Below the pieces are notes generated by a model that was given only the letters and a program-made list of their open reading frames with translations, was not told the DNA's origin and did not search any database. DNA of 64,000 nucleotides from positions 1,674,001 through 1,738,000 of the forward strand of contig NZ_CP048812.1 in NCBI RefSeq assembly GCF_010977575.1. Reading direction: 5' to 3'. Source of the DNA: Halomonas socia. GTDB lineage: Bacteria > Pseudomonadota > Gammaproteobacteria > Pseudomonadales > Halomonadaceae. A program made the translations under genes and the position numbers. This document shows, piece by piece, positions 1 through 64,000 of the stretch (positions within the stretch are counted from its first letter, which is position 1; each line of letters starts with the position of its first letter).

Positions 1-436
1 GGGCCAGCACCGCCAGCAGTTCCGGCTTGCTGCCGGCCTCGAGGCCGACTCGGCCGCGCCCGCGCTCCTGGGTGGCGAGGATCTCCTCGACCACCCGGCG
101 CTGCTGGTTGACCTTGATCGGATAGACCGCAGTGTAGCCGCCGGTATAGGCCTCTTCGCGAATCGCCGCGTCGAAGGCCGCGCACAGCTGCTCGACCCGG
201 TCGTGGAGGATATCGGTGAAGCGCACCAGCACCGGCAGGCGCAGGCCGGCGTCGCGCAACTGGTCGACCAGAGCGTCCAGCGGCAGCGCCGGGCCCTCGG
301 TTTCGCTGCCCAGCGGGCGCACCACGGTGTGGCCGCCGTCATCGACGTCGAAATAGCCGCTGCCCCACTGGTCGATGTTGTAGGTATGGCGCGCCAGGCG
401 TAAAGGCGACGGTGCGCCGGCATCGAGCAGACTCAT
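1..436 (-). CDS. speA: Biosynthetic arginine decarboxylase, N-terminal part (runs off the window)
   Basis: Translating the minus strand from the ATG at 436-434 gives 145 residues with no stop up to the window edge. They contain a segment reading HTYNIDQWGSGYFDV, then GGHTVVRP, and later YPIKVNQQR, whose Lys is the expected pyridoxal-phosphate lysine of the SpeA-type arginine decarboxylases. The family makes agmatine from arginine as the first step of putrescine synthesis. The start overlaps the thrB stop in an ATGA arrangement (433-436), so the two are probably cotranscribed and translationally coupled. The remaining C-terminal three quarters lie outside the window. Confidence 0.93.
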   Translation of the reverse strand, partial: MSLLDAGAPSPLRLARHTYNIDQWGSGYFDVDDGGHTVVRPLGSETEGPALPLDALVDQLRDAGLRLPVLVRFTDILHDRVEQLCAAFDAAIREEAYTGGYTAVYPIKVNQQRRVVEEILATQERGRGRVGLEAGSKPELLAVLA

Positions 437-1395
437 GCGGGGTGGGTCTCCGGCAGGGCCAGCGCGCCGTGCTGCAGGCGGCTGAGCAGAATGGTCCGGA
501 ACTGCTCCGGGTCATGGGGCGTCAGGTCGTGGGCCGGCGGGTCGACGTAGACCACCAGCAGCCGCGATAGCCAGTAGCGCAGCGCGGTCATGCGTAGCAT
601 CATCGGCCACGCCGCGCGCTCGGCGTCGGTCAGCGGGCGGCGCGCCTGGTAGGCGCGCAGGATGGCGTCGTGGCGCTCGGCGTCGAGGCTGCCGTCGGCA
701 TTTACCGCCCAGTCGTTGATGACGATCGCCAGGTCGAACAGCAGGTCGCCGGTGCAGCCGTTGTAGAAGTCGATGATGCCACCCAGCCGCTCGCCGTCGA
801 ACAGGGTGTTGTCGCGGAATAGGTCGCCGTGCAGCGCGCCCTGGGGCAGGTCCGGGGCGTCGCCGAAGAAGGCCTGGTAGGCGTCGACCTCGTCGCTCAT
901 CAGCGCCTGGTCGTCGGCGGAGAGGTAGACCAGCACGCGATGGTGCATGGCCACCAGCCAGTGCAGGTCGCGGGGGTTGGGGCGGTGGCCGTCGAAGTAG
1001 CGCGATACCGCGTGCATATGGCCGAGGGCATCCCCCAGTGCCTGGCACTGGGCGAGATTCGGCGACCTGGGATACGTGCCTGGCAGGCGCGGAAACAGCA
1101 GCGCCGGCTTGCCGGCCAGGCTCTGCAGGGCGATGCCGTGGCGATCGTGTACCGGGCCAGGCACCGGCAGGCGGTGGTCGGCCAGGTAGTCGAGCAGATC
1201 GATGAAGAACGGCAGTTCCTCGTGCTCGCCCTGCTCGAACAGCGTCAACACCAGCGCCTGGCGCTCGGTGGTGACGAAATAGGTGGTGTTCTCGGTGCCG
1301 CTGGCTACGCCCTCGAGCTGCGTCAGCGTGCCAACGTCGAAGCGTTGCAGAAACTCTGCGACCTGAGCCTGGCTCAGCGGGGTAAATACGGCCAT
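433..1395 (-). CDS. thrB: Homoserine kinase, ThrB type II (APH-fold)
   Basis: The enzyme phosphorylates L-homoserine in threonine synthesis. The 320-residue product starts MAVFTPLSQAQVAEFLQRFD and carries the aminoglycoside-phosphotransferase-fold signature HGDLFRDN followed by IIDFYN, the catalytic and metal-binding loops of this kinase type; it is not the GHMP-type ThrB of enterics. An in-frame ATG exists 33 bases upstream, but the one at 1395 is preceded by GCGAGAGAGAC and matches the usual start of the family. The gene lies between a DUF2782 gene and speA on the same strand, the order often seen next to polA in pseudomonads and halomonads. Confidence 0.93.
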   Translation of the reverse strand: MAVFTPLSQAQVAEFLQRFDVGTLTQLEGVASGTENTTYFVTTERQALVLTLFEQGEHEELPFFIDLLDYLADHRLPVPGPVHDRHGIALQSLAGKPALLFPRLPGTYPRSPNLAQCQALGDALGHMHAVSRYFDGHRPNPRDLHWLVAMHHRVLVYLSADDQALMSDEVDAYQAFFGDAPDLPQGALHGDLFRDNTLFDGERLGGIIDFYNGCTGDLLFDLAIVINDWAVNADGSLDAERHDAILRAYQARRPLTDAERAAWPMMLRMTALRYWLSRLLVVYVDPPAHDLTPHDPEQFRTILLSRLQHGALALPETHPA

Positions 1396-1480
1396 GTCTC
1401 TCTCGCCCGGGGTTGCCAAGCGGCACATTGTACCGTCTTGCCTGTGCGATGCACGAAAAGTGTCGCCGGCCGGAGCGGGC

Positions 1481-1777
1481 TCAACGCCCGGTATTGACCC
1501 AGTCGGGTACCTCTATCGCATCACCGCTGACGCGGCTGAAATTGCCATCACCACGGCGATCGAGCAGGTGGTAGCGGTCGCCGTCGCGGGTGCGGATCTC
1601 GATGGCGTAGAGCTGGTCGTTGACGCGGAATTCGCGCAGGGTGCGATCCGCCTCCTGGCGCTCGGTGATCTGCGGCTCGGGCGACGACTGGGCATGGCTT
1701 GTCAGGCTGCCGAGCAGCAGGCCAGAGCCCAGCAACGCTACCAGCAGTGCGGCACGGGACGCGAGGAATGACGACAT
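1481..1777 (-). CDS. DUF2782 secreted protein
   Basis: A 98-residue protein with a probable signal peptide (about residues 1-30: hydrophobic stretch ending in SHAQS) and a small domain containing YAIEIRTRDGDRYHLLDRRG, which fits DUF2782. The function is unknown. The start at 1777 is chosen because a strong AGGAGGTTAC sequence lies directly before it; the upstream in-frame ATG at 1801 lacks one. It is divergent from polA and upstream of thrB on the same strand, the usual position of DUF2782 genes. Confidence 0.85.
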   Translation of the reverse strand: MSSFLASRAALLVALLGSGLLLGSLTSHAQSSPEPQITERQEADRTLREFRVNDQLYAIEIRTRDGDRYHLLDRRGDGNFSRVSGDAIEVPDWVNTGR

Positions 1778-1994
1778 GTAACCTCCTGCCGAGAGCGGCA
1801 CGATATGCTGCCTGCTTGGACTCCGGCGGTGAGTGGGAATTCACCGCTGCAGGCGATGCGACGAGGGACCGGGCCTCCTGCCCTTGGCACACGCCAGTAT
1901 AGGACCCGGTGACTCCTTTAGCGAGGGACGCCTGACGCCGCACGGCGAGCTGCGTATCATGGGGGAATTGCTTACGCTCAAGGATCGCTTCGCC

Positions 1995-4775
1995 ATGGCT
2001 GCCAGCCCCATCGTCCTCGTCGACGGCTCCTCCTATCTGTATCGCGCCTTTCACGCCCTGCCACCGCTGACCACCTCCCAGGGCCAGCCCACCGGGGCGG
2101 TCAAGGGCGTGCTCAACATGCTCAAGCGGCTGATCAAGGACTACCCGGACAGCCCCATGGCAGTGGTGTTCGACGCCAAGGGCAAGACCTTCCGCGACGA
2201 GCTGTATGCCGAATACAAGGCCCAGCGCCCGCCGATGCCCGACGACCTGCGCAGCCAGGTCGAGCCGCTGCATGCCTGCGTGCGCGCCCTGGGCCTGCCG
2301 CTGCTGTGCATCGAGGGGGTCGAGGCCGACGACGTCATCGGCACCTTGGCGCGGCGCGCCACCGAGGCCGGCCGCGATGCGGTGATCTCCACCGGCGACA
2401 AGGACATGGCGCAGCTGGTCAACGGCCATATCACCCTGGTCAACACCATGAAGGACGAGACCCTCGACGAGGCCGGCGTGGAGCAGAAGTTCGGCCTGCC
2501 ACCGTCGCTGATCATCGACTTCCTGGCGCTGATGGGCGACAAGGTCGACAACATCCCCGGCGTGCCGGGGGTCGGCGAGAAGACCGCGCTGGGCCTGCTG
2601 CAGGGCATGGGCGGCGGCCTGGACGCCATCTACGCCGACCTCGACAAGGTCAAGACGCTGGACTTTCGCGGCGCCAAGACCCTGCCCAAGAAGCTCGAGG
2701 AGCATCGCGACCAGGCGTTTCTCTCCTACCAGCTGGCCACCATCAAGACCGACTGCGAGCTGCCGGTGGGTCTCGACGACCTGGAGATCGCCCACCCCGA
2801 CCGCGAAGCGCTGCTCGAACTCTATCGCCAGATGGAGTTCAAGGCCTGGCTCTCGGAGCTGCTCGAGGGCAAGGACGAAGGCGTCGACGATGTGGCGGGC
2901 GGCACCGCCACGCCACAGGCCGCTGCTGACGGGCCCGTCGCCACCGCCGCCCAGCGCGACGACCAGGTGATCGTCGACCAGACTGCGTTGGACGCCTGGC
3001 TCGATCGCCTGGGCCGGGCCGAGCGCTTCTGCTTCGACCTCGAAACCACCAGCCTCAACTACATGGAGGCGGAGATCGTCGGTGTGGGGCTGGCGCTGGA
3101 GCCCGGCGAAGCCGCTTATATTCCGCTCGGCCACGACTACCTCGACGCCCCGGCCCAGCTCGACCGCGCGGCGGTGCTGGCGGCGCTCAAACCACTGTGG
3201 GAAGACCCGAGCAAGGGCAAGATCGGCCAGAACCTCAAGTACGACATCTCGGTGCTGGCCAACTACCAGATCGACGTGGTCGGGCCGCTGGCCGACACCA
3301 TGCTCGCCTCCTACGTGCTCAATTCCACCGCCACCCGCCACGACATGGACTCTCTGGCGCTCAAGTACCTCGGCGAGAAGACCATCGGCTTCGAGGAGAT
3401 CGCCGGCAAGGGCGCCAAGCAGCTGACCTTCAACCAGATCGCCCTCGAGCAGGCCGCGCCCTACGCCTGCGAGGACGTCGATATCACCCTGCGCCTGCAG
3501 CACGAGCTGCGCCCGCGCCTCGAGAAGGAAGGCCGGCTCGCCGCGGTGCTCGACGACCTGGAGCTACCGCTGGTGCCGGTACTGTCGCGCATGGAGCGCA
3601 CCGGGGTAGCTCTCGACACCGAGCAGTTGCACACCCAGAGCCAGATGCTGGCCGAACGCATTCGCCAGCTCGAGGCCGAGGCCTTCGAGCTGGCCGGGCG
3701 CGAGTTCAACCTGAGCTCACCCAAGCAGCTCGGTGAGATCCTGTTCGAGGAGCAGAAGATCCCGGTGCTCAAGAAGACCCCCAAGGGTGCGCCGTCCACC
3801 GCCGAGGCGGTACTCGAGGAGCTGGCGCTGGACTACCCGCTGCCCAAGGTGATCATGCAGCACCGCGGCCTGGCCAAGCTCAAGTCGACCTACACCGACA
3901 AGCTGCCGAGGCTGGTCAATGTCACCACCAAGCGCCTGCACACCAGCTACCACCAGGCGGTCACCGCCACCGGACGGCTCTCCTCCAGCGACCCCAACCT
4001 GCAGAACATCCCGATTCGCACCGAAGAGGGGCGCAAGATCCGCCAGGCCTTCGTCGCCCGGCCCGGCTACCGCATCGTCGCCGCCGACTACTCGCAGATC
4101 GAACTGCGCATCATGGCCCACCTCTCCGAGGACAAGGGCCTGCTCGAGGCCTTCGCCGAGGGCCGCGACATCCACGCCGCCACCGCTGCGGAAGTATTCG
4201 GCGTGGCCCTTGACAAGGTCTCCGCCGACCAGCGGCGCAGTGCCAAGGCGATCAACTTCGGGCTGATCTACGGCATGAGCGCCTGGGGGCTGTCGCGGCA
4301 GCTGCACATCGAGCGCAACCAGGCCCAGACCTATATCGAGCGCTACTTCGACCGCTACCCCGGGGTGGCGCGCTACATGGACCGCATTCGCGCCCAGGCC
4401 GCCGACGACGGCTATGTGGAGACGGTGCTCGGGCGGCGCTTATACCTGCCCGAGATCAAGGCCCAGAACCACGCCCGCCGCCAGGCCGCCGAGCGCACCG
4501 CCATCAACGCGCCGATGCAGGGCACCGCGGCGGATATCATCAAGCGCGCCATGATCGAGGTCGACGCCTGGCTGCAGGGCAGCGCCAAGACACCCTGCGA
4601 GTTCGACGCCTGGATGGTGATGCAGGTCCACGACGAGCTGGTGTTCGAGGTCAAGGAGGCCGATGTCGACGGCTTTATCGATGCGGTCAAGGCGCATATG
4701 CGCAACGCCGCCGAACTGCGCGTGCCGCTGATCGTCGAGGCGGAGAGTGGGGCGAATTGGGACGAGGCGCACTGA
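1995..4775 (+). CDS. polA: DNA polymerase I
   Basis: The 926-residue product has the three PolA domains in order: 5'-3' flap nuclease (about 1-300), 3'-5' proofreading exonuclease (about 330-525) and family A polymerase (about 545-926). Proofreading residues are present: DLE at 348-350, D417 in NLKYD, and D494 in CEDVD. Polymerase motif A (DYSQIELR, D698), the O-helix segment ([14 protein letters not shown]) and motif C ([10 protein letters not shown]880) are intact, so all three activities are expected. Length matches E. coli PolA (928). The start at 1995 begins with [19 protein letters not shown] as in homologues, with AAGGA 10 bases upstream; another in-frame ATG at 1959 would add 12 residues unlike the family. 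Confidence 0.97.
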
Positions 4776-4780
4776 GCTCA

Positions 4781-4862
4781 TAGCAGCCTGTAGGTGTTGA
4801 TCGATCACCGCGAGAAAGTCTGGGTGTCGTAGCAGATCAGCGTTAAGCCTGACAGGCTGCTA
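4781..4862. repeat. 82-bp element bounded by 10-bp perfect inverted repeats
   Basis: TAGCAGCCTG (4781-4790) and CAGGCTGCTA (4853-4862) are exact reverse complements. The right arm is part of a tighter hairpin, AGCCTG-A-CAGGCT (4847-4859). The element fills nearly all the space between the polA stop and the stop of the convergent TauE-like gene, whose TAG stop (4860-4862) lies in the right arm. There is no U tract, so it is not a standard terminator. It may be a short dispersed or MITE-like repeat, or a bidirectional transcript-end structure. Confidence 0.5.
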
Positions 4863-5573
4863 GCGAGGGATTAGCAGCACGATGCCGGAGATCAGCGCGA
4901 AGGTCAGCACCCCCAGACGCATGCGCCGGGCATCCAGGCGGTGATGTACCAGGCGGCTGGCGATGCTGCCCACGGCCAGGGCTGGCAGCAGGGCCAGGGC
5001 CCACAGCCACTGGTGGGGCTGGAACTGGCCGGCCAGGGCGAGGATGGCAAGGGAGATCAGCTCGCCGACCAGGAAGCACAGGGCGATGGTGGCGCGCAGC
5101 ACCGGCCCCGGGCGGTGCTGGTAGAGCAGTGCCAGCGGCGGCCCACCGACCCCGGTGGCGGTCTCGGTAACCCCGGTGACCAGCCCCACCGCGGCACAAG
5201 CGCTGCGGTTAGGCCGGAAGACCGGGGCGAAGAACCCCGCCAGAACGGCGAGGATGGTGGAGGCCCCGATCACCTGATTGAGGCCGTTGGTGGATACCAT
5301 CATCAGGATGCCCAGCCCGGCCAGGGTTCCCGGCAGGCGCCCCAGGCTGACCCAGCCCACTCCCTTCCAGTCGATGGCATCCCGCTCCCGCAATCCCACA
5401 TAGGCGTTGAGGGGCAGCATCAGGATCAGCAGGGCGACCGGCAGCAGGTCCGGTCGCAGCAGCCCCATCACCGGCGCCACCACCAGGGCGAAGCCGATGC
5501 CCACGGCGCCCTGGATAAAGGCTGCCACGGCGGTGGCCAGGGCCAGGATCAGGAAGATCGTGACATCACCCAT
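4860..5573 (-). CDS. TauE/SafE-family membrane permease
   Basis: A 237-residue integral membrane protein of the TauE/SafE (sulfite exporter) family. It opens with the typical first helix and glycine-rich turn AAFIQGAVGIGFALVVAP and repeats a similar motif after the middle (GVTETATGVGGPPLALL), reflecting the family's internal duplication; about seven to eight hydrophobic segments are visible. These proteins move organic or sulfur-containing anions, and the substrate here is unknown. Its ATG overlaps the end of the upstream amidohydrolase gene by 8 bases (5566-5573), so it is the last gene of a permease-amidohydrolase-TauE operon and may export a by-product of that pathway. Confidence 0.88.
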   Translation of the reverse strand: MGDVTIFLILALATAVAAFIQGAVGIGFALVVAPVMGLLRPDLLPVALLILMLPLNAYVGLRERDAIDWKGVGWVSLGRLPGTLAGLGILMMVSTNGLNQVIGASTILAVLAGFFAPVFRPNRSACAAVGLVTGVTETATGVGGPPLALLYQHRPGPVLRATIALCFLVGELISLAILALAGQFQPHQWLWALALLPALAVGSIASRLVHHRLDARRMRLGVLTFALISGIVLLIPR

Positions 5574-7041
5574 GGCGTTGGCGCCTCGCGCTGTCGACCG
5601 CCTCGGCGATCATCGCCTTGCCGCGGCTGCGGGCGCGGTGCTCGCTGGCCTCGGGGTGGACGCGATAGATCGGCGCTTCGCGCACCGCTGCGGCGGCCTC
5701 GCGCACCTGGAGAAGCAGGGCCCGGGCGTCCCACGCCAGGGGCCAGCCCTGCCAGAGCCGCAGGCGACCGTTGGTGAAGACGGCGGTGATCTGGTCGCGG
5801 CTGGCGTAGCGCACCAGCTCCCAGGGGCGATCCCAGGAGGGGGTCATCTCTGGCACCTCCAGGTCCACCAGCAGGAAGTCGGCGGCCAGGCCCGGGGCTA
5901 TCTCGCCGGTCAGTCCGGCCAGGCCCGCGGCGTCGGCGCCGCCCCGGGTGGCCTGTTCCAGCCAGCGCCAGCCACCGCCACAGGAGGAGTCGCCGCTGGC
6001 CAGCCCGAAGGCCAGCCGTTGACTGGTCTCGGCGGCATCCATCAGCCGAAAGCCGTCGCTGCGGGTACCGTCAGTGCCGAGGCCGACGCGAATACCCAGC
6101 GCCGCCATCTGCAGGGCCGGGGCCACCGCATTGCCCTTCCAGCTGCTGGCTACCGGATTGAAGGCCACCGCGGTGTCGGTATCGCGCAGCAGGTTGAGCT
6201 CGTCCGGGGTGACCAGGGTGGCATGGGCCACCAGGGCCTGGGGGCCCAGGGCGCCGACCGCATGCAGATGCTCCAGGGGGCGCTGGCGCCGGGCCACCAG
6301 GGAGCGTTCTACCGCCTGCAAGTGCTCGTTGACATGGGTCTGGAAGATCACCCCCGCCTCCGCGCTGAGCGTGGAGGCGGCATGCAGCATGGCGTCGCTG
6401 GCCACCTCGGGGATCGAGACCGCCAGCGACGGGCTCACCAGGGGGTGCTGCTGCCACTGGGCCAGGTGTCCCTCGGCCCGTTTCAGGATGGCCGTCCTGG
6501 CCTCGGGATCGGAGGCGCTGGCGCCCCCGCCCAGATCATTGCAGATCATTCCCAGCACGCAGCGCAGGCCGGTCTCCTCGGCGGCCCGGGCGATGGCCGT
6601 TATATCGGCGGCGGAACGGGTGCCGGCATCCACGGCGGTGGTGAAGCCGCCGCGCAGGGCCTCCAGGGCCGCCAGCTTGGCCGACAGATGAAGCAGCTCC
6701 TCGTCGAGGCTGGCCTCCAGAGGAATCCAGATACGCTTGAAGATCTCCGAGGGTTCGCCGAACACCAGCGACTTGCCCAGGGACTGGGTCAGGTGGTGAT
6801 GGGTGTCGATCAGCCCCGGCATCAACAGCTGTCCCGGCAGCTCGATGGGAGTCAGCTCGGGGTGGCGGCGACAGACCGCCGTGGCGTCACCGACTTCCTG
6901 GAAGCGTCCCCCGGCGATCAGTACCGCCTGGTTCGCCTGGCAGCCTTCGGGAAGCAGGATCTCCTCGGGCAGCAGCAACAAGGTCTCGTCGCTGAGGCGG
7001 CCGGGTGTCAGCTCCGGTGCGGAACGGGTCGGGTGCGTCAT
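5566..7041 (-). CDS. Amidohydrolase of the ATZ/TRZ (cytosine/guanine deaminase-like) group
   Basis: A 491-residue metal-dependent hydrolase. The expected one-metal TIM-barrel ligands are visible: H81 and H83 in DTHHHLTQSL, H236 in FQTHVNEH, H273 in VAHATLVTPDEL and D324 in GTDGTRSDG. Members of this group deaminate or dechlorinate purine, pyrimidine or s-triazine rings. The gene sits directly behind an NCS2 nucleobase permease (3-base gap) and overlaps the following TauE gene, so a deaminase acting on an imported nucleobase or oxidised purine is the most likely role. The exact substrate cannot be read from the sequence; 8-oxoguanine, isoguanine, guanine and cytosine deaminase are all possible. 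Confidence 0.85.
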   Translation of the reverse strand: MTHPTRSAPELTPGRLSDETLLLLPEEILLPEGCQANQAVLIAGGRFQEVGDATAVCRRHPELTPIELPGQLLMPGLIDTHHHLTQSLGKSLVFGEPSEIFKRIWIPLEASLDEELLHLSAKLAALEALRGGFTTAVDAGTRSAADITAIARAAEETGLRCVLGMICNDLGGGASASDPEARTAILKRAEGHLAQWQQHPLVSPSLAVSIPEVASDAMLHAASTLSAEAGVIFQTHVNEHLQAVERSLVARRQRPLEHLHAVGALGPQALVAHATLVTPDELNLLRDTDTAVAFNPVASSWKGNAVAPALQMAALGIRVGLGTDGTRSDGFRLMDAAETSQRLAFGLASGDSSCGGGWRWLEQATRGGADAAGLAGLTGEIAPGLAADFLLVDLEVPEMTPSWDRPWELVRYASRDQITAVFTNGRLRLWQGWPLAWDARALLLQVREAAAAVREAPIYRVHPEASEHRARSRGKAMIAEAVDSARRQRHG

Positions 7042-7044
7042 GCC

Positions 7045-8414
7045 TTAGTCTCCCTTGGAGGCTTCGAGGGGGGCCGCTTCGCCGCCATTGCGCGGCTGGC
7101 GCGAGGTGCCCAGGTGATGAAAGAGGATATTCACCAGCACCGCGGTCAGGGTGCCCATGGCCAGGCCGTTGCCCAGCACGATCTGCAGGTGCGAGGGGAA
7201 GGCGCTGTAGAAGCCCGGCACCACGATAGGCAGGATGCCCATGGCCAGGGCCGCGGCCAGGGTGTACATGTTGCCGTTCTGGTTGAAGTCCACCTTGCGC
7301 AGGATATTGATGCCCATGACGCCGATGATGGCGAAGACGATCACGGCGGTGCCGGCCACCACGGCGGTGGGGATGGCGTAGGCCAGGCGACCCAGGGGAG
7401 CGAGCAGGGCCAGCAGCACCAGCATGGCGCCGGCGGCAATGGTCACGTAGCGGGAGCGCACACCGGTGGCGCGGATGATGCCGATGTTCTCGCCGCTGGT
7501 GATGATCAACGAAGTGCCGAAGCAGCCGCCAAACAGCGAGCCCAGGGCATCGGCGCGGATATTGCGCGGCACGATGGCCTTGTGGTCACCCTTGCGTTCG
7601 ACGATCTCGGCGGTGGCCAGGGTCTGACCGGTGGCTTCGGTCATCGATACCACGCAGAAGATGATCAGCGGCAGGGAGGCGAAAAGGTCGAACTTCGGCA
7701 TCCCGAAGGGGAAGGGCTGGGGGACGGCGATCATCGGGCCGGTGAGCACACCATCGAAGCTCATGGCGCCGCCGATCACGGCGACCGCGGCACCGGCCAG
7801 CAGGCCCAGCATTACGGCGATGCGCTGCCAGACACCGCTGAAGCAGCGGGCGAAGAGTATGGTGCAGGCAATGGTGACCAGGGCCAGAGCGACGTTACTC
7901 ATGCTGGCGAAGTCTGGCGACTCGGGGCGGCCGGTGATCAGGCCGCCGAAGATACGGATCAGGTTGACCGCCACCAGCAGCAGCATGGTGCCGATAACGA
8001 TGGGCGGGAAGAATCTCAGTACCCGGGTGAAGAAGGGCAGGGCGAGAAAATAGAAGAGCCCGGTGAGAATCACCGCGCCGGTGGCGGTCTGCAAGTCGGT
8101 AGCCTCGGCGATGGCCAGGAAAATCACCAGGGGGGCACCGCCGGGCACCTGCACGAAGGGCAAGCGGGCGCCGAAGCCGCCTGCCCCAACTGACTGCAGG
8201 ATCCCGGCCAGGCCGCAGGCCAGGAAGATGGCGCTCATCAGGCCCACGGTGACATGGTCCGGCAGTTCCAGGGTATGGCCGATCAGGAAGGCGGCAGTAA
8301 TGGGGGCGGCGGCCATTACCAGCACATGCTGGAAGCCGTAGAGCAGCATGGTGCCCAGGGGCAAGCGCTCATCCACCGGTTCGACTGCCTCGGTTGGCTT
8401 GGGGGGGTAGTCAT
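7045..8414 (-). CDS. NCS2 xanthine/uracil permease (start separated from body by a 7-G tract)
   Basis: A polytopic nucleobase:cation symporter-2 protein of about 455 residues. The motif EATGQTLATAEIVERKGD and the region FGTSLIITSGENIGIIRATGVRSR match the conserved NCS2 signatures; about 12 to 14 hydrophobic helices are present. The ATG at 8414-8412 has a textbook Shine-Dalgarno (AAGAGGA, six bases upstream) but lies in a different frame from the body. The two frames meet at a run of seven G (8401-8407, C on the coding strand), and one extra base there would give MTTPPKPTEAVEPVDERLPL. If the tract is correct as written, translation would have to use another start such as GTG at 8376 or ATG at 8472, neither with a good ribosome site. 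First gene of the operon with the amidohydrolase. Confidence 0.87.
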
Positions 8415-8521
8415 CACGAATCCTCTTGTTGTTGTGACCACCAGCCGCGGGGAGGAGCGGCCGGCACCTCAACCCTAGCGAGCGCTTTCGTTCTGTTCCA
8501 TAATATTATTTCGCTTCTATC

Positions 8522-8538
8522 GTTGCCTAAAAAGCAAC
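8522..8538. promoter_or_regulatory. Inverted repeat in the permease/lysR divergent promoter region
   Basis: GTTGC (8522-8526) and GCAAC (8534-8538) form a 5-bp inverted repeat around CTAAAAA, 18 bases before the lysR start and about 110 bases before the permease start. Position and T/A-rich core fit a LysR-type operator for autoregulation and control of the divergent permease-amidohydrolase operon, but the repeat is short. Confidence 0.4.
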
Positions 8539-8555
8539 AGTAAACGGGAGGAAAG

Positions 8556-9470
8556 ATGCATCTGCTCTTGCCGGGGTTGCGCTACTTCGAGGAGGTCGCC
8601 CGCCAGGGCTCGCTGCGCCGGGCCGCGGAGCGGCTGCATGTGGCCGCCTCGGCGGTCAATCGACAGATCCTCAAGCTGGAAGACGAACTGGGGGTGCCGC
8701 TCTTCGAGCGGCTGCCACGGGGGCTGCGGCTCTCACCGGCCGGGGAGCTGCTGCTCGAGCAGGTGCGTCAGTGGCAACGCGACGAGCGAGGGCTACAGGA
8801 GGAGCTGGGGGAGATTCGCGGCAGCGGCTGCGCCGAGGTGCGGATCGCCAGCGTCGAGTCGCTGACCGATCAGCTTCTGCCCGGCGTGCTGGCGGAATTT
8901 CGTCATGACTTTCCACGGGTACGCTTCGTGATCACGACCGGTATGACCGATGCCATTCTCGAGCGGGTGGTTACCGGCGAGGCGGATATCGGCCTGTGCA
9001 TCAATCCGTCGACGCTGCCCAAGATCCGCATGATCGAGCAGGTGGAGCTGGAATTTGGTGCCGTGATGGCCCCAGAGCACCCCCTGGCGGCGCAGACCTC
9101 GGTAAGTCTCTCGGCGTGTCTGGCCTATCCGGCGATCCTGCCCGACAGCGAGATGTTCCATGGCTCGACCCTGCAGCAGGTGCTGGCCTGTGCCGATCTC
9201 GAGGCGGCTCCCTATGTGGCCTGCAATCGCATCCTGGGGATCAAGTCGATGGCCCGGGCGGGCCTGGGCGTGGCCTTTCTCAATCGTCTCGATATCGCCC
9301 GGGAACTGGTTCATGGCGAGCTGTTGTTTCGCCCGTTGAGGGAGCACGATATCGCCAAGGCCCGGCTGAGCCTCTGCGCGCACGGCGACCGCGACCTGCC
9401 GTTGGCCACCGCAGTGCTGGTGGAGCGGCTGCGTGAGGCGATGCGGGCCATCGAGCCTTCTGGCCGGTAA
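8556..9470 (+). CDS. LysR-family transcriptional regulator
   Basis: A 304-residue LysR regulator. The N-terminal winged helix-turn-helix (about residues 1-60) reads LRYFEEVARQGSLRRAAERL, then HVAASAVNRQILKLEDELG; an effector-binding domain of the periplasmic-binding-protein type follows (about 90-295). Start at 8556 is preceded by GGGAGGAAAG. It is divergent from the NCS2 permease-amidohydrolase-TauE operon with only 83 to 140 bases between, the usual arrangement for a LysR regulator controlling that operon; the inducer would then be the permease substrate. It is convergent with fbpC. Confidence 0.92.
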   Translation: MHLLLPGLRYFEEVARQGSLRRAAERLHVAASAVNRQILKLEDELGVPLFERLPRGLRLSPAGELLLEQVRQWQRDERGLQEELGEIRGSGCAEVRIASVESLTDQLLPGVLAEFRHDFPRVRFVITTGMTDAILERVVTGEADIGLCINPSTLPKIRMIEQVELEFGAVMAPEHPLAAQTSVSLSACLAYPAILPDSEMFHGSTLQQVLACADLEAAPYVACNRILGIKSMARAGLGVAFLNRLDIARELVHGELLFRPLREHDIAKARLSLCAHGDRDLPLATAVLVERLREAMRAIEPSGR

Positions 9471-9507
9471 CCGAAAAGCTCATGGATGCGCTGTTTCCCC
9501 TTACTCG

Positions 9508-10578
9508 TCAGTACTGCAGCACCGTGGCGGTGCGCTGGGGCTCGAGGCTGACCTGTTCACCGATCTGCCACAGGGTGTGGCTGGGGGTGATGGCGCAGAA
9601 GCGCTGGCCGTGCTGTTCGAGCAGGTAGAAGCAGTCGTGGCCGCGGAATTCACGCTCGACCACGGTGGCGCCGTGGCCGTCCGGGGCAGTGGCCAACGCC
9701 AAGTGCTCGGGGCGCAGCGAGACGCGCACCGGACCGCGGGTGGCCGGGGTGATGGCCACCGGCCCCAGCGCGGTCTGGGCGATCTCGCCGTCGGCATCGC
9801 CGTCGAGCAGGTTGGTATGGCCGAGGAACTCGGCGACGAAGGCGGTGGCCGGGTGCTGGTAGACCTGTTCGGGACGGTCGATCTGGATCAGCTTGCCGGC
9901 GTGCATCACGCCGACCTGGTCGGCGAAGGAGAGCGCTTCGGCCTGGTCGTGGGTGACCAGGATCACCGAGGTGCCGGCGGCCTTGAACAGCTGGCGGACC
10001 TCCTTGCGGGTCGACTCGCGCAGCGCCGCATCGAGGTTGGAGAAGGGCTCGTCGAGCAGTACCAGCTGCGGCTCGGCGGCCAGGGTCCTGGCCAGTGCCA
10101 CGCGCTGCTGCTGGCCGCCGGAGAGCTCGTCGGGCATGCGTTCTGCCAGATCGGCCAGGCCGACCATATCGAGCCACTCGCGGGCGCGGGCGGCGCGCTT
10201 GGCCTTGGGCAGATGGCGCATGGCGAAGGCCACGTTGTGGCCCAGGCTCATGTGCGGAAATAGCGCATAGTCCTGGAACACGATGCCGATGCGGCGCTGC
10301 TGCGGCGGCTGGTCGAGGATGCTCTTGCCGCGCAGCACGATATCGCCGGCCTCGGGATGCTCGAACCCGGCAATCATGCGCAGGGTGGTGCTCTTGCCGC
10401 AGCCGCTGGGGCCGAGCAGGGCCAGGATCTCGCCGTTGCCGAGGGTGAAGCCGACATTCTCTACCGCCAGCGGATCCCGGGACCGATAGCGCTTGCTCAA
10501 CCCGCTGACGCTGAGCAGCGGAGCAGGGCGCTGCGGCGCGCCGGCCTGGGGAGTGGCGTTGAGATTGAGGGTGGTCAT
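9508..10578 (-). CDS. fbpC: Ferric iron ABC transporter, ATP-binding protein
   Basis: A 356-residue ABC ATPase. Walker A is GPSGCGKST, the signature is LSGGQQQR, and Walker B is LVLLDEPFSNLD followed by the H-loop VTHDQAEAL; a TOBE-like regulatory tail (about 280-356) follows. It energises uptake of Fe(III) (or a related oxyanion or cation) by the upstream permease and binding protein. The start at 10578 begins MTTLNLNATPQ and overlaps the permease stop as ATGA (10575-10578), so the two are translationally coupled. It is the last gene of the fbpABC operon. Confidence 0.93.
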   Translation of the reverse strand: MTTLNLNATPQAGAPQRPAPLLSVSGLSKRYRSRDPLAVENVGFTLGNGEILALLGPSGCGKSTTLRMIAGFEHPEAGDIVLRGKSILDQPPQQRRIGIVFQDYALFPHMSLGHNVAFAMRHLPKAKRAARAREWLDMVGLADLAERMPDELSGGQQQRVALARTLAAEPQLVLLDEPFSNLDAALRESTRKEVRQLFKAAGTSVILVTHDQAEALSFADQVGVMHAGKLIQIDRPEQVYQHPATAFVAEFLGHTNLLDGDADGEIAQTALGPVAITPATRGPVRVSLRPEHLALATAPDGHGATVVEREFRGHDCFYLLEQHGQRFCAITPSHTLWQIGEQVSLEPQRTATVLQY

Positions 10579-12185
10579 CGCTTGCCCTCTTTGGTTAACA
10601 GGAAGCCCACCGACAGGCTCGAGAACACCACGATGGCGGCGGCAAAGGGCGCGGCCTCGGCCAACATGCCCTCGGAGGTGCGGGTGAACACGGTCACCGC
10701 CAGGGTGGTGTAGCCGGTCGGGGCCAGCAAGAAGGTGATCGGCAGCTCTTTCATGCACAGCACGAAGACCAGCGCGATGCCGGCCAGGATGCCGCGACGC
10801 AGGCGCGGAAAGATCACCCACAGGAAGGTGCTCAGCGGGCCGTGGCCCAGCGAGTGGGAGGCCTCTTCCATATTGGGGCGTGTCTGCAGCAGGGCATTGC
10901 GAATCGGGCCTAGCGCCAGGGCCAGCGAGGCCATCGCCCAGGTCACGATCAGCAGCGTCAGGGTCTGGTAGAGGAAGGGCGCGGTGCGCAGTGAGAAGAA
11001 CACCATCGCCAGTGCCAGGGTCAGCGGCGGAATCGCGTAGCCGATGTACGCCGAGCGCTCGATCAGGGTCGCCGCGGTGGAGCGGTAGCGCACCGTAAGA
11101 TAGGCGATCGGCAGGGCGAAGGCCGCGGCCAGCAGGGCGGCGGGCAGTGCCGCCCCCGCCGAGCGCAGGAAGGTGCCGGGCACCCGGGCGAAGAAGCTCA
11201 GGTCGGGCGGCGCCAGCACCAGCCAGTAGCCGAGGATCAGCGTCGGCAGGCCCACCGAGGCGCCGAAGACCAGCGCCAGGTAGGGGTAGGCCAGCCAGCG
11301 CAGGCAACCCAGGCGCATCGGCTTGACCGGTCGCGCCACCCCGGTGCCGACCCGCGCCAGCTTACGCTTGACCACCAGGCTGTCGAGCATCACGAAGCTG
11401 GCCGCCACCGCCAGCAGCATGATCGACAACCAGGCGGCGTAGATACGGTCGAAGGCGCCGGAGTATTGGGTGTAGATAGCGTAGCTGAAGGCTTCGTAGC
11501 GCATCAGCGCCACGGCGCCGAAATCGCCCAGCACGTAGAGGGTGATCACTAGCCAGCCGGCCATCAGCGAGGGCGCCAGGTGGGGCAGGATGATCTTGAG
11601 AAATACCTCGCGATTGCCATAGCCGAGACTCCTGGCGCTCTCCTCCAGGTTGCCGTCGAGGCCGGCCAGGGTGGCGCGCAGGTTGAGAAACAGATAGGGA
11701 AAGGTATATAGCGACAGCGCCAGCAAGGCGCCGAAGTAACCCTCGATGCGCGGCAGCTGCACGCCGGTGAGCTGGGCCAGCACGCCGTAGTTGCCGCCCA
11801 GCCCGATCAGCGCATAGGCCATCACGTAGCCGGGCACCGCCAGCGGGATCACCCCGAGGATGGTCAGCAAACGCTTGAAGCGGATATCGGTGCGCACCAC
11901 CAGCCAGGCCAGCGGCAGTGCCATCAGGGTGGTCATGGCCACTACGCCCAGGGCCAGTGACAGGGTATTGAGCAGCAGGTCGAGGTTACGCTGGCGCAGC
12001 ACCAGATTGGCGAGGGTTTGCGGATCGGCGTCGAAGGCGCGCAGGCCGAGGTAGAACAGCGGTACCAGCATGGCCGCGGCGGCCACCAGCGATGGCAGCA
12101 GGATATGCAACGGCACCCGCCGCGCCCGGCCTCTCGGCTGGGCGCGGCGGGGGGCAGGGCTGGCAAGCTCGGCGCTGTGGGTCAT
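10575..12185 (-). CDS. fbpB: Ferric iron ABC transporter, fused two-domain permease
   Basis: A 536-residue membrane protein with two homologous permease halves. Each has an EAA-type loop contacting the ATPase: EESARSLGYGNREVFLKIILP in essence in the first half (about residue 180) and EEASHSLGHGPLSTFLWVIFP-like sequence in the second (about 445). About 12 transmembrane helices are visible. This fused FbpB/SfuB/CysW-like form is typical for Fe(III) transporters. It starts with a GAGAGACG sequence before ATG 12185, lies about 126 bases behind fbpA with a strong hairpin between, and overlaps fbpC by four bases. Confidence 0.93.
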   Translation of the reverse strand: MTHSAELASPAPRRAQPRGRARRVPLHILLPSLVAAAAMLVPLFYLGLRAFDADPQTLANLVLRQRNLDLLLNTLSLALGVVAMTTLMALPLAWLVVRTDIRFKRLLTILGVIPLAVPGYVMAYALIGLGGNYGVLAQLTGVQLPRIEGYFGALLALSLYTFPYLFLNLRATLAGLDGNLEESARSLGYGNREVFLKIILPHLAPSLMAGWLVITLYVLGDFGAVALMRYEAFSYAIYTQYSGAFDRIYAAWLSIMLLAVAASFVMLDSLVVKRKLARVGTGVARPVKPMRLGCLRWLAYPYLALVFGASVGLPTLILGYWLVLAPPDLSFFARVPGTFLRSAGAALPAALLAAAFALPIAYLTVRYRSTAATLIERSAYIGYAIPPLTLALAMVFFSLRTAPFLYQTLTLLIVTWAMASLALALGPIRNALLQTRPNMEEASHSLGHGPLSTFLWVIFPRLRRGILAGIALVFVLCMKELPITFLLAPTGYTTLAVTVFTRTSEGMLAEAAPFAAAIVVFSSLSVGFLLTKEGKR

Positions 12186-12256
12186 CGTCTCTCACTGTTC
12201 AGGTGTCGGCCGCGCTTGGGGTGTCATCAACACGCACGAAACTCAAAACGTACAAA

Positions 12257-12281
12257 ACCAGGGTGGCATTGCCACCCTGGT
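12257..12281 (-). terminator. Strong hairpin between fbpA and fbpB
   Basis: ACCAGGGTGGC (12257-12267) pairs perfectly over 11 bp with GCCACCCTGGT (12271-12281) around a 3-base loop. On the minus strand it is followed by TTTG and a T-rich stretch. It lies just behind fbpA, and probably acts as a partial terminator or 3' stabiliser so that the binding protein is made in excess over permease and ATPase, as is common in binding-protein operons. Confidence 0.75.
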
Positions 12282-12311
12282 CCCGGGCTCGCATCTGGTG
12301 TTGCCTAAGGC

Positions 12312-13307
12312 TTACAGCAGCCCGGCATCACGCAACAGATTCAGCGTCCCTTCCAGATCTTCCAGGTCGTCCAGGTCGACCTGTGGACTGAGCTCCAGCA
12401 GGCGGTCGAAATCCTCGAGCGCGGGGTTCTGGATCACGTCGCGGGTCACCGGGTATTCATAGACGTTGCCGGTGAAATACTGCTGGGCGGCTGGTGAAAG
12501 CAGGAAGCGCACGAATTCGACGGCGGCTTCCTGATTGTCGCTACTCTCCAATACTGCGATGCCGGCCACGTTCACTAGGTTGCCGATATCGCCTTCGGAG
12601 AAGATCGTTTGCTTGACCGGGAAGTCCTCGTCAGTGGCCAGGAACCGCGGCAAATAATAATTGTTTACCAAACCGAAGTCGACTTCTCCGTCAGCGACGC
12701 CTTGCAACTGAGTGCCATTGTTGCGGAACACCACGGCGCCGTTGTCGCGCATGCCTTCGAGCCATTCCAGGGTGCGCTCATCGCCATGTTCCACACGCAT
12801 GGCGGTGATCAGCGACTGGAAAGAGCCGTTGGTCGGTGCCCAGCCAACGCGACCTTCGTAACGCTCATCGGTCAGGTCGAAGATGCTCGCCGGCAGTTCG
12901 TCCTCATCGACCCGCTCGGGAGAGTAGACGAGGGTACGTCCACGACCACTGGCGGCGACCCAGTTGCCGGTCTCGCTGGTATAGATGCCGGGCAGGCCGT
13001 CATAGATGTCATCGGGCAGCTCGGCGAGCAGGCCGGCCTGGCTGATCGCGCCCATGGCGCCGGCGTCCTGGCCCCAGTAGAGGTCGGCGGGAGAGCGCTC
13101 GCCCTCTTCCTGCAGCAGCACTGCCAGCTGCGCGGTATCGCCGTAGCGCACGTTGACGTTGATGCCGGTGTTCTTCTCGAACTGAGCGATGATCGGGTCG
13201 ACCATCGACTCGCCGCGCCCTGAGTAGAGGGTCAGGTCGGCGGCAGCCAGGGGGGCTGCCAGCAGCGTGGAGACAAGCGTGGCGGAAGCGATGAGCGTCT
13301 TTTGCAT
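12312..13307 (-). CDS. fbpA: Periplasmic ferric iron-binding protein
   Basis: A 331-residue periplasmic binding protein with a clear signal peptide (residues 1-23, cleavage after AAPLAAA). The mature protein begins DLTLYSGRGESMVDPI, and contains the tandem tyrosines of the FbpA iron site in GLVNNYYLPRF (about residue 215). It captures Fe(III) in the periplasm for FbpBC. The start is preceded by AAGGGATATCGCC. Its promoter region carries a Fur-box-like sequence, which supports iron as the substrate. Confidence 0.94.
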   Translation of the reverse strand: MQKTLIASATLVSTLLAAPLAAADLTLYSGRGESMVDPIIAQFEKNTGINVNVRYGDTAQLAVLLQEEGERSPADLYWGQDAGAMGAISQAGLLAELPDDIYDGLPGIYTSETGNWVAASGRGRTLVYSPERVDEDELPASIFDLTDERYEGRVGWAPTNGSFQSLITAMRVEHGDERTLEWLEGMRDNGAVVFRNNGTQLQGVADGEVDFGLVNNYYLPRFLATDEDFPVKQTIFSEGDIGNLVNVAGIAVLESSDNQEAAVEFVRFLLSPAAQQYFTGNVYEYPVTRDVIQNPALEDFDRLLELSPQVDLDDLEDLEGTLNLLRDAGLL

Positions 13308-13354
13308 GGCGATATCCCTTGTCGTATTGGCATGGGGTGGCGAACGTTATGGGT

Positions 13355-13397
13355 ACGATAGCAAGAAACAATCTGATTGCAAATGATAATGATACGC
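13355..13397 (-). promoter_or_regulatory. fbpA promoter with overlapping Fur-box-like site
   Basis: GCAAATGATAATGATACGC (13379-13397) contains the GATAATGAT core of Fur sites. On the minus strand a candidate -35 TTGCAA (13382-13377) and -10 TATCGT (13360-13355) are 16 bases apart, with the -35 inside the Fur-like site, so iron-loaded Fur would block fbpA transcription. The same site lies about 90 bases before tmcA on the other strand, and could affect it. Confidence 0.68.
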
Positions 13398-13486
13398 AAA
13401 GTTTTTACGTTGTCGTGTCGCTAGGTGCTGGTGCGGCGAGTGCCAGGTTCTCTACACTGGAGGGCTCGACGAGACAGGAGCCGAGT

Positions 13487-15688
13487 ATGACGGAGGCTCG
13501 CAACCTGCAGGCGCTGTTGGCGTGGCGGGCGCAGCTGGCCGCGCAGCGCTGGCGCGGTCTGCTGTGGATATCCGCCAGTCCCGAGCAGGGGCTGGCGCGG
13601 GCGCTGGCGATCTGGCGGCAGGATTCTGCACGAGCGCTGTGGGTCGCGCCCGTATGCCCCGCAGGCATCACCGAATCGGCCTGGCTACCTGCCGCCAAGG
13701 CGCGCACCCGGCTCGGCGGCGAGCAGACGCTGGTGGTGTTCGATGCCGTCAGCGAAGGGGCCGGCTTCGACCCGGACGCCTTCGGCGCCCTCAGCGGCAC
13801 TCTGGTGGCCGGCGGGCTGCTGGTGCTGCTCACCCCGCCCGACTGGGGTGCGCGGCCGGATGCCGACTACCGACGCCTGGCTGACCATCCGCATCGACCG
13901 GCGCAGCTGTCATCGCGCTACCTGCAGCGCCTGGCGCGACAACTCGAGGCCGCCCCCGACGCGGCGCGCTGGTCGGCCGATGGCGCCTTGACGCTGCCGC
14001 CCCTGCCGGCACCTGCTGAGGGCAGCGCGGATGGTGCGGAGCCCGCGGATAGTGCCTGCGCCACCCTGGATCAGGCCCAGGCGGTGGTGCGGCTGCTGCG
14101 GTTGCGCCGTCGCCGGCCGCTGGTGATCAGTGCCGACCGCGGCCGGGGCAAGAGTGCCGCACTGGGCATTGCCTGTGCGCGCTGGCTGGCCAAGGGCGAG
14201 CGCGAGATCCTGGTCACCGCCCCCCGCCCGGCGGCGGTGGAGACGCTGCTCATGCACCTGCAGCGCCACTGCCCAGACGCACGACGCCACGGCCTCGAAA
14301 TCAGCCTGTTGCGCGACGACCATACCCAACGGGTACGCTTCGTGGCCCCGGACGCCCTGGCCGAGGCGCGCGGCGCGGCGGCCGGCCCCGGCAGCCTGCT
14401 GCTGGTGGACGAGGCAGCGGCGATCCCCGCGGCGCTGCTGGCCGACTGGCTGGTGCGCTTTCCGCGCATTGCCTTTGCCACCACCGTGCACGGCTATGAA
14501 GGCTCGGGGCGCGGCTTTGCACTGCGCTTTATGCCCCACCTGCAGCGCCATGCCCCGGACTGGCGCGCCTGCACGCTGACAACACCGGTGCGCTGGGCAG
14601 AAGGCGACCCGCTCGAGGCGCTGACCCGCCAACTGCTGATGCTGGATGCCGAACCGGTGGCCACGCTGCCGACGCCGTGCGCTGCGACGCTGGCTCTGCG
14701 GCGCTGGAAACGCGCCGCACTGGCGGTCGACGAGGCACATCTCGCTGAGCTTTTCGGCCTGCTGGTGCAGGCCCACTACCGCACCCAGCCCAGTGACCTG
14801 CGCCGCCTGCTGGACGGTCCCGGAGTATCGATCACCACCCTCGAGCACAACGGCAACACCCTGGCGGTGTCGCTGTGCAGCGAGGAGGGCGGCTTCTCGG
14901 CCGAGCTGGCCGAACGCGTGGCCCGCGGCGAGCGCCGCCCGCGCGGCCATCTGCTGGCCCAGTCGCTGGCCGCCCACGCCGGCAGCCGTCGCGCCCTGAC
15001 CTCGCGGGTGCGGCGTATCATGCGCATTGCGGTACATGCCGAGGCCCGCCGTCAGGGCATCGGCCGGCAGCTGCTGGCCGCCGAGGTCGAGCGCGCCCGG
15101 CACGACGGCATCGACCTGCTGGGTGCCAGTTTTGGTGCCGACCCCGAGCTGATGGCCTTCTGGCATGCCGCCGGCTTTCGCGCCGTACGCCTGGGCCTGA
15201 GCCGCGAAACCGCCACCGGCGAGCATGCGCTGATGGTGGCGATGCCGATCAGCGACGCCGGGCGGGTGCTGGTCGACAGCCTCACAGCACACTTCCAGCG
15301 TCTGCTGCCGACGCTGCTGGCCTACGAGCTGAAGGGCTTGGAGCCGGCGGTGGCCGCAGTGCTGCTCGGTGAAGGCCAGGCGCCACCGCTCGATGCCCAG
15401 CAGCGCCGCGATCTCGACGACGTGACCCTGGGCCGCCGCGAGCCGGCGCTGGTGCGCCCGGCGCTGCAGCAACTGGTGCGGCGCGGCCTGGCCGGCGGGG
15501 CGGCCCGCGACGACGACGCCTGGCTGCTGGTGGCCTGGCTGTTCCAGGCCCGGGATAGCGCCTGGCTGGCCGAGCGGCTGGAACTCAGCGGGCGGCGTGA
15601 GGTGCAGGCGCGGTTGCGCGAGGCGCTGGCGCGACTGGGTGCGGTAAAAGGACTATGGCTACCGACGGATCATTCCGAGCGCTGGTAA
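13487..15688 (+). CDS. tmcA: tRNA(Met) cytidine acetyltransferase TmcA
   Basis: The product (733 residues; E. coli 671) makes N4-acetylcytidine at the wobble base of elongator tRNA-Met, using acetyl-CoA and ATP. Domains in order: N-terminal DUF1726-like region (about 1-190), RecD-like helicase core with Walker A SADRGRGKSAALG and Walker B LLVDEAAAIP (about 200-420), GNAT acetyltransferase with IAVHAEARRQGIGRQLL (about 500-600), and a C-terminal tRNA-binding tail. The start at 13487 has AGGAG six bases upstream; the reading frame is open further upstream but without family similarity. It is divergent from fbpA. Confidence 0.95.
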   Translation: MTEARNLQALLAWRAQLAAQRWRGLLWISASPEQGLARALAIWRQDSARALWVAPVCPAGITESAWLPAAKARTRLGGEQTLVVFDAVSEGAGFDPDAFGALSGTLVAGGLLVLLTPPDWGARPDADYRRLADHPHRPAQLSSRYLQRLARQLEAAPDAARWSADGALTLPPLPAPAEGSADGAEPADSACATLDQAQAVVRLLRLRRRRPLVISADRGRGKSAALGIACARWLAKGEREILVTAPRPAAVETLLMHLQRHCPDARRHGLEISLLRDDHTQRVRFVAPDALAEARGAAAGPGSLLLVDEAAAIPAALLADWLVRFPRIAFATTVHGYEGSGRGFALRFMPHLQRHAPDWRACTLTTPVRWAEGDPLEALTRQLLMLDAEPVATLPTPCAATLALRRWKRAALAVDEAHLAELFGLLVQAHYRTQPSDLRRLLDGPGVSITTLEHNGNTLAVSLCSEEGGFSAELAERVARGERRPRGHLLAQSLAAHAGSRRALTSRVRRIMRIAVHAEARRQGIGRQLLAAEVERARHDGIDLLGASFGADPELMAFWHAAGFRAVRLGLSRETATGEHALMVAMPISDAGRVLVDSLTAHFQRLLPTLLAYELKGLEPAVAAVLLGEGQAPPLDAQQRRDLDDVTLGRREPALVRPALQQLVRRGLAGGAARDDDAWLLVAWLFQARDSAWLAERLELSGRREVQARLREALARLGAVKGLWLPTDHSERW

Positions 15689-15797
15689 TATCTGCGGCAG
15701 CCCTTATCTACGACAGCCCTGGCCGGGATGAGGACAAGCTTTCCCTGGCGGCGAGCGGCCAGTAAAGTGATAAGGTTATCCCTTATGTAGACCCATC

Positions 15798-17285
15798 ATG
15801 AACGCACATCTTGACCAGTTGGCACCACAGGCGCTGTGGCAACACTTTCGCACGCTGTGCAACACCCCGCGGGCGTCGGGCCACGAGGCGGCGCTGGTAG
15901 CCACCCTCGAAGCCTGGGCCGAGGCCCAGGGCCTGGCCCACGACCGCGATGCCTACGGCAACCTGCGCCTCAAGAAAGCCGCCTCGCCGGGCTGCGAGGC
16001 AGCTCCTGGGGTGATCCTGCAGGGCCATCTCGACATGGTCGCCCAGGCCAATGCCGATCATCCCCACGACTTCACCCGCGACCCCATCGAGACCTACATC
16101 GAGGGCGGCTGGCTGCGCGCCCGCGGCACCACGCTTGGGGCTGATAACGGCCTCGGCGTGGCGGCGGCGCTGGCCATCCTTGCAGACCCCACGCTGCGTC
16201 ACGGCCCGCTGGAGGCGCTGTTCACCCTCGAGGAGGAGACCTCGATGGGCGGCGCGCTGCAGCTCGCCGAGGGCTGGCTGGAGGGCCAACTGCTGCTCAA
16301 CCTCGACTCCGAGGATCGCGGCGAGGTGTATATCGGCTGCGCCGGCGGCGCCGACGTGGTGGTCGAGGCGCAGCTGCCGACCAGCGCGCTGAGCGCCGAC
16401 GAGAGCCCCTACCGGCTGGCGCTGACCGGCCTGCGCGGTGGCCACTCGGGGATCGATATCGCCACCGGCCGCGGCAACGCCAACCGGCTGATGATGCGCG
16501 TGCTGCGGGACCTGGCGCCCTGCGGCGCCAGGCTGATCGACTACCGCGGCGGAACCCTGCGCAATGCCCTGCCGCGGGAAGCCTTCGCTACCCTGGCCCT
16601 GGCCGAGGATGAACTGGCGTCGGCCCAGGCGCGGCTGGCCGCGCTGGGCGAGGAGCTGCGTAGCGAGCTTGCCGGGGTCGACGAGGGCCTGACGCTGAGC
16701 CTGACGACGGTCGATGGATCCGCCGATGAGGCGCTGACCCCCACCGCCAGTCATCTGCTGGTCGACGCCCTGCACGCTGCCCCCTGCGGCGTCGAGCGCA
16801 TGAGCAGCGAAGTGCCGGGGGTGGTCGAAACCTCCAATAACCTCGGCGTGGTGGCGCTCAGCGAGGGGCGCTTCCGGCTATGCGCGCTGGTGCGCTCGCT
16901 GCGCGATAGCGCCACCCGCGACATGGCCGACCGCTTCAGCGCACTGTTCGGGCTGATCGGTGCCCGCACCCGGGTCGAGAATGCCTACCCCGGCTGGACG
17001 CCTGCGCCGCATAGTCCGTTACTGGAGCGTTTCAAGCGGCTGCATCGCGACCAGTTCGGCGCCGCGCCGGCGGTCAAGGTGATCCATGCCGGCCTCGAAT
17101 GCGGCATCCTCGGCGGCAAGTACCCGCAGCTGGAGATGATCTCCTTCGGGCCGCAGATCCGCGGCGCCCACTCGCCGGACGAGAGCGTCGAGATCGACTC
17201 GGTGAACGAATTCTGGCAGCTGCTGCGCGGCCTGGTGGAGGATCTGGCCATGCCTACCACACCTGACGCGGTGGGCATGGCCTGA
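15798..17285 (+). CDS. pepD: Cytosol non-specific dipeptidase (aminoacyl-histidine dipeptidase)
   Basis: A 495-residue M20-family zinc peptidase of the PepD type, which hydrolyses dipeptides such as carnosine in the cytoplasm. Metal-site motifs are present: LQGHLDMVAQ (first His and Asp), TTLGADNGLGVAAALA (bridging Asp), LFTLEEETSMGGA (catalytic Glu pair), NLDSEDRGEVYIGCAGG, and HAGLECGILGGKYP plus GPQIRGAHSPDE near the C terminus. Length agrees with E. coli PepD (485). The ribosome site is weak. A 17-bp inverted repeat (ATAAGG-N5-CCTTAT, 15770-15786) lies just before the start and might be regulatory. Confidence 0.95.
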   Translation: MNAHLDQLAPQALWQHFRTLCNTPRASGHEAALVATLEAWAEAQGLAHDRDAYGNLRLKKAASPGCEAAPGVILQGHLDMVAQANADHPHDFTRDPIETYIEGGWLRARGTTLGADNGLGVAAALAILADPTLRHGPLEALFTLEEETSMGGALQLAEGWLEGQLLLNLDSEDRGEVYIGCAGGADVVVEAQLPTSALSADESPYRLALTGLRGGHSGIDIATGRGNANRLMMRVLRDLAPCGARLIDYRGGTLRNALPREAFATLALAEDELASAQARLAALGEELRSELAGVDEGLTLSLTTVDGSADEALTPTASHLLVDALHAAPCGVERMSSEVPGVVETSNNLGVVALSEGRFRLCALVRSLRDSATRDMADRFSALFGLIGARTRVENAYPGWTPAPHSPLLERFKRLHRDQFGAAPAVKVIHAGLECGILGGKYPQLEMISFGPQIRGAHSPDESVEIDSVNEFWQLLRGLVEDLAMPTTPDAVGMA

Positions 17286-17294
17286 GGCGCGTCG

Positions 17295-17636
17295 TCAGTC
17301 GACCCGCACGCTGACGATCGGTACATTGCCCAGGCGCACCAAGGGTACGCTGCTGGAGGGGCGATGGTAGTGGTGATGCTCGACCCGCCGCGGCGGTGCC
17401 GGGCGATAGCGTGGCGCATGGCGATGGACCACCACCGGCCGGCGATGATGCTTGGGCCGCTTGGCATGGCGCGGTGCGCGGTGATGCTTGCCGCCGCGCG
17501 CCTGGGCGCCATAGTAGTGGTGATGCACGCCGCCGTGATAGCCGCGGCGGTCGTGGTCGGCCATCGCCGGTGTGCCGGCCATGGCCAGCGCCAGGCCGAT
17601 GCCGAGCAGCAGGCCGCTCAAGGTAATGCGTGGCAT
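17295..17636 (-). CDS. Small secreted histidine-rich protein
   Basis: A 113-residue protein with a signal peptide (about 1-26, ending AGTPAMA) and a mature part made mostly of His, Arg, Lys, Pro and Tyr, with clusters such as GGVHHHYYGAQ, KRPKHHRRPVVVHRH and VEHHHYHRP. I recognise no domain. The composition suggests metal or polyanion binding in the periplasm, which is an inference. The start at 17636 has GGAGGA at proper spacing; the longer open frame upstream to 17711 lacks one. It is convergent with pepD and lies behind dps, with a terminator between. Confidence 0.72.
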   Translation of the reverse strand: MPRITLSGLLLGIGLALAMAGTPAMADHDRRGYHGGVHHHYYGAQARGGKHHRAPRHAKRPKHHRRPVVVHRHAPRYRPAPPRRVEHHHYHRPSSSVPLVRLGNVPIVSVRVD

Positions 17637-17783
17637 GGGGTGTCCTCCGTTGTGTCGATGGGATGATTCACCCTGCAGTTCCCGCATCAGTATATTCCGC
17701 CCAGGCGGCACCGGACGGCGGCCCTGGCGACTTCCTTCGAAGCTGCACGGTTACGCCGCGGCGACGCCAGGTGCCGACACCTG

Positions 17784-17812
17784 AAAAAACAGCGGCCGCC
17801 CTCGGGCGGCCG
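17784..17812 (-). terminator. Rho-independent terminator of dps
   Basis: CGGCCGCCC (17793-17801) pairs with GGGCGGCCG (17804-17812). On the minus strand the stem is followed by CTGTTTTTTC, giving a U tract. It lies 28 bases behind the dps stop. Confidence 0.9.
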
Positions 17813-17840
17813 TTGGCTTGTTTCGTGCGCGGAGGGCTGG

Positions 17841-18314
17841 TCAGCCTAGGTAGGCGCCCAGCATCCACACGGTCTTCTCCTGCTCGCGGATATAATCGCC
17901 GACCTGGGCGGCGGTGCCCTCGTCGTCGGCATCCGCAGCCAGCGAGAGGATCTCGCGCTGCAGCTCGATCAGCGTCTGGTAGCCGGTGAGCACGCCGCGC
18001 ACGCAGGTCGCGCCGTCGTGAACGTTCCTGTCTTCCTTGAGGCTGGCGGTGGCCACGTAGTCGCTGTAGGCGTGGATCGGCTGGTGGCCGAGGGTCAGGA
18101 TACGCTCGGCGACCTCGTCGACCTTGGTCAGCAGGTCGGTGTAGAACTCCTCGAACTTGGCGTGCAGCTCGAAGAACTCCGGCCCCTTGATGTTCCAGTG
18201 GTAGCCGCGCACGTTCATGTAGAAGACCTGGTAGTTGGCCAGCAGCGTGTTGAGCTTGTCGGCCAGCTGGCTGGCGCTGGCCGGGTGCAGGCCAATGGCG
18301 TTGGTATCGGACAT
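17841..18314 (-). CDS. dps: Dps ferritin-like DNA-protection protein
   Basis: A 157-residue mini-ferritin that forms a dodecameric shell, oxidises Fe(II) with peroxide and can bind DNA. The ferroxidase ligands are seen in RGYHWNIKGPEFFELHAKF (His) and FEEFYTDLLTKVDEVAERI (Asp and Glu); the C terminus EQEKTVWMLGAYLG is typical. The lysine-rich N-terminal tail of E. coli Dps is absent, so DNA binding may be weak. AGGAGG precedes the ATG. It is a single-gene unit with its own terminator. Stress or stationary-phase control is usual for the family but no OxyR or IHF site is evident. Confidence 0.95.
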   Translation of the reverse strand: MSDTNAIGLHPASASQLADKLNTLLANYQVFYMNVRGYHWNIKGPEFFELHAKFEEFYTDLLTKVDEVAERILTLGHQPIHAYSDYVATASLKEDRNVHDGATCVRGVLTGYQTLIELQREILSLAADADDEGTAAQVGDYIREQEKTVWMLGAYLG

Positions 18315-18470
18315 GCGGTTGCCTCCTCTATCCCTGATGGTGAACGCCCATGAGTCTAGCGGCCGGGGCGCGTGGCGGTTAGCGAATTGTTGCCATGGCG
18401 GCCATAGCGCCAGGCAATGGCGCCATGGCCGCGCCTTTCAAACAGGAGATGCCGATCCTTGATGCGTTTT

Positions 18471-19607
18471 TCAACCGCGCCGCACGCTGAACAGCCGCAC
18501 CACACCCTCGGCGCGGTCGCTGAGCAGCTCGGCGCAGCGCGTCAGCGCTTCGTCGAGGGCCATGGGACCGTCGGCCAGGGCGAAGGCGGCACTGACACCC
18601 TCCGCGTGGCAGGCCTGCCAGCCCTCGCCGAGACGCCCTACCAGTGCCACGCAGGGTACGCCGTTGGCCGCGGCGCGCCGCGAGATTCCCACCGGGGTCT
18701 TGCCCGCCAGGCTCTGGCCGTCGAGCTGGCCCTCGCCGGTAATCACCAGATCGGCCTCGGCCAGCAGCGCCTCGAAGCCGACCTGTTGCATGACCAGCTC
18801 GATACCCGGCCGCAGCCCGGCGCCGAAGAAGGCGCGAGCGGCGAAGCCCATGCCGCCGGCGGCGCCCGCCCCGGGCAGGTCGCGGTGGTCGTCGCCGAGG
18901 ACGTCGGCGGTGCATTCGGCGAAGTGCGCCAGGGCGGCGTCCAGGGTCGCCACATCGGCGGCGCTGGCGCCTTTCTGGGGGCCGAATACGGCGCTGGCAC
19001 CGCGCTCGCCCAGCAGCGGATTGTCGACGTCCACGGCGGTCTCCACGCGCAGCTGGGCGAGCCGCGGGTCGAGGCCGCTCAGGTCAAGGGTCTGCAGCTC
19101 GGCGAGCGCGGCGCCGCCGGGCGCCAGCGGTTTGCCCTCGGCATCCTGCAGCCGCGCGCCAAGCGCCTGCAGCATGCCGGCCCCGGCATCGTTGGTGGCG
19201 CTGCCGCCGAGGGTCAGCAACAGCGTCTCGGCGCCGGCGTCCAGCGCCGCCAGGATCAGCTCGCCGACGCCATGGGTGGTGCTGTGGAGGGCGCTACGCT
19301 GGTCGCGGGGGATCTGCTGCAGGCCGCTGGCCTCGGCCAGCTCGATAAAGGCGCTGCGCGACTCGGCGTGCCAGCCCCAGGCGGCCCGGCAAGGGCGACC
19401 GAGGGCGTCCTGGACGCGCTGCTCGCGGCGCTCGGCGCCGGTGGCGTCGAGCAGGGCATCCAGGGTGCCCTCGCCGCCGTCGCCCATCGGGCAGCGAATC
19501 AGCGTGGCCTCGGGCAGGACGCGCTGGATGCCGTGGGCAATGGCGCGCGCGGCGTCGCTGGCGGGTAGCGCATCCTTGTAGCTATCGGGGGCGATCAGAA
19601 TCTGCAT
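18471..19607 (-). CDS. glxK: Glycerate kinase, type 1 (GlxK/GarK)
   Basis: A 378-residue glycerate kinase that phosphorylates D-glycerate to 2-phosphoglycerate. Typical features are the N terminus MQILIAPDSYKDALPASDAA, CPMGDGGEGTLDAL, the central LTLGGSATNDAGAGMLQALG, and ITGEGQLDGQSLAGKTPVGI near residue 285. Length matches the family (about 380). No other glycerate or glyoxylate genes are adjacent, so the source of glycerate is unclear. A 12-bp stem with one G-T pair (18400-18411 with 18419-18430) lies behind the gene but lacks a U tract. Confidence 0.93.
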   Translation of the reverse strand: MQILIAPDSYKDALPASDAARAIAHGIQRVLPEATLIRCPMGDGGEGTLDALLDATGAERREQRVQDALGRPCRAAWGWHAESRSAFIELAEASGLQQIPRDQRSALHSTTHGVGELILAALDAGAETLLLTLGGSATNDAGAGMLQALGARLQDAEGKPLAPGGAALAELQTLDLSGLDPRLAQLRVETAVDVDNPLLGERGASAVFGPQKGASAADVATLDAALAHFAECTADVLGDDHRDLPGAGAAGGMGFAARAFFGAGLRPGIELVMQQVGFEALLAEADLVITGEGQLDGQSLAGKTPVGISRRAAANGVPCVALVGRLGEGWQACHAEGVSAAFALADGPMALDEALTRCAELLSDRAEGVVRLFSVRRG

Positions 19608-19743
19608 GGGCGGCTCTTCGATGGATCATGGAAATGAATACTGAGCTTATCCTATCTCGCTGGGGTCATAGCAACGCTAGTGACGAGACTGCAAGGGCGC
19701 TGTTTTCGACGTAGACTGCCCGCAGCAACGTGGAGGAGAGCCA

Positions 19744-20337
19744 ATGCAACACGGCGGATGGCGATACTGGTGTTGGGTGCCGTTGCTGGTGCTGGCGGGC
19801 TGTGCCAGTGGCCCCGCGACGCTGCCGGCGCAGACCGCCCAGGTGCCGGCGGAGTGTCGCTGGGCCCTGGGCGAGCATGAACGCCTCGCGGTGACGCGGG
19901 GTGCGGTGGATGCGCTGGAGCGCGAGGGTTACCGCATCACCCATACCGATACCGAGCTTGGCGTGGTCAGCGGCGAGCGCAGCCGAGTGCTGCCGGGCTA
20001 TGGGGCGCGCTACGACGACCGCTGGTCGCGCGGTAGCGGCGTGTTCGGCAGCATTGGTGGTGGTGTCGGCGGCGGCGGTCGTGTGTCGGTCGGCTCCGGG
20101 GTGGGAATCGGCATCGGTATAGGCGGTGGCCGCGCCGGCTACGGCGGTGGTTTCCCGGCCGATGCTACCCGCATCGAACGGATCTCGGTGGTGGCGCCTG
20201 GAGAGCGGGTGCTGGTCTCCCAGGATAGCCGGGTGGTCGACGCCGAGGGGGCGGTACGCGAATCGCGCAGCGGCGGCGACGCCGCGCTGTGTCGGGCCAT
20301 TCGGCAGGCCATTGCGGCCGAGCAGGAGGCGCCATGA
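19744..20337 (+). CDS. Lipoprotein with glycine-rich low-complexity segment
   Basis: A 197-residue lipoprotein: signal peptide with lipobox LVLAGC (Cys about residue 20), then a small domain with ERLAVTRGAVDALEREGYRITHTDTELGVVSGE, then a Gly/Val/Ile-rich segment (about 100-138) and a C-terminal part. The first domain resembles the product of the next gene, so the two look like diverged tandem paralogues. GTGGAGGAGAG precedes the ATG. The function is unknown; proteins with this repeat (change at position 'EREGY..THTDxELG') often sit on the envelope. Confidence 0.78.
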   Translation: MQHGGWRYWCWVPLLVLAGCASGPATLPAQTAQVPAECRWALGEHERLAVTRGAVDALEREGYRITHTDTELGVVSGERSRVLPGYGARYDDRWSRGSGVFGSIGGGVGGGGRVSVGSGVGIGIGIGGGRAGYGGGFPADATRIERISVVAPGERVLVSQDSRVVDAEGAVRESRSGGDAALCRAIRQAIAAEQEAP

Positions 20338-20705
20338 AGAGTGACCTGTTGAAGCGATTGCTGATCATCACCCTGCTGGCCGGGCTCGGCGGCTGCGCCG
20401 CCGCGCCGATGGCACCCGAACCGCGTGCCTTCGTGCTGCCGGTGGAGCGCCAGGCGGCGCTGGCGGCGGGGCTCGAGCTGCTGGTCGAGCGCGGCTATGT
20501 GATCCGCCATGCCGATGCTGAGCTGGGTCGCGTCGAGGCGGTATCGGCGGCCTGGCCGGGCTATCGACTGCGCCTCGAGGTGGATGAGAGCCCCCACGGT
20601 GCCTTGATCTCGTTCAGCGGTCAGCGCGGCAATCAGCCGCTGGCCCCGCACAGCCTCGACCCGCTGCTGGTGGAGCTGCAGGCGGCACTGGGGTTGGCAC
20701 CCTGA
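20334..20705 (+). CDS. Small lipoprotein, paralogue of the preceding one
   Basis: A 123-residue lipoprotein with lipobox LAGLGGC (Cys about residue 19). The mature part contains RQAALAAGLELLVERGYVIRH and ADAELGRVEAVS, which aligns with ERLAVTRGAVDALEREGYRIT and DTELGVVSG of the upstream protein. The start at 20334 overlaps the stop of that gene as ATGA, with GCAGGAGGCGCC before it, so they are translationally coupled. Only the shared domain is present; the Gly-rich part is missing. The function is unknown. Confidence 0.78.
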   Translation: MKSDLLKRLLIITLLAGLGGCAAAPMAPEPRAFVLPVERQAALAAGLELLVERGYVIRHADAELGRVEAVSAAWPGYRLRLEVDESPHGALISFSGQRGNQPLAPHSLDPLLVELQAALGLAP

Positions 20706-20740
20706 ACCCACGCACCCGATCTGGAATTCATGAGCGGAAC

Positions 20741-21427
20741 ATGAAACGCATGACAGCAAGCAAACGAGGTGTCTGGTGGCGGCGACAGGTGCTCGGCGCC
20801 GCGCTGTTGACGCTGCCGGGGCTGGCGCTGGCCCACCCCCACGGCTGGATCGACATGAGCATGCGGATAATCGTCGATGATGACGATCGCGTCGAGGCGC
20901 TGCATCAGCGCTGGCGGATGGATCCCTTCTACAGCCTGGTGCTGCTCGAGGAGCTCGGCCGCGCCCAGGGCGAGGAGAGTCTTGAGCAGCGCCTCGATCT
21001 GCTGGGCATGGAGATCCGCGACACCCTGGCCCCCCAGGGCTACTTCACCGAGCTGCACCACGGCGAGGCCGCGGTAGGGCTCGGCGAGGTTCGGGAATAC
21101 ACGGTGATGGAGCGCGACGGGCGCGTCGAGTTCATCTTCCTGCTGCCGCTGGAGACGCCGCTGGTGCTCGACGATGAGCCGCTGGTCTATCGCGTCTTCG
21201 ATCCCACCTATTATATCGAGGTGCTGCACGAGGAGAACGGCGACGGACCCAGCGATGACGCCCTGGTGTTGACCGGGGCCGAGTCGCGTTGCAGCACCCG
21301 GATCCTGCCCGCCGACCCGGATCCGGCGCAGGTCGCCCAGGCGGCGCGGCTGGATATCACCGACGAGGCCCCGGACGGCCTGGGCCGCTACTTCGCTGAA
21401 ACCGGAGAGATTCAATGCGACGCATGA
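20741..21427 (+). CDS. DUF1007 secreted protein, partner of a Ni/Co-type transporter
   Basis: A 228-residue protein with a signal peptide (about 1-32, ending GLALA) and the DUF1007 start of the mature chain, HPHGWIDMSMRIIVDDDDRVEAL. Later segments include the FDPTYYIEV motif. DUF1007 proteins are nearly always encoded beside RcnA-like transporters and are thought to assist metal movement across the inner membrane; zinc, nickel and cobalt are all possible. The N-terminal HPH of the mature protein could itself bind metal. It overlaps the next gene by 13 bases. Confidence 0.88.
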   Translation: MKRMTASKRGVWWRRQVLGAALLTLPGLALAHPHGWIDMSMRIIVDDDDRVEALHQRWRMDPFYSLVLLEELGRAQGEESLEQRLDLLGMEIRDTLAPQGYFTELHHGEAAVGLGEVREYTVMERDGRVEFIFLLPLETPLVLDDEPLVYRVFDPTYYIEVLHEENGDGPSDDALVLTGAESRCSTRILPADPDPAQVAQAARLDITDEAPDGLGRYFAETGEIQCDA

Positions 21428-22476
21428 CAGGCGCGGTGTGGCTCAGCGGCCTGCTCGGCATTCTCGTCGTGGCAGGGTTGATCTGGCTGTTCCAGGGCGG
21501 TGCCCAGGCGATCAGCCTGCAGGTGGTGGCCTGGCAGCGCGACCTGCATCGCGCGCTGACGCTGGCGATCACCGAACTGTCCGGAGCACCGTCGCCGGCG
21601 GCCTGGGTGACGCTGCTCGGCATCAGCTTCGGCTACGGGGTGTTTCATGCCGCGGGGCCCGGCCACGGCAAGGCGGTGCTGACGACCTACCTGCTCTCTC
21701 AGGGCGGGGCCCTGCGCCGCGCCCTGGCGCTGTCGTGCGCCGCATCGCTGCTGCAGGCACTAGTGGCGATCTCTCTGGTGGCGGTGCTGGTGCACGGCCT
21801 GGGCTGGCTGACTCGTCAGGCGATGGGTTCGGTGGCGTGGGTCGAGCAGGCCAGCTTCGCCATGGTCACGCTGCTTGGCCTATGGCTGTGCTGGCGCGCC
21901 GTGCGCCAGCTGCGGCGCACGCCGGCGGTCGCCAGTGCCGGCGCCGCGGCGACCCGCCCGCCTGGAGCTGCTGCCAGTCGCGAGCCTCATCAGCATGCAC
22001 ATCACCACCAGCATGATCACTGCGGCTGCGGTAGCGCTCACCATGTCGATCCCCAGCAGGCCGCCGACTGGCGGACCGCACTGGCCACGGTAGTGGCGAT
22101 TGGCATTCGCCCGTGCAGCGGTGGCGTGCTGTTGCTGGGCGCGGCATCGCTGCTCGGACAGTTCTGGGTTGGTGTCAGCGCGGTGCTGGTGATGGCAGTG
22201 GGCACGGCGCTGGCGGTCTCGGCGCTGGCGCTGGCCAGCGTGATGGCTCGCGGCTGGGCCGAACGGCGTCTGGCGCGTCAGTCGAGTGGCAGCCGCGTGC
22301 AGCGGCTGGTGGGCTGGACGGCGCTGGCTGGCGGCCTGACCATCGTGCTGCTCGGCGTGTCGCTGTCGGTGGCCGGGGTCAGCTCGCCGAGCCGCGATCC
22401 GCTGCTGACGCCGGGCGCCGAGCGCGGCGGCCAGCCGCAGGAGAGCGAGGCCCCGCGGCAGTCGCCCTTCGGTTAA
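21415..22476 (+). CDS. Nickel/cobalt (RcnA/NicO-like) membrane transporter
   Basis: A 353-residue polytopic protein. The NicO/RcnA signature is seen in FGYGVFHAAGPGHGKAVLTTYLL-type sequence (about residue 75; HAAGPGHGK) and in GIRPCSGGVLLLG (about 225). A cytoplasmic or periplasmic loop (about 190-210) reads REPHQHAHHHQHDHCGCGS and should bind transition metals. About six to seven helices. It overlaps the DUF1007 gene by 13 bases and is clearly its partner. The direction of transport (export for RcnA) and the metal are not decided by the sequence. Its TAA stop overlaps the HIT stop on the other strand. Confidence 0.88.
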   Translation: MRRMTGAVWLSGLLGILVVAGLIWLFQGGAQAISLQVVAWQRDLHRALTLAITELSGAPSPAAWVTLLGISFGYGVFHAAGPGHGKAVLTTYLLSQGGALRRALALSCAASLLQALVAISLVAVLVHGLGWLTRQAMGSVAWVEQASFAMVTLLGLWLCWRAVRQLRRTPAVASAGAAATRPPGAAASREPHQHAHHHQHDHCGCGSAHHVDPQQAADWRTALATVVAIGIRPCSGGVLLLGAASLLGQFWVGVSAVLVMAVGTALAVSALALASVMARGWAERRLARQSSGSRVQRLVGWTALAGGLTIVLLGVSLSVAGVSSPSRDPLLTPGAERGGQPQESEAPRQSPFG

Positions 22477-22898
22477 GCGTCGAAGGTCAGACCCTCGACC
22501 AGCGCCAGCACCCTGTCGCGAACCGCGGCCAGGGCGTCGAGGTCGTAGGGCTCGGCCTCGCCGTGGCCCCATACCGGCGCCGGCCAGGCGGCATCGTCGC
22601 GGTGGCGCACGATCACGTGAACATGCAGCTGGGAGACGACGTTGCCGAGGGCGGCAATATTCAGCTTGTCGCCGCCCAGTGCCTGCTTGAGCGCGTCCCC
22701 CAGCTGTGCGGCCTCCCTCCACAGCTGCGCCTGGTCGGCGGCGTCGAGGTCGCTGACTTCGCTGGCACCTGAGCGCCGCGGCACCAGGATCAGCCAGGCG
22801 AAACGCGCATCGTTCATCAGCAGTACCCGCGACAGCGGCAGCTCGGTAATCGGGAAGGTGTCGGCGTCGAGCCGCGGGTCGAGGGTCAGATCGTGCAT
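22473..22898 (-). CDS. HIT-family nucleotide-binding protein
   Basis: A 141-residue histidine-triad protein. The triad reads QLHVHVIVRH (about residues 90-99) after GNVVS; the N-terminal half LDADTFPITELPLSRVLLMND and WLILVPRR is typical for the short bacterial HIT hydrolases. Such proteins cleave nucleotide phosphoramidates or adenylated compounds; the natural substrate is unknown. AAGGAGG precedes the ATG. It is convergent with the transporter gene, the two stop codons sharing TTAA, and divergent from a TauE gene. Confidence 0.92.
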   Translation of the reverse strand: MHDLTLDPRLDADTFPITELPLSRVLLMNDARFAWLILVPRRSGASEVSDLDAADQAQLWREAAQLGDALKQALGGDKLNIAALGNVVSQLHVHVIVRHRDDAAWPAPVWGHGEAEPYDLDALAAVRDRVLALVEGLTFDA

Positions 22899-22993
22899 GT
22901 CGCCTCCTTGGCAAGGGGTCAGACGGGCCTAAGTCGCCTTCGCGCTGGCGGCGGGTTATGCCATGCTATGGTGCGGCAACATCGGGATATTTC

Positions 22994-23740
22994 ATGACTT
23001 TACAGGAAGCGCTGGCGCTGGTCGCGATCGGCGGCGTGGCGGGGTTCATCAACGTGCTGTCGGCGGGTGGCTCGATGCTGACCCTGCCGCTGCTGATGTT
23101 TCTCGGGCTCTCGCCGCAGGTGGCCAACGGCACCAATCGGGTCTCTATCGTACTGCAGAGCGTGGCGGCGGTGGGCAGTTTCCTGCGCGCCGGCGCCTCC
23201 CATGTGCAGCTCAGCCTGCTGCTGTCGCTGCCGGCGGTGGCCGGATCGCTGCTCGGCGCCTGGCTGGCGCTGTCGGTCAGCGATGCGCTGTTCGAAGCGG
23301 TGCTGATCGCGGTAATGGCTGGCTCAGCAGTGTTGATGCTGCTGCCCCAGCCGCGCCTCGAGACCCGCCCGCTGACCCGCGAACGACTGACCCCGCTGAT
23401 CTACCTGGCGATGTTCGGCATTGGTCTCTACGGCGGCTTCATTCAGGTTGGGGTGGGGATCCTGTTCATCGTCGTGCTCTACCGCATGCTCAAGATCGAC
23501 CTGGCCCAGGTCAATGTCTTCAAGGTACTGATCATCCTGGTCTATACCCTGCCGGCGCTGCTGATGTTCATGGCCTTCGATCAGGTGCGGTGGGGCTATG
23601 GCCTGCTGCTGGCGCTGGGCAGCATGGCCGGCGCCTGGGTCGGGGTGAAGGTCAACATGGGCCCGCGCGGAGCAGCCTGGGTCAAGTGGCTGACCCTGGC
23701 GGTCATCGTCGCCATCCTGCTGCGCCTACTGTTGCGCTGA
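22994..23740 (+). CDS. TauE/SafE-family membrane permease (second copy type)
   Basis: A 248-residue membrane protein of the TauE/SafE family: first-helix motif GGVAGFINVLSAGGSMLTLPLLM, then GLSPQVANGTNRVSIVLQSV, and the repeated half beginning FGIGLYGGFIQVGVGILFIV. It is only distantly like the protein at 4860-5573, and its GTNR motif is the more classical one. The substrate is unknown. The start at 22994 (MTLQEALALVAI) is preferred to the in-frame ATG 36 bases upstream because the family begins here; the ribosome site is weak. Monocistronic in appearance. Confidence 0.88.
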   Translation: MTLQEALALVAIGGVAGFINVLSAGGSMLTLPLLMFLGLSPQVANGTNRVSIVLQSVAAVGSFLRAGASHVQLSLLLSLPAVAGSLLGAWLALSVSDALFEAVLIAVMAGSAVLMLLPQPRLETRPLTRERLTPLIYLAMFGIGLYGGFIQVGVGILFIVVLYRMLKIDLAQVNVFKVLIILVYTLPALLMFMAFDQVRWGYGLLLALGSMAGAWVGVKVNMGPRGAAWVKWLTLAVIVAILLRLLLR

Positions 23741-23827
23741 ATAGCTCTCGCGGTTGCTTGAACAAGTGCTAAATTGATAGCAGTGCGGGCCTTTCCGCCA
23801 GACCAATCAAGGAACGAGGATATGACC

Positions 23828-23959
23828 ATGAAACGCCTATTAGCTGTTCTCTTGCTGTCGCTGTTCACCCTGTCGCTGCTCAGCGGTTGTAACACCATGC
23901 GCGGTGCAGGCGAGGATATCGAGGCGGGCGGCGAGGCCATTCAGCGCTCGGCGGACTGA
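23828..23959 (+). CDS. Entericidin-like small lipoprotein 1
   Basis: A 43-residue lipoprotein, MKRLLAVLLLSLF, then lipobox LLSGC followed by NTMRGAGEDIEAGGEAIQ, which matches the EcnA/EcnB entericidin family. Entericidins are small membrane lipoproteins of an antidote/toxin pair linked to stationary-phase lysis in enterics, but most homologues are uncharacterised. The ATG at 23828 is chosen because GAGGA lies seven bases before it; an ATG six bases upstream is too close to that site. Candidate promoter: TTGAAC (23758) with CTAAATT downstream. Confidence 0.85.
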   Translation: MKRLLAVLLLSLFTLSLLSGCNTMRGAGEDIEAGGEAIQRSAD

Positions 23960-24088
23960 GCGCGCAGCGGTTGTGCAAAGTGGGGGTATGGCTGTTAGGC
24001 TGATCAAGGCCATTGCTTGATGAAAGGAATGGACGACACGGATCCCGATCCCGTTGTTTGCTAAGTACCAGTGTTAAGGAGAACACAG

Positions 24089-24220
24089 ATGAAAAAAGCG
24101 ATTGCCCTCAGTTTTGCCCTGCTCATGGCCGCTGGCGCATTGGCGGGTTGCAACACCATGGAAGGCGCCGGCGAGGACGTCGAGCGCGGTGGTGAAACGG
24201 TTCAGGATGCGGCCAATTAA
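24089..24220 (+). CDS. Entericidin-like small lipoprotein 2
   Basis: A 43-residue lipoprotein, starting MKKAIALSFALLMAAGA, lipobox LAGC, then NTMEGAGEDVERGGETVQD. After the lipid-modified Cys it shares C-N-T-M-x-G-A-G-E-D-x-E-x-G-G-E with the gene 130 bases upstream, and the two are the same length, so this is a tandem EcnA/EcnB-like pair. AAGGAGAACACAG precedes the ATG. A GC-rich hairpin follows (24248-24276). Which copy plays the toxin or antidote role, if any, cannot be told. Confidence 0.86.
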   Translation: MKKAIALSFALLMAAGALAGCNTMEGAGEDVERGGETVQDAAN

Positions 24221-24247
24221 GCATCCCGCGTACCTCAGATGCGCAGT

Positions 24248-24278
24248 AGCGGGCGGGCCTGGTGGGCTCGCCCGCTTT
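24248..24278 (+). terminator. Probable terminator after the entericidin-like genes
   Basis: AGCGGGCG (24248-24255) pairs with CGCCCGCT (24269-24276), followed by TTT. The U tract is short, so termination strength is uncertain. Confidence 0.55.
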
Positions 24279-24315
24279 GCGTCGGGTCCTTCGATGATGA
24301 TGACAAGGAGTCAGC

Positions 24316-24648
24316 ATGCTCACCCTTCCACGTTACCTGCCGGCGCTGGCCGCGAGCCTGGCCCTGGCGGCCTGCACCAGCGCAGGCCCTTCCGGCGTGC
24401 CGCGCGAGCCGGCACCGGAGCCGCCCAGCGTGACCCAGCGCGGTGATACCTGCGGCGCCCGCACGGTGCAGGACCGCGTCGGCCGCGATTACTCCGAGGC
24501 GCTGCGTGCCGCCATCGAGGAGGAGAGCGGTGCCGCGGCGCTGCGAGTGCTGCGTCCCGGTGACGCGGCGACCATGGATCATCGCCCCGACCGCCTCAAT
24601 ATCCGCCTCGACGATGACGATCGCATCGCGCAGATCACCTGCGGCTAG
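24316..24648 (+). CDS. Lipoprotein with peptidase inhibitor I78 domain
   Basis: A 110-residue lipoprotein: signal peptide with lipobox LALAAC (Cys about residue 20), a Pro-rich linker and a C-terminal domain of about 65 residues. The domain begins with CGARTVQDRVGRDYSEAL and ends RVLRPGDAATMDHRPDRLNI, then DDDRIAQITCG, which is the signature of the I78 (potato-inhibitor-I-like) family of serine peptidase inhibitors, including the two Cys that may pair. It would protect the periplasm or envelope against proteases; this is inferred from the family. ACAAGGAGTCAGC precedes the ATG. Its stop overlaps that of the convergent lysE gene (CTAG). Confidence 0.87.
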   Translation: MLTLPRYLPALAASLALAACTSAGPSGVPREPAPEPPSVTQRGDTCGARTVQDRVGRDYSEALRAAIEEESGAAALRVLRPGDAATMDHRPDRLNIRLDDDDRIAQITCG

Positions 24649-25262
24649 CGCAGGATCAGGACCACGCAGGCGGCGGTCATGCCTCCCATGGCAAGGTTGA
24701 ACAGCCGCCAGGCGCGGGGCGTCTTGAGGATGCGGCCGATGGCGGTACCGAAACCGGCCCACAGGGCAATGCACGGCAGGCCCACCAGCTCGGCGAAGGC
24801 GGCCAGCAGCAGCGCATTGAGCACTGTGTCGCCGCCCTGGGGCAGGAAGCCGGCCATCAGTGCCAGGCCCATCACCCACGCCTTGGGGTTGGCGAACTGG
24901 AAGGCGGCGGCCTGCCAGAAAGTCAGCGGCTGGCCCTCGCCGCGCAGGCGCAGATCCGGCGGCGGGGCGCTGGCGATTTTCCAGGCCAGATAGAGCAGAT
25001 AGGCGCTGCCCACCAGGCGCAGCGAAGTCTGCACCAGCGGGTAGCGCTCGAAGAGTAGCCCCAGGCCCAGCGCGATGCCGGCAAACAGCGCGAAGCAGCC
25101 GCCGAGGATGCCCAGCATGTGGGGCATGGTGCGCCAGAAGCCGTAGTTGGCCCCGGAGGCGGTGAGCATCACGTTATTGGGTCCCGGGGTAATCGTCATC
25201 GACATCATGTAGAGCGCCGCCGGGCCGAGAAATGCCAATCCTTCCAGCATGATTGTATCCAT
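24645..25262 (-). CDS. LysE/RhtB-family amino acid exporter
   Basis: A 205-residue membrane protein with the LysE motif SMTITPGPNNVMLTASGANYG near the N terminus, followed by six hydrophobic segments and FQFANPKAWVMGLALMAGF. Members export amino acids such as threonine, homoserine or lysine. The ATG at 25250 (MLEGLAFLGPAAL) is an equally plausible start, with GGA at better spacing. It is divergent from a MocR-type regulator, and LysE exporters beside MocR regulators are common, so control by that gene is likely. Confidence 0.9.
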   Translation of the reverse strand: MDTIMLEGLAFLGPAALYMMSMTITPGPNNVMLTASGANYGFWRTMPHMLGILGGCFALFAGIALGLGLLFERYPLVQTSLRLVGSAYLLYLAWKIASAPPPDLRLRGEGQPLTFWQAAAFQFANPKAWVMGLALMAGFLPQGGDTVLNALLLAAFAELVGLPCIALWAGFGTAIGRILKTPRAWRLFNLAMGGMTAACVVLILR

Positions 25263-25345
25263 TCAATGTGTGTTTTTCTGCTTGATTGTGCCGCTTTTCT
25301 CAGCATAATCTGACGGTAATTAACGTCAATGGATTTATTGTCACC

Positions 25346-26733
25346 ATGACAATCTGGGTGCCACAGCTTCCCCCGCAGGGGCCGCGCTATCGCGCCTTGA
25401 GCGAGGCCATCGCCACGGCCATCGAGGGCGGCGAGCTCACCGCCGGCGAGCGCCTGCCGCCGCAGCGCCGCCTGGCCGACGCCCTGGGCGTCACGGTGGG
25501 TACCGTGACCCGCGGCTACGCCGAGGCCGAGCGCCAGGGCTGGCTAGTGGCCAGGGTCGGCAGCGGGACCTATGTACGCGGCGCTGCCGCGGCGCCGGCC
25601 TTTCCTACCCCGGGCGCCGAGTGCGACACCGGCCTGATCGATCTCAGTCTCAGCCTGCCGCCGCCGCATCCGCTGCGCGCCGAGGCGCTGGGCCGGGCGC
25701 TGAGCGGCATGGCGCGCCAGCCGCGGCTGTTGCAGGCGGCGGTGGAGTACCAGGCTGCCGATGGCCTGCTCGAGCAGCGCCGGGTGCTGGCCGGCTGGCT
25801 GGCCACGCTGGGCATGACGCTGCCCGCTGAAGAGCTGCTGATTACCCAGGGCGGGCAGCACGGCATCAGCCTTGCGCTGGCTACGCTGCTGCGCCCCGGC
25901 GAGCGGCTGGCCGCCGATGCGCTGACCTACCCAGGACTGATCGGTGCCGCCCAGCAGGCGCATCTCAAGGTCGACGGCATCGCCATGGACGCTCAGGGCA
26001 TGGACGTCGAGGCGCTGGCACGGCTATGCGCGCGCCAGGCGCCGCGGCTGGTCTACGTCACTCCGGATCAGAACAACCCTACCGGGGCCAGCCTCAACGA
26101 GGCGCGCCGGCGGCGGCTGGTGGAGCTGGCCCGCGAGTATGATATCTGGCTGCTCGAGGACGGCGTGCAGTATCTGCCGGCTGCGGCACGCGGCACGCCG
26201 CTCTACCGGCTGGCCCCTGAGCGTACGCTGTTCGTGTTCAGCACCGCCAAGGTGCTGGCCGGGGGCTGCGGATCGGCATCCTGCGTGCCCCCGAACGCCT
26301 GCGCGAGCGGTTGGCGGCGAGCCTCAGGGCGCAGAGCTGGATGGTGCCGCCGCTGATGATCGAAGCGGTCTGTCAGTGGTTGGCCAGCGGTGACGCCGAG
26401 ACGCTGCTGCGCTGGCAGTGCGACGAGCTGGCGGCGCGTCAGACATTGGCGCGCCGCCGGCTGGCCGGGTGGGATATCAGCGGGCAACCGCTGGGCGCCA
26501 ACCTGTGGCTGCGCCTGCCCCATGGCGTGCGCAGCGCGGCACTGGTCGAGGCCTTGGCGAGCCGCGGCGTGCGCGTCACCAGCGCCGAGCCGTTCTGCGT
26601 GGGCAGCGAACCCGCGCCCCAGGCGATTCGCCTATGCCTGAGCGCGGCGGCCACCCGCGAGGCACTCGACCAGGCCCTGCAGGCGCTGCTCGAGGTGCTC
26701 GAGGCGCCGCCGCTGGTGCCGGCCACGCTGTAG
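25346..26733 (+). pseudogene. MocR/GntR-type regulator with aminotransferase domain, frameshifted
   Basis: Two frames together give a complete PLP-dependent MocR protein of about 462 residues. The first frame (from ATG 25346) carries the GntR winged helix (ERLPPQRRLADALGVTVGTV, then TRGYAEAERQGWL) and the fold-type I aminotransferase part up to FSTAKVLAGG, which holds the PLP lysine. At the G run 26261-26265 the frame is lost; one additional G restores LRIGILRAPERLRERLAAS and continues to the stop at 26733. Either the sequence misses one base or the gene is inactivated. It is divergent from the LysE-type exporter, its probable target. Without the shift I would call it intact. Confidence 0.87.
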
Positions 26734-26786
26734 GCGTTGTACGAAAACTGCCTTCGCCCGCCGATTTTTCAGACACAACCTATGGC

Positions 26787-27782
26787 TCAGTCGTAGCGGT
26801 CCTTCCAGCGCTGGCGGCGGACCTGCTCCTTGAGCACCTCGAGCATATCCACCAGCACCTTCTCGGTCACTGCGTCGCTGTGGCTGTCGACCTTGAGCCA
26901 GGCCTCCAGGCCGCTGTCGGCGACGCGCTCCAGCAATTGCTCGAACTCCGGCGAGCGCAGTCCGTTGGCGGCCTCTTCCACCAGCCGGCAGGCGATATCG
27001 CTCAGGGTGTCGTCCAGTGCCACGCTGAGCTGGCGGCCCATCGGCAGGCGCCGCAGACGCTGGATATCGGGGCTGTTCTCCAGGGTACGGCCGACCAGCG
27101 CGCTGATGTAGCGCATCAGGTCGCCGCGATTGCGCTGGTAGGCGCTGCCGGCCATGTCCTCCAGCCGGCGGGTGATCTCATGGACCAGCGCCTGCTTGCG
27201 CGGCATCACCACCTCTTCGATCACCCGCCCCGACAGCGAATCGCTGGCCTGCACCTGCTGCTGGATATTGCCCAGCAGGCGCAGCGCAATGCGGTCGGAA
27301 AGCTCCTCGAGCAGGATGTCGTAGTACTTGGCGACGAAGGCGTAGAGCTGCCACTGGCGCACATCGATCAGCCCCAGCCGGTGCAGGCGCTGGACCAGCG
27401 AGATCACGCGCAGCACGCGCAGCAGCCGGAAGCCGCCCACCGGGATGCAGCCCAGCACGTCGTACCAATGCACGAAGGGATAGAAGAACCAGCGGTGGTA
27501 GCGGCGCTCGATGATGGCCACTGCCCAGCCGAGCAGCACATCGGCGACAAACACCGCCACGAACATCAGGTCGATGGCGATGAAGTTGGCGTGGATACGC
27601 TGCTCGTAGGCCTGGTGAAGCCCCGGCGCCAGGCCTTCGAAGGCGGCATTCAGCGGCTCGAGCAGAAACAGCCCGTCGGCCAGCAGCAGGCTCAGGTTGG
27701 CGATCACCAGTAGCATGATCAGCACATCCCACGCCAGGTGCAGGCGCTCCAGGGCGGGGCTCAGGGCGTGTCGTGCGGGCAT
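26787..27782 (-). CDS. Voltage-sensor-like membrane protein without visible pore domain
   Basis: A 331-residue protein with four N-terminal hydrophobic segments: about 16-41, 65-91 (with D71 and D81), 98-118 (with D108 in HWYDVLGCIP) and an S4-like segment 119-137, RLLRVLRVISLVQRLHRLG, with Arg at 119, 122 and 125 at three-residue steps. This matches the voltage-sensor half of ion channels. No S5-P-loop-S6 and no K+ or Na+ filter sequence follows; residues 145-331 are hydrophilic and helical. It would be annotated as an ion transporter by similarity, but may be a proton-conducting or purely sensory voltage-sensor protein. AAGGAG precedes the ATG. The gene is convergent with the MocR gene. Confidence 0.8.
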   Translation of the reverse strand: MPARHALSPALERLHLAWDVLIMLLVIANLSLLLADGLFLLEPLNAAFEGLAPGLHQAYEQRIHANFIAIDLMFVAVFVADVLLGWAVAIIERRYHRWFFYPFVHWYDVLGCIPVGGFRLLRVLRVISLVQRLHRLGLIDVRQWQLYAFVAKYYDILLEELSDRIALRLLGNIQQQVQASDSLSGRVIEEVVMPRKQALVHEITRRLEDMAGSAYQRNRGDLMRYISALVGRTLENSPDIQRLRRLPMGRQLSVALDDTLSDIACRLVEEAANGLRSPEFEQLLERVADSGLEAWLKVDSHSDAVTEKVLVDMLEVLKEQVRRQRWKDRYD

Positions 27783-27816
27783 GGCGTCTCCTTCGCCTCG
27801 GGGTCACGCGCGGGCA

Positions 27817-28344
27817 TCAGCCCGGCGTATCGCCCGCCGGTTGGGTTGCATAGTGGTGTGCATGGGTGCGCCGGGCCTCCTCTTCGGCCTGCTTGCGCAG
27901 CTTCTTGCGCAGTGCGGCCTTGTCGAAGCGCAGCTTCTTCAGTGGCGTGTCGAGCCTGAGCGGCGGCACCAGGGCCGGCGTGCCGTCCTCGTCCACCGCG
28001 ACCATGGTCAGGTAGCAGCTGTTGGTATGGCGGATCACCTTGTCGCGGATGTTCTCGGCCACCACCTTGATGCCGATCTCCATCGACGAGCGGCCGACGT
28101 GATTGACCATGGCCAGGAAGGTGACCAGCTCGCCGACATGGATCGGCTGCTTGAACAGCACCTGGTCCACCGACAGCGTCACCACGTAGCTGCCCGAGTA
28201 GCGGCTGGCGCAGGCGTAGGCCACCTCGTCGAGCTTCTTGAGGATCGCCCCGCCGTGCACCTTGCCGCTGAAGTTGGCCATGTCGGGAGTCATCAGCACG
28301 GTCATCGAGAGTTCATGCTGACCGGGGAGGGCGTGTACGTCCAT
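27817..28344 (-). CDS. Acyl-CoA thioesterase, hotdog fold (YciA/BFIT type)
   Basis: A 175-residue hotdog thioesterase: TPDMANFSGKVHGGAILKKLDEVAYACA carries the conserved N-terminal Asn/His/Gly-Gly region and active-site acidic residue, followed by VTLSVDQVLFKQPIHVGELV and MVNHVGRSSMEIGIKV. A basic C-terminal tail (about 145-175) is extra. It hydrolyses acyl-CoAs, chain length unknown. AAGGA lies eight bases before the ATG. It follows the voltage-sensor gene's promoter region on the same strand; the AtoE-type transporter upstream suggests a possible link to fatty acid use but the 93-base gap argues for separate units. Confidence 0.9.
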   Translation of the reverse strand: MDVHALPGQHELSMTVLMTPDMANFSGKVHGGAILKKLDEVAYACASRYSGSYVVTLSVDQVLFKQPIHVGELVTFLAMVNHVGRSSMEIGIKVVAENIRDKVIRHTNSCYLTMVAVDEDGTPALVPPLRLDTPLKKLRFDKAALRKKLRKQAEEEARRTHAHHYATQPAGDTPG

Positions 28345-28437
28345 CGAGGGTGTCCTTGTGAGCGTTGCTTACAGCATAACGCCTTGCTCCCAGCCGGCGA
28401 CAAGGCGTTTCGTTGGCGGTGGAAGGCTGCTGCTGGT

Positions 28438-29748
28438 CTAGAACCAGGTCAGCCCCACTGAGATGATCGCCCCGGTGACGAACAGCTGGATCAGGCAGAA
28501 GCCCATGATGTCCTTGGCCTTGAGGCCGGCGATGGCCAGCACCGGCAGCGCCCAGAACGGCTGTAGCAGGTTGGTCCAGGCATCACCCCAGGCCACCGCC
28601 ATGGCGATCCGCGAGACGTCGGCGCCGAGCGCCTCGGCGGCGGGCAGCATTACCGGTGCCTGCACCGCCCACTGGCCGCCGCCGGAGGGCACGAACAGGT
28701 TGACGATGCCGGCGCTGATGAACGACCAGAACGGCAGCGAGGTCTCGGTGGCAAACGACACCAGTCCCTCAGACATGCTCTGAGCCAGCCCCGACTCGAC
28801 CATGATCGCCATGATGCCGGCGTAGAAGGGAAACTGGATGACGATCCCGGCGCCGCCCTTGATCGCCTCGTGCAGGCAGTCGAGCAGGCGCCGCGGGGTG
28901 CGGTGCAGGACGATGGCCAGGAACAGGAACAGGAAGTTGACGATGTTGAGGTTGAGGCTGCCGCCGCGCAGCAGGAAGTGGTCGGCGAGGAAGATCAGCC
29001 CGGGAATGCCCACCAGCCAGGCCAGCGCCTGGCTGTTCTCGAGCCGCTCGGCGGGGCGCGTGACGCGGCTGCGCGCCGGCGGCGTATCGTCGAGCTGGGC
29101 GGGGTCGATGTACACGCTGTCCTTTTCATCGGGCAGCATCATGCGGTTGACCAGCGGCACGGCGATGAACAGGCAGACCACGATCGCCAAATTGAAGAAG
29201 GCGAAGATGGTGTTGCCGGTACCGACCACGCCGATCTGCTCGACGCTGAAGTGGCCTTCGGTGGCGATGGTCAGCGGGATCGAGCCGGCCAGGCCGCCGT
29301 GCCAGACCACGAACCCCGAGTAGGCGCTGGCGATCAGCAGCCGATAGTCGACGCGGATCTGGCGCGCCAGCTCCTTGGCGAACAGCGCCCCGACCACCAG
29401 CCCGAAGCCCCAGTTGATCCAGCTGGCGGCCAGCGACACCACGGTGACCAGCAGGATCGCACCGCCGGCGTTATTGGCCTTGCCGGCCAGCCGCTCGAGC
29501 AGGCGCTTGACCGGCGGCGAGCTGGCCAGCATGAAGCCGGTCACCAGCACCAGCAGCATCTGCATCGAGAATTCCAGCAGCCCCCAGAAGCCGTCGCCCC
29601 AGAAGCGCATCACTGCCAGTGGCGTCTGGCGCTCCACGGCGACGGCGGCGGTGGCGGCGATCAGGGTCAGCAGCAGCACGAAGATATAGGGGTCGGGCAG
29701 GTAGCGCTCCACCAACCTGACGGCGGGGCGTGACAGGAACTTGAGCAT
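28438..29748 (-). CDS. atoE: Short-chain fatty acid transporter AtoE family
   Basis: A 436-residue polytopic protein of the AtoE/SCFA transporter family. It contains ERYLPDPYIFVLLLTLIAA near the N terminus, INWGFGLVVGALFAKELAR (about 112-130), AYSGFVVWHGGLAGSIPLTI, and FVPSGGGQWAVQAPVMLPAA (about 350-370), all typical of this family. It probably takes up acetoacetate, butyrate or similar acids. No atoDA or thiolase genes are adjacent. It lies on the minus strand between the thioesterase and MATE genes. Confidence 0.93.
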   Translation of the reverse strand: MLKFLSRPAVRLVERYLPDPYIFVLLLTLIAATAAVAVERQTPLAVMRFWGDGFWGLLEFSMQMLLVLVTGFMLASSPPVKRLLERLAGKANNAGGAILLVTVVSLAASWINWGFGLVVGALFAKELARQIRVDYRLLIASAYSGFVVWHGGLAGSIPLTIATEGHFSVEQIGVVGTGNTIFAFFNLAIVVCLFIAVPLVNRMMLPDEKDSVYIDPAQLDDTPPARSRVTRPAERLENSQALAWLVGIPGLIFLADHFLLRGGSLNLNIVNFLFLFLAIVLHRTPRRLLDCLHEAIKGGAGIVIQFPFYAGIMAIMVESGLAQSMSEGLVSFATETSLPFWSFISAGIVNLFVPSGGGQWAVQAPVMLPAAEALGADVSRIAMAVAWGDAWTNLLQPFWALPVLAIAGLKAKDIMGFCLIQLFVTGAIISVGLTWF

Positions 29749-29810
29749 GGCATGATCGCTTTTATTGGTTGGGTAGATCCAAGCTAGCGCATTCAGCCTG
29801 AACTGGCAGC

Positions 29811-31148
29811 TCAGGCCGGGTCAACGCTAGCTCGCCAACGCTGGCGCCGGTAGTGCAGGTAGTAGCCGCCGAGAGTCGCCGAACGCACCAGGGTGAAGGC
29901 CGTGAAAGCCAGCCACAGGCCGTGGTTGCCGAGGCCCTGGGTCAGCCACCATAGCGGCAGGTAAACGGCCAGGCCGATGAAGATGCTGTTGCGCATCTCG
30001 CGGCTGGCGGTGGCGCCGATGAACACGCCGTCGAGCAGGTAGCTCCACACCGCCAGCAGCGGCATGACGATCATCCACGGGAGATATTGGGCAGCGCTGG
30101 CGCGTACCTCGGGAAGGTCGGTGAGCAGCGCGATCAGCGCCTCGCCGCCGAGCAGGAAGGCCAGCGAGGCCGCACCGGCGGCGAATAGCGAGAAACGCGC
30201 CGCGGCGCGCACCGCGGTGCCGAATTCATCCCAGCGGCGGCGCCCCACCGAGCGGCCGACCAGCGCCTCGGCGGCGTGGGCGAAGCCGTCCAGGGCGTAG
30301 GAGGTGAGCATGATGAACTGCAGCAGCACGGCGTTGGCGGCCAGCACGGTGTCGCCCTGGCTGGCGCCCTGGGCGGTAAAGAAGGCCATCGCGAACAGCA
30401 GCCCCAGGGTACGCACGAATAGATGGCCATTGACCTGGAACAGCTCGCGATAGGCGACAAGCTTGAGCAGCCGCTGGCGCAGGAAGCGCCCTTCCAGCAG
30501 GCGCAGCTGGCGCAGCACCAGCCAGCCGCCGAAGGCCAGGGCGGTGTAGTCGGCGATCACCGTGGCCCAGGCCACGCCGTCGCTGGTCATGCCGAGTCCG
30601 ACCACGAACAGCAGGTCGAGCACGATATTGACGCTGTTGGTCAGCACCAGGATGGCCAGCGTCACCCGGGCGTTCTGCTGGCCGAGGAACCAGCCGAGGA
30701 TGGCGTAGTTGGCGAGCACCGCCGGCGCCGAGAGGATGCGGATCTGGGCGTACTCCCGGGCCAGCTCGGTGGCCACCTCGCTGCCGTCGAGCAGCCACAG
30801 GCCGAGCTCGATCAGCGGCGTCGAGAGCACGATCAGCGCCACGCCGATACCGCCTGCCATCAGCAGCGACTGGCCGAGCAGGTTGCGCACCTCGCTGTCG
30901 TTCTCGCGACCCACCGCCTGCGAGGTCAGGCCGGTGGTGCCCATGCGCAGGAAGCCGAAGCCCCAGTAGAGGAAGCTGAACAGCGTCGCGCCGAGGGTCA
31001 CCGCGGCCAGATAGCGCGAGTCGGGCAGGTGGCCGACCACGGCGGTATCCACCAGGCCCAGCAGCGGCACGGTGATATTGGACAGAATGATCGGCCAGGC
31101 CAGCAGCCAGATGCGACGCTCGGCGCTAGTCGTCGAGGGGGAGCTCAT
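29811..31148 (-). CDS. MATE-family efflux transporter (DinF-like)
   Basis: A 445-residue 12-helix multidrug and toxic compound extrusion protein. It starts MSSPSTTSAERRIWLLAWP and has the paired MATE motif PLLGLVDTAVVGHLPDSRY (about 27-45) plus LGATLFSFLYWGFGFLRMGT, which places it in the DinF branch. AAGGACGCCA precedes ATG 31148; an in-frame ATG 21 bases further upstream has no such site. No LexA box is visible upstream, so the DinF name should not imply SOS control here. The gene stands just behind fdx. Confidence 0.9.
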   Translation of the reverse strand: MSSPSTTSAERRIWLLAWPIILSNITVPLLGLVDTAVVGHLPDSRYLAAVTLGATLFSFLYWGFGFLRMGTTGLTSQAVGRENDSEVRNLLGQSLLMAGGIGVALIVLSTPLIELGLWLLDGSEVATELAREYAQIRILSAPAVLANYAILGWFLGQQNARVTLAILVLTNSVNIVLDLLFVVGLGMTSDGVAWATVIADYTALAFGGWLVLRQLRLLEGRFLRQRLLKLVAYRELFQVNGHLFVRTLGLLFAMAFFTAQGASQGDTVLAANAVLLQFIMLTSYALDGFAHAAEALVGRSVGRRRWDEFGTAVRAAARFSLFAAGAASLAFLLGGEALIALLTDLPEVRASAAQYLPWMIVMPLLAVWSYLLDGVFIGATASREMRNSIFIGLAVYLPLWWLTQGLGNHGLWLAFTAFTLVRSATLGGYYLHYRRQRWRASVDPA

Positions 31149-31185
31149 TGGCGTCCTTGCGGCGGTCAAGAGAAGCGTAGCGGCC

Positions 31186-31479
<294 letters not shown>

Positions 31480-31483
31480 TTAC

Positions 31484-32002
<519 letters not shown>

Positions 32003-33910
32003 TCAGTCGTCGAGCGAACCGTAGGGGTTGTCGACATCCAGCGAGACCGGCCGTGCATAGCCGGGGATCTCGATCTGCGTGGCGCTGATGGTCAGCTCCG
32101 GCCCCTCGAGCACGCCCTCGCCGAAACGGTACAGTGCCCGGAAGTGGCCGCGGTCGGCAAGCCGTTCGTAGGTGGCGCTGATCGCCAGGGTCGCCTCGCG
32201 GCGAGTGCGCCAGGCGTCCAGCGCGGCCGCGCCGTGGCGCTTGGTCAGTAGCCGCTCGGTGGCGGCCGGCGACAGCACCAGGCCGGTGGCGTTGTTGCCG
32301 CCGAAGCCCTTGGCATTGATGAAACAGGCGTCGGCGTCGAAGGCCTGGGCCTCGCGGGAGAAGCGCAGCCGCTCGGCGTGAACGTCGGTGGCCACCGCGT
32401 CCAGGGTGGGAATGCCCGGCAGCCAGCCGTGGGCGAAGCTGCCCAGGGCGCTGGCCAGTTGGTCGCCGGCGGCGCTGCCCTGGGAGTGGCCGACGAAGGC
32501 CTTGACCGCGACCACCGGCCAGTCGTCAATGGCGTTGGCCGCGGCGATGCGGTCGAACACATGCGACTCGGTGACCCGGTTCTTGGGCGTGCTGGTGCCG
32601 TGGGCGTGAAGGAAGCTGCGTTCGCGCACCGCCTGCTCGCCGAGCATGGCGTTGGCCAGCGCCACCGCCTTGCCCAGGGTCACGTAGTTGCCGATGCCCG
32701 GCGCCGAGATCGAGCGCTTCCAGCCGTCGGCGTTGACGAACACGCCGGGCACCGCGCCGAGAATCTGGGCGCCGGTCTCCAGCGCCAGGGCGTCGTCCAT
32801 CAGCAATACGAACTGGCTGGCCTCGGCGATGGTGAAGCCGCAGTTGCGGGCGAACGGCCGGCAGGCGCGCTGGTAGTCGGCGTCGGTCAGCAGCGCCAGG
32901 GCGTCGAGGGCCTTGAGGCTGTCGTCGTCGGCCAGCGCGCCCATGGCGCGGAAGCCTTCGATGATCTCGGGGGTGATCGGCGCGTCGGCGGTACCCACCA
33001 TCACCACCCGGCGGCGGCCGCTGGCGATATCGTCGACGCCCAGCCGCAGGTTATAGAGGAAGCTCGCGCAGGCGCCCTGTACCGCACCGGTGGCGCCGAC
33101 GCTGCCCAGCACGTAGGCGTTGAGAAAGTCGGCCGGCATCTGGCCATAGCCCAAGGGCATCTGCTTGGACGTGGCGCGATTGCCGGACACGAAGCTCTTG
33201 AGCAGCCCACCCCAGCCCGGGTCGTCGAGCTGGCCGATGGAGTTGCCTGCGTAGACGGCGATGTCGTCGGGATCCAGGCGGTCGTGCAGGGTCTGCCAGT
33301 CGAGGCCGCTCTGGCCGAGGCAGTCGGAGGCGCCGAAGATGCTCATCGACAGCCCGCGGGGGTGATGCACGCTGCGATAGAAGCGGCTGGGTTCGAAGCC
33401 GCTGGGCAGCTGGCCGGCGGCGCGCACCTGGGCCGGGCGCCGCTCGGGCAGCATCACATCGAGGTTGCCGGCGGGGACGCTGACCTCCAACTGGTGGCGG
33501 TCGATCTCACGCACCTGCCAGGTCTCGGGCAGCGTGTCGGGCAGCTGGCGGCGGCGCACGCGAAAGGTCAGCGGCGCGTCGAGGGCCAACTGGGCCTGGC
33601 GATTGGCCGGGATGCCGTCCTCATTGAAGCGTGGGTCTTCGATGCGCCGGATCAGGGTGTGGTCGAGGACCCGCTGGCGGTAGCGATCGACCAGCGCCGC
33701 GGCGTCCAGCGGCTCGCCGCTGGCATCCTGCCAGGTCTCGTCTTCGCTCGGCTGGGCGAGACGCATCATGGCGGCCAGGCCCAGCAGGGTCTGTTCCTGG
33801 TCGTCCTTGTGCAGGGCAGCAAGCACCGTGCGACGGTAGGCCTGGTGGCCAGAGGTTCTGCCGGCGGCGTTGACCCCGCCCATGCCGACGATCACCGGTA
33901 ACTGTGACAA
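32003..33910 (-). CDS. fabY: Beta-ketoacyl-ACP synthase FabY type
   Basis: A 635-residue ketosynthase, far longer than FabB or FabF because of an N-terminal extension (about 1-190), and equal in size to Pseudomonas FabY, which starts fatty acid synthesis by condensing acetyl-CoA with malonyl-ACP. The Cys-His-His type active site is visible as VQGACASFLYN, HAHGTSTPKNRV and KAFVGHSQGSAAG. The start codon is TTG at 33910 (coding LSQLPVIVGMGGVNAAG, read as Met), supported by GAGGAA six bases upstream; no in-frame ATG fits. If like Pseudomonas FabY, it would replace FabH, which could be checked elsewhere in the genome. Confidence 0.9.
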   Translation of the reverse strand: MSQLPVIVGMGGVNAAGRTSGHQAYRRTVLAALHKDDQEQTLLGLAAMMRLAQPSEDETWQDASGEPLDAAALVDRYRQRVLDHTLIRRIEDPRFNEDGIPANRQAQLALDAPLTFRVRRRQLPDTLPETWQVREIDRHQLEVSVPAGNLDVMLPERRPAQVRAAGQLPSGFEPSRFYRSVHHPRGLSMSIFGASDCLGQSGLDWQTLHDRLDPDDIAVYAGNSIGQLDDPGWGGLLKSFVSGNRATSKQMPLGYGQMPADFLNAYVLGSVGATGAVQGACASFLYNLRLGVDDIASGRRRVVMVGTADAPITPEIIEGFRAMGALADDDSLKALDALALLTDADYQRACRPFARNCGFTIAEASQFVLLMDDALALETGAQILGAVPGVFVNADGWKRSISAPGIGNYVTLGKAVALANAMLGEQAVRERSFLHAHGTSTPKNRVTESHVFDRIAAANAIDDWPVVAVKAFVGHSQGSAAGDQLASALGSFAHGWLPGIPTLDAVATDVHAERLRFSREAQAFDADACFINAKGFGGNNATGLVLSPAATERLLTKRHGAAALDAWRTRREATLAISATYERLADRGHFRALYRFGEGVLEGPELTISATQIEIPGYARPVSLDVDNPYGSLDD

Positions 33911-34041
33911 GCCGCGTTCCTCGTTGTGCTGTGGGTGTCTACGAGTCGTTTTTTATCGAATGGCGCGATGATAGCACCGGGGTCGGCGTGGCGTCATGCC
34001 GCCGCCATGAGCGGGCGCCAGACCGGCGTTAAAACAAATGT

Positions 34042-34134
34042 TTGAAAATGGTGCGCTGCGGCGCTAATATGAAACGGCTGTTTGAGTCATACGAGTTGGT
34101 AGTTGGCGTGTCCTCCGGGATGCGCCGTTTTTTT
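34042..34134 (+). ncRNA. Candidate short RNA: sigma70-like promoter followed by intrinsic terminator, no gene between
   Basis: On the plus strand TTGAAA (34042-34047) and TAATAT (34065-34070) are separated by exactly 17 bases, a near-consensus promoter that would start at about 34077. GGCGTGTCC (34105-34113) pairs over nine positions (two G-U) with GGATGCGCC (34118-34126) around a TCCG loop closed by C-G, and G plus seven T follow (34127-34134). The transcript would be about 58 bases. No plus-strand gene lies upstream, so the terminator is not the end of a known gene. It could be a small RNA, or an attenuated leader of the TrmB-like gene that begins at 34208. Confidence 0.5.
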
Positions 34135-34207
34135 GCACACGGATTGGCCTGTGCGCGGACCGGCAGGCTGCTACCATGGCCGCTGATTTCACCACCTTGC
34201 CGCTGCC

Positions 34208-34912
34208 ATGTCCGTCGAGTCTCGCCGTATCCAGTCCCGTCAGAGCGGGCCCCACGATGATCTGCCGCGCCGCGTGCAGCGTGCCCTCGACCACCCCTGG
34301 CGCAAGCCGATTGCCGAGCACACCCGGGTTGCCTTCGAGGCCGCCCAGGCCTGGTTGAGCGAACAGGGCAAGCCGCTGGTGCTGGATGCCGGCTGTGGCG
34401 TGGGGCTCTCGACCCGGCAGCTTGCGTTGCGTCACCCTGGGCATGCAGTGCTGGGCATCGACCGCAGCGCCGACCGCCTATCGCGGGACCACGGCCCGCT
34501 GCCGGCCAACGCCCGGCTGGTGCGTGCCGACCTGGTTGATTTCTGGCGGCTGGCGCTGGCCGCGGGCTGGCAGCCCGAATACCACTATCTGCTCTACCCC
34601 AACCCCTACCCCAAGTCGGTGCATCTCAAGCTGCGCTGGCAGGGCCACCCGGTACTGCCGCACCTGCTGGCTTTGGGCGGCCAGTTGGAACTGCGCTCGA
34701 ATTGGGCGATCTATGTCGAGGAATTCGGTCAGGCGCTGTATCAGGCCACCGGCGTGACGGCGACGATCGACGCCTTCGACCCCGGTGGCGCCCCCCTCAC
34801 CCCGTTCGAGCGCAAGTACCACGCCAGTGGCCAGACGCTGTGGCGTCTTGCGGCCTCGCTGGCCTGGCGGCCTGACCTGGTCCCGCGGGACATGCCAGGC
34901 GTCGAGCGCTAG
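34208..34912 (+). CDS. TrmB-like SAM-dependent methyltransferase
   Basis: A 234-residue Rossmann methyltransferase. The SAM motif is LVLDAGCGVGLSTRQLA (about 57-73), then HAVLGIDRSADRLSR and NARLVRADLVDFW; the TrmB-like region is LLYPNPYPKSVHLKLRW (about 129-145). True TrmB enzymes, which make m7G46 in tRNA, have PDPWPKxRHxKRR here, so this protein has lost several basic residues and is best seen as a TrmB paralogue with an unknown target. The ribosome site is weak. It is followed by smr and dacB in the same direction. Confidence 0.82.
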   Translation: MSVESRRIQSRQSGPHDDLPRRVQRALDHPWRKPIAEHTRVAFEAAQAWLSEQGKPLVLDAGCGVGLSTRQLALRHPGHAVLGIDRSADRLSRDHGPLPANARLVRADLVDFWRLALAAGWQPEYHYLLYPNPYPKSVHLKLRWQGHPVLPHLLALGGQLELRSNWAIYVEEFGQALYQATGVTATIDAFDPGGAPLTPFERKYHASGQTLWRLAASLAWRPDLVPRDMPGVER

Positions 34913-34941
34913 ACTGGCGTGCCGATTTGCAGGAGCAGGCC

Positions 34942-35271
34942 ATGACATATCTCTTTCTGGCGCTGGCGATCATCGCCGAAGTGATCGCCACCAGTGCCCT
35001 CAAGGCATCCAACGAGTTCACCCGGCTGTGGCCCAGCGTGCTGGTGGTGGTGGGCTATGCCACGGCGTTCTATATGTTGACGCTGGTACTGCGCACCCTG
35101 CCGGTGGGCATCGCCTATGCCTTCTGGGCCGGGCTCGGCATCGTGCTGGTGACGCTGATCGGTATCGTGCTGTATGGCGAAGTGCCCGACGTACCGGCGC
35201 TGCTGGGCCTGGCCATGATCGTCGGCGGGGTGGTAGTGATCCAGGTGTTTTCCAAGGTTTCGGCCCACTGA
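34942..35271 (+). CDS. Small multidrug resistance (EmrE-like) transporter
   Basis: A 109-residue, four-helix SMR protein. The essential membrane Glu is in LALAIIAEVIATSALK (Glu 13 counting from MTYLF), followed by FTRLWPS and VGIAYAFWAGLGIVLVTLIG with the conserved Trp. It exports quaternary cations in exchange for protons, or betaine/choline-type osmolytes as some SMR members do; the latter would suit a halophile but is speculation. AGGAG precedes ATG 34942; an upstream in-frame ATG lacks it. Fourteen bases to dacB suggest cotranscription. Confidence 0.93.
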   Translation: MTYLFLALAIIAEVIATSALKASNEFTRLWPSVLVVVGYATAFYMLTLVLRTLPVGIAYAFWAGLGIVLVTLIGIVLYGEVPDVPALLGLAMIVGGVVVIQVFSKVSAH

Positions 35272-35285
35272 TTCAGGAGTCGCGC

Positions 35286-36737
35286 ATGCTGCGTCGCGTT
35301 ATTGCCCCGCTGGCGGGCCTGTTGCTGTCACTGCCGGCGCTGGCCGCCGGCTTTGCCAACCTCGAACGCATGACCGAGCAGGGCTTTCTGATCAGCGCCG
35401 AGGCGCGGCTGCTGGATGGCGGCGGCGAACTGCTGGGCGCGATCGAGCCGCAGCGTCAGCTGTCGCCGGCCTCGGTGTCGAAGATCTACCTGGCGGCGGC
35501 GGCGCTGGAGCGCTGGGGGCCGCAGCATCGCTTCACCAGCGAGCTGAAGAGCGCTGGCGAGATCGACGCCGACGGCATCCTGCAGGGCGATCTGATCTTC
35601 GAGGGCGGCGGCGACCCGGCGCTGGTCTCCGAGGAGCTGTGGAAGCTGGTGCAGCTGCTGCGCCAGCACGGCGTGCGCGGCGTCAACGGCCAGCTGATGG
35701 TCAGTCAGTGGCGTTTCGGCCCGGTGGCGTGCGTGACCCGTGACCGCTGCGATACCGTCGAGCGTTCGGCCAATACCTACAGTGCGCTGCTCAGCTCGGC
35801 GGGGGTCAACTACGGCAGCTGGTGCATGAACGTGCATCCCGGTGCCGGCCTCGGCGAGGCGGCAAGGGTGGTGAGCTGCGATACCGTGGAGCCGGTGATC
35901 GGCATCAACAATCAGGTCACCACCGTGGCCGCCGGCAACGCCACTGAGCTCAACGCCGAGCGCGTCACCGATGCCGGCGGTGACACCATGATCCTGCGCG
36001 GTCAGATCGCCGCCAACGCCTCGCCACGGGAAATCTACCGAGCCAGCTCAGATCCCGCCGGGCAGACCGCCCAGACGCTGCTGGCGCTGCTGGGTCAGGC
36101 GGGTATCGAGGTCGGCGGCGACGCCGCCGGAGTGCCCTATGTCACCACCACCGTGGAGCCCAACGGCGCCGCGCGTCGACTCGCGGCGGTAGACGGCAAG
36201 CCGCTGCAGGAGCTGGTGCTGCGAACCATGAACTACTCCAACAACTTCATGGCCGATGTGCTCAACCTGGGGCTGGTGCCGACGCCGCAGTCCTCGCTGG
36301 AAGCGGCCGCCCAGGCGCTCGAGGCCTACGCCGCGGCGATTCCCGGCCATGGCCCGTTGACGCTGCACAGCGGCAGCGGCCTGACCACCACCAACCGCAC
36401 CTCTGCGGCGGGGGTCAACGCGCTGCTCGAGTACGCCTACCATCGGCCGGCGCTGTTCCCGCACCTGCTGGCCAGCATGCAGACCCCGGTCAACGGTCCG
36501 TCGCGCTTCATCCGCCGCGGCGGCGAGCGCTTCCAGAACAACGTGATGCTCAAGACCGGCACCCTGAACCAGCCCTTCGCGGTGCGCTCGGTGGGCGGCT
36601 ACTTCCGCACCGATAGCGGTCGCTGGGGAGTCTTCACGGTACTGGTCAACGGGACTTCGAGCACGCCCTGGCTGAACTGGACCCAGGTCCTCGACCCGCT
36701 GACCGAGGACCTCGACGCCATGATTCGCGCCCACTGA
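35286..36737 (+). CDS. dacB: D-alanyl-D-alanine carboxypeptidase/endopeptidase (PBP4, S13)
   Basis: A 483-residue penicillin-binding protein 4 homologue (E. coli DacB 477). Signal peptide residues 1-20 (ending PALAAG). Catalytic motifs: SVSK with S63 and K66, SNN at 318-320, and KTG at 423-425. It trims peptidoglycan cross-bridges and stem peptides in the periplasm. Two Cys pairs in the inserted domain (VACVTRDRCDT, NYGSWCMN and VVSCDT) probably form disulfides. The ATG at 35286 has AGGAG six bases upstream. Confidence 0.95.
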   Translation: MLRRVIAPLAGLLLSLPALAAGFANLERMTEQGFLISAEARLLDGGGELLGAIEPQRQLSPASVSKIYLAAAALERWGPQHRFTSELKSAGEIDADGILQGDLIFEGGGDPALVSEELWKLVQLLRQHGVRGVNGQLMVSQWRFGPVACVTRDRCDTVERSANTYSALLSSAGVNYGSWCMNVHPGAGLGEAARVVSCDTVEPVIGINNQVTTVAAGNATELNAERVTDAGGDTMILRGQIAANASPREIYRASSDPAGQTAQTLLALLGQAGIEVGGDAAGVPYVTTTVEPNGAARRLAAVDGKPLQELVLRTMNYSNNFMADVLNLGLVPTPQSSLEAAAQALEAYAAAIPGHGPLTLHSGSGLTTTNRTSAAGVNALLEYAYHRPALFPHLLASMQTPVNGPSRFIRRGGERFQNNVMLKTGTLNQPFAVRSVGGYFRTDSGRWGVFTVLVNGTSSTPWLNWTQVLDPLTEDLDAMIRAH

Positions 36738-36833
36738 GCCGCGTCGGCGACCCACGCCGAAAGGACGTGGGATTTGCTACTATCGTCACTCGTGCCGCCG
36801 TGGCGGCATCGACTCCATAGCAAGAGCGAAACG

Positions 36834-37205
36834 ATGAAACCTGGGCATACCGGTTGGCGCCATCTGGTGCACTCGACCCGCTATTCACTCAAGGGCCTCG
36901 GGGCCGCCTACCGCAACGAGACGGCCTTTCGTCAGGAGGTGGCGCTGTGTCTGGTGCTGCTGCCGTTGGCGATCTGGATCGGCCGCAGCCCGCTGGAGTG
37001 GATCCTGCTGATCGGCAGTTGCCTGCTGGTGCTGATCGTCGAGTTGCTCAACAGCGCCATCGAGAACGTGGTCGACCGTATCGGCACCGAGCACCATGAA
37101 CTCTCCGGCCGTGCCAAGGACATCAGTTCGGCGGCGGTGATGCTGGCGCTGCTGTTCGCCGCTATCACCTGGCTGCTGCTGATCGGCCAGCGGCTAATGG
37201 GGTAA
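36834..37205 (+). CDS. dgkA: Diacylglycerol kinase
   Basis: A 123-residue, three-helix membrane kinase that recycles diacylglycerol to phosphatidate, as E. coli DgkA (122). Conserved segments are YSLKGLGAAYRNETAFRQE near the N terminus, LLNSAIENVVDRIGTEHHE and GRAKDISSAAVMLALL, which hold the catalytic Glu and metal-binding residues. The ATG at 36834 is the family start; its ribosome site (AAGAGCGA) is modest. Confidence 0.96.
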   Translation: MKPGHTGWRHLVHSTRYSLKGLGAAYRNETAFRQEVALCLVLLPLAIWIGRSPLEWILLIGSCLLVLIVELLNSAIENVVDRIGTEHHELSGRAKDISSAAVMLALLFAAITWLLLIGQRLMG

Positions 37206-37339
37206 GACCTAGGTACTTGTAGCTGTCTCGAGGCGGAGACTCCGGGGGCAGGCCTAAGAGGGGGCGATGTTATTGGGTGACCCCCGGCGCCGGGCTTCGC
37301 TATGCTGAGGGCAACTTGCCGCTGACGACGAGATGCCCC

Positions 37340-40330
37340 ATGGCGCTGCCCGATGACTTCCTCCCCCGCGACGACCTGCCCAAGGCGTTGCATGCGCGCC
37401 TCGGCCAACTGAGCCAGCGACTCGACGAGGCCTTGAGCCAGGCCGACAATCTGGCCGAGATGCAGCAGCAGGAGGGGCCCGGGGCCAGTTGGGTGGCGCT
37501 GTCCGAGTCGCGCCGCGCCCAGCTGGCGCGGGTACTGTGTATCTCCGATTTTGCCACCGACACCCTGACGCGCTACCCCGACTGGTTGATGCAGCTGGAC
37601 ACCGCCGATGAGCTCGACGCGCCGCCCAGCGCCGACGATCAGGCCGCCTGGCTCGACGAACTGCTGCACGAAGCCGACGACGAGGCGGCCATGCAGCGGG
37701 TGATCCGGCGCTTTCGCCGGGCGCGCATGCTGGGCATCGTGTGGCGCGACCTGACCCGCCCGCCGGGTATCGACATGTGGGCCACCGCGGCCAGCGTCTC
37801 GCGGCTCGCCGAGACCTGCCTGGAGGGCGCGCTGGGCTGGCTCGAGGCGCACCACGCCGAGCGCTGGGGGCTGCCGGCTCTGCGCGACGGCGAGCCGCAG
37901 CGCCTGGTGGTGCTGGGCATGGGCAAGCTGGGTGCCGGCGAACTCAACCTGTCGTCGGACATCGACCTGATCTTCGCCTTTCCCGACAAGGGCACTACCC
38001 AGGGCGGTAAGCGCGAGCTCGACCATCAGGAGTACTTCACCAAGCTCGGCCAGAAGCTGATCGGCGCGCTGGATGCGGTGACCGCCGATGGCTTCGCCTT
38101 TCGCGTCGACATGCGGCTACGCCCGCTGGGCGACGGCGGCCCGCTGGTCGGCAGCTTCAGTTCGCTTTCCAGCTACTACCAGGACCAGGGCCGCGAGTGG
38201 GAGCGCTACGCCATGCTCAAGGCGCGCCCGGTAGCCGGCGACTGCCAGGCCGGCGACGAGCTGCTGGCCAGCCTGAGGCCGTTCGTCTACCGTCGCTATC
38301 TCGACTTCGGCGCCATTGAGTCGCTGCGCGAGATGAAGGGCATGATCAATCGCCAGGTGCGCCGCAAGGGCATGGACGACAATATCAAGCTCGGCCGCGG
38401 CGGCATCCGCGAAGTCGAGTTCGTGGTCCAGGCCTTTCAACTGATCCGCGGCGGCCGCGATACCGAGCTGCAGGTGACCTCGCTGCGCCAGGCGATGCAC
38501 ATCCTGCCGGCGCTGGAGCTGCTGCCCCAGGCGGTGGTCGACGAACTCGAGCCGGACTACGCCTTCCTGCGCGACCTGGAGCACGCCATCCAGTCCCTCG
38601 AGGATCGCCAGACCCAGGCCCTGCCGGAGGCCGATGAGGAGCGCGAGCGGGTTGCCCTGGCGCTGGGCATGCCCGACTGGACGGCACTGATTGCCCGCCT
38701 CGACGAGGTACGTGGGCGCATCCGCGGCCACTTCGACGCGGTGATCGCCGACCCCGAAGAGGAAGTGGAAGACGCCGCCGAACGCGACGACGAACCCGAC
38801 CTGGACGAGTGGCGCGGGCTGTGGCGCGGCGTCATGGATGACGACGATATCCTGGCGCTGCTCGAAAGAGTGGGCTTTGGCGATCCTGCGGCGGCCGCGC
38901 GGCGCCTGGCCGGGCTACGCGAGTCGCGGGCCGTGAAGAGCATGCAGCGCATCGGCTTCGAGCGTCTCGATGCGCTGATGCCGATGCTGCTTGCCGCAGT
39001 GGCCGACAGCGAGGCGCCGGATTCGGTGCTCGAGCGCGTACTGCCGCTGATCGAGGCGGTGCTGCGGCGTACCGCCTACCTGGCGCTGCTGCGCGAGAAC
39101 CCCCAGGCCTTGAGTCACCTGATGCGACTCTGCGCGGCCAGCCCGTGGATCGCCGAGCAGCTCGCCCGCCACCCGATCCTGCTCGATGAGCTGCTGACGC
39201 CGGCCACGCTCTACACCCCGGCCGACAAGCAGCACCTCGCCGACGAGCTGCGCCAGGCGCTGGGGCGCATCCCGGAAGACGACGAGGAGGCCCAGCTCGA
39301 GGCGCTGCGGGTGTTCAAGCACGCCCAAGTGCTGCACGTGGCGGCCTCGGATGTCGCCGGCGCCCGTGCGCTGATGAAGGTCAGCGATTTTCTCACCTAT
39401 ATCGCCGAGGTGGTCCTCGAGCAGGTACTGGCGATGGCCTGGAAGCACCTGACCCGCAAGCATGGCCGCCCGGCGCGCCGCGATGGCGTGCCCGGCGATA
39501 CCGACTTCATCATCGTCGGATACGGCAAGCTGGGCGGCATCGAACTCGGCTACGGCTCGGACCTCGACCTGGTGTTCATCCACGACGCCGCCTCCCAGGG
39601 CAGCACCGGCGGGCCGCGGCCGATCGACAATCCGGTGTTCTTCACCCGCCTCGGCCAGCGCATCATCCACCTGCTCACCGCGGTGACCCCGGCCGGCGCG
39701 CTGTTCGAGGTCGACATGCGGCTGCGGCCGTCGGGCAACGCCGGGCTGCTGGTCACGCCGCTGGAGGCCTTCGCCGACTATCAGCGCCACCAGGCCTGGA
39801 CCTGGGAGCACCAGGCGCTAGTGCGCGCCCGGGTGGTGGCCGGCGACCGCCATCTCGGCGAGCGTTTCGACGCCGTGCGTAGCGAGATCCTCGGTGCGCG
39901 GCGCGATCTTGCCGCGCTGCGCGAGGAGGTGGTCAAGATGCGCCACAAGATGCGCGATCATCTGGGCAGCAAGGCCAGCGAGCGCCAGGCCGGGCGTTTC
40001 GACCTCAAGCAGGATGCCGGTGGCATGGTCGATATCGAGTTCCTGTGCCAGTTCGCGGTGCTGGCGATGAGCGCCGATGCCCCCGAGCTGCTGCGCTGGA
40101 GCGACAACATGCGCCTGCTCGAGACCCTCGAGGCCTGCCAGCGGCTGCCTGCCGAGGAGGCCCAGGGGCTGCGCGACGCCTACCTGGCCTACCGCCACGC
40201 CACCCACCGTGCCGCGCTGACCAAGGCCGAGCGGGTCGTTGAAGCCGAGGAGATCGCAGCGCACCGCGAGCTGGTGCGTCGCGTCTGGCAGCGCTGGATG
40301 GGCGAGACGGGAGGCAGCACGACCAACTAA
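37340..40330 (+). CDS. glnE: Glutamine synthetase adenylyltransferase/deadenylylase
   Basis: A 996-residue two-headed enzyme that adenylylates and deadenylylates glutamine synthetase under control of PII. The nucleotidyltransferase motif occurs twice: GMGKLGAGELNLSSDIDLIF (about 195-215, removal domain) and GYGKLGGIELGYGSDLDLVF (about 730-750, transfer domain), each with a following RVDMRLRP or EVDMRLRP. It is some 50 residues longer than E. coli GlnE (946) because of an acidic insertion around residue 480 (EEEVEDAAERDDEPDLDE), as expected for a salt-adapted host. Start at 37340; the stop overlaps that of the convergent HAD gene. Confidence 0.96.
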   Translation: MALPDDFLPRDDLPKALHARLGQLSQRLDEALSQADNLAEMQQQEGPGASWVALSESRRAQLARVLCISDFATDTLTRYPDWLMQLDTADELDAPPSADDQAAWLDELLHEADDEAAMQRVIRRFRRARMLGIVWRDLTRPPGIDMWATAASVSRLAETCLEGALGWLEAHHAERWGLPALRDGEPQRLVVLGMGKLGAGELNLSSDIDLIFAFPDKGTTQGGKRELDHQEYFTKLGQKLIGALDAVTADGFAFRVDMRLRPLGDGGPLVGSFSSLSSYYQDQGREWERYAMLKARPVAGDCQAGDELLASLRPFVYRRYLDFGAIESLREMKGMINRQVRRKGMDDNIKLGRGGIREVEFVVQAFQLIRGGRDTELQVTSLRQAMHILPALELLPQAVVDELEPDYAFLRDLEHAIQSLEDRQTQALPEADEERERVALALGMPDWTALIARLDEVRGRIRGHFDAVIADPEEEVEDAAERDDEPDLDEWRGLWRGVMDDDDILALLERVGFGDPAAAARRLAGLRESRAVKSMQRIGFERLDALMPMLLAAVADSEAPDSVLERVLPLIEAVLRRTAYLALLRENPQALSHLMRLCAASPWIAEQLARHPILLDELLTPATLYTPADKQHLADELRQALGRIPEDDEEAQLEALRVFKHAQVLHVAASDVAGARALMKVSDFLTYIAEVVLEQVLAMAWKHLTRKHGRPARRDGVPGDTDFIIVGYGKLGGIELGYGSDLDLVFIHDAASQGSTGGPRPIDNPVFFTRLGQRIIHLLTAVTPAGALFEVDMRLRPSGNAGLLVTPLEAFADYQRHQAWTWEHQALVRARVVAGDRHLGERFDAVRSEILGARRDLAALREEVVKMRHKMRDHLGSKASERQAGRFDLKQDAGGMVDIEFLCQFAVLAMSADAPELLRWSDNMRLLETLEACQRLPAEEAQGLRDAYLAYRHATHRAALTKAERVVEAEEIAAHRELVRRVWQRWMGETGGSTTN

Positions 40331-40995
40331 GCCGAGAGCCTGGCCAGTGCCGCCTCCAGGCCGTGCAGGTCGCTGGCGGTGACCACGTCGTCGGGAAACG
40401 GCGAGGCGCCACGCTCGGCGCAGATGCCGACGAAATGGGTGCCGTTGCCCCGGGCAGTACGGTAGTCGTTGTAGGAGTCGCCAATCATCACCGTGTGCGT
40501 CGCCGGGTGGCGATAGCGCTCGAGCAGGTTGCGCATGCCGGTGACCTTGTCCGGCGGCGCGCCGATCACTGCCTCGAAGTAGCGCGCCAGGTCGCGCTGT
40601 TCGACGATCTCGCGCAGTTCATGGCCGGGTGTTGCCGACAGCAAGTAGAGCGGCAGCCGGCCGTGCCAGCGGCTCAGGAACTCGACCGCCCCGGCGATTG
40701 CCGGGGCGACCTGGATGCGCGCCGCGACCACTGCCTTGAAGCGGGCGCAGAGGGCGTCGATATCGGCCGCACGCACGTCGCGGCCGAGGATGTGCGATTC
40801 GATATGGCGGAACTTGACCTCCCGCGGCTGGCCGCCGCGGCGCCCCAGGTAAGCCTTGATCGCTTCACGCTGGGCGGTGGGGTAGTCGTCGTACAGGGCG
40901 GCGAAGGCCTCGCGCTTGAGGCTCGCCGAGTCGAGGATCACCCCGTCGAAGTCGAATACCAGCGCGGCACGCGGGTGGGTTAGAAGCTCAACCAT
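40327..40995 (-). CDS. HAD-superfamily phosphatase
   Basis: A 222-residue HAD hydrolase of the subfamily with a helical cap: motif I FDFDGVILDSA (nucleophile Asp about residue 15), motif II LYLLSATPG (Ser/Thr), motif III Lys in PPDKVTGM and motif IV MIGDSYNDYRTA. The substrate is unknown. The ATG lies only 11 bases behind the tctA stop, so it is probably cotranscribed with tctCBA, and may act on a phosphorylated relative of the imported acid or may simply share the transcript. The stop overlaps the glnE stop (CTAA). Confidence 0.88.
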   Translation of the reverse strand: MVELLTHPRAALVFDFDGVILDSASLKREAFAALYDDYPTAQREAIKAYLGRRGGQPREVKFRHIESHILGRDVRAADIDALCARFKAVVAARIQVAPAIAGAVEFLSRWHGRLPLYLLSATPGHELREIVEQRDLARYFEAVIGAPPDKVTGMRNLLERYRHPATHTVMIGDSYNDYRTARGNGTHFVGICAERGASPFPDDVVTASDLHGLEAALARLSA

Positions 40996-41006
40996 CCTGG
41001 TGTCAC

Positions 41007-42509
41007 TCAGCGCCGCGACAGGCGTTCCATCAGCAGCCGCTTGGCCGGTGTGTTGCCCAGCAGCACCAGGACGATCACGCTGGTCAGCACCAGCGACAGC
41101 GGATTGACGACCAGGCCCAGCAGGAAGTCACCGACGTTATCGCCCACCGACGACATCGCCTGGCGGTAGGTCTCGTCGAGCAGCGGGCCGAGAATCACCC
41201 CCAGGATGATCGGGCCCATCTGGAAACCGAACACCTTGAGGAAGTAGCCGAGGATGCCGAAGCCGAGCATCCAGTAGACCTCGGTCATGTTGCTGTTGAT
41301 CGAGTAGGTGCCGACTACGCACAGCACCAGGATCAGCGGGATCAGCACCGCCTTGGGCAGCTCGACGATCTTCGAGAACAGCTTGATGCCGGTCAGGCCG
41401 AACACCAGCAGGAAGATGTTGGCCAGCGCCAGGTTGCCTACCGTGAACCAGAAGATGTGAGGCGTCTCGACCATCAGCATCGGGCCGGGGTTGAGGCCGT
41501 GGATCACCAGTGCACCGATGATCACCGCGGTGACCGCATCGCCGGGCATGCCCAGCGTCAGCATCGGCACATAGGCACCGCCTACCGCGGCGTTATTGGC
41601 GGTCTCCGGCGCCACCAGCCCCTCATAGGCGCCTTCGCCGAACGGCCGCGAGGGGTTCTTGACGGTGCGCTTGGCGTGGTCGTAGGCAAACAGCGAGGCG
41701 ATGTCGCCACCGGTGCCGGGCAAGGCGCCGACCACCACCCCGATAACCGAGGTGCGGATCGACAGCGGCAGGTAGCGGGCCACCATATTGAAGGAGGGTA
41801 CGATCTTGTCGACCTTCTGCTTCACCGGCACGGTATTGAGATGGTGGAGTTGGTAGAAGGCCTCGGCGACGCCGAACAGGCCGATCATCACCACCACATA
41901 GTGAATGCCGCCCATCAGGTTCATGTTGCCCATGGTAAAGCGGCCCTGGGCGGTGACCGGGTCCATGCCCACCAGGCCGATGACGCCGCCGAGGGCCACG
42001 GCGAAGATGCCTCGCGCCAGCGACTTGCCCGACAGCGTGCTGACCAGCAGCAGGCCGAGCACGGCGATCAGGAAGTAGTCGCGGGGGGCGAAGCGCAATG
42101 CCAGGTCGGAGAGCATCGGTGCGGTGGCGGCCAGAATCGCGACCCCGATGAAACCGCCGATCACCGACATCACGGTACTCAGGCCGATGGCGCGGCCGGC
42201 TTCGCCGCGCTGGGCCAGCGGGTAGCCGTCGAAGGCGGTGGTCAGCGCCGCCGGCGAGCCGGGAATATTGAGCAGGATGGCGGTGCGCGAGCCGCCGTAG
42301 ACCCCGCCGACATAGATGCCCACCATCAGGGCCAGGGCGTTGTTGATGTCCCACGAGAAGGTGAAGGAGATCAGGATCGACACCGCCATGGTCACCGATA
42401 GCCCGGGAATGGCGCCGACGTAGATGCCGGCCAGGGTGCCGAGGGCGGTAAGCGCCAGCAGGTGCGGGTCGAGCCAGGCCATCAGCAGGTAGGAGAAGGT
42501 ATCACTCAT
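41007..42509 (-). CDS. tctA: Tripartite tricarboxylate transporter, large membrane subunit TctA
   Basis: A 500-residue TctA-family permease with about 11 to 12 helices. Conserved segments are GAIPGLSVTMAVSILISFTF, VGGVYGGSRTAILLNIPGSP, ALPGTGGDIASLFAYDHAKR and LTLGMPGDAVTAVIIGAL, the duplicated Gly/Pro-rich motifs of the family. It forms the sodium-dependent channel of a TTT transporter with TctB and the binding protein TctC. The substrate is not set by sequence; the divergent quinate/shikimate genes and shared operator sites suggest a hydroxylated cyclic acid or protocatechuate precursor. Confidence 0.94.
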   Translation of the reverse strand: MSDTFSYLLMAWLDPHLLALTALGTLAGIYVGAIPGLSVTMAVSILISFTFSWDINNALALMVGIYVGGVYGGSRTAILLNIPGSPAALTTAFDGYPLAQRGEAGRAIGLSTVMSVIGGFIGVAILAATAPMLSDLALRFAPRDYFLIAVLGLLLVSTLSGKSLARGIFAVALGGVIGLVGMDPVTAQGRFTMGNMNLMGGIHYVVVMIGLFGVAEAFYQLHHLNTVPVKQKVDKIVPSFNMVARYLPLSIRTSVIGVVVGALPGTGGDIASLFAYDHAKRTVKNPSRPFGEGAYEGLVAPETANNAAVGGAYVPMLTLGMPGDAVTAVIIGALVIHGLNPGPMLMVETPHIFWFTVGNLALANIFLLVFGLTGIKLFSKIVELPKAVLIPLILVLCVVGTYSINSNMTEVYWMLGFGILGYFLKVFGFQMGPIILGVILGPLLDETYRQAMSSVGDNVGDFLLGLVVNPLSLVLTSVIVLVLLGNTPAKRLLMERLSRR

Positions 42510-42542
42510 GCGATGCCTCGTTGGGTCAGGGGGCTGCGCCGT

Positions 42543-43016
42543 TTAAGGCAGGTAGACGCGGAACACCACGGTGAACAGCACGTAGATCACGGCAATCGCG
42601 CCCGTCGCGGTGAGCAGCGAGGTAATCGCCTTGCCGCGGCGCAGGAAGATCATCGCCAGCATCAGAAAGACGAAGGTGCTGAGGAAAAAACTGGCCGGCT
42701 CGATGGCGATCAGGTAGACCACTGCCAGTGCCGAGAATACCAGCACGTTGAGCGGGAAGTGCTGACGCAGGAAGGCCATGAGCTCGTCCAGCGCACCTTG
42801 GGTATCGGGCTTGTGCTTGCGGCGGTGGCCGGCCAACACGGCGATCGAGGAGGCGATCAGGATCAGCGACAGGCCGATGGGAAAGGCCCCGGCCGAGTTG
42901 ATCGAAGAGAAGCCGGTGATCTGGTAGGCGTGGTAGAAGACGGCGCCGCTGAACAGCAGCAGTAGCCAGTCGAAGACGCGCTCGCCGACCTGCAGCTTGT
43001 CGGGTTTGTTGTCCAT
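42543..43016 (-). CDS. tctB: Tripartite tricarboxylate transporter, small membrane subunit TctB
   Basis: A 157-residue four-helix protein of the TctB family. It starts MDNKPDKLQVGERVFDWLLL and has GAFPIGLSLILIASSIAVLAG (helix 2), then FFLSTFVFLMLAMIFLRRGK. TctB is weakly conserved, and its assignment rests on hydrophobic pattern and its place between tctC and tctA. GGAG precedes the ATG. The 33-base gap to tctA supports one operon. Confidence 0.9.
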   Translation of the reverse strand: MDNKPDKLQVGERVFDWLLLLFSGAVFYHAYQITGFSSINSAGAFPIGLSLILIASSIAVLAGHRRKHKPDTQGALDELMAFLRQHFPLNVLVFSALAVVYLIAIEPASFFLSTFVFLMLAMIFLRRGKAITSLLTATGAIAVIYVLFTVVFRVYLP

Positions 43017-43079
43017 GCGAAACTCCGTCGGGCAGGCCCAGCAACGCTGGACCTGTCCGGGTTGCGACCTGGTAAAAGG

Positions 43080-44087
43080 TTACGGACGCGGGATACCGAG
43101 CTCCTCCGGAGAGACCTCGATGGTTTCTGCTTCGGCGTCGTACATCGACCAGGCGGTCACCGACTGCCAATTGTCGAGGTACTGCTGGGCTTCGTCGCCT
43201 GACAGGTTCAGTGGGGCGCCACCGAAGTCGTCGAGGAACTGCTGGAACTCGTCCGAGGCCACGGCATTGTAGTAGGCATCCTCGAGCACCGCCTTGACGT
43301 CGTCGGGAGTGTCCTGATGCACGAAGACGCCCCAGAACGGCCCCCACGGCAGGAACGACTCGATCTCCGGCAGCGCCTCGGTGATTGGCGGTACGCCCGG
43401 CAGGTCCTCGATCTCTTCATCGGAGAGCACCGCGAGACCCTTGAGGCGACCGCCACGAATCTGCTCGGCCACCGCCGACAGGCTCAACGGCATGAAATCG
43501 ATATGTTCGCCGAGCAGCGCCGTGACGCCGGGGCCGTCGCCACCGAAGGTCACGTCGCGGATCTCCAACTCGTCCACCGCGTTGATCATGGCGTGCACAG
43601 TGCTCGGCAGGCCGCCGGCGCCGGTGCCGCCCATGCGCAGCTCGCCGGGATTCTCCTTGGCGTACTCGAGCAGCTCACCGAAGTCCTCGAAGGGGCTGTC
43701 GGGATGGGTGGCGATCACTACCAGGCCCTGGCCAATGATATTGACGGTGTGCATGTCGTCATAGGTGAAGTCGGCCAGGCCCATCAGCGGGTAGAGCTGC
43801 GGGTTCTCGGCGCCGAACAGCAGGTTGTAGCCGTCCGGGCGCTGGTTCATGACGTGGTTCATGCCGATCACGCCGGTGCCGCCGGCGCGGTTGGTCAGCA
43901 CGATGGTGGTGCCCAGCGCCTCCTCGACGTGGGGCGTGAGGCTGCGGATCACGTTGTCGGTGGCGCCACCTGCGCCCCACTGGATGGTGCCCTGGATATT
44001 GCGCTCGGGGTAGTCGGCCATGGCGGCACCGGCGATGCCGAGGGTGCCGATGGCAACGGCGAGGGCGCTAAGCGTAGGTCTGAACAT
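43080..44087 (-). CDS. tctC: Tripartite tricarboxylate transporter, periplasmic binding protein TctC
   Basis: A 335-residue periplasmic protein of the TctC/Bug family: signal peptide (about 1-24, ending GAAMA), then DYPERNIQGTIQWGAGGATDNVIRSL, the motif near the ligand-binding loop, and NRAGGTGVIGMNHVMNQRPDGY. These proteins hold di- and tricarboxylates or aromatic acids between two lobes; here the usual Asp-rich loop is present. The start at 44087 follows CCCGGAGGACACC; the frame remains open further upstream without a ribosome site. First gene of tctCBA and divergent from quiC, with tandem operator-like sites between. Confidence 0.93.
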   Translation of the reverse strand: MFRPTLSALAVAIGTLGIAGAAMADYPERNIQGTIQWGAGGATDNVIRSLTPHVEEALGTTIVLTNRAGGTGVIGMNHVMNQRPDGYNLLFGAENPQLYPLMGLADFTYDDMHTVNIIGQGLVVIATHPDSPFEDFGELLEYAKENPGELRMGGTGAGGLPSTVHAMINAVDELEIRDVTFGGDGPGVTALLGEHIDFMPLSLSAVAEQIRGGRLKGLAVLSDEEIEDLPGVPPITEALPEIESFLPWGPFWGVFVHQDTPDDVKAVLEDAYYNAVASDEFQQFLDDFGGAPLNLSGDEAQQYLDNWQSVTAWSMYDAEAETIEVSPEELGIPRP

Positions 44088-44132
44088 GGTGTCCTCCGGG
44101 TGCATCTGATTGTTGTGTTGGCGTGTCGGGTT

Positions 44133-44166
44133 GTTCGGTTGTCGAACTTGCGTGCTAATAGCGAAC
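44133..44166. promoter_or_regulatory. Tandem PcaR-like operator pair A (tctCBA / quiC divergent region)
   Basis: Two 15-bp sites with starts 19 bp apart: GTTCGGTTGTCGAAC (44133-44147, perfect 5-bp arms) and GTGCTAATAGCGAAC (44152-44166). The form GTTCG-N5-CGMAC matches the 15-bp motif known for the IclR-type regulator PcaR of pseudomonads. The pair is 46 bases before the tctC start and 169 before quiC, inside the 247-base divergent region, and it could control both directions. The rest of this region shows nothing else I can support. Confidence 0.7.
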
Positions 44167-44334
44167 AAACTAGAATTCCTTTCCAGAACTGTCAATGCAT
44201 GATGATGGCGATGCGACTAAGGTCTTAGGCCGCCGATGGCCACGTCGAGTCGGTGTCGCCCTGCCAAGAGTGACATATAAACAATTGCCGCAGGGGGCGG
44301 GCAGTGCCCCGCCACCTGCGGCTCGGAGGACAGC

Positions 44335-46179
44335 ATGCGCGCCATTGCCACCGTCTGCCTTAGCGGCGACCTGAGAACCAAGCTGGAAGCCATTGCCCGC
44401 GCCGGCTTCGAGGGCGTTGAGATCTTCGAGAACGATCTACTCTCCTTCGACGGCTCCCCCGCCGAGCTGCGCGAGCTTTGTGAGTCGCTGGGGCTGGCGA
44501 TCGTCGCCTTCCAGCCGTTTCGCGATTTCGAGGCCATGCCCGAGCCGCAGCGCAGCCGCAACATGCAGCGCGCCGAGCGCAAGTTCGACCTGATGGAAGA
44601 ACTCGGCACCGACTTCCTGCTGGTCTGCAGCAACGTCTCGCCGCAGTGCCAGGACGACCTCGGCCAGGCTGCGGCCGACCTGCGCGAGCTGGCCGAGCGT
44701 GCCGCCAAGCGCGGCATCCGCATCGGCTTCGAGGCACTCGCCTGGGGGCGCCACATTTCCGACTATCGCGACGCCTGGGAGGTGGTGCGCCGTGCCGATC
44801 ATCCGGCGCTGGGTATCGTGCTCGACAGCTTTCATATCCTCTCCCGCGGCCACGATCTCGCGGCCATCGCGCGTATTCCCCGCGACAAGATATTCTTCGT
44901 GCAGGTGGCCGATGCGCCCCAGTTGAACATGGACGTGCTGCAGTGGAGCCGTCACTTCCGCTGCTTCCCCGGCCAGGGCCGCCTGCCGCTGCGCGACTTC
45001 ATGGTCGTGCTGGCCAAGACCGGCTATGCCGGCCCGCTGTCGCTGGAGATCTTCAACGACGCCTTCCGCGCCGGTCCCACCGAGGCCACCGCCCGCGACG
45101 GCCTGCGCTCGCTGATCCTGCTCGAGAACCTGGTCGAGGAGGGCCCCTGGGCCAGCCGTATCCCGCCGGCGCCGCAGTATAACGGCATTCATTTCATCGA
45201 GTTCACCCTCGACGAGGAGAGCGCCGCGCCGCTCGGCGAGTTTATCGATGCGCTGGGCTTTCGCCACGTGGGACGCCACCGCTCGAAGAACGTCGAGCTG
45301 TGGAAGCAGGGCGATATGCATCTGGTGCTCAACTTCGAGACCGACAGTTTTGCCCACACCTTTCGCCTGCTGCACGGCACCGCGGTATGTGCGGTGGGCT
45401 TCCGGGTCGACGACGTGGAAAAGGCGCTGGCGCGGGCCAAGGCCTTCCAGGCCCAGACCTTCCGTAGCCAGGTCGGCGAAGGCGAGATGGAGATTCCCGC
45501 GCTGCGTGGCATCGAGGGTAGCCTGGTGTATCTGGTCGACGACGAGGCCGCCAGCGACCTGCAGTGGCGCACCGACTTCGAGCTGTTCGACCAGGACAGC
45601 CGAGATGAAGCCGGCCTGACCCGGGTCGATCACCTCTCCTACGTGCTACCGGCGACCCAACTGCTCGGCTGGCAGCTATTCTATCGCACCGTATTCGGCT
45701 TCGACGCCGAGACCGAGCACGAGATCGTCGATCCCCATGGGTTGATGCTCAGCCAGGCGGTGACCAGCCCCGAGGGCTCGATCCGCCTGCCGCTGACCGT
45801 CTCCCAGGCCAGCGAGACGCTACCGGGACGCTTCCTGAGTCAGTTCCAGGGTGGCGTGCAACAGATCGCCTTCGCCAGTCGCGATATTTTCGCCAGCGTC
45901 GATGCGCTCAAGGCGCGCGGCCTGCCGCTGCTGCGCATCCCGCAGAATTACTATGACGACCTCGAGGCTCGCTACGACCTCGATGCGGCGCTGCTCGAGG
46001 CCATGCAGTCGCGCAATATCCTCTACGACCGCAGCGAGGAGGGCGAATTCTTCCACGCCTATACCGAGACCTTCTCGGGACGCTTCTTCTTCGAGATCGT
46101 CGAGCGCCGCGGCGGCTATCACCAGTTCGGTGCCGCCAATGCCGGTATCCGGCTCGCCGCCCAATCCGCCCAGCGCTAG
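44335..46179 (+). CDS. quiC: 3-dehydroshikimate dehydratase fused to an HPPD-like domain (QuiC1 type)
   Basis: A 614-residue fusion. Residues about 1-270 form a sugar-phosphate-isomerase-like TIM barrel with likely metal ligands in IGFEALAWG, GIVLDSFHIL, VQVADAP and LSLEIFND; this is the dehydratase that turns 3-dehydroshikimate into protocatechuate. Residues about 285-610 resemble 4-hydroxyphenylpyruvate dioxygenase, but of its 2-His-1-Glu iron site only H433 (VDHLSYVL) and E587 (FFFEIVERR) remain; the second His is Q510 (GVQQIAF). The C-terminal domain is therefore probably not a working dioxygenase. Pseudomonas putida QuiC1 has the same fusion. GGAGGA precedes the ATG. First gene of a three-gene operon. 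Confidence 0.92.
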   Translation: MRAIATVCLSGDLRTKLEAIARAGFEGVEIFENDLLSFDGSPAELRELCESLGLAIVAFQPFRDFEAMPEPQRSRNMQRAERKFDLMEELGTDFLLVCSNVSPQCQDDLGQAAADLRELAERAAKRGIRIGFEALAWGRHISDYRDAWEVVRRADHPALGIVLDSFHILSRGHDLAAIARIPRDKIFFVQVADAPQLNMDVLQWSRHFRCFPGQGRLPLRDFMVVLAKTGYAGPLSLEIFNDAFRAGPTEATARDGLRSLILLENLVEEGPWASRIPPAPQYNGIHFIEFTLDEESAAPLGEFIDALGFRHVGRHRSKNVELWKQGDMHLVLNFETDSFAHTFRLLHGTAVCAVGFRVDDVEKALARAKAFQAQTFRSQVGEGEMEIPALRGIEGSLVYLVDDEAASDLQWRTDFELFDQDSRDEAGLTRVDHLSYVLPATQLLGWQLFYRTVFGFDAETEHEIVDPHGLMLSQAVTSPEGSIRLPLTVSQASETLPGRFLSQFQGGVQQIAFASRDIFASVDALKARGLPLLRIPQNYYDDLEARYDLDAALLEAMQSRNILYDRSEEGEFFHAYTETFSGRFFFEIVERRGGYHQFGAANAGIRLAAQSAQR

Positions 46180-46207
46180 CGCTAGCGCTGCCATCAGGAG
46201 ATCAGCT

Positions 46208-47071
46208 ATGAAACTGGGTCTAATCGGCAAGGCCATCATGAACTCCAGCTCGCCGGACCTGCACGTACGACTCGGCCAACTGACCGGGATCCCGGCCAGC
46301 TACGACCTGTTCGATGCCAACGAGCAGCCCATCGACTCCCTGGCCAGTCAGGTCGACGAGGTGCGTGCTGCGGGCTACCGCGGGGTCAACGTCACCTTTC
46401 CCTGGAAAGAGGAGGCGGTGCGCCTGGCCACTCGCCCCAGCGAAGGGGCGCGCATGGTCGGCGCGGCCAATACCCTGGTCTTCGAGGCTGGCGAGATCGT
46501 CGCCGAGAATACCGACTTCACCGGCTTTATCAGCGGCTACCGCGCTACCCTCGGCGATCGGCCGCCGGGCCGCGTGCTGCTGCTGGGCACCGGCGGGGTG
46601 GGCAAGGCGGCGGCCTTTGCGCTGGGCAAGCTCGGCGCCAGCGAGGTGATCCTGATGGACCTCGACGCGGCCAAGTCGCGCCAGCTCGCCGACGAGCTCG
46701 CTGCCCAGGGCTTCAACGCCTCGACCATCAGTCGCGACGAGATCGCTGCCACCGTGCCTCGCTGCGATGGGCTGGTCAACTGCACCCCCATCGGCCACGA
46801 GAAGAGCCCCGGCTGCCCGCTGCCCAAGGCGCTGGTGGCGGCGCGCCACTGGATCTTCGATGCGGTCTACGTGCCGGCGGTGACCGAGTTCGTGGCCGCG
46901 GCCCAGGCCGCCGGCGCCAGCGTGATGAGCGGCGTCAGCCTGTTCGTGTTCCAGGGCGTCGACGCCTTCAAGCTGTTCTGCGAGGATGAAGCCAAGCGCG
47001 CCGCCGCCGACGCCCAGGCGGCGACCCTCTTCGCCCACTATCGGCGTGAACTGCTCAAGGAGAGCGACTGA
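46208..47071 (+). CDS. Quinate/shikimate dehydrogenase (AroE/YdiB family)
   Basis: A 287-residue NAD(P)-dependent dehydrogenase. The substrate-binding N terminus [19 protein letters not shown] replaces the usual G-x-P-I-x-x-S-x-S motif by [10 protein letters not shown], which keeps the Ser pair; the catalytic Lys is in [11 protein letters not shown] and the Asp in NTDFTGF. The nucleotide motif is [17 protein letters not shown], followed by MDLDAAKS, whose acidic Asp suggests NAD rather than NADP. Placed between quiC and aroQ, it most likely oxidises quinate or shikimate in catabolism, and is not the biosynthetic AroE. CAGGAGATCAGCT precedes the ATG at 46208. Confidence 0.9.
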
Positions 47072-47517
47072 TGAGCCAAGCCAAGGTGCTGGTGCTGCAC
47101 GGCCCCAATCTCAACCTGCTGGGCACCCGCCAGCCGGAGATCTACGGCCATGAGACCCTCGATGACATCAACAACGGTCTGTATGAAAAAGCCGCCTTCA
47201 ACGGCTGGGAGGCCAAGGCGCTGCAGAGCAACCACGAGGGCGCGCTGATCGATGCCATCCACGCTGCCAGGCTCGACGGCACCGCGGCGATCATCATCAA
47301 CCCCGCCGCCTTCACCCACACCTCGGTGGCGATCCTCGACGCCCTCAACGCCTTCGACGGCAAGGTCATCGAGGTGCATCTCTCCAACGTCCACAAGCGC
47401 GAGAGCTTCCGTCACCACTCCTACGTCTCGCTGCGCGCCGACGGGGTGATCGCCGGCCTCGGCAGCCAGGGCTACCTGGCCGCGCTGGACGCGCTGATCA
47501 AGGCCGCCAACGCCTGA
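47071..47517 (+). CDS. aroQ: 3-dehydroquinate dehydratase, type II
   Basis: A 148-residue type II dehydroquinase that interconverts dehydroquinate and dehydroshikimate. It has [19 protein letters not shown] with the catalytic Arg and Tyr, [24 protein letters not shown] and [12 protein letters not shown] with the catalytic His. It shares one base with the preceding stop (TGATG) and AAGGAG lies upstream, so it is translationally coupled. In this operon it probably serves catabolism of quinate rather than chorismate synthesis; another copy for biosynthesis would be expected elsewhere. Confidence 0.96.
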
Positions 47518-47544
47518 TTCTCAACGTTGCCGCCATGCCTGACC

Positions 47545-47578
47545 GCGAGCCCGCCCATTGGCGGGCTCGCGGCGTTTC
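47545..47578 (+). terminator. Terminator after quiC-aroQ operon
   Basis: GCGAGCCCGCC (47545-47555) pairs perfectly over 11 bp with GGCGGGCTCGC (47560-47570) around CATT; GGCGTTTC follows. The U tract is short, but the stem is strong. Confidence 0.8.
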
Positions 47579-47596
47579 AGGCTGTCTGGCTAAACC

Positions 47597-47610
47597 TTGA
47601 TCTCGATCAA
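47597..47610 (+). promoter_or_regulatory. FNR/ANR box upstream of nap
   Basis: TTGATCTCGATCAA is a perfect TTGAT-N4-ATCAA FNR/ANR site, centred 97 bases before the napE start. A class II position would put transcription start at about 47645. It indicates anaerobic or low-oxygen activation of napEFDABC. Confidence 0.85.
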
Positions 47611-47700
47611 GTGGCATAGGGGGCTCTCTTCGCTAGGCTGACAAGGGTATGCGGTGGTTTGTCACACCCGGCCAGGCCCACACCCAGCGAGGAAAGTGCC

Positions 47701-47865
47701 ATGAGCGACCCCGACAGCGCCGCGCCGTCGGTGCGCAAGCGACAAGAGCTGAAGCTGTTTCTGTTCATCTGCGTGCTGCTGTTCCCGATCCTCGCCGTGG
47801 CGGTGGTCGGCAGCTACGGCTTCGCGGTGTGGATCTACCAGATGATCGCCGGCCCGCCCGGTTGA
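47701..47865 (+). CDS. napE: Nap cluster membrane protein NapE
   Basis: A 54-residue protein with one transmembrane helix (about 18-42: LFLFICVLLFPILAVAVVGS), the size and shape of NapE, whose role in periplasmic nitrate reduction is unclear. AGGAAAG precedes the ATG at 47701. First gene after the FNR box. Confidence 0.88.
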   Translation: MSDPDSAAPSVRKRQELKLFLFICVLLFPILAVAVVGSYGFAVWIYQMIAGPPG

Positions 47866-47877
47866 GTCGGTGACGCC

Positions 47878-48396
47878 ATGACGTATAACAACAAGGCGCA
47901 TCGCCAACCGGATCGCCGCCAGTTCTTCCGCACCTTGAGCGGACGCCCCTCCGTGCGCCGGCCACCATGGACCGCCGATGACCTGACCCAGCGCTGCACC
48001 GGCTGCGATGCCTGCATCGACGCCTGCCCGGAGGGCGTGCTGGTGCGCGGCGGCGGCGGTTTTCCCGAGATCCGCTTCGATGACGACGGCTGCTCGCTGT
48101 GCGGCGACTGCGCTGCGGTGTGCGAGGCGGACGTCTTCGATACCCAGCGCCAGGCGTTTGCCTGGCACGCGGGGCTCGAGGCCAACTGCCTGGCGCTGGC
48201 ACAGATTCACTGCCAGGCCTGCCAGGACGCCTGCGAGTGGCGCGCCATCCGCTTTTCACCGGCGCTGGGTCGCCCGCCGCAGCCGCATATCGACAGCGCG
48301 GCCTGTCGCGGCTGCGGCGCCTGTCTGGCGGTGTGCCCTAACGATGCCATCACCCTGGCCGACAACGGCCCTGTGCAACCCGGAGCGCGCCGATGA
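47878..48396 (+). CDS. napF: Iron-sulfur protein NapF
   Basis: A 172-residue cytoplasmic ferredoxin-like protein for NapA maturation. Cys clusters: CTGCDACIDACP (about 40-51), CSLCGDCAAVCE (about 73-84), a third group in CLALAQIHCQACQDAC, and CRGCGACLAVCP (about 146-157). The ribosome site before ATG 47878 is weak, but the spacing to napE is 12 bases. It overlaps napD by four bases. Confidence 0.93.
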   Translation: MTYNNKAHRQPDRRQFFRTLSGRPSVRRPPWTADDLTQRCTGCDACIDACPEGVLVRGGGGFPEIRFDDDGCSLCGDCAAVCEADVFDTQRQAFAWHAGLEANCLALAQIHCQACQDACEWRAIRFSPALGRPPQPHIDSAACRGCGACLAVCPNDAITLADNGPVQPGARR

Positions 48397-48671
48397 GCCA
48401 AGAGACGCTGCATATCGCCAGCTTTATCGTCCATGTCCGGCCGCCGCGGCTGGCGGAGGTGGCCGCCTGGCTGAATGCCGCCGGCGACTGCGAGGTCCGT
48501 GGCGAAGACGCCACGGGCAAGCTGGTGGCGGTAGTGGAGAGCTTTCAGGAGAGCCGTGCGCTCGACCTGATCGATGCCGTACAGACACGGCCCGGCGTGC
48601 TTGGCGCGGCGCTGGTCTACCATCAGCTGCTCGACCCGGCCACCGCCGATGAACTGCATGAGGGGGCATGA
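48393..48671 (+). CDS. napD: NapA signal-peptide-binding chaperone NapD
   Basis: A 92-residue NapD homologue: [38 protein letters not shown] and the C-terminal [16 protein letters not shown] match the ferredoxin-fold chaperone that holds the NapA Tat signal until cofactor insertion. ATGA overlap with napF, and it shares a base with napA. Confidence 0.94.
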
Positions 48672-51175
48672 TGAAACTGACACGTCGCGAATTCGTAAAG
48701 GCCAATGCGGCCGCCGTGGCCGCCGCCAGCGCGGGGATCGCGATCCCCGCCGGGGCCACCAACCTGATCACCAACGCCGAGCTGACCCGGCTCAACTGGA
48801 ACAAGGCGCCGTGCCGCTTCTGCGGGGTCGGCTGCAGCGTCATGGTCGCCACCCAGAACGACCGCATCGTCGCCACCCACGGCGATATTCACTCCGAGGT
48901 CAACCGCGGGCTGAACTGCGTCAAGGGCTACTTCCTGTCGAAGATCCTCTACGGCGAGGACCGCCTGACCCAGCCGCTGTTGCGCAAGCGCAACGGCGCC
49001 TATGCCAAGGACGGCGACTTCGAGGCGGTGTCCTGGGACGAGGCGCTGGACGTGATGGCCGACAAGTTCAAGCAGGCGATCCGCGAGCACGGTCCGGATA
49101 GCGTGGCGATGTTCGGCTCCGGGCAGTGGACGATCTGGGAAGGCTATGCCGCCAGCAAGCTGTTCAAGGCCGGCCTGCGCACCAACAACATCGATCCCAA
49201 TGCCCGCCACTGCATGGCCTCGGCGGTGTTCGGCTTCATGCGCAGCTTCGGCTCCGACGAGCCGATGGGCGTCTACGACGATATCGAGCATGCCGACGCC
49301 TTCGTGCTGTGGGGCTCGAACATGGCCGAGATGCACCCGGTGCTGTGGACCCGGGTCACCGATCGCCGGCTCTCCTACCCGGACACCCGGGTGGCGGTGC
49401 TCTCCACCTACGAGCATCGCAGCTTCGACCTGGCCGACATCCCCATGGTGATGACGCCCAACGCCGACATCGTGATCCTCAACTACATCGCCAACCACAT
49501 CATCCAGAGCGGCAACGTCGATCGTGACTTCGTCGATAGCCACGTCGGCTTCGCCCGCGGCGTGGACGACATCGGCTACGGCCTGCGCGACGAGCATCCG
49601 CTGCAGCAGGCCGCGGCCAACGCCGACAACGCCAACTCCTGGTCGGAGATGAGCTTCGAGGAATTCGCCGACTACGTCGCCGACTACACCCTCGAGCGCG
49701 CCGCACGGGAGTCCGGCGTGTCGGAAAATCGCCTGGCGCAGCTCGCCGAGCTCTACGCCGACCCCGACACCAAGGTCATGACCTTCTGGACCATGGGCGT
49801 CAACCAGCACACCCGCGGTGTGTGGGTGAACAACCTGATCTACAACCTGCACCTGCTCACCGGCAAGATCTCCGAGCCCGGCAACAGCCCGTTCTCGCTC
49901 ACCGGCCAGCCCTCGGCCTGCGGCACCGCCCGCGAAGTGGGTACCTTCGCCCACCGCCTGCCCGCCGACCGCGTGGTCACCAACCCCGAGCATCGCCGCG
50001 ACGCCGAGGAGATCTGGCTGCTGCCCGAGGGCACCGTTCCCGAGCGGGTCGGCTTCCACGCCGTGGAGCAGAGCCGCAAGCTCAAGGACGGCGAGATCAA
50101 GGTCTACTGGACCCAGGTGTGCAACAACATGCACGCCGGCCCCAACACCATGCAGGAGATCCTGCCCGGCTGGCGCAACCCCGAGGCCTTCGTGATCGTC
50201 TCGGACATCTATCCCACCGCCTCGGCGCAGTCCGCCGACCTGATCCTGCCGGCGGCCAGCTGGGTCGAGAAGGAGGGCGCCTTCGGCAACTCCGAGCGGC
50301 GCACCCAGTTCTTCCACCAACTGGTCAACGCCCCCGGCGAGGCGCGCTCCGACCTGTGGCAGACCCTGGCGCTGGCCAAGCGCATCCGCGTCGACGAGGT
50401 GTGGCCCGAGGAACTGCTCGAGGCGGCCCCCGAGCTGCGTGACAAGACGCTGTTCGAGCTGCTCTACGCCAACGGCCAGGTCGACCGCTACCCGCTCTCC
50501 GACATGGAGGAGGGCTACGCCAACCAGGAGGCCGCGGAGCTGGGCTTCTACGTCCAGAAGGGGCTGTTCGAGGAGTACGCCCGCTTCGGTCGCGGCAAGG
50601 GCAAGGACCTCGACGACTTCGACGTCTATCACCAGACCCGCGGCAAGCGCTGGCCGGTGGTCGGCGGCCGCGAGACCCTATGGCGCTACCGCGAGGGCTA
50701 CGACCCCTACGTCGAGGAGGGCCGCGGCGTGCAGTTCTACGCCAAGCCCGACGACCGCGCGCTGATCTTCGCGGTGCCCGACGAGCCGGCCCCGGAGCGC
50801 CCCGACGACGACTACCCCTACTGGCTGTGCACCGGCCGCGTGCTGGAGCACTGGCACACCGGCTCGATGACCCGCCGGGTGTCGGAGCTGCACCGCGCGG
50901 TGCCCGAGGCACTGCTCTACATGCATCCCGAGGACGCCCGCGCCGAAGGCGTGCGGCGCGGCAGCGAGGTCAAGGTCACCAGCCGCCGTGGCGAGATCCG
51001 CCTGCGGGTCGAGACCCGCGGCCGTGTGCGGCCGCCCCAGGGGCTGGTCTATGTACCGTTCTTCGACGCCAACCGCCTGATCAACAAGCTGGTGCTGGAT
51101 GCCACCGACCCGATCTCCAAGCAGACCGACTTCAAGAAGTGTGCGGTGCGCCTGGAGCTGCTCAACCTGGCCTGA
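48671..51175 (+). CDS. napA: Periplasmic nitrate reductase catalytic subunit
   Basis: An 834-residue molybdopterin enzyme reducing nitrate in the periplasm. The Tat signal is [19 protein letters not shown] (residues 4-22). The [4Fe-4S] cluster Cys are C48, C51, C55 and C83 (CRFCGVGC and NCVKGY), and the molybdenum ligand is C181 in ARHCMASAV. Size agrees with known NapA (about 830). The coding start is ATGATG at 48668-48673; the second ATG is at better distance from AGGGGG. It receives electrons from NapB and NapC encoded behind it. Confidence 0.97.
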
Positions 51176-51198
51176 GGCCGCCAGCAAGGAGACATGCG

Positions 51199-51687
51199 AT
51201 GAAATGGCTTACCGCTCTATGCCTTTCCACGGCGCTGGCCTGGGCTGGCATCACGCTCGCCGATGACCATCCCCGGGCCTCGGCGCCGGACGGCCTGCGC
51301 CAGGGCGGCACCGTCGCCGACACGCTGCCGGCGCCGCCCATGGCCGGCCAGTCCCGCGAGTCGGGGCGCGAGGTGCTCAACTACCCCGAGCAGCCGCCGG
51401 TGGTGCCGCACAATATTCGCGACTACCAGGTCGACCTGCGCCACAACCAGTGCCTGACCTGCCACAGCCGCGAGAACGCGGTGAGCGCCGGGGCGCCGAT
51501 GGTCAGCGTCACCCACTTCATGGACCGCCACAAGCAGGTGCTGGCGGCGGTCTCTCCCGACCGCTACTTCTGTACCCAGTGCCACGTGCCCCAGACCGAC
51601 GCCGCGCCGCTGGTAGAAAACCGCTTCCAGACCGTCGACCAGGTGCTCGGTGAGATGCTCCGCGAAAGCCAGGGAGGTGAGCCATGA
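51199..51687 (+). CDS. napB: Diheme cytochrome NapB
   Basis: A 162-residue periplasmic electron-transfer subunit of nitrate reductase: signal peptide (about 1-21, ending ITLADD), two heme motifs CLTCHS and CTQCHV, and additional His ligands in [20 protein letters not shown] precedes the ATG at 51199. It overlaps napC by four bases. Confidence 0.95.
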
Positions 51688-52367
51688 AGCGCTGGCTGGG
51701 CCGCTACTGGCGGCTGCTCACCCGCCCCAGCGTGCACTTCAGCCTGGGGTTCCTGACCCTGGGCGGCTTTATCGCCGGGATCATCTTCTGGGGCGGCTTC
51801 AACACCGCCATGGAGGCCACCAATACCCAGCAGTTCTGTGTCGCGTGCCACGAGATGGAGCGCAATCCGCTGCGCGAGATGCAGGACACCATCCACTACA
51901 CCAACCGCTCCGGGGTCAGGGCGCAGTGTGCCGACTGCCATGTGCCCCACGGCTGGACCCACAAGATCGCGCGCAAGATGGAGGCCTCCAAGGAGGTATG
52001 GGGCTGGGTGTTCGGCAGCATCCGCACCGAGGAGCAGTTCGAGGAGAAACGCCTGGAGCTGGCCCAGCGCGAATGGGCGCGGCTCGAGGCCAACGACTCG
52101 CTGGAGTGCCGCAACTGTCACGAGTTCGAGCACATGGACTTCACCGCCCAGAGCAGTCGCGCGGCCCGCGCCCACTCCACCTCGCTGGCCAGCGGCGAGG
52201 CGACCTGCATCGACTGCCACAAGGGCATCGCCCACGATCTGCCCGCCGGGCATCACGGCGGCTACGAGGCGGCCGCCCTGGAAGCGGGCATTCCCGACGT
52301 GATCTCCTGGGTGACGCATCTGGGCCGCGCCGAGGCGGCCAAGCCCAGTCAACTGACAGCGCCTTAG
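51684..52367 (+). CDS. napC: Tetraheme quinol dehydrogenase NapC
   Basis: A 227-residue NapC/NirT-family cytochrome c with one N-terminal membrane anchor (about 18-40) and four heme motifs: CVACH, CADCH, CRNCH and CIDCH. It passes electrons from quinol to NapB and NapA. The motif [16 protein letters not shown] and distal HTS... AHST region are typical. ATGA overlap with napB. The cluster is napEFDABC without napGH, so NapC is the only quinol oxidase here. Confidence 0.96.
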
Positions 52368-52374
52368 GCTTCGC

Positions 52375-53265
52375 TCAAGTCCGCCGCGTAGCGAGAAATA
52401 TCCCGGCGCCGATGATCAGCACGGCGCCGAGGTAGACCTGCAGCAGCGGCACGTCGCCGAACACCAGGTAGCCGAACAGCGAGGCCCATACGATCTGGGT
52501 GTAGAGGAACGGCGAGACCAGCGAGGCCGGCGCGCAGCGCATGGCCAGGATCAGCGCCAGCTGGCTGACCGCGCCAAGCAGCCCGACCATCAGAAACAAC
52601 GGCATGTCACCCAGCGCGATGGGCGTCCAGAACAGCGGCACCACGGCGCTGCTGACCAGGGCGCCGGCCAGGCCGGCGTAGAACAGCGAGGTCAGCGGGT
52701 GGTCGTGGCGGCCGAAGCGCCGTGTGGTCAGCTGGTAGAGCGCGAAGCACAGCGTCATGCCGAACGGCAGCAGTGCCGCGGGCTGGGCGCGCCAGTCGAC
52801 AGGCCCCACGGCGATGATCACGCCGACGAAGCCCACTGCCACCGCAGCCCCTCGCGCCGGGGTGACGCGCTCCTTGAGCAGCGGAATCGCCAGCAGGGTC
52901 ACCAGCAGCGGCGCGCTGAAATTGACCACATAGACCTGCAACAGCGGCAGGTCGCGCAGCGCCAGGTAGGCGAAGGTGCTGGCGCCGAACAGCAGCAGGC
53001 CGCGCAGCACCTGCCCGAGTAGCGACTCGGTGTGCATCAGCTCGCGGCAGCGCGGCCACCCCAGCCAGACCAGATAGCCGCCCAGCACCAGCATGTGTCC
53101 GGCGTAGCGTGCCCACACCACTTGGATAGGCGAGTAGTCCTGGCCGAGCAGCTTGACGCCGGTGTCGAGCAGCACGAACAGCAGCCCGGCGGCGAGCATA
53201 AAGCCGATGCCGCGTAGCGGGCGGTCGCCGGGCAGTTGTACGGTGAGGCTGGGGGGTGTCGCCAT
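52375..53265 (-). CDS. EamA/DMT-family transporter
   Basis: A 296-residue ten-helix protein of the drug/metabolite transporter superfamily with two EamA repeats (about 15-140 and 160-290): GIGFMLAAGLLFVLLDTGVKL and FAYLALRDLPLLQVYVVNFS in the first, SPFLYTQIVWASLFGYLVFGD in the second. The substrate is unknown. GGGAG precedes the ATG. Its upstream region carries operator pair B and a 21-bp perfect palindrome, so it may belong to the qui/pca regulon, perhaps as exporter or importer of an aromatic or hydroaromatic acid. The stop is 7 bases from the napC stop. Confidence 0.92.
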   Translation of the reverse strand: MATPPSLTVQLPGDRPLRGIGFMLAAGLLFVLLDTGVKLLGQDYSPIQVVWARYAGHMLVLGGYLVWLGWPRCRELMHTESLLGQVLRGLLLFGASTFAYLALRDLPLLQVYVVNFSAPLLVTLLAIPLLKERVTPARGAAVAVGFVGVIIAVGPVDWRAQPAALLPFGMTLCFALYQLTTRRFGRHDHPLTSLFYAGLAGALVSSAVVPLFWTPIALGDMPLFLMVGLLGAVSQLALILAMRCAPASLVSPFLYTQIVWASLFGYLVFGDVPLLQVYLGAVLIIGAGIFLATRRT

Positions 53266-53363
53266 GGGGCTCCCGGATCGTGATGAACCATTATGTTAGC
53301 AGGCTATCTTGATCAGCGCTGAGCATGGCCCGATGCAGCGGTGAGAACACGCGCCAATAAAAA

Positions 53364-53384
53364 TACTGGAACTTGGTTCCAGTA
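53364..53384. promoter_or_regulatory. Perfect 21-bp palindrome upstream of the EamA gene
   Basis: TACTGGAAC (53364-53372) and GTTCCAGTA (53376-53384) are exact reverse complements around TTG. The core TGGAAC-N3-GTTCCA resembles the TGGAAAT-N-ATTTCCA type recognised by some IclR regulators. It is 99 bases before the EamA start. An adjacent GGCTA-AGC-TAGCC repeat (53385-53397) follows. Confidence 0.6.
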
Positions 53385-53404
53385 GGCTAAGCTAGCCATG
53401 CGGT

Positions 53405-53438
53405 GTTTGCAAGGCGCACAAAAGTTCGCAATCTGGCA
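53405..53438. promoter_or_regulatory. Tandem PcaR-like operator pair B (upstream of EamA gene)
   Basis: GTTTGCAAGGCGCAC (53405-53419) and GTTCGCAATCTGGCA (53424-53438) start 19 bp apart, as in pairs A, C and D. The first differs from GTTCG-N5-CGCAC at one position; the second keeps only the left arm. The pair is in the 190-base gap between the AEC stop and the EamA start, and would act on the EamA gene. Confidence 0.5.
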
Positions 53439-53455
53439 ATAAAGTGGTCGCTGCC

Positions 53456-54406
53456 CTAGCCAGGCAGCAGGCCGGCCAGGCTGAGCAGCCAGATCGCTAG
53501 GCTGAGCGTGACGAAGGAGGCCAGGGTGGTGACCATCATCGCCGCGGCGGTGATATCGCCGACCCCGTAGCGCTGGCCGAACAGCGGATAGACGCTGATC
53601 ATCGGCGCGCAGGCGAACAACAGGGCGCCGGCCATCAGCAGCGAGTCCATGGGCGGCAGCAGCAGGATCATTGCCAGCACCGCCAGCGGATGCAGGACCA
53701 GCTTGCCGAGCACGATCTGGCCGATGTCGCGGCCCATGCCCTTGGGCTTGAGGCCGTAGAGGGCGCCGCCGATCACGAACAGCGCCGCCGGTGCCGCCGC
53801 AGTGGCCAGCATGTCAACCACGCGGTAGAGCGGGCCGGGTAGCGACGCTCCGCTGGCCGAAAGCATGACACCCAGGGCCAGGCCGATCAGGATCGGGTTG
53901 CGCACCAGGCGCTGGGCGGTCTGGCGCAGCGCGGCACCCAGGCTGGCGCCGCGCTGGCTGCCCAGTTCGGCGAGGATCAGCGCGGCGGGGATCACCAGCA
54001 AATTCTCGATCAGCATGTTCAGCGCCAGGAACACCGCCGCCGGCGAGCCGAGCACCATCAGCGCCACCGGGAAACCGATGAAGCCGCTGTTGGAGGCGGT
54101 CATGCCCAGCGCATGCAAGGCACTGGTGGTCAGCGGCTGGCGCTGCCAGCGCCACGTCAGCAGCAGGGCGAACAGGAAGATCAGCGCCGAGCCGAGGCCG
54201 TAGGCCAGCAGGTAGCCGAGATGCACCACCTCCTCCAGCGGATACTCGGTGAGCGCGCGGATCACCAGCGCCGGCAGCGCGAAGTAGAGTACGAAGGTGC
54301 TCACGCCCTGCATCTGCTCGCGGCTGGTGATGCGCAGGCGCATGGCCAGGTAGCCGAGGCCGATGAGCAGGAAGATCGGTGTGGTGATACCCAGGATCGC
54401 GAGCAT
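53456..54406 (-). CDS. AEC (auxin efflux carrier-like) transporter
   Basis: A 316-residue ten-helix permease of the AEC family: TPIFLLIGLGYLAMRLRI at the N terminus, VLYFALPALVIRAL, and NSGFIGFPVALMVLGSPAAVF (about 113-133) with the family's typical N-x-G-F-x-G-x-P motif, and a second half that mirrors it. Bacterial AEC proteins carry malonate, malate or other organic acids. AAGGAGG precedes the ATG. It is 23 bases behind an IclR regulator on the same strand, so it forms an operon with it; neither has a pathway gene adjacent. Confidence 0.92.
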   Translation of the reverse strand: MLAILGITTPIFLLIGLGYLAMRLRITSREQMQGVSTFVLYFALPALVIRALTEYPLEEVVHLGYLLAYGLGSALIFLFALLLTWRWQRQPLTTSALHALGMTASNSGFIGFPVALMVLGSPAAVFLALNMLIENLLVIPAALILAELGSQRGASLGAALRQTAQRLVRNPILIGLALGVMLSASGASLPGPLYRVVDMLATAAAPAALFVIGGALYGLKPKGMGRDIGQIVLGKLVLHPLAVLAMILLLPPMDSLLMAGALLFACAPMISVYPLFGQRYGVGDITAAAMMVTTLASFVTLSLAIWLLSLAGLLPG

Positions 54407-54429
54407 TCAGGCCTCCTTGCCAGCGAGCG

Positions 54430-55209
54430 TTAACTGAAGACGTTGGACGCCTGACTGGTCTGCGACAGCTCCTCGGCGGCCTTGAGCAGCTTGGGCGCCA
54501 GGGCGTGCATCTGCGACTCGGTGAGGCGCACGCTGGGGCCGGCGATGCTCAGCACGCCGATCACGTGGCCGTCGCGGGGGTGGCGCACCACGGCCGCCAG
54601 CGCCGAGGTGCCGGCGCCGGCGTTGTCGACCTGCCAGCTGTAGCCGCTGGCGCGGGCGCGCTCGAGCCGCTCGAGCAGCTCGGCGTGGCTACGCGGGGCG
54701 TTGGGGCCGTAGTCGTCGGGGTTGCCGATGCCCTGGGCCTCGACCAGGGCGATGGCGTCCTCGTCGCTGAGGCTGGCCAGCCAGGCGTGACCCGAGGCGG
54801 TGTAGTAGAGCGGCGCCTCGCGGCCCATGTCGGGGTCGTAGCGCAGCCCGCTGCGGGCGCCCTGGGCCTTGGCGATCCAGATCTGGCGCTGGCCCTCGAC
54901 CACCCCCAGGCGCACCATCTCGCCGGACTCGGCGGCGAGGTGGTCGAGGATCGGCTGGACGATGTCGCTGGTGCCGCTGATCGCCATGTAGTGGAAGCCC
55001 ATCGCCATCAGCCGCGTCGACAGCAGGTAGTAGTGGCTGGCGGGGTCCTGGCGGACATAGCCGAGGCGAATCAGTTCGGAGCAGATGCGGTGGACGGCGC
55101 TCTTGGGAATCTCGAGCCGTTCGGCGATGCTCTGCAGGGGCAGGCCGCGGGCATCACGAGACAGTGTTTCCAGTACACCCAGGGTGCGCTCGATCAGGCT
55201 GAGAGCCAT
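54430..55209 (-). CDS. IclR-family transcriptional regulator
   Basis: A 259-residue IclR regulator: N-terminal winged helix (about 1-65, RGLPLQSIAERLEIPKSAVH then RICSELIRLGYV) and effector domain (about 75-250, with GQRQIWIAKAQG, YTASGHAWLASL and VIGVLSIAGPSVRLTE). It is upstream of the AEC transporter and downstream of a second IclR gene (34-base gap), all on the minus strand. It could bind the 21-bp palindrome near the EamA gene, which has the symmetry of IclR-type sites; this is inference. No effector can be named. Confidence 0.93.
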   Translation of the reverse strand: MALSLIERTLGVLETLSRDARGLPLQSIAERLEIPKSAVHRICSELIRLGYVRQDPASHYYLLSTRLMAMGFHYMAISGTSDIVQPILDHLAAESGEMVRLGVVEGQRQIWIAKAQGARSGLRYDPDMGREAPLYYTASGHAWLASLSDEDAIALVEAQGIGNPDDYGPNAPRSHAELLERLERARASGYSWQVDNAGAGTSALAAVVRHPRDGHVIGVLSIAGPSVRLTESQMHALAPKLLKAAEELSQTSQASNVFS

Positions 55210-55243
55210 GGTCTGGATCCTTCGATGACGACGAGTGAGTGGC

Positions 55244-56035
55244 TCAGCTGACGTGGGTGCGGATCAGCCGTGCCTTCTTCTGCAGCAGCGGCAGGAAATG
55301 GCCGGTCAGGGTCTCGAGGTCGATGCGTGCGGCGTTGGTGCTGATGTTGATCGCGCCCAGCAACCGGCCGTTGGCATCGAAGGCCGGTATCGCCAGCGAA
55401 CGCAGGCCGGAATCCAGTTCCTGGTCGGAGACCGCATAGCCCTGCTTGCGCACCTTGAGCACACAAGCCTTGAGTTCGTCCTTGTCGGTGATGGTCTTGT
55501 CGGTGTAGCGCTCCAGCACCACGCGCTCGAGGTAGGCGTCAAGCTCGGCATCGGGTAGCTGAGCCAGCAACACCCGGCCCATGGACGTGTGCGCGGCGGG
55601 CAGCCGGGTGCCCACCGAGAGGGTGATCGCCATCAGGCGATGCTTGGCCGCTGAGCGCGCCACATAGATCACCTCGTCGCCATCCAGCACGCCCAACGAG
55701 GAGGACTCGCCGATCTCGGCGGTGATATCCTCGAGATACTGCTGGATCACGCTGCGGTAGTTGTTGGCCGACAGGAACGAGTAGCCAAGCTGCAGCACCT
55801 TGGGCGCCAGCTCGAAGTAGCGCTGCTGTTTGCGCACATAGCCCAGCGAGTGCAGGGTGAGCAGGAAACGCCGCGCGCGGGCGCGGTTCATGCCGGTGCG
55901 GGCGGCCACTTCGCTGAGGGTCATGCGCGGGTTGGCGCCGTCGAAGGCGAGGATGACTTCCAGGCCGCTGGCTAGCGCCGTCACGAAGTCGCGGTCGTCC
56001 GGCTGCAGCGTATCCTGTTGGATGGGGGCGTTCAT
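55244..56035 (-). CDS. pcaR: IclR-family regulator of the PcaR/PobR group
   Basis: A 263-residue IclR regulator of the group that controls protocatechuate degradation. The segment FVTALASGLEVILAFDGANP followed by MTLSEVAARTGMNRARARRF (about residues 17-60) is typical for PcaR, PcaU, PobR and CatR; the effector domain includes SLGVLDGDEVIYVARSAAKH and LPAAHTSMGRVLLA. It is divergent from pcaB, with operator pair C between, and is the best candidate to bind the four related site pairs of this window. In pseudomonads PcaR activates pca genes in response to 3-oxoadipate. The symbol is given by group and context. Confidence 0.88.
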   Translation of the reverse strand: MNAPIQQDTLQPDDRDFVTALASGLEVILAFDGANPRMTLSEVAARTGMNRARARRFLLTLHSLGYVRKQQRYFELAPKVLQLGYSFLSANNYRSVIQQYLEDITAEIGESSSLGVLDGDEVIYVARSAAKHRLMAITLSVGTRLPAAHTSMGRVLLAQLPDAELDAYLERVVLERYTDKTITDKDELKACVLKVRKQGYAVSDQELDSGLRSLAIPAFDANGRLLGAINISTNAARIDLETLTGHFLPLLQKKARLIRTHVS

Positions 56036-56090
56036 GCCGTCGTTATCCTTATCGATGTTGCTGTTGGGGCAGACTTCAATCTAGCATATT

Positions 56091-56124
56091 GTTCGAAGTG
56101 CGAACAGTTGTTCGAATGATGCGT
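56091..56124. promoter_or_regulatory. Tandem PcaR-like operator pair C (pcaR / pcaB divergent region)
   Basis: GTTCGAAGTGCGAAC (56091-56105, perfect arms) and GTTCGAATGATGCGT (56110-56124, left arm perfect) start 19 bp apart. The pair is 55 bases before pcaR and 33 before pcaB, well placed for autoregulation and for control of pcaB. Confidence 0.75.
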
Positions 56125-56157
56125 AAGTAAAGTGCTGCCCTGTCCACGGAGATTCCC

Positions 56158-57486
56158 ATGCCCGCCGCCCTGATCCAACACCCTTTCATGAGCGCCGACG
56201 GCCTGGCCGCTTGCCACGGCCAGGCCATGGTTAAGGCCATGTTGGCCTTCGAACTGGCCCTGGCCGAGGCCCAGGAGGCCGAGGCCGCGCTGCCCGCCGG
56301 CACCAGTCAACGGCTGCGCGAGCGCCTCGCGGGCCACCCTTTCGATCTCGACGCTCTGGCTGCCGGCGTGGCCAGCGGCGGCAACGTGGCGATTCCCTTC
56401 GTCAAGCAGGCCCGCGCGGCGCTGCCCGATGAGCTCAAGCGCTACTTCCACCAGGGGGCGACCAGCCAGGACGTGGTCGACAGCGCCCTGATGCTGCTGC
56501 TCAAGTCGCGCCTGGCGCGGCTCGATGCGCTGCTGGTGCGCTGCCGGGTAGCGGGCATCGCACTGATGCAGGTCCATGACCAGACCGTGATGGTGGGGCG
56601 CACCCTGATGCAGCAGGCGCTGCCGACCACCTTCGGGGTGCGGGTGGCGCAATGGACGCTGGGCCTCGAGCAGGCCCGCCGTCGCCTGGCCGGGGTCGCG
56701 CTGCCGGTGCAGTTCGGTGGCGCCGTGGGCGTGCACTCCGGCTGGGGCGCGCTGGGCCTGACGTTCATGGACGGCATCGCCGAGCGCCTCGGCCTGGCGG
56801 CCCCGGTGCTGCCTTGGCATACCGACCGCCAGCCTATCCACGCCCTGGGCACGGCGCTGGATGCCGCGGCCGGGGCGGCCGAGAAGCTGGCCCTGGACGT
56901 GGCGCTGCTGACCCAGACCGAGCTTGGCGAGGTCGCCGAACCTGCCGGCGAGGGCATGGGCGAGTCGTCGTCGATGCCGCACAAGCGCAATCCGGTGCGC
57001 TGCGCGCTGATCCGCGGTGCGGCCCGCCAGGTGCACGGCCACACCACGGTGCTGCTCAACGCTGCGGCCCAGCCGCTGGAGCGCGGCCTCGGCGAGTGGC
57101 ACGCCGAGTGGACGCCGCTGATCGACGGCACCCTGCTGCTGGAAGGCGCCCTGGAGCAGGCGGCGGTGCTGCTCGAAGGCCTGGAGGTGAACCCCGAGGC
57201 GATGCGGCGCAACCTGGCGATAACCGGTGGGGCGATCATGGCCGAGCCGGTGGCCATGCTGCTGGCGCCGGCGCTGGGCCAGGACGCCGCCAAGCGCCTC
57301 AGTGCCGAGGCCGCCGAGACGGCCCGCCGAGAAGGGCGCGCTTATGCCGAGGTGCTGGCCGAGCATGCGGAGATCAAGGGGCAGGTAGCGGAGGATGAAC
57401 TGGCCCGAGCCTGCGACCCGGGGTTATACATTGGTAGTAGCAAGCAGCAGGTCAAGCGCACCGTCAGTTGGCTCGAGGGAAGTTAA
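56158..57486 (+). CDS. pcaB: 3-carboxy-cis,cis-muconate cycloisomerase
   Basis: A 442-residue member of the aspartase/fumarase superfamily. The signature GSSSMPHKRNP appears here as GESSSMPHKRNPVRC (about residue 265-280), with TSQDVVDSALMLLLKS (about 100) and RTLMQQALPTTFGVRVAQW typical for PcaB. It converts 3-carboxymuconate to 4-carboxymuconolactone, the step after protocatechuate 3,4-dioxygenase, whose genes are not in the window. ACGGAG precedes the ATG. It has its own terminator and is therefore transcribed apart from pcaIJF-DC. Confidence 0.94.
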   Translation: MPAALIQHPFMSADGLAACHGQAMVKAMLAFELALAEAQEAEAALPAGTSQRLRERLAGHPFDLDALAAGVASGGNVAIPFVKQARAALPDELKRYFHQGATSQDVVDSALMLLLKSRLARLDALLVRCRVAGIALMQVHDQTVMVGRTLMQQALPTTFGVRVAQWTLGLEQARRRLAGVALPVQFGGAVGVHSGWGALGLTFMDGIAERLGLAAPVLPWHTDRQPIHALGTALDAAAGAAEKLALDVALLTQTELGEVAEPAGEGMGESSSMPHKRNPVRCALIRGAARQVHGHTTVLLNAAAQPLERGLGEWHAEWTPLIDGTLLLEGALEQAAVLLEGLEVNPEAMRRNLAITGGAIMAEPVAMLLAPALGQDAAKRLSAEAAETARREGRAYAEVLAEHAEIKGQVAEDELARACDPGLYIGSSKQQVKRTVSWLEGS

Positions 57487-57517
57487 TTAATTGTAAATAA
57501 AGTATTTTTCATAAAAC

Positions 57518-57549
57518 AAAAAGGGGAAGGCCATGGCCTTCCCCTTTTT
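57518..57549 (+). terminator. Terminator of pcaB
   Basis: AAAAAGGGGAAGGCC (57518-57532) and GGCCTTCCCCTTTTT (57535-57549) pair perfectly over 15 bp around AT, ending in five T. The A and T flanks make it usable in both directions. Confidence 0.92.
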
Positions 57550-57584
57550 CGTGGTTTGACGGTTATCAGTGAAGGGATTATTTT

Positions 57585-57618
57585 GTTCGTATCACAAACC
57601 TAAGTTCGCAATGCGCAC
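57585..57618. promoter_or_regulatory. Tandem PcaR-like operator pair D (upstream of pcaI)
   Basis: GTTCGTATCACAAAC (57585-57599) and GTTCGCAATGCGCAC (57604-57618) start 19 bp apart. The second fits GTTCG-N5-CGCAC exactly. It lies between the pcaB terminator and pcaI, 42 bases before the pcaI start, so it probably covers the pcaI promoter. Confidence 0.75.
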
Positions 57619-57660
57619 AAAGCAAGGCGAACCCGAGTCGAGCACCGAGAGGCAAACATC

Positions 57661-58479
57661 ATGGCCGAGTTCCTCAGCTTGCATGACGCGGTGGCCCGCT
57701 ACGTCGAAGACGGCGCCACCGTGGCCATGGAAGGCTTTACCCACCTGATTCCCTTTGCCGCGGGTCACGAAGTGATCCGCCAGGGTAAGCGCGACCTGAC
57801 CCTGATCCGCCTGACCCCGGACCTGGTCTACGACCAACTGATCGGCGCCGGCTGCGCCAAGAAGGTGATCTTCTCGTGGGGTGGCAACCCCGGAGTGGGC
57901 TCGCTGCACCGCCTGCGCGACGCTGTGGAGAAGGGCTGGCCGCACCAGATCGAGATCCTCGAGCACAGCCACGCCGCCATGGCCTGCGCCTTCGAGGCCG
58001 GCGCGGCGGGCCTGCCGCTGGCGGTGCTGCGCGGCTACGTGGGCAGCGAGTTGCCCAGCGTCAACGACCAGATCAAGTTCATCGAGTGCCCGTTCACCGG
58101 CGAGCGCCTGGCTGCGGTGCCCTCGGTGCGTCCGGATGTCTCCATCGTCCACGCCCAGCGCGCCGACCGCGCCGGCAACGTGCTGGTGGAGGGCATCGTC
58201 GGGGTGCAGAAGGAGGCGGTGCTGGCCGCCAAGCACAGCATCGTCACCGTCGAGGAGATCGTCGACGACCTCGGCGCCACGCCCAACGCCTGCGTGATTC
58301 CGGGCTGGGCGATCAGCGCCGTGGCGGTGGCCGAGAAGGGTGCCTACCCCTCCTACACTCACGGTTACTACGATCGCGATAACCGCTTCTACAAGGAGTG
58401 GGACGCCATCGCCCGCGACCGAGACGCCTTTACCCAGTGGCTCGATGACAACGTCTACAACGCCGGAGGCGCCGCCTGA
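57661..58479 (+). CDS. pcaI: 3-oxoadipate CoA-transferase, subunit A
   Basis: A 272-residue CoA-transferase alpha subunit. FLSLHDAVARYVEDGATVAMEGFTHLIPFAA at the N terminus is typical, with the glycine-rich CoA-binding part at about 20-35; VNDQIKFIECPFTGE and IVHAQRADRAGNVLVEG follow. With PcaJ it moves CoA from succinyl-CoA to 3-oxoadipate. Length and the GLAG-less N terminus match the longer type found beside catI-like genes. GAGGCAAACATC precedes the ATG; it shares one base with pcaJ (TGATG). Confidence 0.93.
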   Translation: MAEFLSLHDAVARYVEDGATVAMEGFTHLIPFAAGHEVIRQGKRDLTLIRLTPDLVYDQLIGAGCAKKVIFSWGGNPGVGSLHRLRDAVEKGWPHQIEILEHSHAAMACAFEAGAAGLPLAVLRGYVGSELPSVNDQIKFIECPFTGERLAAVPSVRPDVSIVHAQRADRAGNVLVEGIVGVQKEAVLAAKHSIVTVEEIVDDLGATPNACVIPGWAISAVAVAEKGAYPSYTHGYYDRDNRFYKEWDAIARDRDAFTQWLDDNVYNAGGAA

Positions 58480-59252
58480 TGAGCAACGACTACACTTCCT
58501 CGGAAATGATGACCGTCACCGCGGCCCGTGCCCTGGAAAACGGCATGACTTGCTTCGTCGGTATCGGCCTGCCCAGTGAGGCCGCCAACCTGGCGCGGCT
58601 GACCCATGCCCCGGACGTGGTGCTGATCTACGAATCCGGCACCCTGCAGACCAAGCCCGAGGTGCTGCCGCTCTCCATCGGCGACGGCGAGCTGGCCGAG
58701 ACCGCGCTGACCACCGTCTCGGTGCCGGAGATGTTTCGCTACTGGCTGCAGGGCGGCAAGGTCGACGTGGGCTTCCTGGGCACCGCCCAGATCGACCGCT
58801 TCGCCAACCTCAACACCACCCTGATCGGCGACTATCGCGAGCCCAAGGTACGCCTGCCGGGCGGTGGCGGCGCACCGGAGATCGCGACGAATGCGGGAGA
58901 GGTATTCATCACCCTCAAGCACTCCAAGCGCGCCTTCGTCGATAAGGTCGACTTCGTCACCACCCTGGGCTTCGGCCGCGACGGCAAGGGCCGTGACGGC
59001 GTGCCCAACATCGGCAAGGGCCCGACCCGGGTGATCACCGACCTGTGCGTGATGAAGCCCGACCCCGAGACCAAGGAGCTCGTCGTGGTCTCGCTGCACC
59101 CGGGGGTGACCCGCGAGGACGTGATCGAGGCCACCGGCTGGGAGATCCGCTTCGCCGCGACCCTCGAGAGCACCCCGGAGCCTAGCGCGAAGGAGCTCGA
59201 GATCCTGCGTGATCTGAAGGACCGCACCGACCGCAAGCACGCCGGGCAGTGA
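58479..59252 (+). CDS. pcaJ: 3-oxoadipate CoA-transferase, subunit B
   Basis: A 257-residue CoA-transferase beta subunit. The catalytic Glu is E52 in IYESGTLQTKPE; CFVGIGLPSEAANLA, LGTAQIDRFANLN and LPGGGGAPEIATNAGEVF are the other conserved parts. It starts within the pcaI stop codon, so the two subunits are made together. Confidence 0.95.
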   Translation: MSNDYTSSEMMTVTAARALENGMTCFVGIGLPSEAANLARLTHAPDVVLIYESGTLQTKPEVLPLSIGDGELAETALTTVSVPEMFRYWLQGGKVDVGFLGTAQIDRFANLNTTLIGDYREPKVRLPGGGGAPEIATNAGEVFITLKHSKRAFVDKVDFVTTLGFGRDGKGRDGVPNIGKGPTRVITDLCVMKPDPETKELVVVSLHPGVTREDVIEATGWEIRFAATLESTPEPSAKELEILRDLKDRTDRKHAGQ

Positions 59253-59274
59253 GCCGAACAGGAGAACCGTACCA

Positions 59275-60477
59275 ATGAGCGACGTCTATCTGTGTCATCC
59301 GCGGCGTAGCGCCGTGGGCCGCTTCGGCGGCACCCTGTCGAGCGTGCGCCCCGACGACCTGGCGGCCAGCATCTTCAAGGCGGTGCTGGCCGAGGCTCCA
59401 CAGCTCGATCCGGCGGCTATCGAGGAGGTGTTCATGGGCTGCGCCAACCAGGCTGGCGAGGACAACCGCAGCGTGGCGCGCATGTCGCTGCTGCTGGCGG
59501 GCATGCCGACCTCGGTGCCCGGCACCACCCTCAACCGCCTGTGTGGCTCAGGCATGGATGCGGTGGGCACCGCCTTCCGCGCCATCAAGGCCGGCGAGAT
59601 GGACCTGGCCCTGGCCGGCGGCGTGGAGTCGATGTCCCGCGCGCCCTACGTCATGGGCAAGGCCGACAGCGCCTTTTCCCGCGGCCAGAAGATCGAGGAC
59701 ACCACCATCGGCTGGCGCTTTATCAACCCGCTGATGAAGAAGACCTACGGCGTCGACTCGATGCCCGAGACCGCCGAAAACGTCGCCGAGCAGTTCAAGA
59801 TCGCCCGCGAGGACCAGGATGCCTTCGCCCTGCGCTCCCAGCAGAAGACCGCTGCCGCACAGAAAGCCGGCCGCTTTGCCGAGGAGATCACGCCTATCGA
59901 AATTCCGCGGCGCAAGCAGGAGCCGCTGATCTTCGATCAGGACGAGCACCCGCGGGAGACCACCCTGGAGAAGCTCGCCGGCCTGCCGACGCCGTTCCGC
60001 GAGGGTGGCAGCGTCACCGCGGGTAACGCCTCGGGCGTCAACGACGGCGCCGCCGCCATGCTGGTGGCCAGCCAGGCCGCGGTGGACAAGCACGGCCTCA
60101 CACCGATGGCCAAGATCCTCGGCATGGCCACCGCCGGCGTCGAGCCGCGTATCATGGGCTATGGCCCGGTGCCCGCGGTCAACAAGTTGCTCGAGCGCTG
60201 CGGCGTATCGATCGAGGAGATCGATATCATCGAGCTCAACGAGGCCTTCGCCGCCCAGGCGCTGGCCTGCATGCGCGACCTGGGCATTGCCGACGACGAC
60301 CCGCGGGTCAATCCCAACGGTGGCGCCATCGCCCTGGGCCACCCGCTGGGAATGTCCGGCGCACGGCTGCTGCTCACCGCCGCCCACGAGCTGCACAAGA
60401 GCGGCAAGCGCTACGCGCTGTGCACCATGTGCGTGGGCGTGGGGCAAGGCATCGCCACGCTGATAGAAAGGGCGTAA
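59275..60477 (+). CDS. pcaF: 3-oxoadipyl-CoA thiolase
   Basis: A 400-residue thiolase with the nucleophile C90 in [12 protein letters not shown], the His in [19 protein letters not shown] and the second Cys in [10 protein letters not shown]. It splits 3-oxoadipyl-CoA into acetyl-CoA and succinyl-CoA. CAGGAGAACCG precedes the ATG, 22 bases behind pcaJ. The N-terminal segment [20 protein letters not shown] and the length (400) place it in the PcaF/PaaJ group. Confidence 0.95.
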
Positions 60478-60536
60478 GAATGTGTTAAATCGGACGCCGA
60501 GCGTTTGCCTTGGTGATTCGTTATGGGAGAGCTCGA

Positions 60537-61730
60537 ATGGCATTTCTGAACATCAACGGCCGCAGCGTGGCTTACCGCCTGCTCGGCGCCGAGGCCCACC
60601 CGCTGGTGGTGCTGGCCCATCCGCTGGGCATGACCCAAGCGGTGTGGGACGACATCCTGCCCATGCTGCTGCCGCGCTACCGGGTACTGACCTGGGACCT
60701 GCCCGGCCACGGTGCCAGCCAGGCCTGGGGCGAGGGTGCCATCACCCCGGCCGACCTGGCCGCCGAGGCGCTGGCGCTGGCCGAGCACGCCCAGGCCTCG
60801 CGCTTCCACTTCGTCGGCACCTCCATCGGCGGGGTCGTCGGCCAGCAGCTGATCAGTGAGCACGCCGAACGGCTCTACTCCGCCACCCTGACCAACACCG
60901 GCGCGGTGATCGGCAACGCCGAGATGTGGAACACCCGCGCCGGCCGCGTGCGCAGCGAGGGCCTGGCGGCGATGAGCGGCGAGATCGTGCCGCGCTGGTT
61001 CGCCCCGGCCCGCGTCGAGGCCAACCCGGCGCTCAAGACTGGCTGGATGACCCAGATGGGCCGCAACGACGCTGAAGGCTACGCCAAGCTGTGCGAGATG
61101 CTCGGCAGCCACGTCTTTACCGGCAAGCTCTCTGGCCCTCTTTCACAACATCCTGGCGTAAAAGTACAGCTGCTAGGTGGCAGCGAAGACCTGGCCACGC
61201 CACCGTCGACCCTCGAGGCCCTGGCCGCCGAACTCGACGGTGCACCCCTGACGATCTTCGACGGCGTGGGCCATGTGCCCTCCGTCGAGGTACCGGCACA
61301 GTTCGCCGAGGCGCTGCTGAAGGCGATGGCCGTCGATCTCGGCGACGTGGCCAACCACGGCGTGGGCTATGCTACCGGCCTGGAGACCCGCAAGCAGGTG
61401 CTCGGCGAGGAGCACGTGGCACGCTCCACCGCCAACGCTACCAGCCTCGATGCGCCCTTCCAGCAGATGATTACCCGCCTGGCCTGGGGCGAGCTGTGGA
61501 GCAACGACGACCTGACCCGCCGCGAGCGCAGCATGATCACCACCGGCATCCTCGCCGCCCTGGGCCGTGAGGAGCTGACCCTGCACCTCAAGACCGCCAA
61601 GCGTATCGGCCTCAGCGAGGCCGAACTGCGCCAGGTACTGATGCACGTGGCGATCTACGGCGGCGTACCGGCGGCCAACCATGCGTTTGCGCTGGCCAAG
61701 CAACTGGGCTGGGGGGATGGCGAAGGCTAG
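60537..61730 (+). CDS. pcaL: Fused 3-oxoadipate enol-lactonase / 4-carboxymuconolactone decarboxylase
   Basis: A 397-residue fusion. Residues about 1-260 are an alpha/beta-hydrolase (PcaD) with the oxyanion region VLAHPLGMTQAVWD, the nucleophile in VGTSIGGVVGQQ and the His in GVGHVPSVEVP. Residues about 270-397 are carboxymuconolactone decarboxylase (PcaC): RRERSMITTGILAALGREEL and LMHVAIYGGVPAANHAF. The two successive steps are thus on one chain; PcaD precedes PcaC although PcaC acts first. The start at 60537 has GGGAGA upstream; the frame is open 27 bases further. Last gene of pcaIJF-DC, followed by two hairpins. Confidence 0.94.
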   Translation: MAFLNINGRSVAYRLLGAEAHPLVVLAHPLGMTQAVWDDILPMLLPRYRVLTWDLPGHGASQAWGEGAITPADLAAEALALAEHAQASRFHFVGTSIGGVVGQQLISEHAERLYSATLTNTGAVIGNAEMWNTRAGRVRSEGLAAMSGEIVPRWFAPARVEANPALKTGWMTQMGRNDAEGYAKLCEMLGSHVFTGKLSGPLSQHPGVKVQLLGGSEDLATPPSTLEALAAELDGAPLTIFDGVGHVPSVEVPAQFAEALLKAMAVDLGDVANHGVGYATGLETRKQVLGEEHVARSTANATSLDAPFQQMITRLAWGELWSNDDLTRRERSMITTGILAALGREELTLHLKTAKRIGLSEAELRQVLMHVAIYGGVPAANHAFALAKQLGWGDGEG

Positions 61731-61753
61731 CCCCCTCAATGTGTGAGCGACGA

Positions 61754-61777
61754 CAGCCCCGCCTCGGCGGGGCTTTT
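61754..61777 (+). terminator. Terminator of the pcaIJF-DC operon
   Basis: AGCCCCGCC (61754-61762) pairs with GGCGGGGCT (61765-61773), and the last T continues into TTTTT. It lies 24 bases behind the stop. Confidence 0.93.
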
Positions 61778-61784
61778 TCATCAC

Positions 61785-61807
61785 TGAGCCAGCGCGTTGC
61801 GCTGGCT
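61785..61807 (+). terminator. Second hairpin behind the pca operon
   Basis: GAGCCAGCGC (61785-61794) pairs with GCGCTGGCTC (61798-61807) around GTT, followed by TTGTTGTT. It may act as a backup terminator. Confidence 0.65.
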
Positions 61808-61903
61808 CTTGTTGTTATAGGGGGGTCGATTCCACCGGCACCCGTTCGATTGAAGCAGGAGTCACAACAATGAATGGCTATCTGACAGCCGATGGAGCCA
61901 CCA

Positions 61904-62529
61904 ATGCTTAAACTATACGGAGCACCCCCGACCCGCGCCCTGCGCGTTGTCTGGTTGCTCAACGAGCTGGGCCTGGCATATGAGCTGCACCCGGTGAAGC
62001 TGTTGGCAGGCGAGCATTACCAGCCCGACTTTCTCGCGATTAACCTGCCGCCAGGGTGCCCGTACTGGTCGATGGCAGCCAGGTCATCACCGAGTCGGCC
62101 GCGATCCAGCTTTACCTGGCCGAGAAGTATCCAGAAGCGGGCTTTATCCCCACGGCGGTGGAGGAGCGAGCCCAGATGTATCGCTGGATCTTCTTCCTGA
62201 TGACCGAGATCGAGCAGCTGCTGTGGCGTATCGCTCGTCACACCTTCCTTTATCCACTGGAGAAGCGCCTGCCCCAGGACGTCGACCTGGCGGTGCAGGA
62301 GTGCATGGAGATGGTGGTCGTGCTGGAGCGTCACATGACAGCGCGGGAGTTCATCGTCGGCGACCGGCTCAGCGTCGCCGATTTCAACGCCGCCTATACC
62401 CTGGACTGGGCCAACGAGGAGGAAATGCTCGGCGACGCCCTCAGGCTGAGAGAGTACCTGGCCTCGATGTACGCTCGCCCAACGGCTCCGCCCACCATCA
62501 CCGAGGCTTTCGCAGCGATGGAACGCTAG
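61904..62529 (+). pseudogene. Glutathione S-transferase, frameshifted
   Basis: Frame one from ATG 61904 reads MLKLYGAPPTRALRVVWLLN, a glutaredoxin-like GST N terminus, up to DFLAIN; frame two continues VPVLVDGSQVITESAAIQLY with the glutathione-binding ESAA motif, and runs through the helical C-terminal domain to 62529. Inserting one C at AACCTG (62042-62047) gives INPAARVPVLVDG, the usual INPxGxVPVL of GSTs, so one base is missing there. With it the protein would have about 208 residues. The gene may be broken or the base may have been lost in sequencing. It stands alone behind the pca terminators. Confidence 0.87.
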
Positions 62530-62790
62530 GCCGTCTTTACTTCGCCTCGTGTCTCTCAAGCGACCGCGGAGCTACGCTAGCTCGCGTCCCATCCTTTCCT
62601 ATTTCTCATCCTTTTGGCTTGCGTTGACTAATGTTCTGGCACAGACCAGCCGTGGCGTATAGGCTGAAAATATGTGTTTATTTGTAAGCCTAGAGCGGTA
62701 GACGTCGCCGTAGGCCATTGGGTGTTCTGGAACGGCAACCTAAGCTTGGAATAAGGGACACAGCGCTGTGATTAAGGCTGCAATCGACCG
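62530..62790. other. Gene-free stretch between GST and the IS element
   Basis: I see no gene here. Base composition is more A/T-rich than the surroundings. TGGCACAGACCAGC (62636-62649) faintly recalls a sigma54 -24 element but lacks a good -12 part. The region directly adjoins the left end of the IS1182-like element and may include older insertion debris. Confidence 0.5.
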
Positions 62791-64000
62791 AGGCTGTGTG
62801 AAAACGCACCGGCCGCTATACTTTGCCAGGGTCCGATGAGGAAATGGCGATGAAGCGATTCGTGGTAGGAGAAGCCCGAGATCAAAGCACGTTGTTCCCC
62901 GCGCTTTTGGACGACTTCATCGCAGACGACAACCCGGTCCGTGCTATTGAGGTGTTCGTGGAGAGCCTCCATCTTAATGTCGAATTCATGTGGCTGACGG
63001 AGCGCCTGACACCAGATTTCAAGACCATCGCAGACTTCCGAAAAGATAACGGCGAGGCTATCCGCCGTGTCTGTCGAGAGTTCATCGTGCTTTGCCGACG
63101 GCTGGATCTGTTTTCACAAGCCATCGTCGCCATCAATGGCAGCAAGTTCAAAACCGTCAACAACCGCAACCGAAACTTCACGGCGACCAAGATGAAGCGT
63201 CGCCTTGAACAAATCGAAGAAAGCTTCAACCGGTACCTTGGTCAGCTTGATGCGGCCGACCGAGATGATCCTGCTCTGGCCGAGGCTAAGACAGCGCACC
63301 TGAAGGAGAAAATCACGAAACTGCGGGAAGAAACTGCACGATTACAAGCAGTTGAGGAAGAGCGGCTGAAGTCTCCCGATAAACAAGTATCCTTAACGGA
63401 TCCGGGGCCACCAGTGGTAGAGGCACCGGAAATGTGGGTTACAACGTGCAGGCTGCGGTTGATAGCCAGCACCATTTGATTGTGGCCCATGAGGTGACCA
63501 GCGTCGGGCATGACCGGGGGCAGCTTTTCAACATGGCCAAGCAAGCGCGGGAGGCCACCGGCATCAAGGAGCTGAAGGTCGTGGCTGACAGAGGCTACTT
63601 CAAGGGCGAGGAGATTCTGGCCTGTCATAAGGAAGAGATCACTACCTATCTTCCCAAGCCGCTGACATCGCCAAGCCAGGCAAAGGGTTTTCTTCCAAGA
63701 GATGCATTTCGGTATCTCCCTGAAAGCAATGAATACTCCTGCCCCGCTGGACAGCGACTGACATGGCGGTATGAAACGATAGATAAAGGAATGAAGCTGC
63801 ATGCTTACTGGAGTTCGGCATGTGCAACCTGCGCTATTAAAGAAAAATGCACGACTGGAAAGCAACGACGGATCAGGCGTTGGGAGCACGAAGAGGTGCT
63901 TGAAGCAGCCTAGTCACGTCTCGATTGGAATCCAGAGATGATGCGCCTGAGGCGTCAAACAGTGGGCATCCCTTCGGGACACTGAAGACGTGGATGGGAG
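62791..64000 (+). mobile_element. IS1182-family element, left end and decayed transposase (runs off the window)
   Basis: The probable left end is near 62791, where GGCTGTGTGAAAACGC stands 50 bases before the transposase; this looks like an IS1182-type terminal repeat. The right end lies outside the window, so target duplication cannot be checked. The base composition is clearly lower in GC than the neighbouring genes. Confidence 0.7.
62844..64000 (+). pseudogene. IS1182-family transposase, degenerate
   Basis: The start MAMKRFVVGEARDQSTLFPALL is typical, but FVESLHL jumps to NVEFMWLTERLTPDFKTIAD, so about 45-50 residues usual in the family are missing in frame. After SPDKQVSLTDP (near 63400) a small deletion shifts the frame, and the family sequence resumes as ATSGRGTGNVGYNVQAAVDS in another frame (63425 onward). 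A TAG stops it at 63911-63913 after HEEVLEAA. The sequence behind still resembles the family (RLDWNPEMMRLRRQTV) and is shifted once more by a missing base near 63952. The DDE transposase is therefore certainly inactive. Confidence 0.88.

Follow-up and report, generated by a model that had tools for sequence, protein, structure and literature searches.

Gene organization around the predicted operators

On the minus strand of the window, i.e., the whole 64-kb stretch of DNA that was analysed, lies tctC (43080..44087), encoding a TTT substrate-binding protein (Pfam TctC, 122.8 bits). It is accompanied on the same strand by a tctB-like gene for a small membrane protein (42543..43016), named by eye on the basis of its open reading frame and the gene order, and by a tctA-like gene for a large membrane protein (41007..42509), an open reading frame likewise named by eye, for which no NCBIfam match was found. 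On the plus strand, quiC (44335..46179) encodes a 3-dehydroshikimate dehydratase that matches the NCBIfam QuiC model with 761.7 bits, not reaching the cut-off of 1200. The open frames behind it were named by eye as aroE-like (shikimate dehydrogenase, 46187..47071, plus strand) and aroQ-like (3-dehydroquinate dehydratase, 47071..47517, plus strand). The minus strand then holds an EamA-family transporter (52375..53265; Pfam EamA, 74.2 bits), an AEC-type transporter (53456..54406; TIGR00946, 72.4 bits, below cut-off) and, upstream of the latter, two IclR genes: a second IclR-family regulator (54430..55209; TIGR02431, 121.6 bits, below cut-off) and pcaR (55244..56035), the presumed binder. They are followed on the plus strand by pcaB (56158..57486; PRK09053, 360.2 bits, below the cut-off of 595), by pcaI, pcaJ and pcaF (57661..60477), open reading frames that are neighbours in many relatives, and by a pcaD-pcaC fusion (60510..61730; NF051488, 374.4 bits, just under the cut-off of 390). 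PcaI matches TIGR02429 below its cut-off, and the names pcaJ and pcaF were given by eye.

The naming of the 55244-56035 protein as a PcaR-like IclR protein in the original prediction is borne out by its score of 304.1 bits against the PcaR/PcaU/PobR family model (TIGR02431), of which the cut-off is 284.75 bits. In a phmmer comparison, the protein matches chain 8eju (1.7e-63), described as PcaR of P. putida in PMC12455658. The gene moreover adjoins genes of the beta-ketoadipate pathway, i.e., pcaB, pcaIJF and pcaDC.

Four pairs of sites with a fixed spacing

Four pairs of 15-bp sites had been described in this region and all are present at the given positions, the second 15-mer starting 19 bp after the first in 4/4. 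Direct reading of the sequence gives GTTCGGTTGTCGAAC at 44133 and GTGCTAATAGCGAAC at 44152 for Pair A (44133..44166, minus strand), the predicted tctCBA operator, which in the orientation of tctC reads GTTCGCTATTAGCAC-gcaa-GTTCGACAACCGAAC. Pair B (53405..53438, minus strand), a putative, weak and poorly conserved three-box operator 5′ of EamA, has GTTTGCAAGGCGCAC at 53405 and GTTCGCAATCTGGCA at 53424. Pair C (56091..56124, no strand assigned), between pcaR and pcaB, consists of a full palindrome at 56091, GTTCGAAGTGCGAAC, and a half-site at 56110, GTTCGAATGATGCGT. Pair D (57585..57618, plus strand), the predicted pcaIJ operator, has GTTCGTATCACAAAC at 57585 and GTTCGCAATGCGCAC at 57604. Scored against the consensus GTKCG-N5-CGMAC, with a maximum of 10 per site, the first and second sites reach 10+9 in A, 9+6 in B, 10+7 in C and 9+10 in D. 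Full palindromes at both sites are absent from B and C; because their second sites score 6 and 7 out of 10, these pairs are three-box arrangements without two full sites. A and D have two group 1 sites at spacing 19, as expected of an IclR tandem operator (group 1 sites with centres 18-22 nt apart); in B and C the second site is a half-site.

The 19-bp spacing is not due to chance. In a survey of 80 named PcaR-bearing loci (1.58 Mb, spacings 15-40), spacing 19 accounts for 68 strong pairs (score ≥18), and no other single spacing has more than one; in the Markov control, spacing 19 is empty, with a maximum of one pair elsewhere. For the individual pairs, 400 kb of stretches from the same chromosome served as control. 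Spacing-19 pairs scoring ≥18/20 number zero in the control and two in the window (A and D). At 17/20 the counts are one and four, the fourth window pair at this score lying within a long ORF at 39875, and at 15/20, the level of B, they are 11 and five. As the control contains comparable pairs at 17/20 and 15/20, C is hardly distinct and B indistinct by consensus counting, which as sole evidence suffices for A and D and is insufficient for B and C. For this reason, a position weight matrix was added, built without sequences from the window's genus. It gives 40.3 bits to A, 21.0 to B, 22.5 to C and 53.5 to D, with 14.4 and 5.1 bits for the best and next best of 798,520 control positions, so that A-D all score above every control position.

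Two further models were applied. A model made from pcaI sites of other genera only has D as its best match in the window, and at E≤10 six of its eight window matches coincide with the four pairs, the E-values at A and B being poor (1.2 to 7.1). Model R2, trained partly on sites from Halomonadaceae and on none from the window's genus, was run on the whole chromosome, with 150 of 258 first-look candidates scored. At E≤10 it returned 10 matches, which occupy six places inside a 45-kb region: the four pairs (B at E 0.13, C at E 0.84) and two further sites that lie outside the window, at distances of 7 and 25 kb.

PcaR as the predicted binder

Among the family genomes sampled, a match to R2 is found in 130 of 136 PcaR-positive ones, being absent in the remaining six, and in 0/65 without PcaR, counts that are not independent trials because the 201 genomes are related. 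An operator that tracks pcaI instead of PcaR is contradicted by the genomes with PcaR and without pcaI, as five of these eight retain it, although the numbers are small. On such sequence evidence, the pairs are very probably operators of the local PcaR (55244-56035), forming a two-dimer unit through which the protein would repress pcaI and tctC and control its own gene. It is highly improbable that any of the pairs, let alone all four, are bound by the second IclR protein (54430-55209), or shared between it and PcaR. Its gene does lie in the same run as pcaR, and it gives a sub-threshold match of 121.6 bits to the PcaR/PcaU/PobR model, but tblastn against the fetched DNA detects it in only seven of the 80 named loci, whereas the operator is present in 61 of 62 pcaI-bearing ones. 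A palindrome of the other IclR motif type, CTGGAACTTGGTTCCAG at 53366, 5′ of EamA, may be its own site.

Proposed members of the regulon

The original prediction joined TTT uptake, quinate/shikimate conversion, an EamA transporter and the 3-oxoadipate pathway into one regulon. Membership of pcaI, tctCBA and pcaR/pcaB is well supported, while that of EamA is weak and control of quiC through Pair A has little or no support. The pcaI site is kept at spacing 19 in 61/62 named loci with pcaI, and a spacing-19 tctCBA pair occurs in 28 of 39 QuiC loci of Halomonadaceae; spacing 20 replaces 19 in L104 (the tct pair of a QuiC locus) and in L036. At pcaR/pcaB it is the palindrome that is conserved. For pcaGH, which had been raised as possible carriers, inspection of the 350 bp that precede pcaH (G000 1757480) found no site.

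Relatives have a separate quiC pair (24/39 QuiC loci), which argues against control of quiC through Pair A; in the window's genus such a pair was not found. It is absent from the 11 QuiC paralogues examined (~47% identity), and just one of eight QuiC orthologues with 61-70% identity has it. A decayed quiC-proximal pair in the window was considered and rejected, the alignment landing on Pair A instead, and no relic is claimed because the suggestive block around 44190 is the candidate −35 of tctC. QuiC without PcaR occurs in two genomes (G015 and G071), both without the pair, a case that does not discriminate because PcaR-positive genomes with a similarly divergent QuiC mostly lack it as well.

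Pair B is poorly kept and rare beyond the genus. Among five same-genus genomes it exceeds 18 bits in three and has 9.0 bits in a fourth, with none in the fifth. In 30 EamA loci, an upstream match above 18 bits is confined to L127-L129, all of the same genus; L131 has 9.0 bits, L130 an unrelated match of 11.7 and L138 a different pair of 15.5. Such poor conservation speaks against EamA as a solid regulon member, and it is possible that Pair B is an extra, weak PcaR site at this gene. The chance is nearly even that B is an accidental resemblance, as well as the weaker site of C: the confinement to L127-L129 fits this, as does the frequency of 15/20 scores in the control (11 spacing-19 pairs in 400 kb). 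Against it, the 21.0 bits of Pair B exceed all 798,520 control positions, the chromosome scan (150 of 258 candidates scored) includes it as one of its six places, though at E 0.13, and in L012, a more distant relative, a pair that resembles it in sequence and scores 23.2 bits lies 386 bp upstream of EamA.

Candidate promoter elements and sign of control

New is that the predicted pcaI and tctC operators lie directly behind TTGACN-N17-TATTTT/TAGTTT. For tctC, the candidate −10, TAGTTT (44167..44172, minus strand), abuts the operator, 17 bp from the candidate −35, TTGACA (44190..44195, minus strand). For pcaI, a candidate −35, TTGACG (57556..57561, plus strand), the position of which is kept in relatives, precedes the abutting candidate −10, TATTTT (57579..57584, plus strand). 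TTGACA is in place in 27/27 aligned tct operators, a set preselected for spacing 19, and at least 5/6 of it in 60/61 pcaI promoters; allowing a small spacing tolerance, a TTGAC-type −35 in these positions (60/61 pcaI, 27/27 tct) compares with 3% of shuffled upstreams. At pcaR, the candidate −10, TATGCT (56083..56088, minus strand), stands beside the Pair C palindrome, which TATGCTAGATTG adjoins in six of the nine relatives displayed.

The placement of the operator behind the −10 at pcaI and tctC suggests repression. The sign of control is nevertheless uncertain because both activation and repression have been reported for PcaR of P. putida. The title of a 1999 paper by Guo and Houghton names activation alongside repression, through −35 and −10 elements. 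Activation by PcaR here too, with weak promoter elements needing the protein, would agree with the imperfect −10 hexamers TATTTT and TAGTTT; it is rather unlikely, given that the unit starts behind the −10 and not upstream of it. In the same position behind the −10, PcaR boxes made hybrid promoters repressed, according to PMC12455658.

For PcaR as a repressor, the mechanism that we infer, from binding to inducer and transporter substrates, would involve a unit of ~34 bp with a pair of 15-bp IclR sites, in most cases a full palindrome accompanied by one or two half-sites. As the symmetry centres are 19 bp apart, about two turns of the helix could separate two bound PcaR dimers. In the case of pcaI (D) and tctC (A), the unit begins right behind the candidate −10 and would cover the presumed transcription start, so inducer-free PcaR should block RNA polymerase until a pathway metabolite releases it from the operators. 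By analogy with P. putida, this inducer may be a dicarboxylate such as beta-ketoadipate; protocatechuate, the inducer of PcaU, would be an alternative candidate by analogy with that protein. PcaR would control itself through Pair C, and the regulon would connect the 3-oxoadipate pathway with TTT uptake and also, via a separate operator present in relatives, with quiC.

Significance and comparison with known systems

In Halomonadaceae relatives, the PcaR-type operator precedes unrelated transporters: three TctC lineages (TTT), two TRAP receptors, a branched-chain-type ABC receptor, a short-chain fatty acid transporter, an MFS protein and perhaps EamA. Tentatively, and with somewhat less than even confidence, the PcaR unit of this family can be regarded as a portable 34-bp socket, lineages swapping the importer and keeping the control. 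If true, the importer substrates would be aromatic or hydroaromatic acids, predictable from the operator alone. Independently of this reading, the four pairs look like genuine sites of one regulator, which in this salt-loving bacterium would govern both the import and the degradation of ring compounds from plants, and the operator suggests a role in aromatic acid catabolism for several importers that are as yet uncharacterised. It is a sharp, testable operator for a salt-tolerant family relevant to the conversion of lignin and plastic monomers; from its fixed place behind the −10 the sign of control can be predicted, and it could serve as a ready promoter part.

Like the P. putida PcaR regulon, the system in the window has an IclR regulator of the protocatechuate branch that passes the TIGR02431 cut-off and a 15-bp operator type, which in P. 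putida is GTTCGATAATCGCAC (PMC12455658). It differs in its paired unit behind the −10 and in the inclusion of tctCBA, to which Halomonadaceae relatives add quiC and several other transporters. Cooperative binding by an IclR-family protein is also known from TtgV, reportedly a tetramer on one operator, but that operator is different. Pairs B and C look like the three-box operators of PcaU and PobR in Acinetobacter baylyi, i.e., a palindrome with an external half-site, whereas A and D come close to having both sites complete. For PcaU, the external half-site beside the palindrome is required for binding (PMC8222616).

That study already reported tandem IclR sites 18-22 nt apart for 94 orthologous groups, read as two dimers about two turns apart, so the tandem spacing is not new (Suvorova and Gelfand, 2021; PMC8222616). 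Within regulons of the IclR family, it also associates COG3181 (TctC) and COG3333 (TctA) with genes of aromatic metabolism and describes a quinate/shikimate gene set. The window resembles these tandems in spacing 19, group 1 motif, COG3181 with COG3333 and the quinate/shikimate link, and the novelty originally attached to tctCBA has been softened. Halomonas occurs zero times in the main text of PMC8222616, and judged by titles and abstract openings, no description of a PcaR regulon of Halomonas was found among the papers listed by searches of the open literature (up to 20 per search). The layout of the sites is of a known type; its use before several unrelated import systems is new.

Four predicted operators with a fixed spacing

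The window (bases 1674001-1738000 of a single-contig chromosome of 4.75 Mb) holds four predicted operators of the PcaR/IclR type, pairs A to D, each composed of two 15-bp sites. Direct reading confirms all four where they were first noted, with a start-to-start distance of 19 in each. Pair A lies between tctCBA (minus strand; TTT uptake) and quiC-aroE-aroQ (plus strand), pair B 5′ of an EamA gene, pair C between pcaR and pcaB, and pair D 5′ of pcaIJF; some gene names in this region were assigned by eye. The consensus scores per site are 10+9 for A, 9+6 for B, 10+7 for C and 9+10 for D. Two nearly full palindromes are found in D and A, while B and C are made up of a palindrome-like site and a half-site. 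The PcaR protein (55244-56035) has its closest match, within the named records covered by the search, in Halomonas salipaludis (100% identity); Halomonas sp. ML-15 (95%) and Franzmannia pantelleriensis (94%) come next.

The spacing and the scores both stand apart from chance. In 80 named loci with a PcaR relative (1.58 Mb), 68 site pairs scoring at least 18/20 have spacing 19, none of the remaining spacings between 15 and 40 occurs more than once, and a first-order Markov control gave 0 pairs at spacing 19. With a model trained on 50 pcaI operators, all from other genera, D ranks first in the window and six of the eight window matches at E ≤ 10 fall on the four pairs. A matrix of 54 operators of pcaI, tct and quiC, all absent from the same-genus DNA examined, assigns 53.5 bits to D, 40.3 to A, 22.5 to C and 21.0 to B. 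Pairs equal to these at random positions, a concern attached to the original prediction, are absent from the control stretches of the same chromosome (400 kb, 798,520 positions), where the maximum is 14.4 bits, reached once, and the next value 5.1. Even that single control site (L194 position 5402, chromosome position about 2135402) may not be noise, because it is located 5′ of a further IclR-family gene, at a distance of some 350-400 bp.

Three other features of the region were seen by eye. A gene run of the nap-type periplasmic nitrate reductase (47878-52367) separates aroQ from EamA, which in some relatives is close to aroE and aroQ instead. An inverted repeat between pcaB and pcaI (57518-57549), flanked by A and T runs, is probably a terminator separating the two genes. 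Just behind the pca genes, two overlapping ORFs (62823-63913) resemble a split transposase.

Conservation and co-occurrence with PcaR

Spacing 19 is kept in relatives, as 61 of the 62 named loci with pcaI carry such a pair, including those of Marinobacter and Marinobacterium; the exception (L036) has spacing 20. QuiC is found at an identity of at least 61% in 39 of the 201 family (Halomonadaceae) genomes. A tct-type pair with spacing 19 is present in 28 of these 39, and a second, separate pair closer to quiC in 24; a search of the window's genus (L097-L100) and of L101 did not find the latter. A pair accompanies one of the eight QuiC orthologues with 61-70% identity, and none was seen at the 11 paralogues examined, which have about 47% identity. 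At pcaR, a strong upstream palindrome is common among the named loci and the second site is variable.

At cut-offs of E ≤ 1e-90 for PcaR, 0.001 for the operator model and 1e-60 for PcaI, PcaR is encoded in 136 of the 201 genomes and the operator model matches 130. Both occur together in 130 genomes, PcaR alone in six, the operator alone in none and neither in 65. All 128 genomes with PcaI are PcaR-positive. Since the operator is present in five of the eight PcaR genomes lacking PcaI, it accompanies PcaR even without pcaI, although these genomes are related and the numbers small.

The EamA gene

Pair B is doubtful as an operator, because it is poorly kept across EamA loci. It exceeds 18 bits in just 3 of the 30 EamA loci scanned, all three among the five of the same genus, so that the proposed membership of EamA in the regulon is not upheld by conservation. 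Of the two other same-genus loci, L131 retains pair B at 9.0 bits and L130 shows an unrelated match of 11.7 bits. The EamA locus L138, from outside the genus, carries a different pair (15.5 bits); in L148 and L149 the matches lie behind the gene, about 1260 bp downstream from where EamA starts, and L012 has a pair of 23.2 bits resembling B, 386 bp upstream of EamA.

The perfect palindrome CTGGAACTTGGTTCCAG (53366-53382), also 5′ of EamA, resembles the other (group 2) IclR motif and may be where the second IclR protein (54430-55209) binds. Its exact form recurs, among the loci scanned, only in L007, L127 and L128, with a variant in L062. The same-genus genome G049 (locus L130) has a pcaF fragment just upstream of EamA; EamA is present, and PcaR, PcaI, QuiC and the operator are all absent at the cut-offs used, a pattern suggesting that the pca region was deleted.

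Promoter layout and proposed control

The candidate pcaI promoter consists of TTGACG (57556-57561), a 17-bp spacer and TATTTT (57579-57584), directly followed by the operator from 57585. That of tctC, on the other strand, consists of TTGACA (44190-44195), 17 bp and TAGTTT (44167-44172), with the operator from 44166 downward. With spacers of 16-18 and small offsets permitted, 60 of 61 pcaI promoters have a TTGAC-type element (at least 5/6 matches) in place, and all 27 tct promoters a perfect TTGACA; a -35 element is so placed in 3% of shuffled upstreams. Of the 24 quiC-proximal operators in relatives, 17 have TTGNCA in place and 19 contain CATAAT within the first site; the spacer is here unusually long (19 bp).

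In these positions the operator would cover the point where transcription of pcaI and tctC presumably starts and, in relatives, the -10 element of quiC. The putative mode of control is repression of the operator-bearing promoters, which a metabolite would relieve. In PMC12455658, a PcaR box behind the -10 element repressed hybrid promoters, and PcaR is reported to act both as repressor and as activator.

Predicted operators elsewhere on the chromosome and at other transporters

R2, an operator model trained partly on Halomonadaceae sites outside the window's genus, gives 10 matches at E ≤ 10 on the whole chromosome. These map to six positions within 1718131-1763140: the four pairs, of which B (E 0.13) and C (E 0.84) are weak here, and one site each 5′ of the genes for a branched-chain-type ABC receptor and a TRAP receptor. 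The scan scored 150 of its 258 first-look candidates and may thus have passed over a weak site elsewhere. The ABC-receptor site (1745298-1745321, 7.3 kb beyond the window; L091 about 9300) is the perfect palindrome GTTCGTTATTCGAAC and the chromosome's second best match to another operator model, R1. The TRAP-receptor site (1763113-1763140; L096 about 7105-7140) has the three-box form CGAAC-gtta-GTTCGTATCACGAAC, and the receptor gene lies beside vanA/vanB-like genes (named by eye); the site's 8.4 bits in the matrix are lower than the best control position. For pcaHG (1757480-1758801), put forward earlier as a possible carrier, there is no operator site in the 350 bp upstream of pcaH.

Matches above 18 bits occur at 125 places in the 80 named loci. 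Apart from the known genes, the operator is found in 16 loci 5′ of a second TctC that is distant from the one in the window (23-27% identity); in 13 of these the gene is divergent from pcaR. It also stands 5′ of a third TctC-family protein (L008) and of DctP receptors (L013, L032). In L039 it has a short-chain fatty acid transporter on one side and a 3-hydroxyacyl-CoA dehydrogenase on the other, an arrangement that seven further loci resemble by ORF sizes alone, and in L085 it is found at an MFS protein (named by eye). All these genes are outside the training set.

Comparison with known regulons

In searches of an open library, no description was found of this regulon in Halomonadaceae, of a fixed promoter position of the operator, or of a run of unrelated transporters under one operator. 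The novelty first suggested for tctCBA is softened by published predictions. Suvorova and Gelfand (2021; PMC8222616) predict tandem sites at a distance of 18-22 nt for 94 orthologous groups, as well as three-box sites, a quinate/shikimate gene set within IclR regulons, and a functional link of COG3181 and COG3333 to aromatic genes. In view of these predictions, neither an operator of two sites nor the presence of TTT genes in IclR regulons is new in kind.
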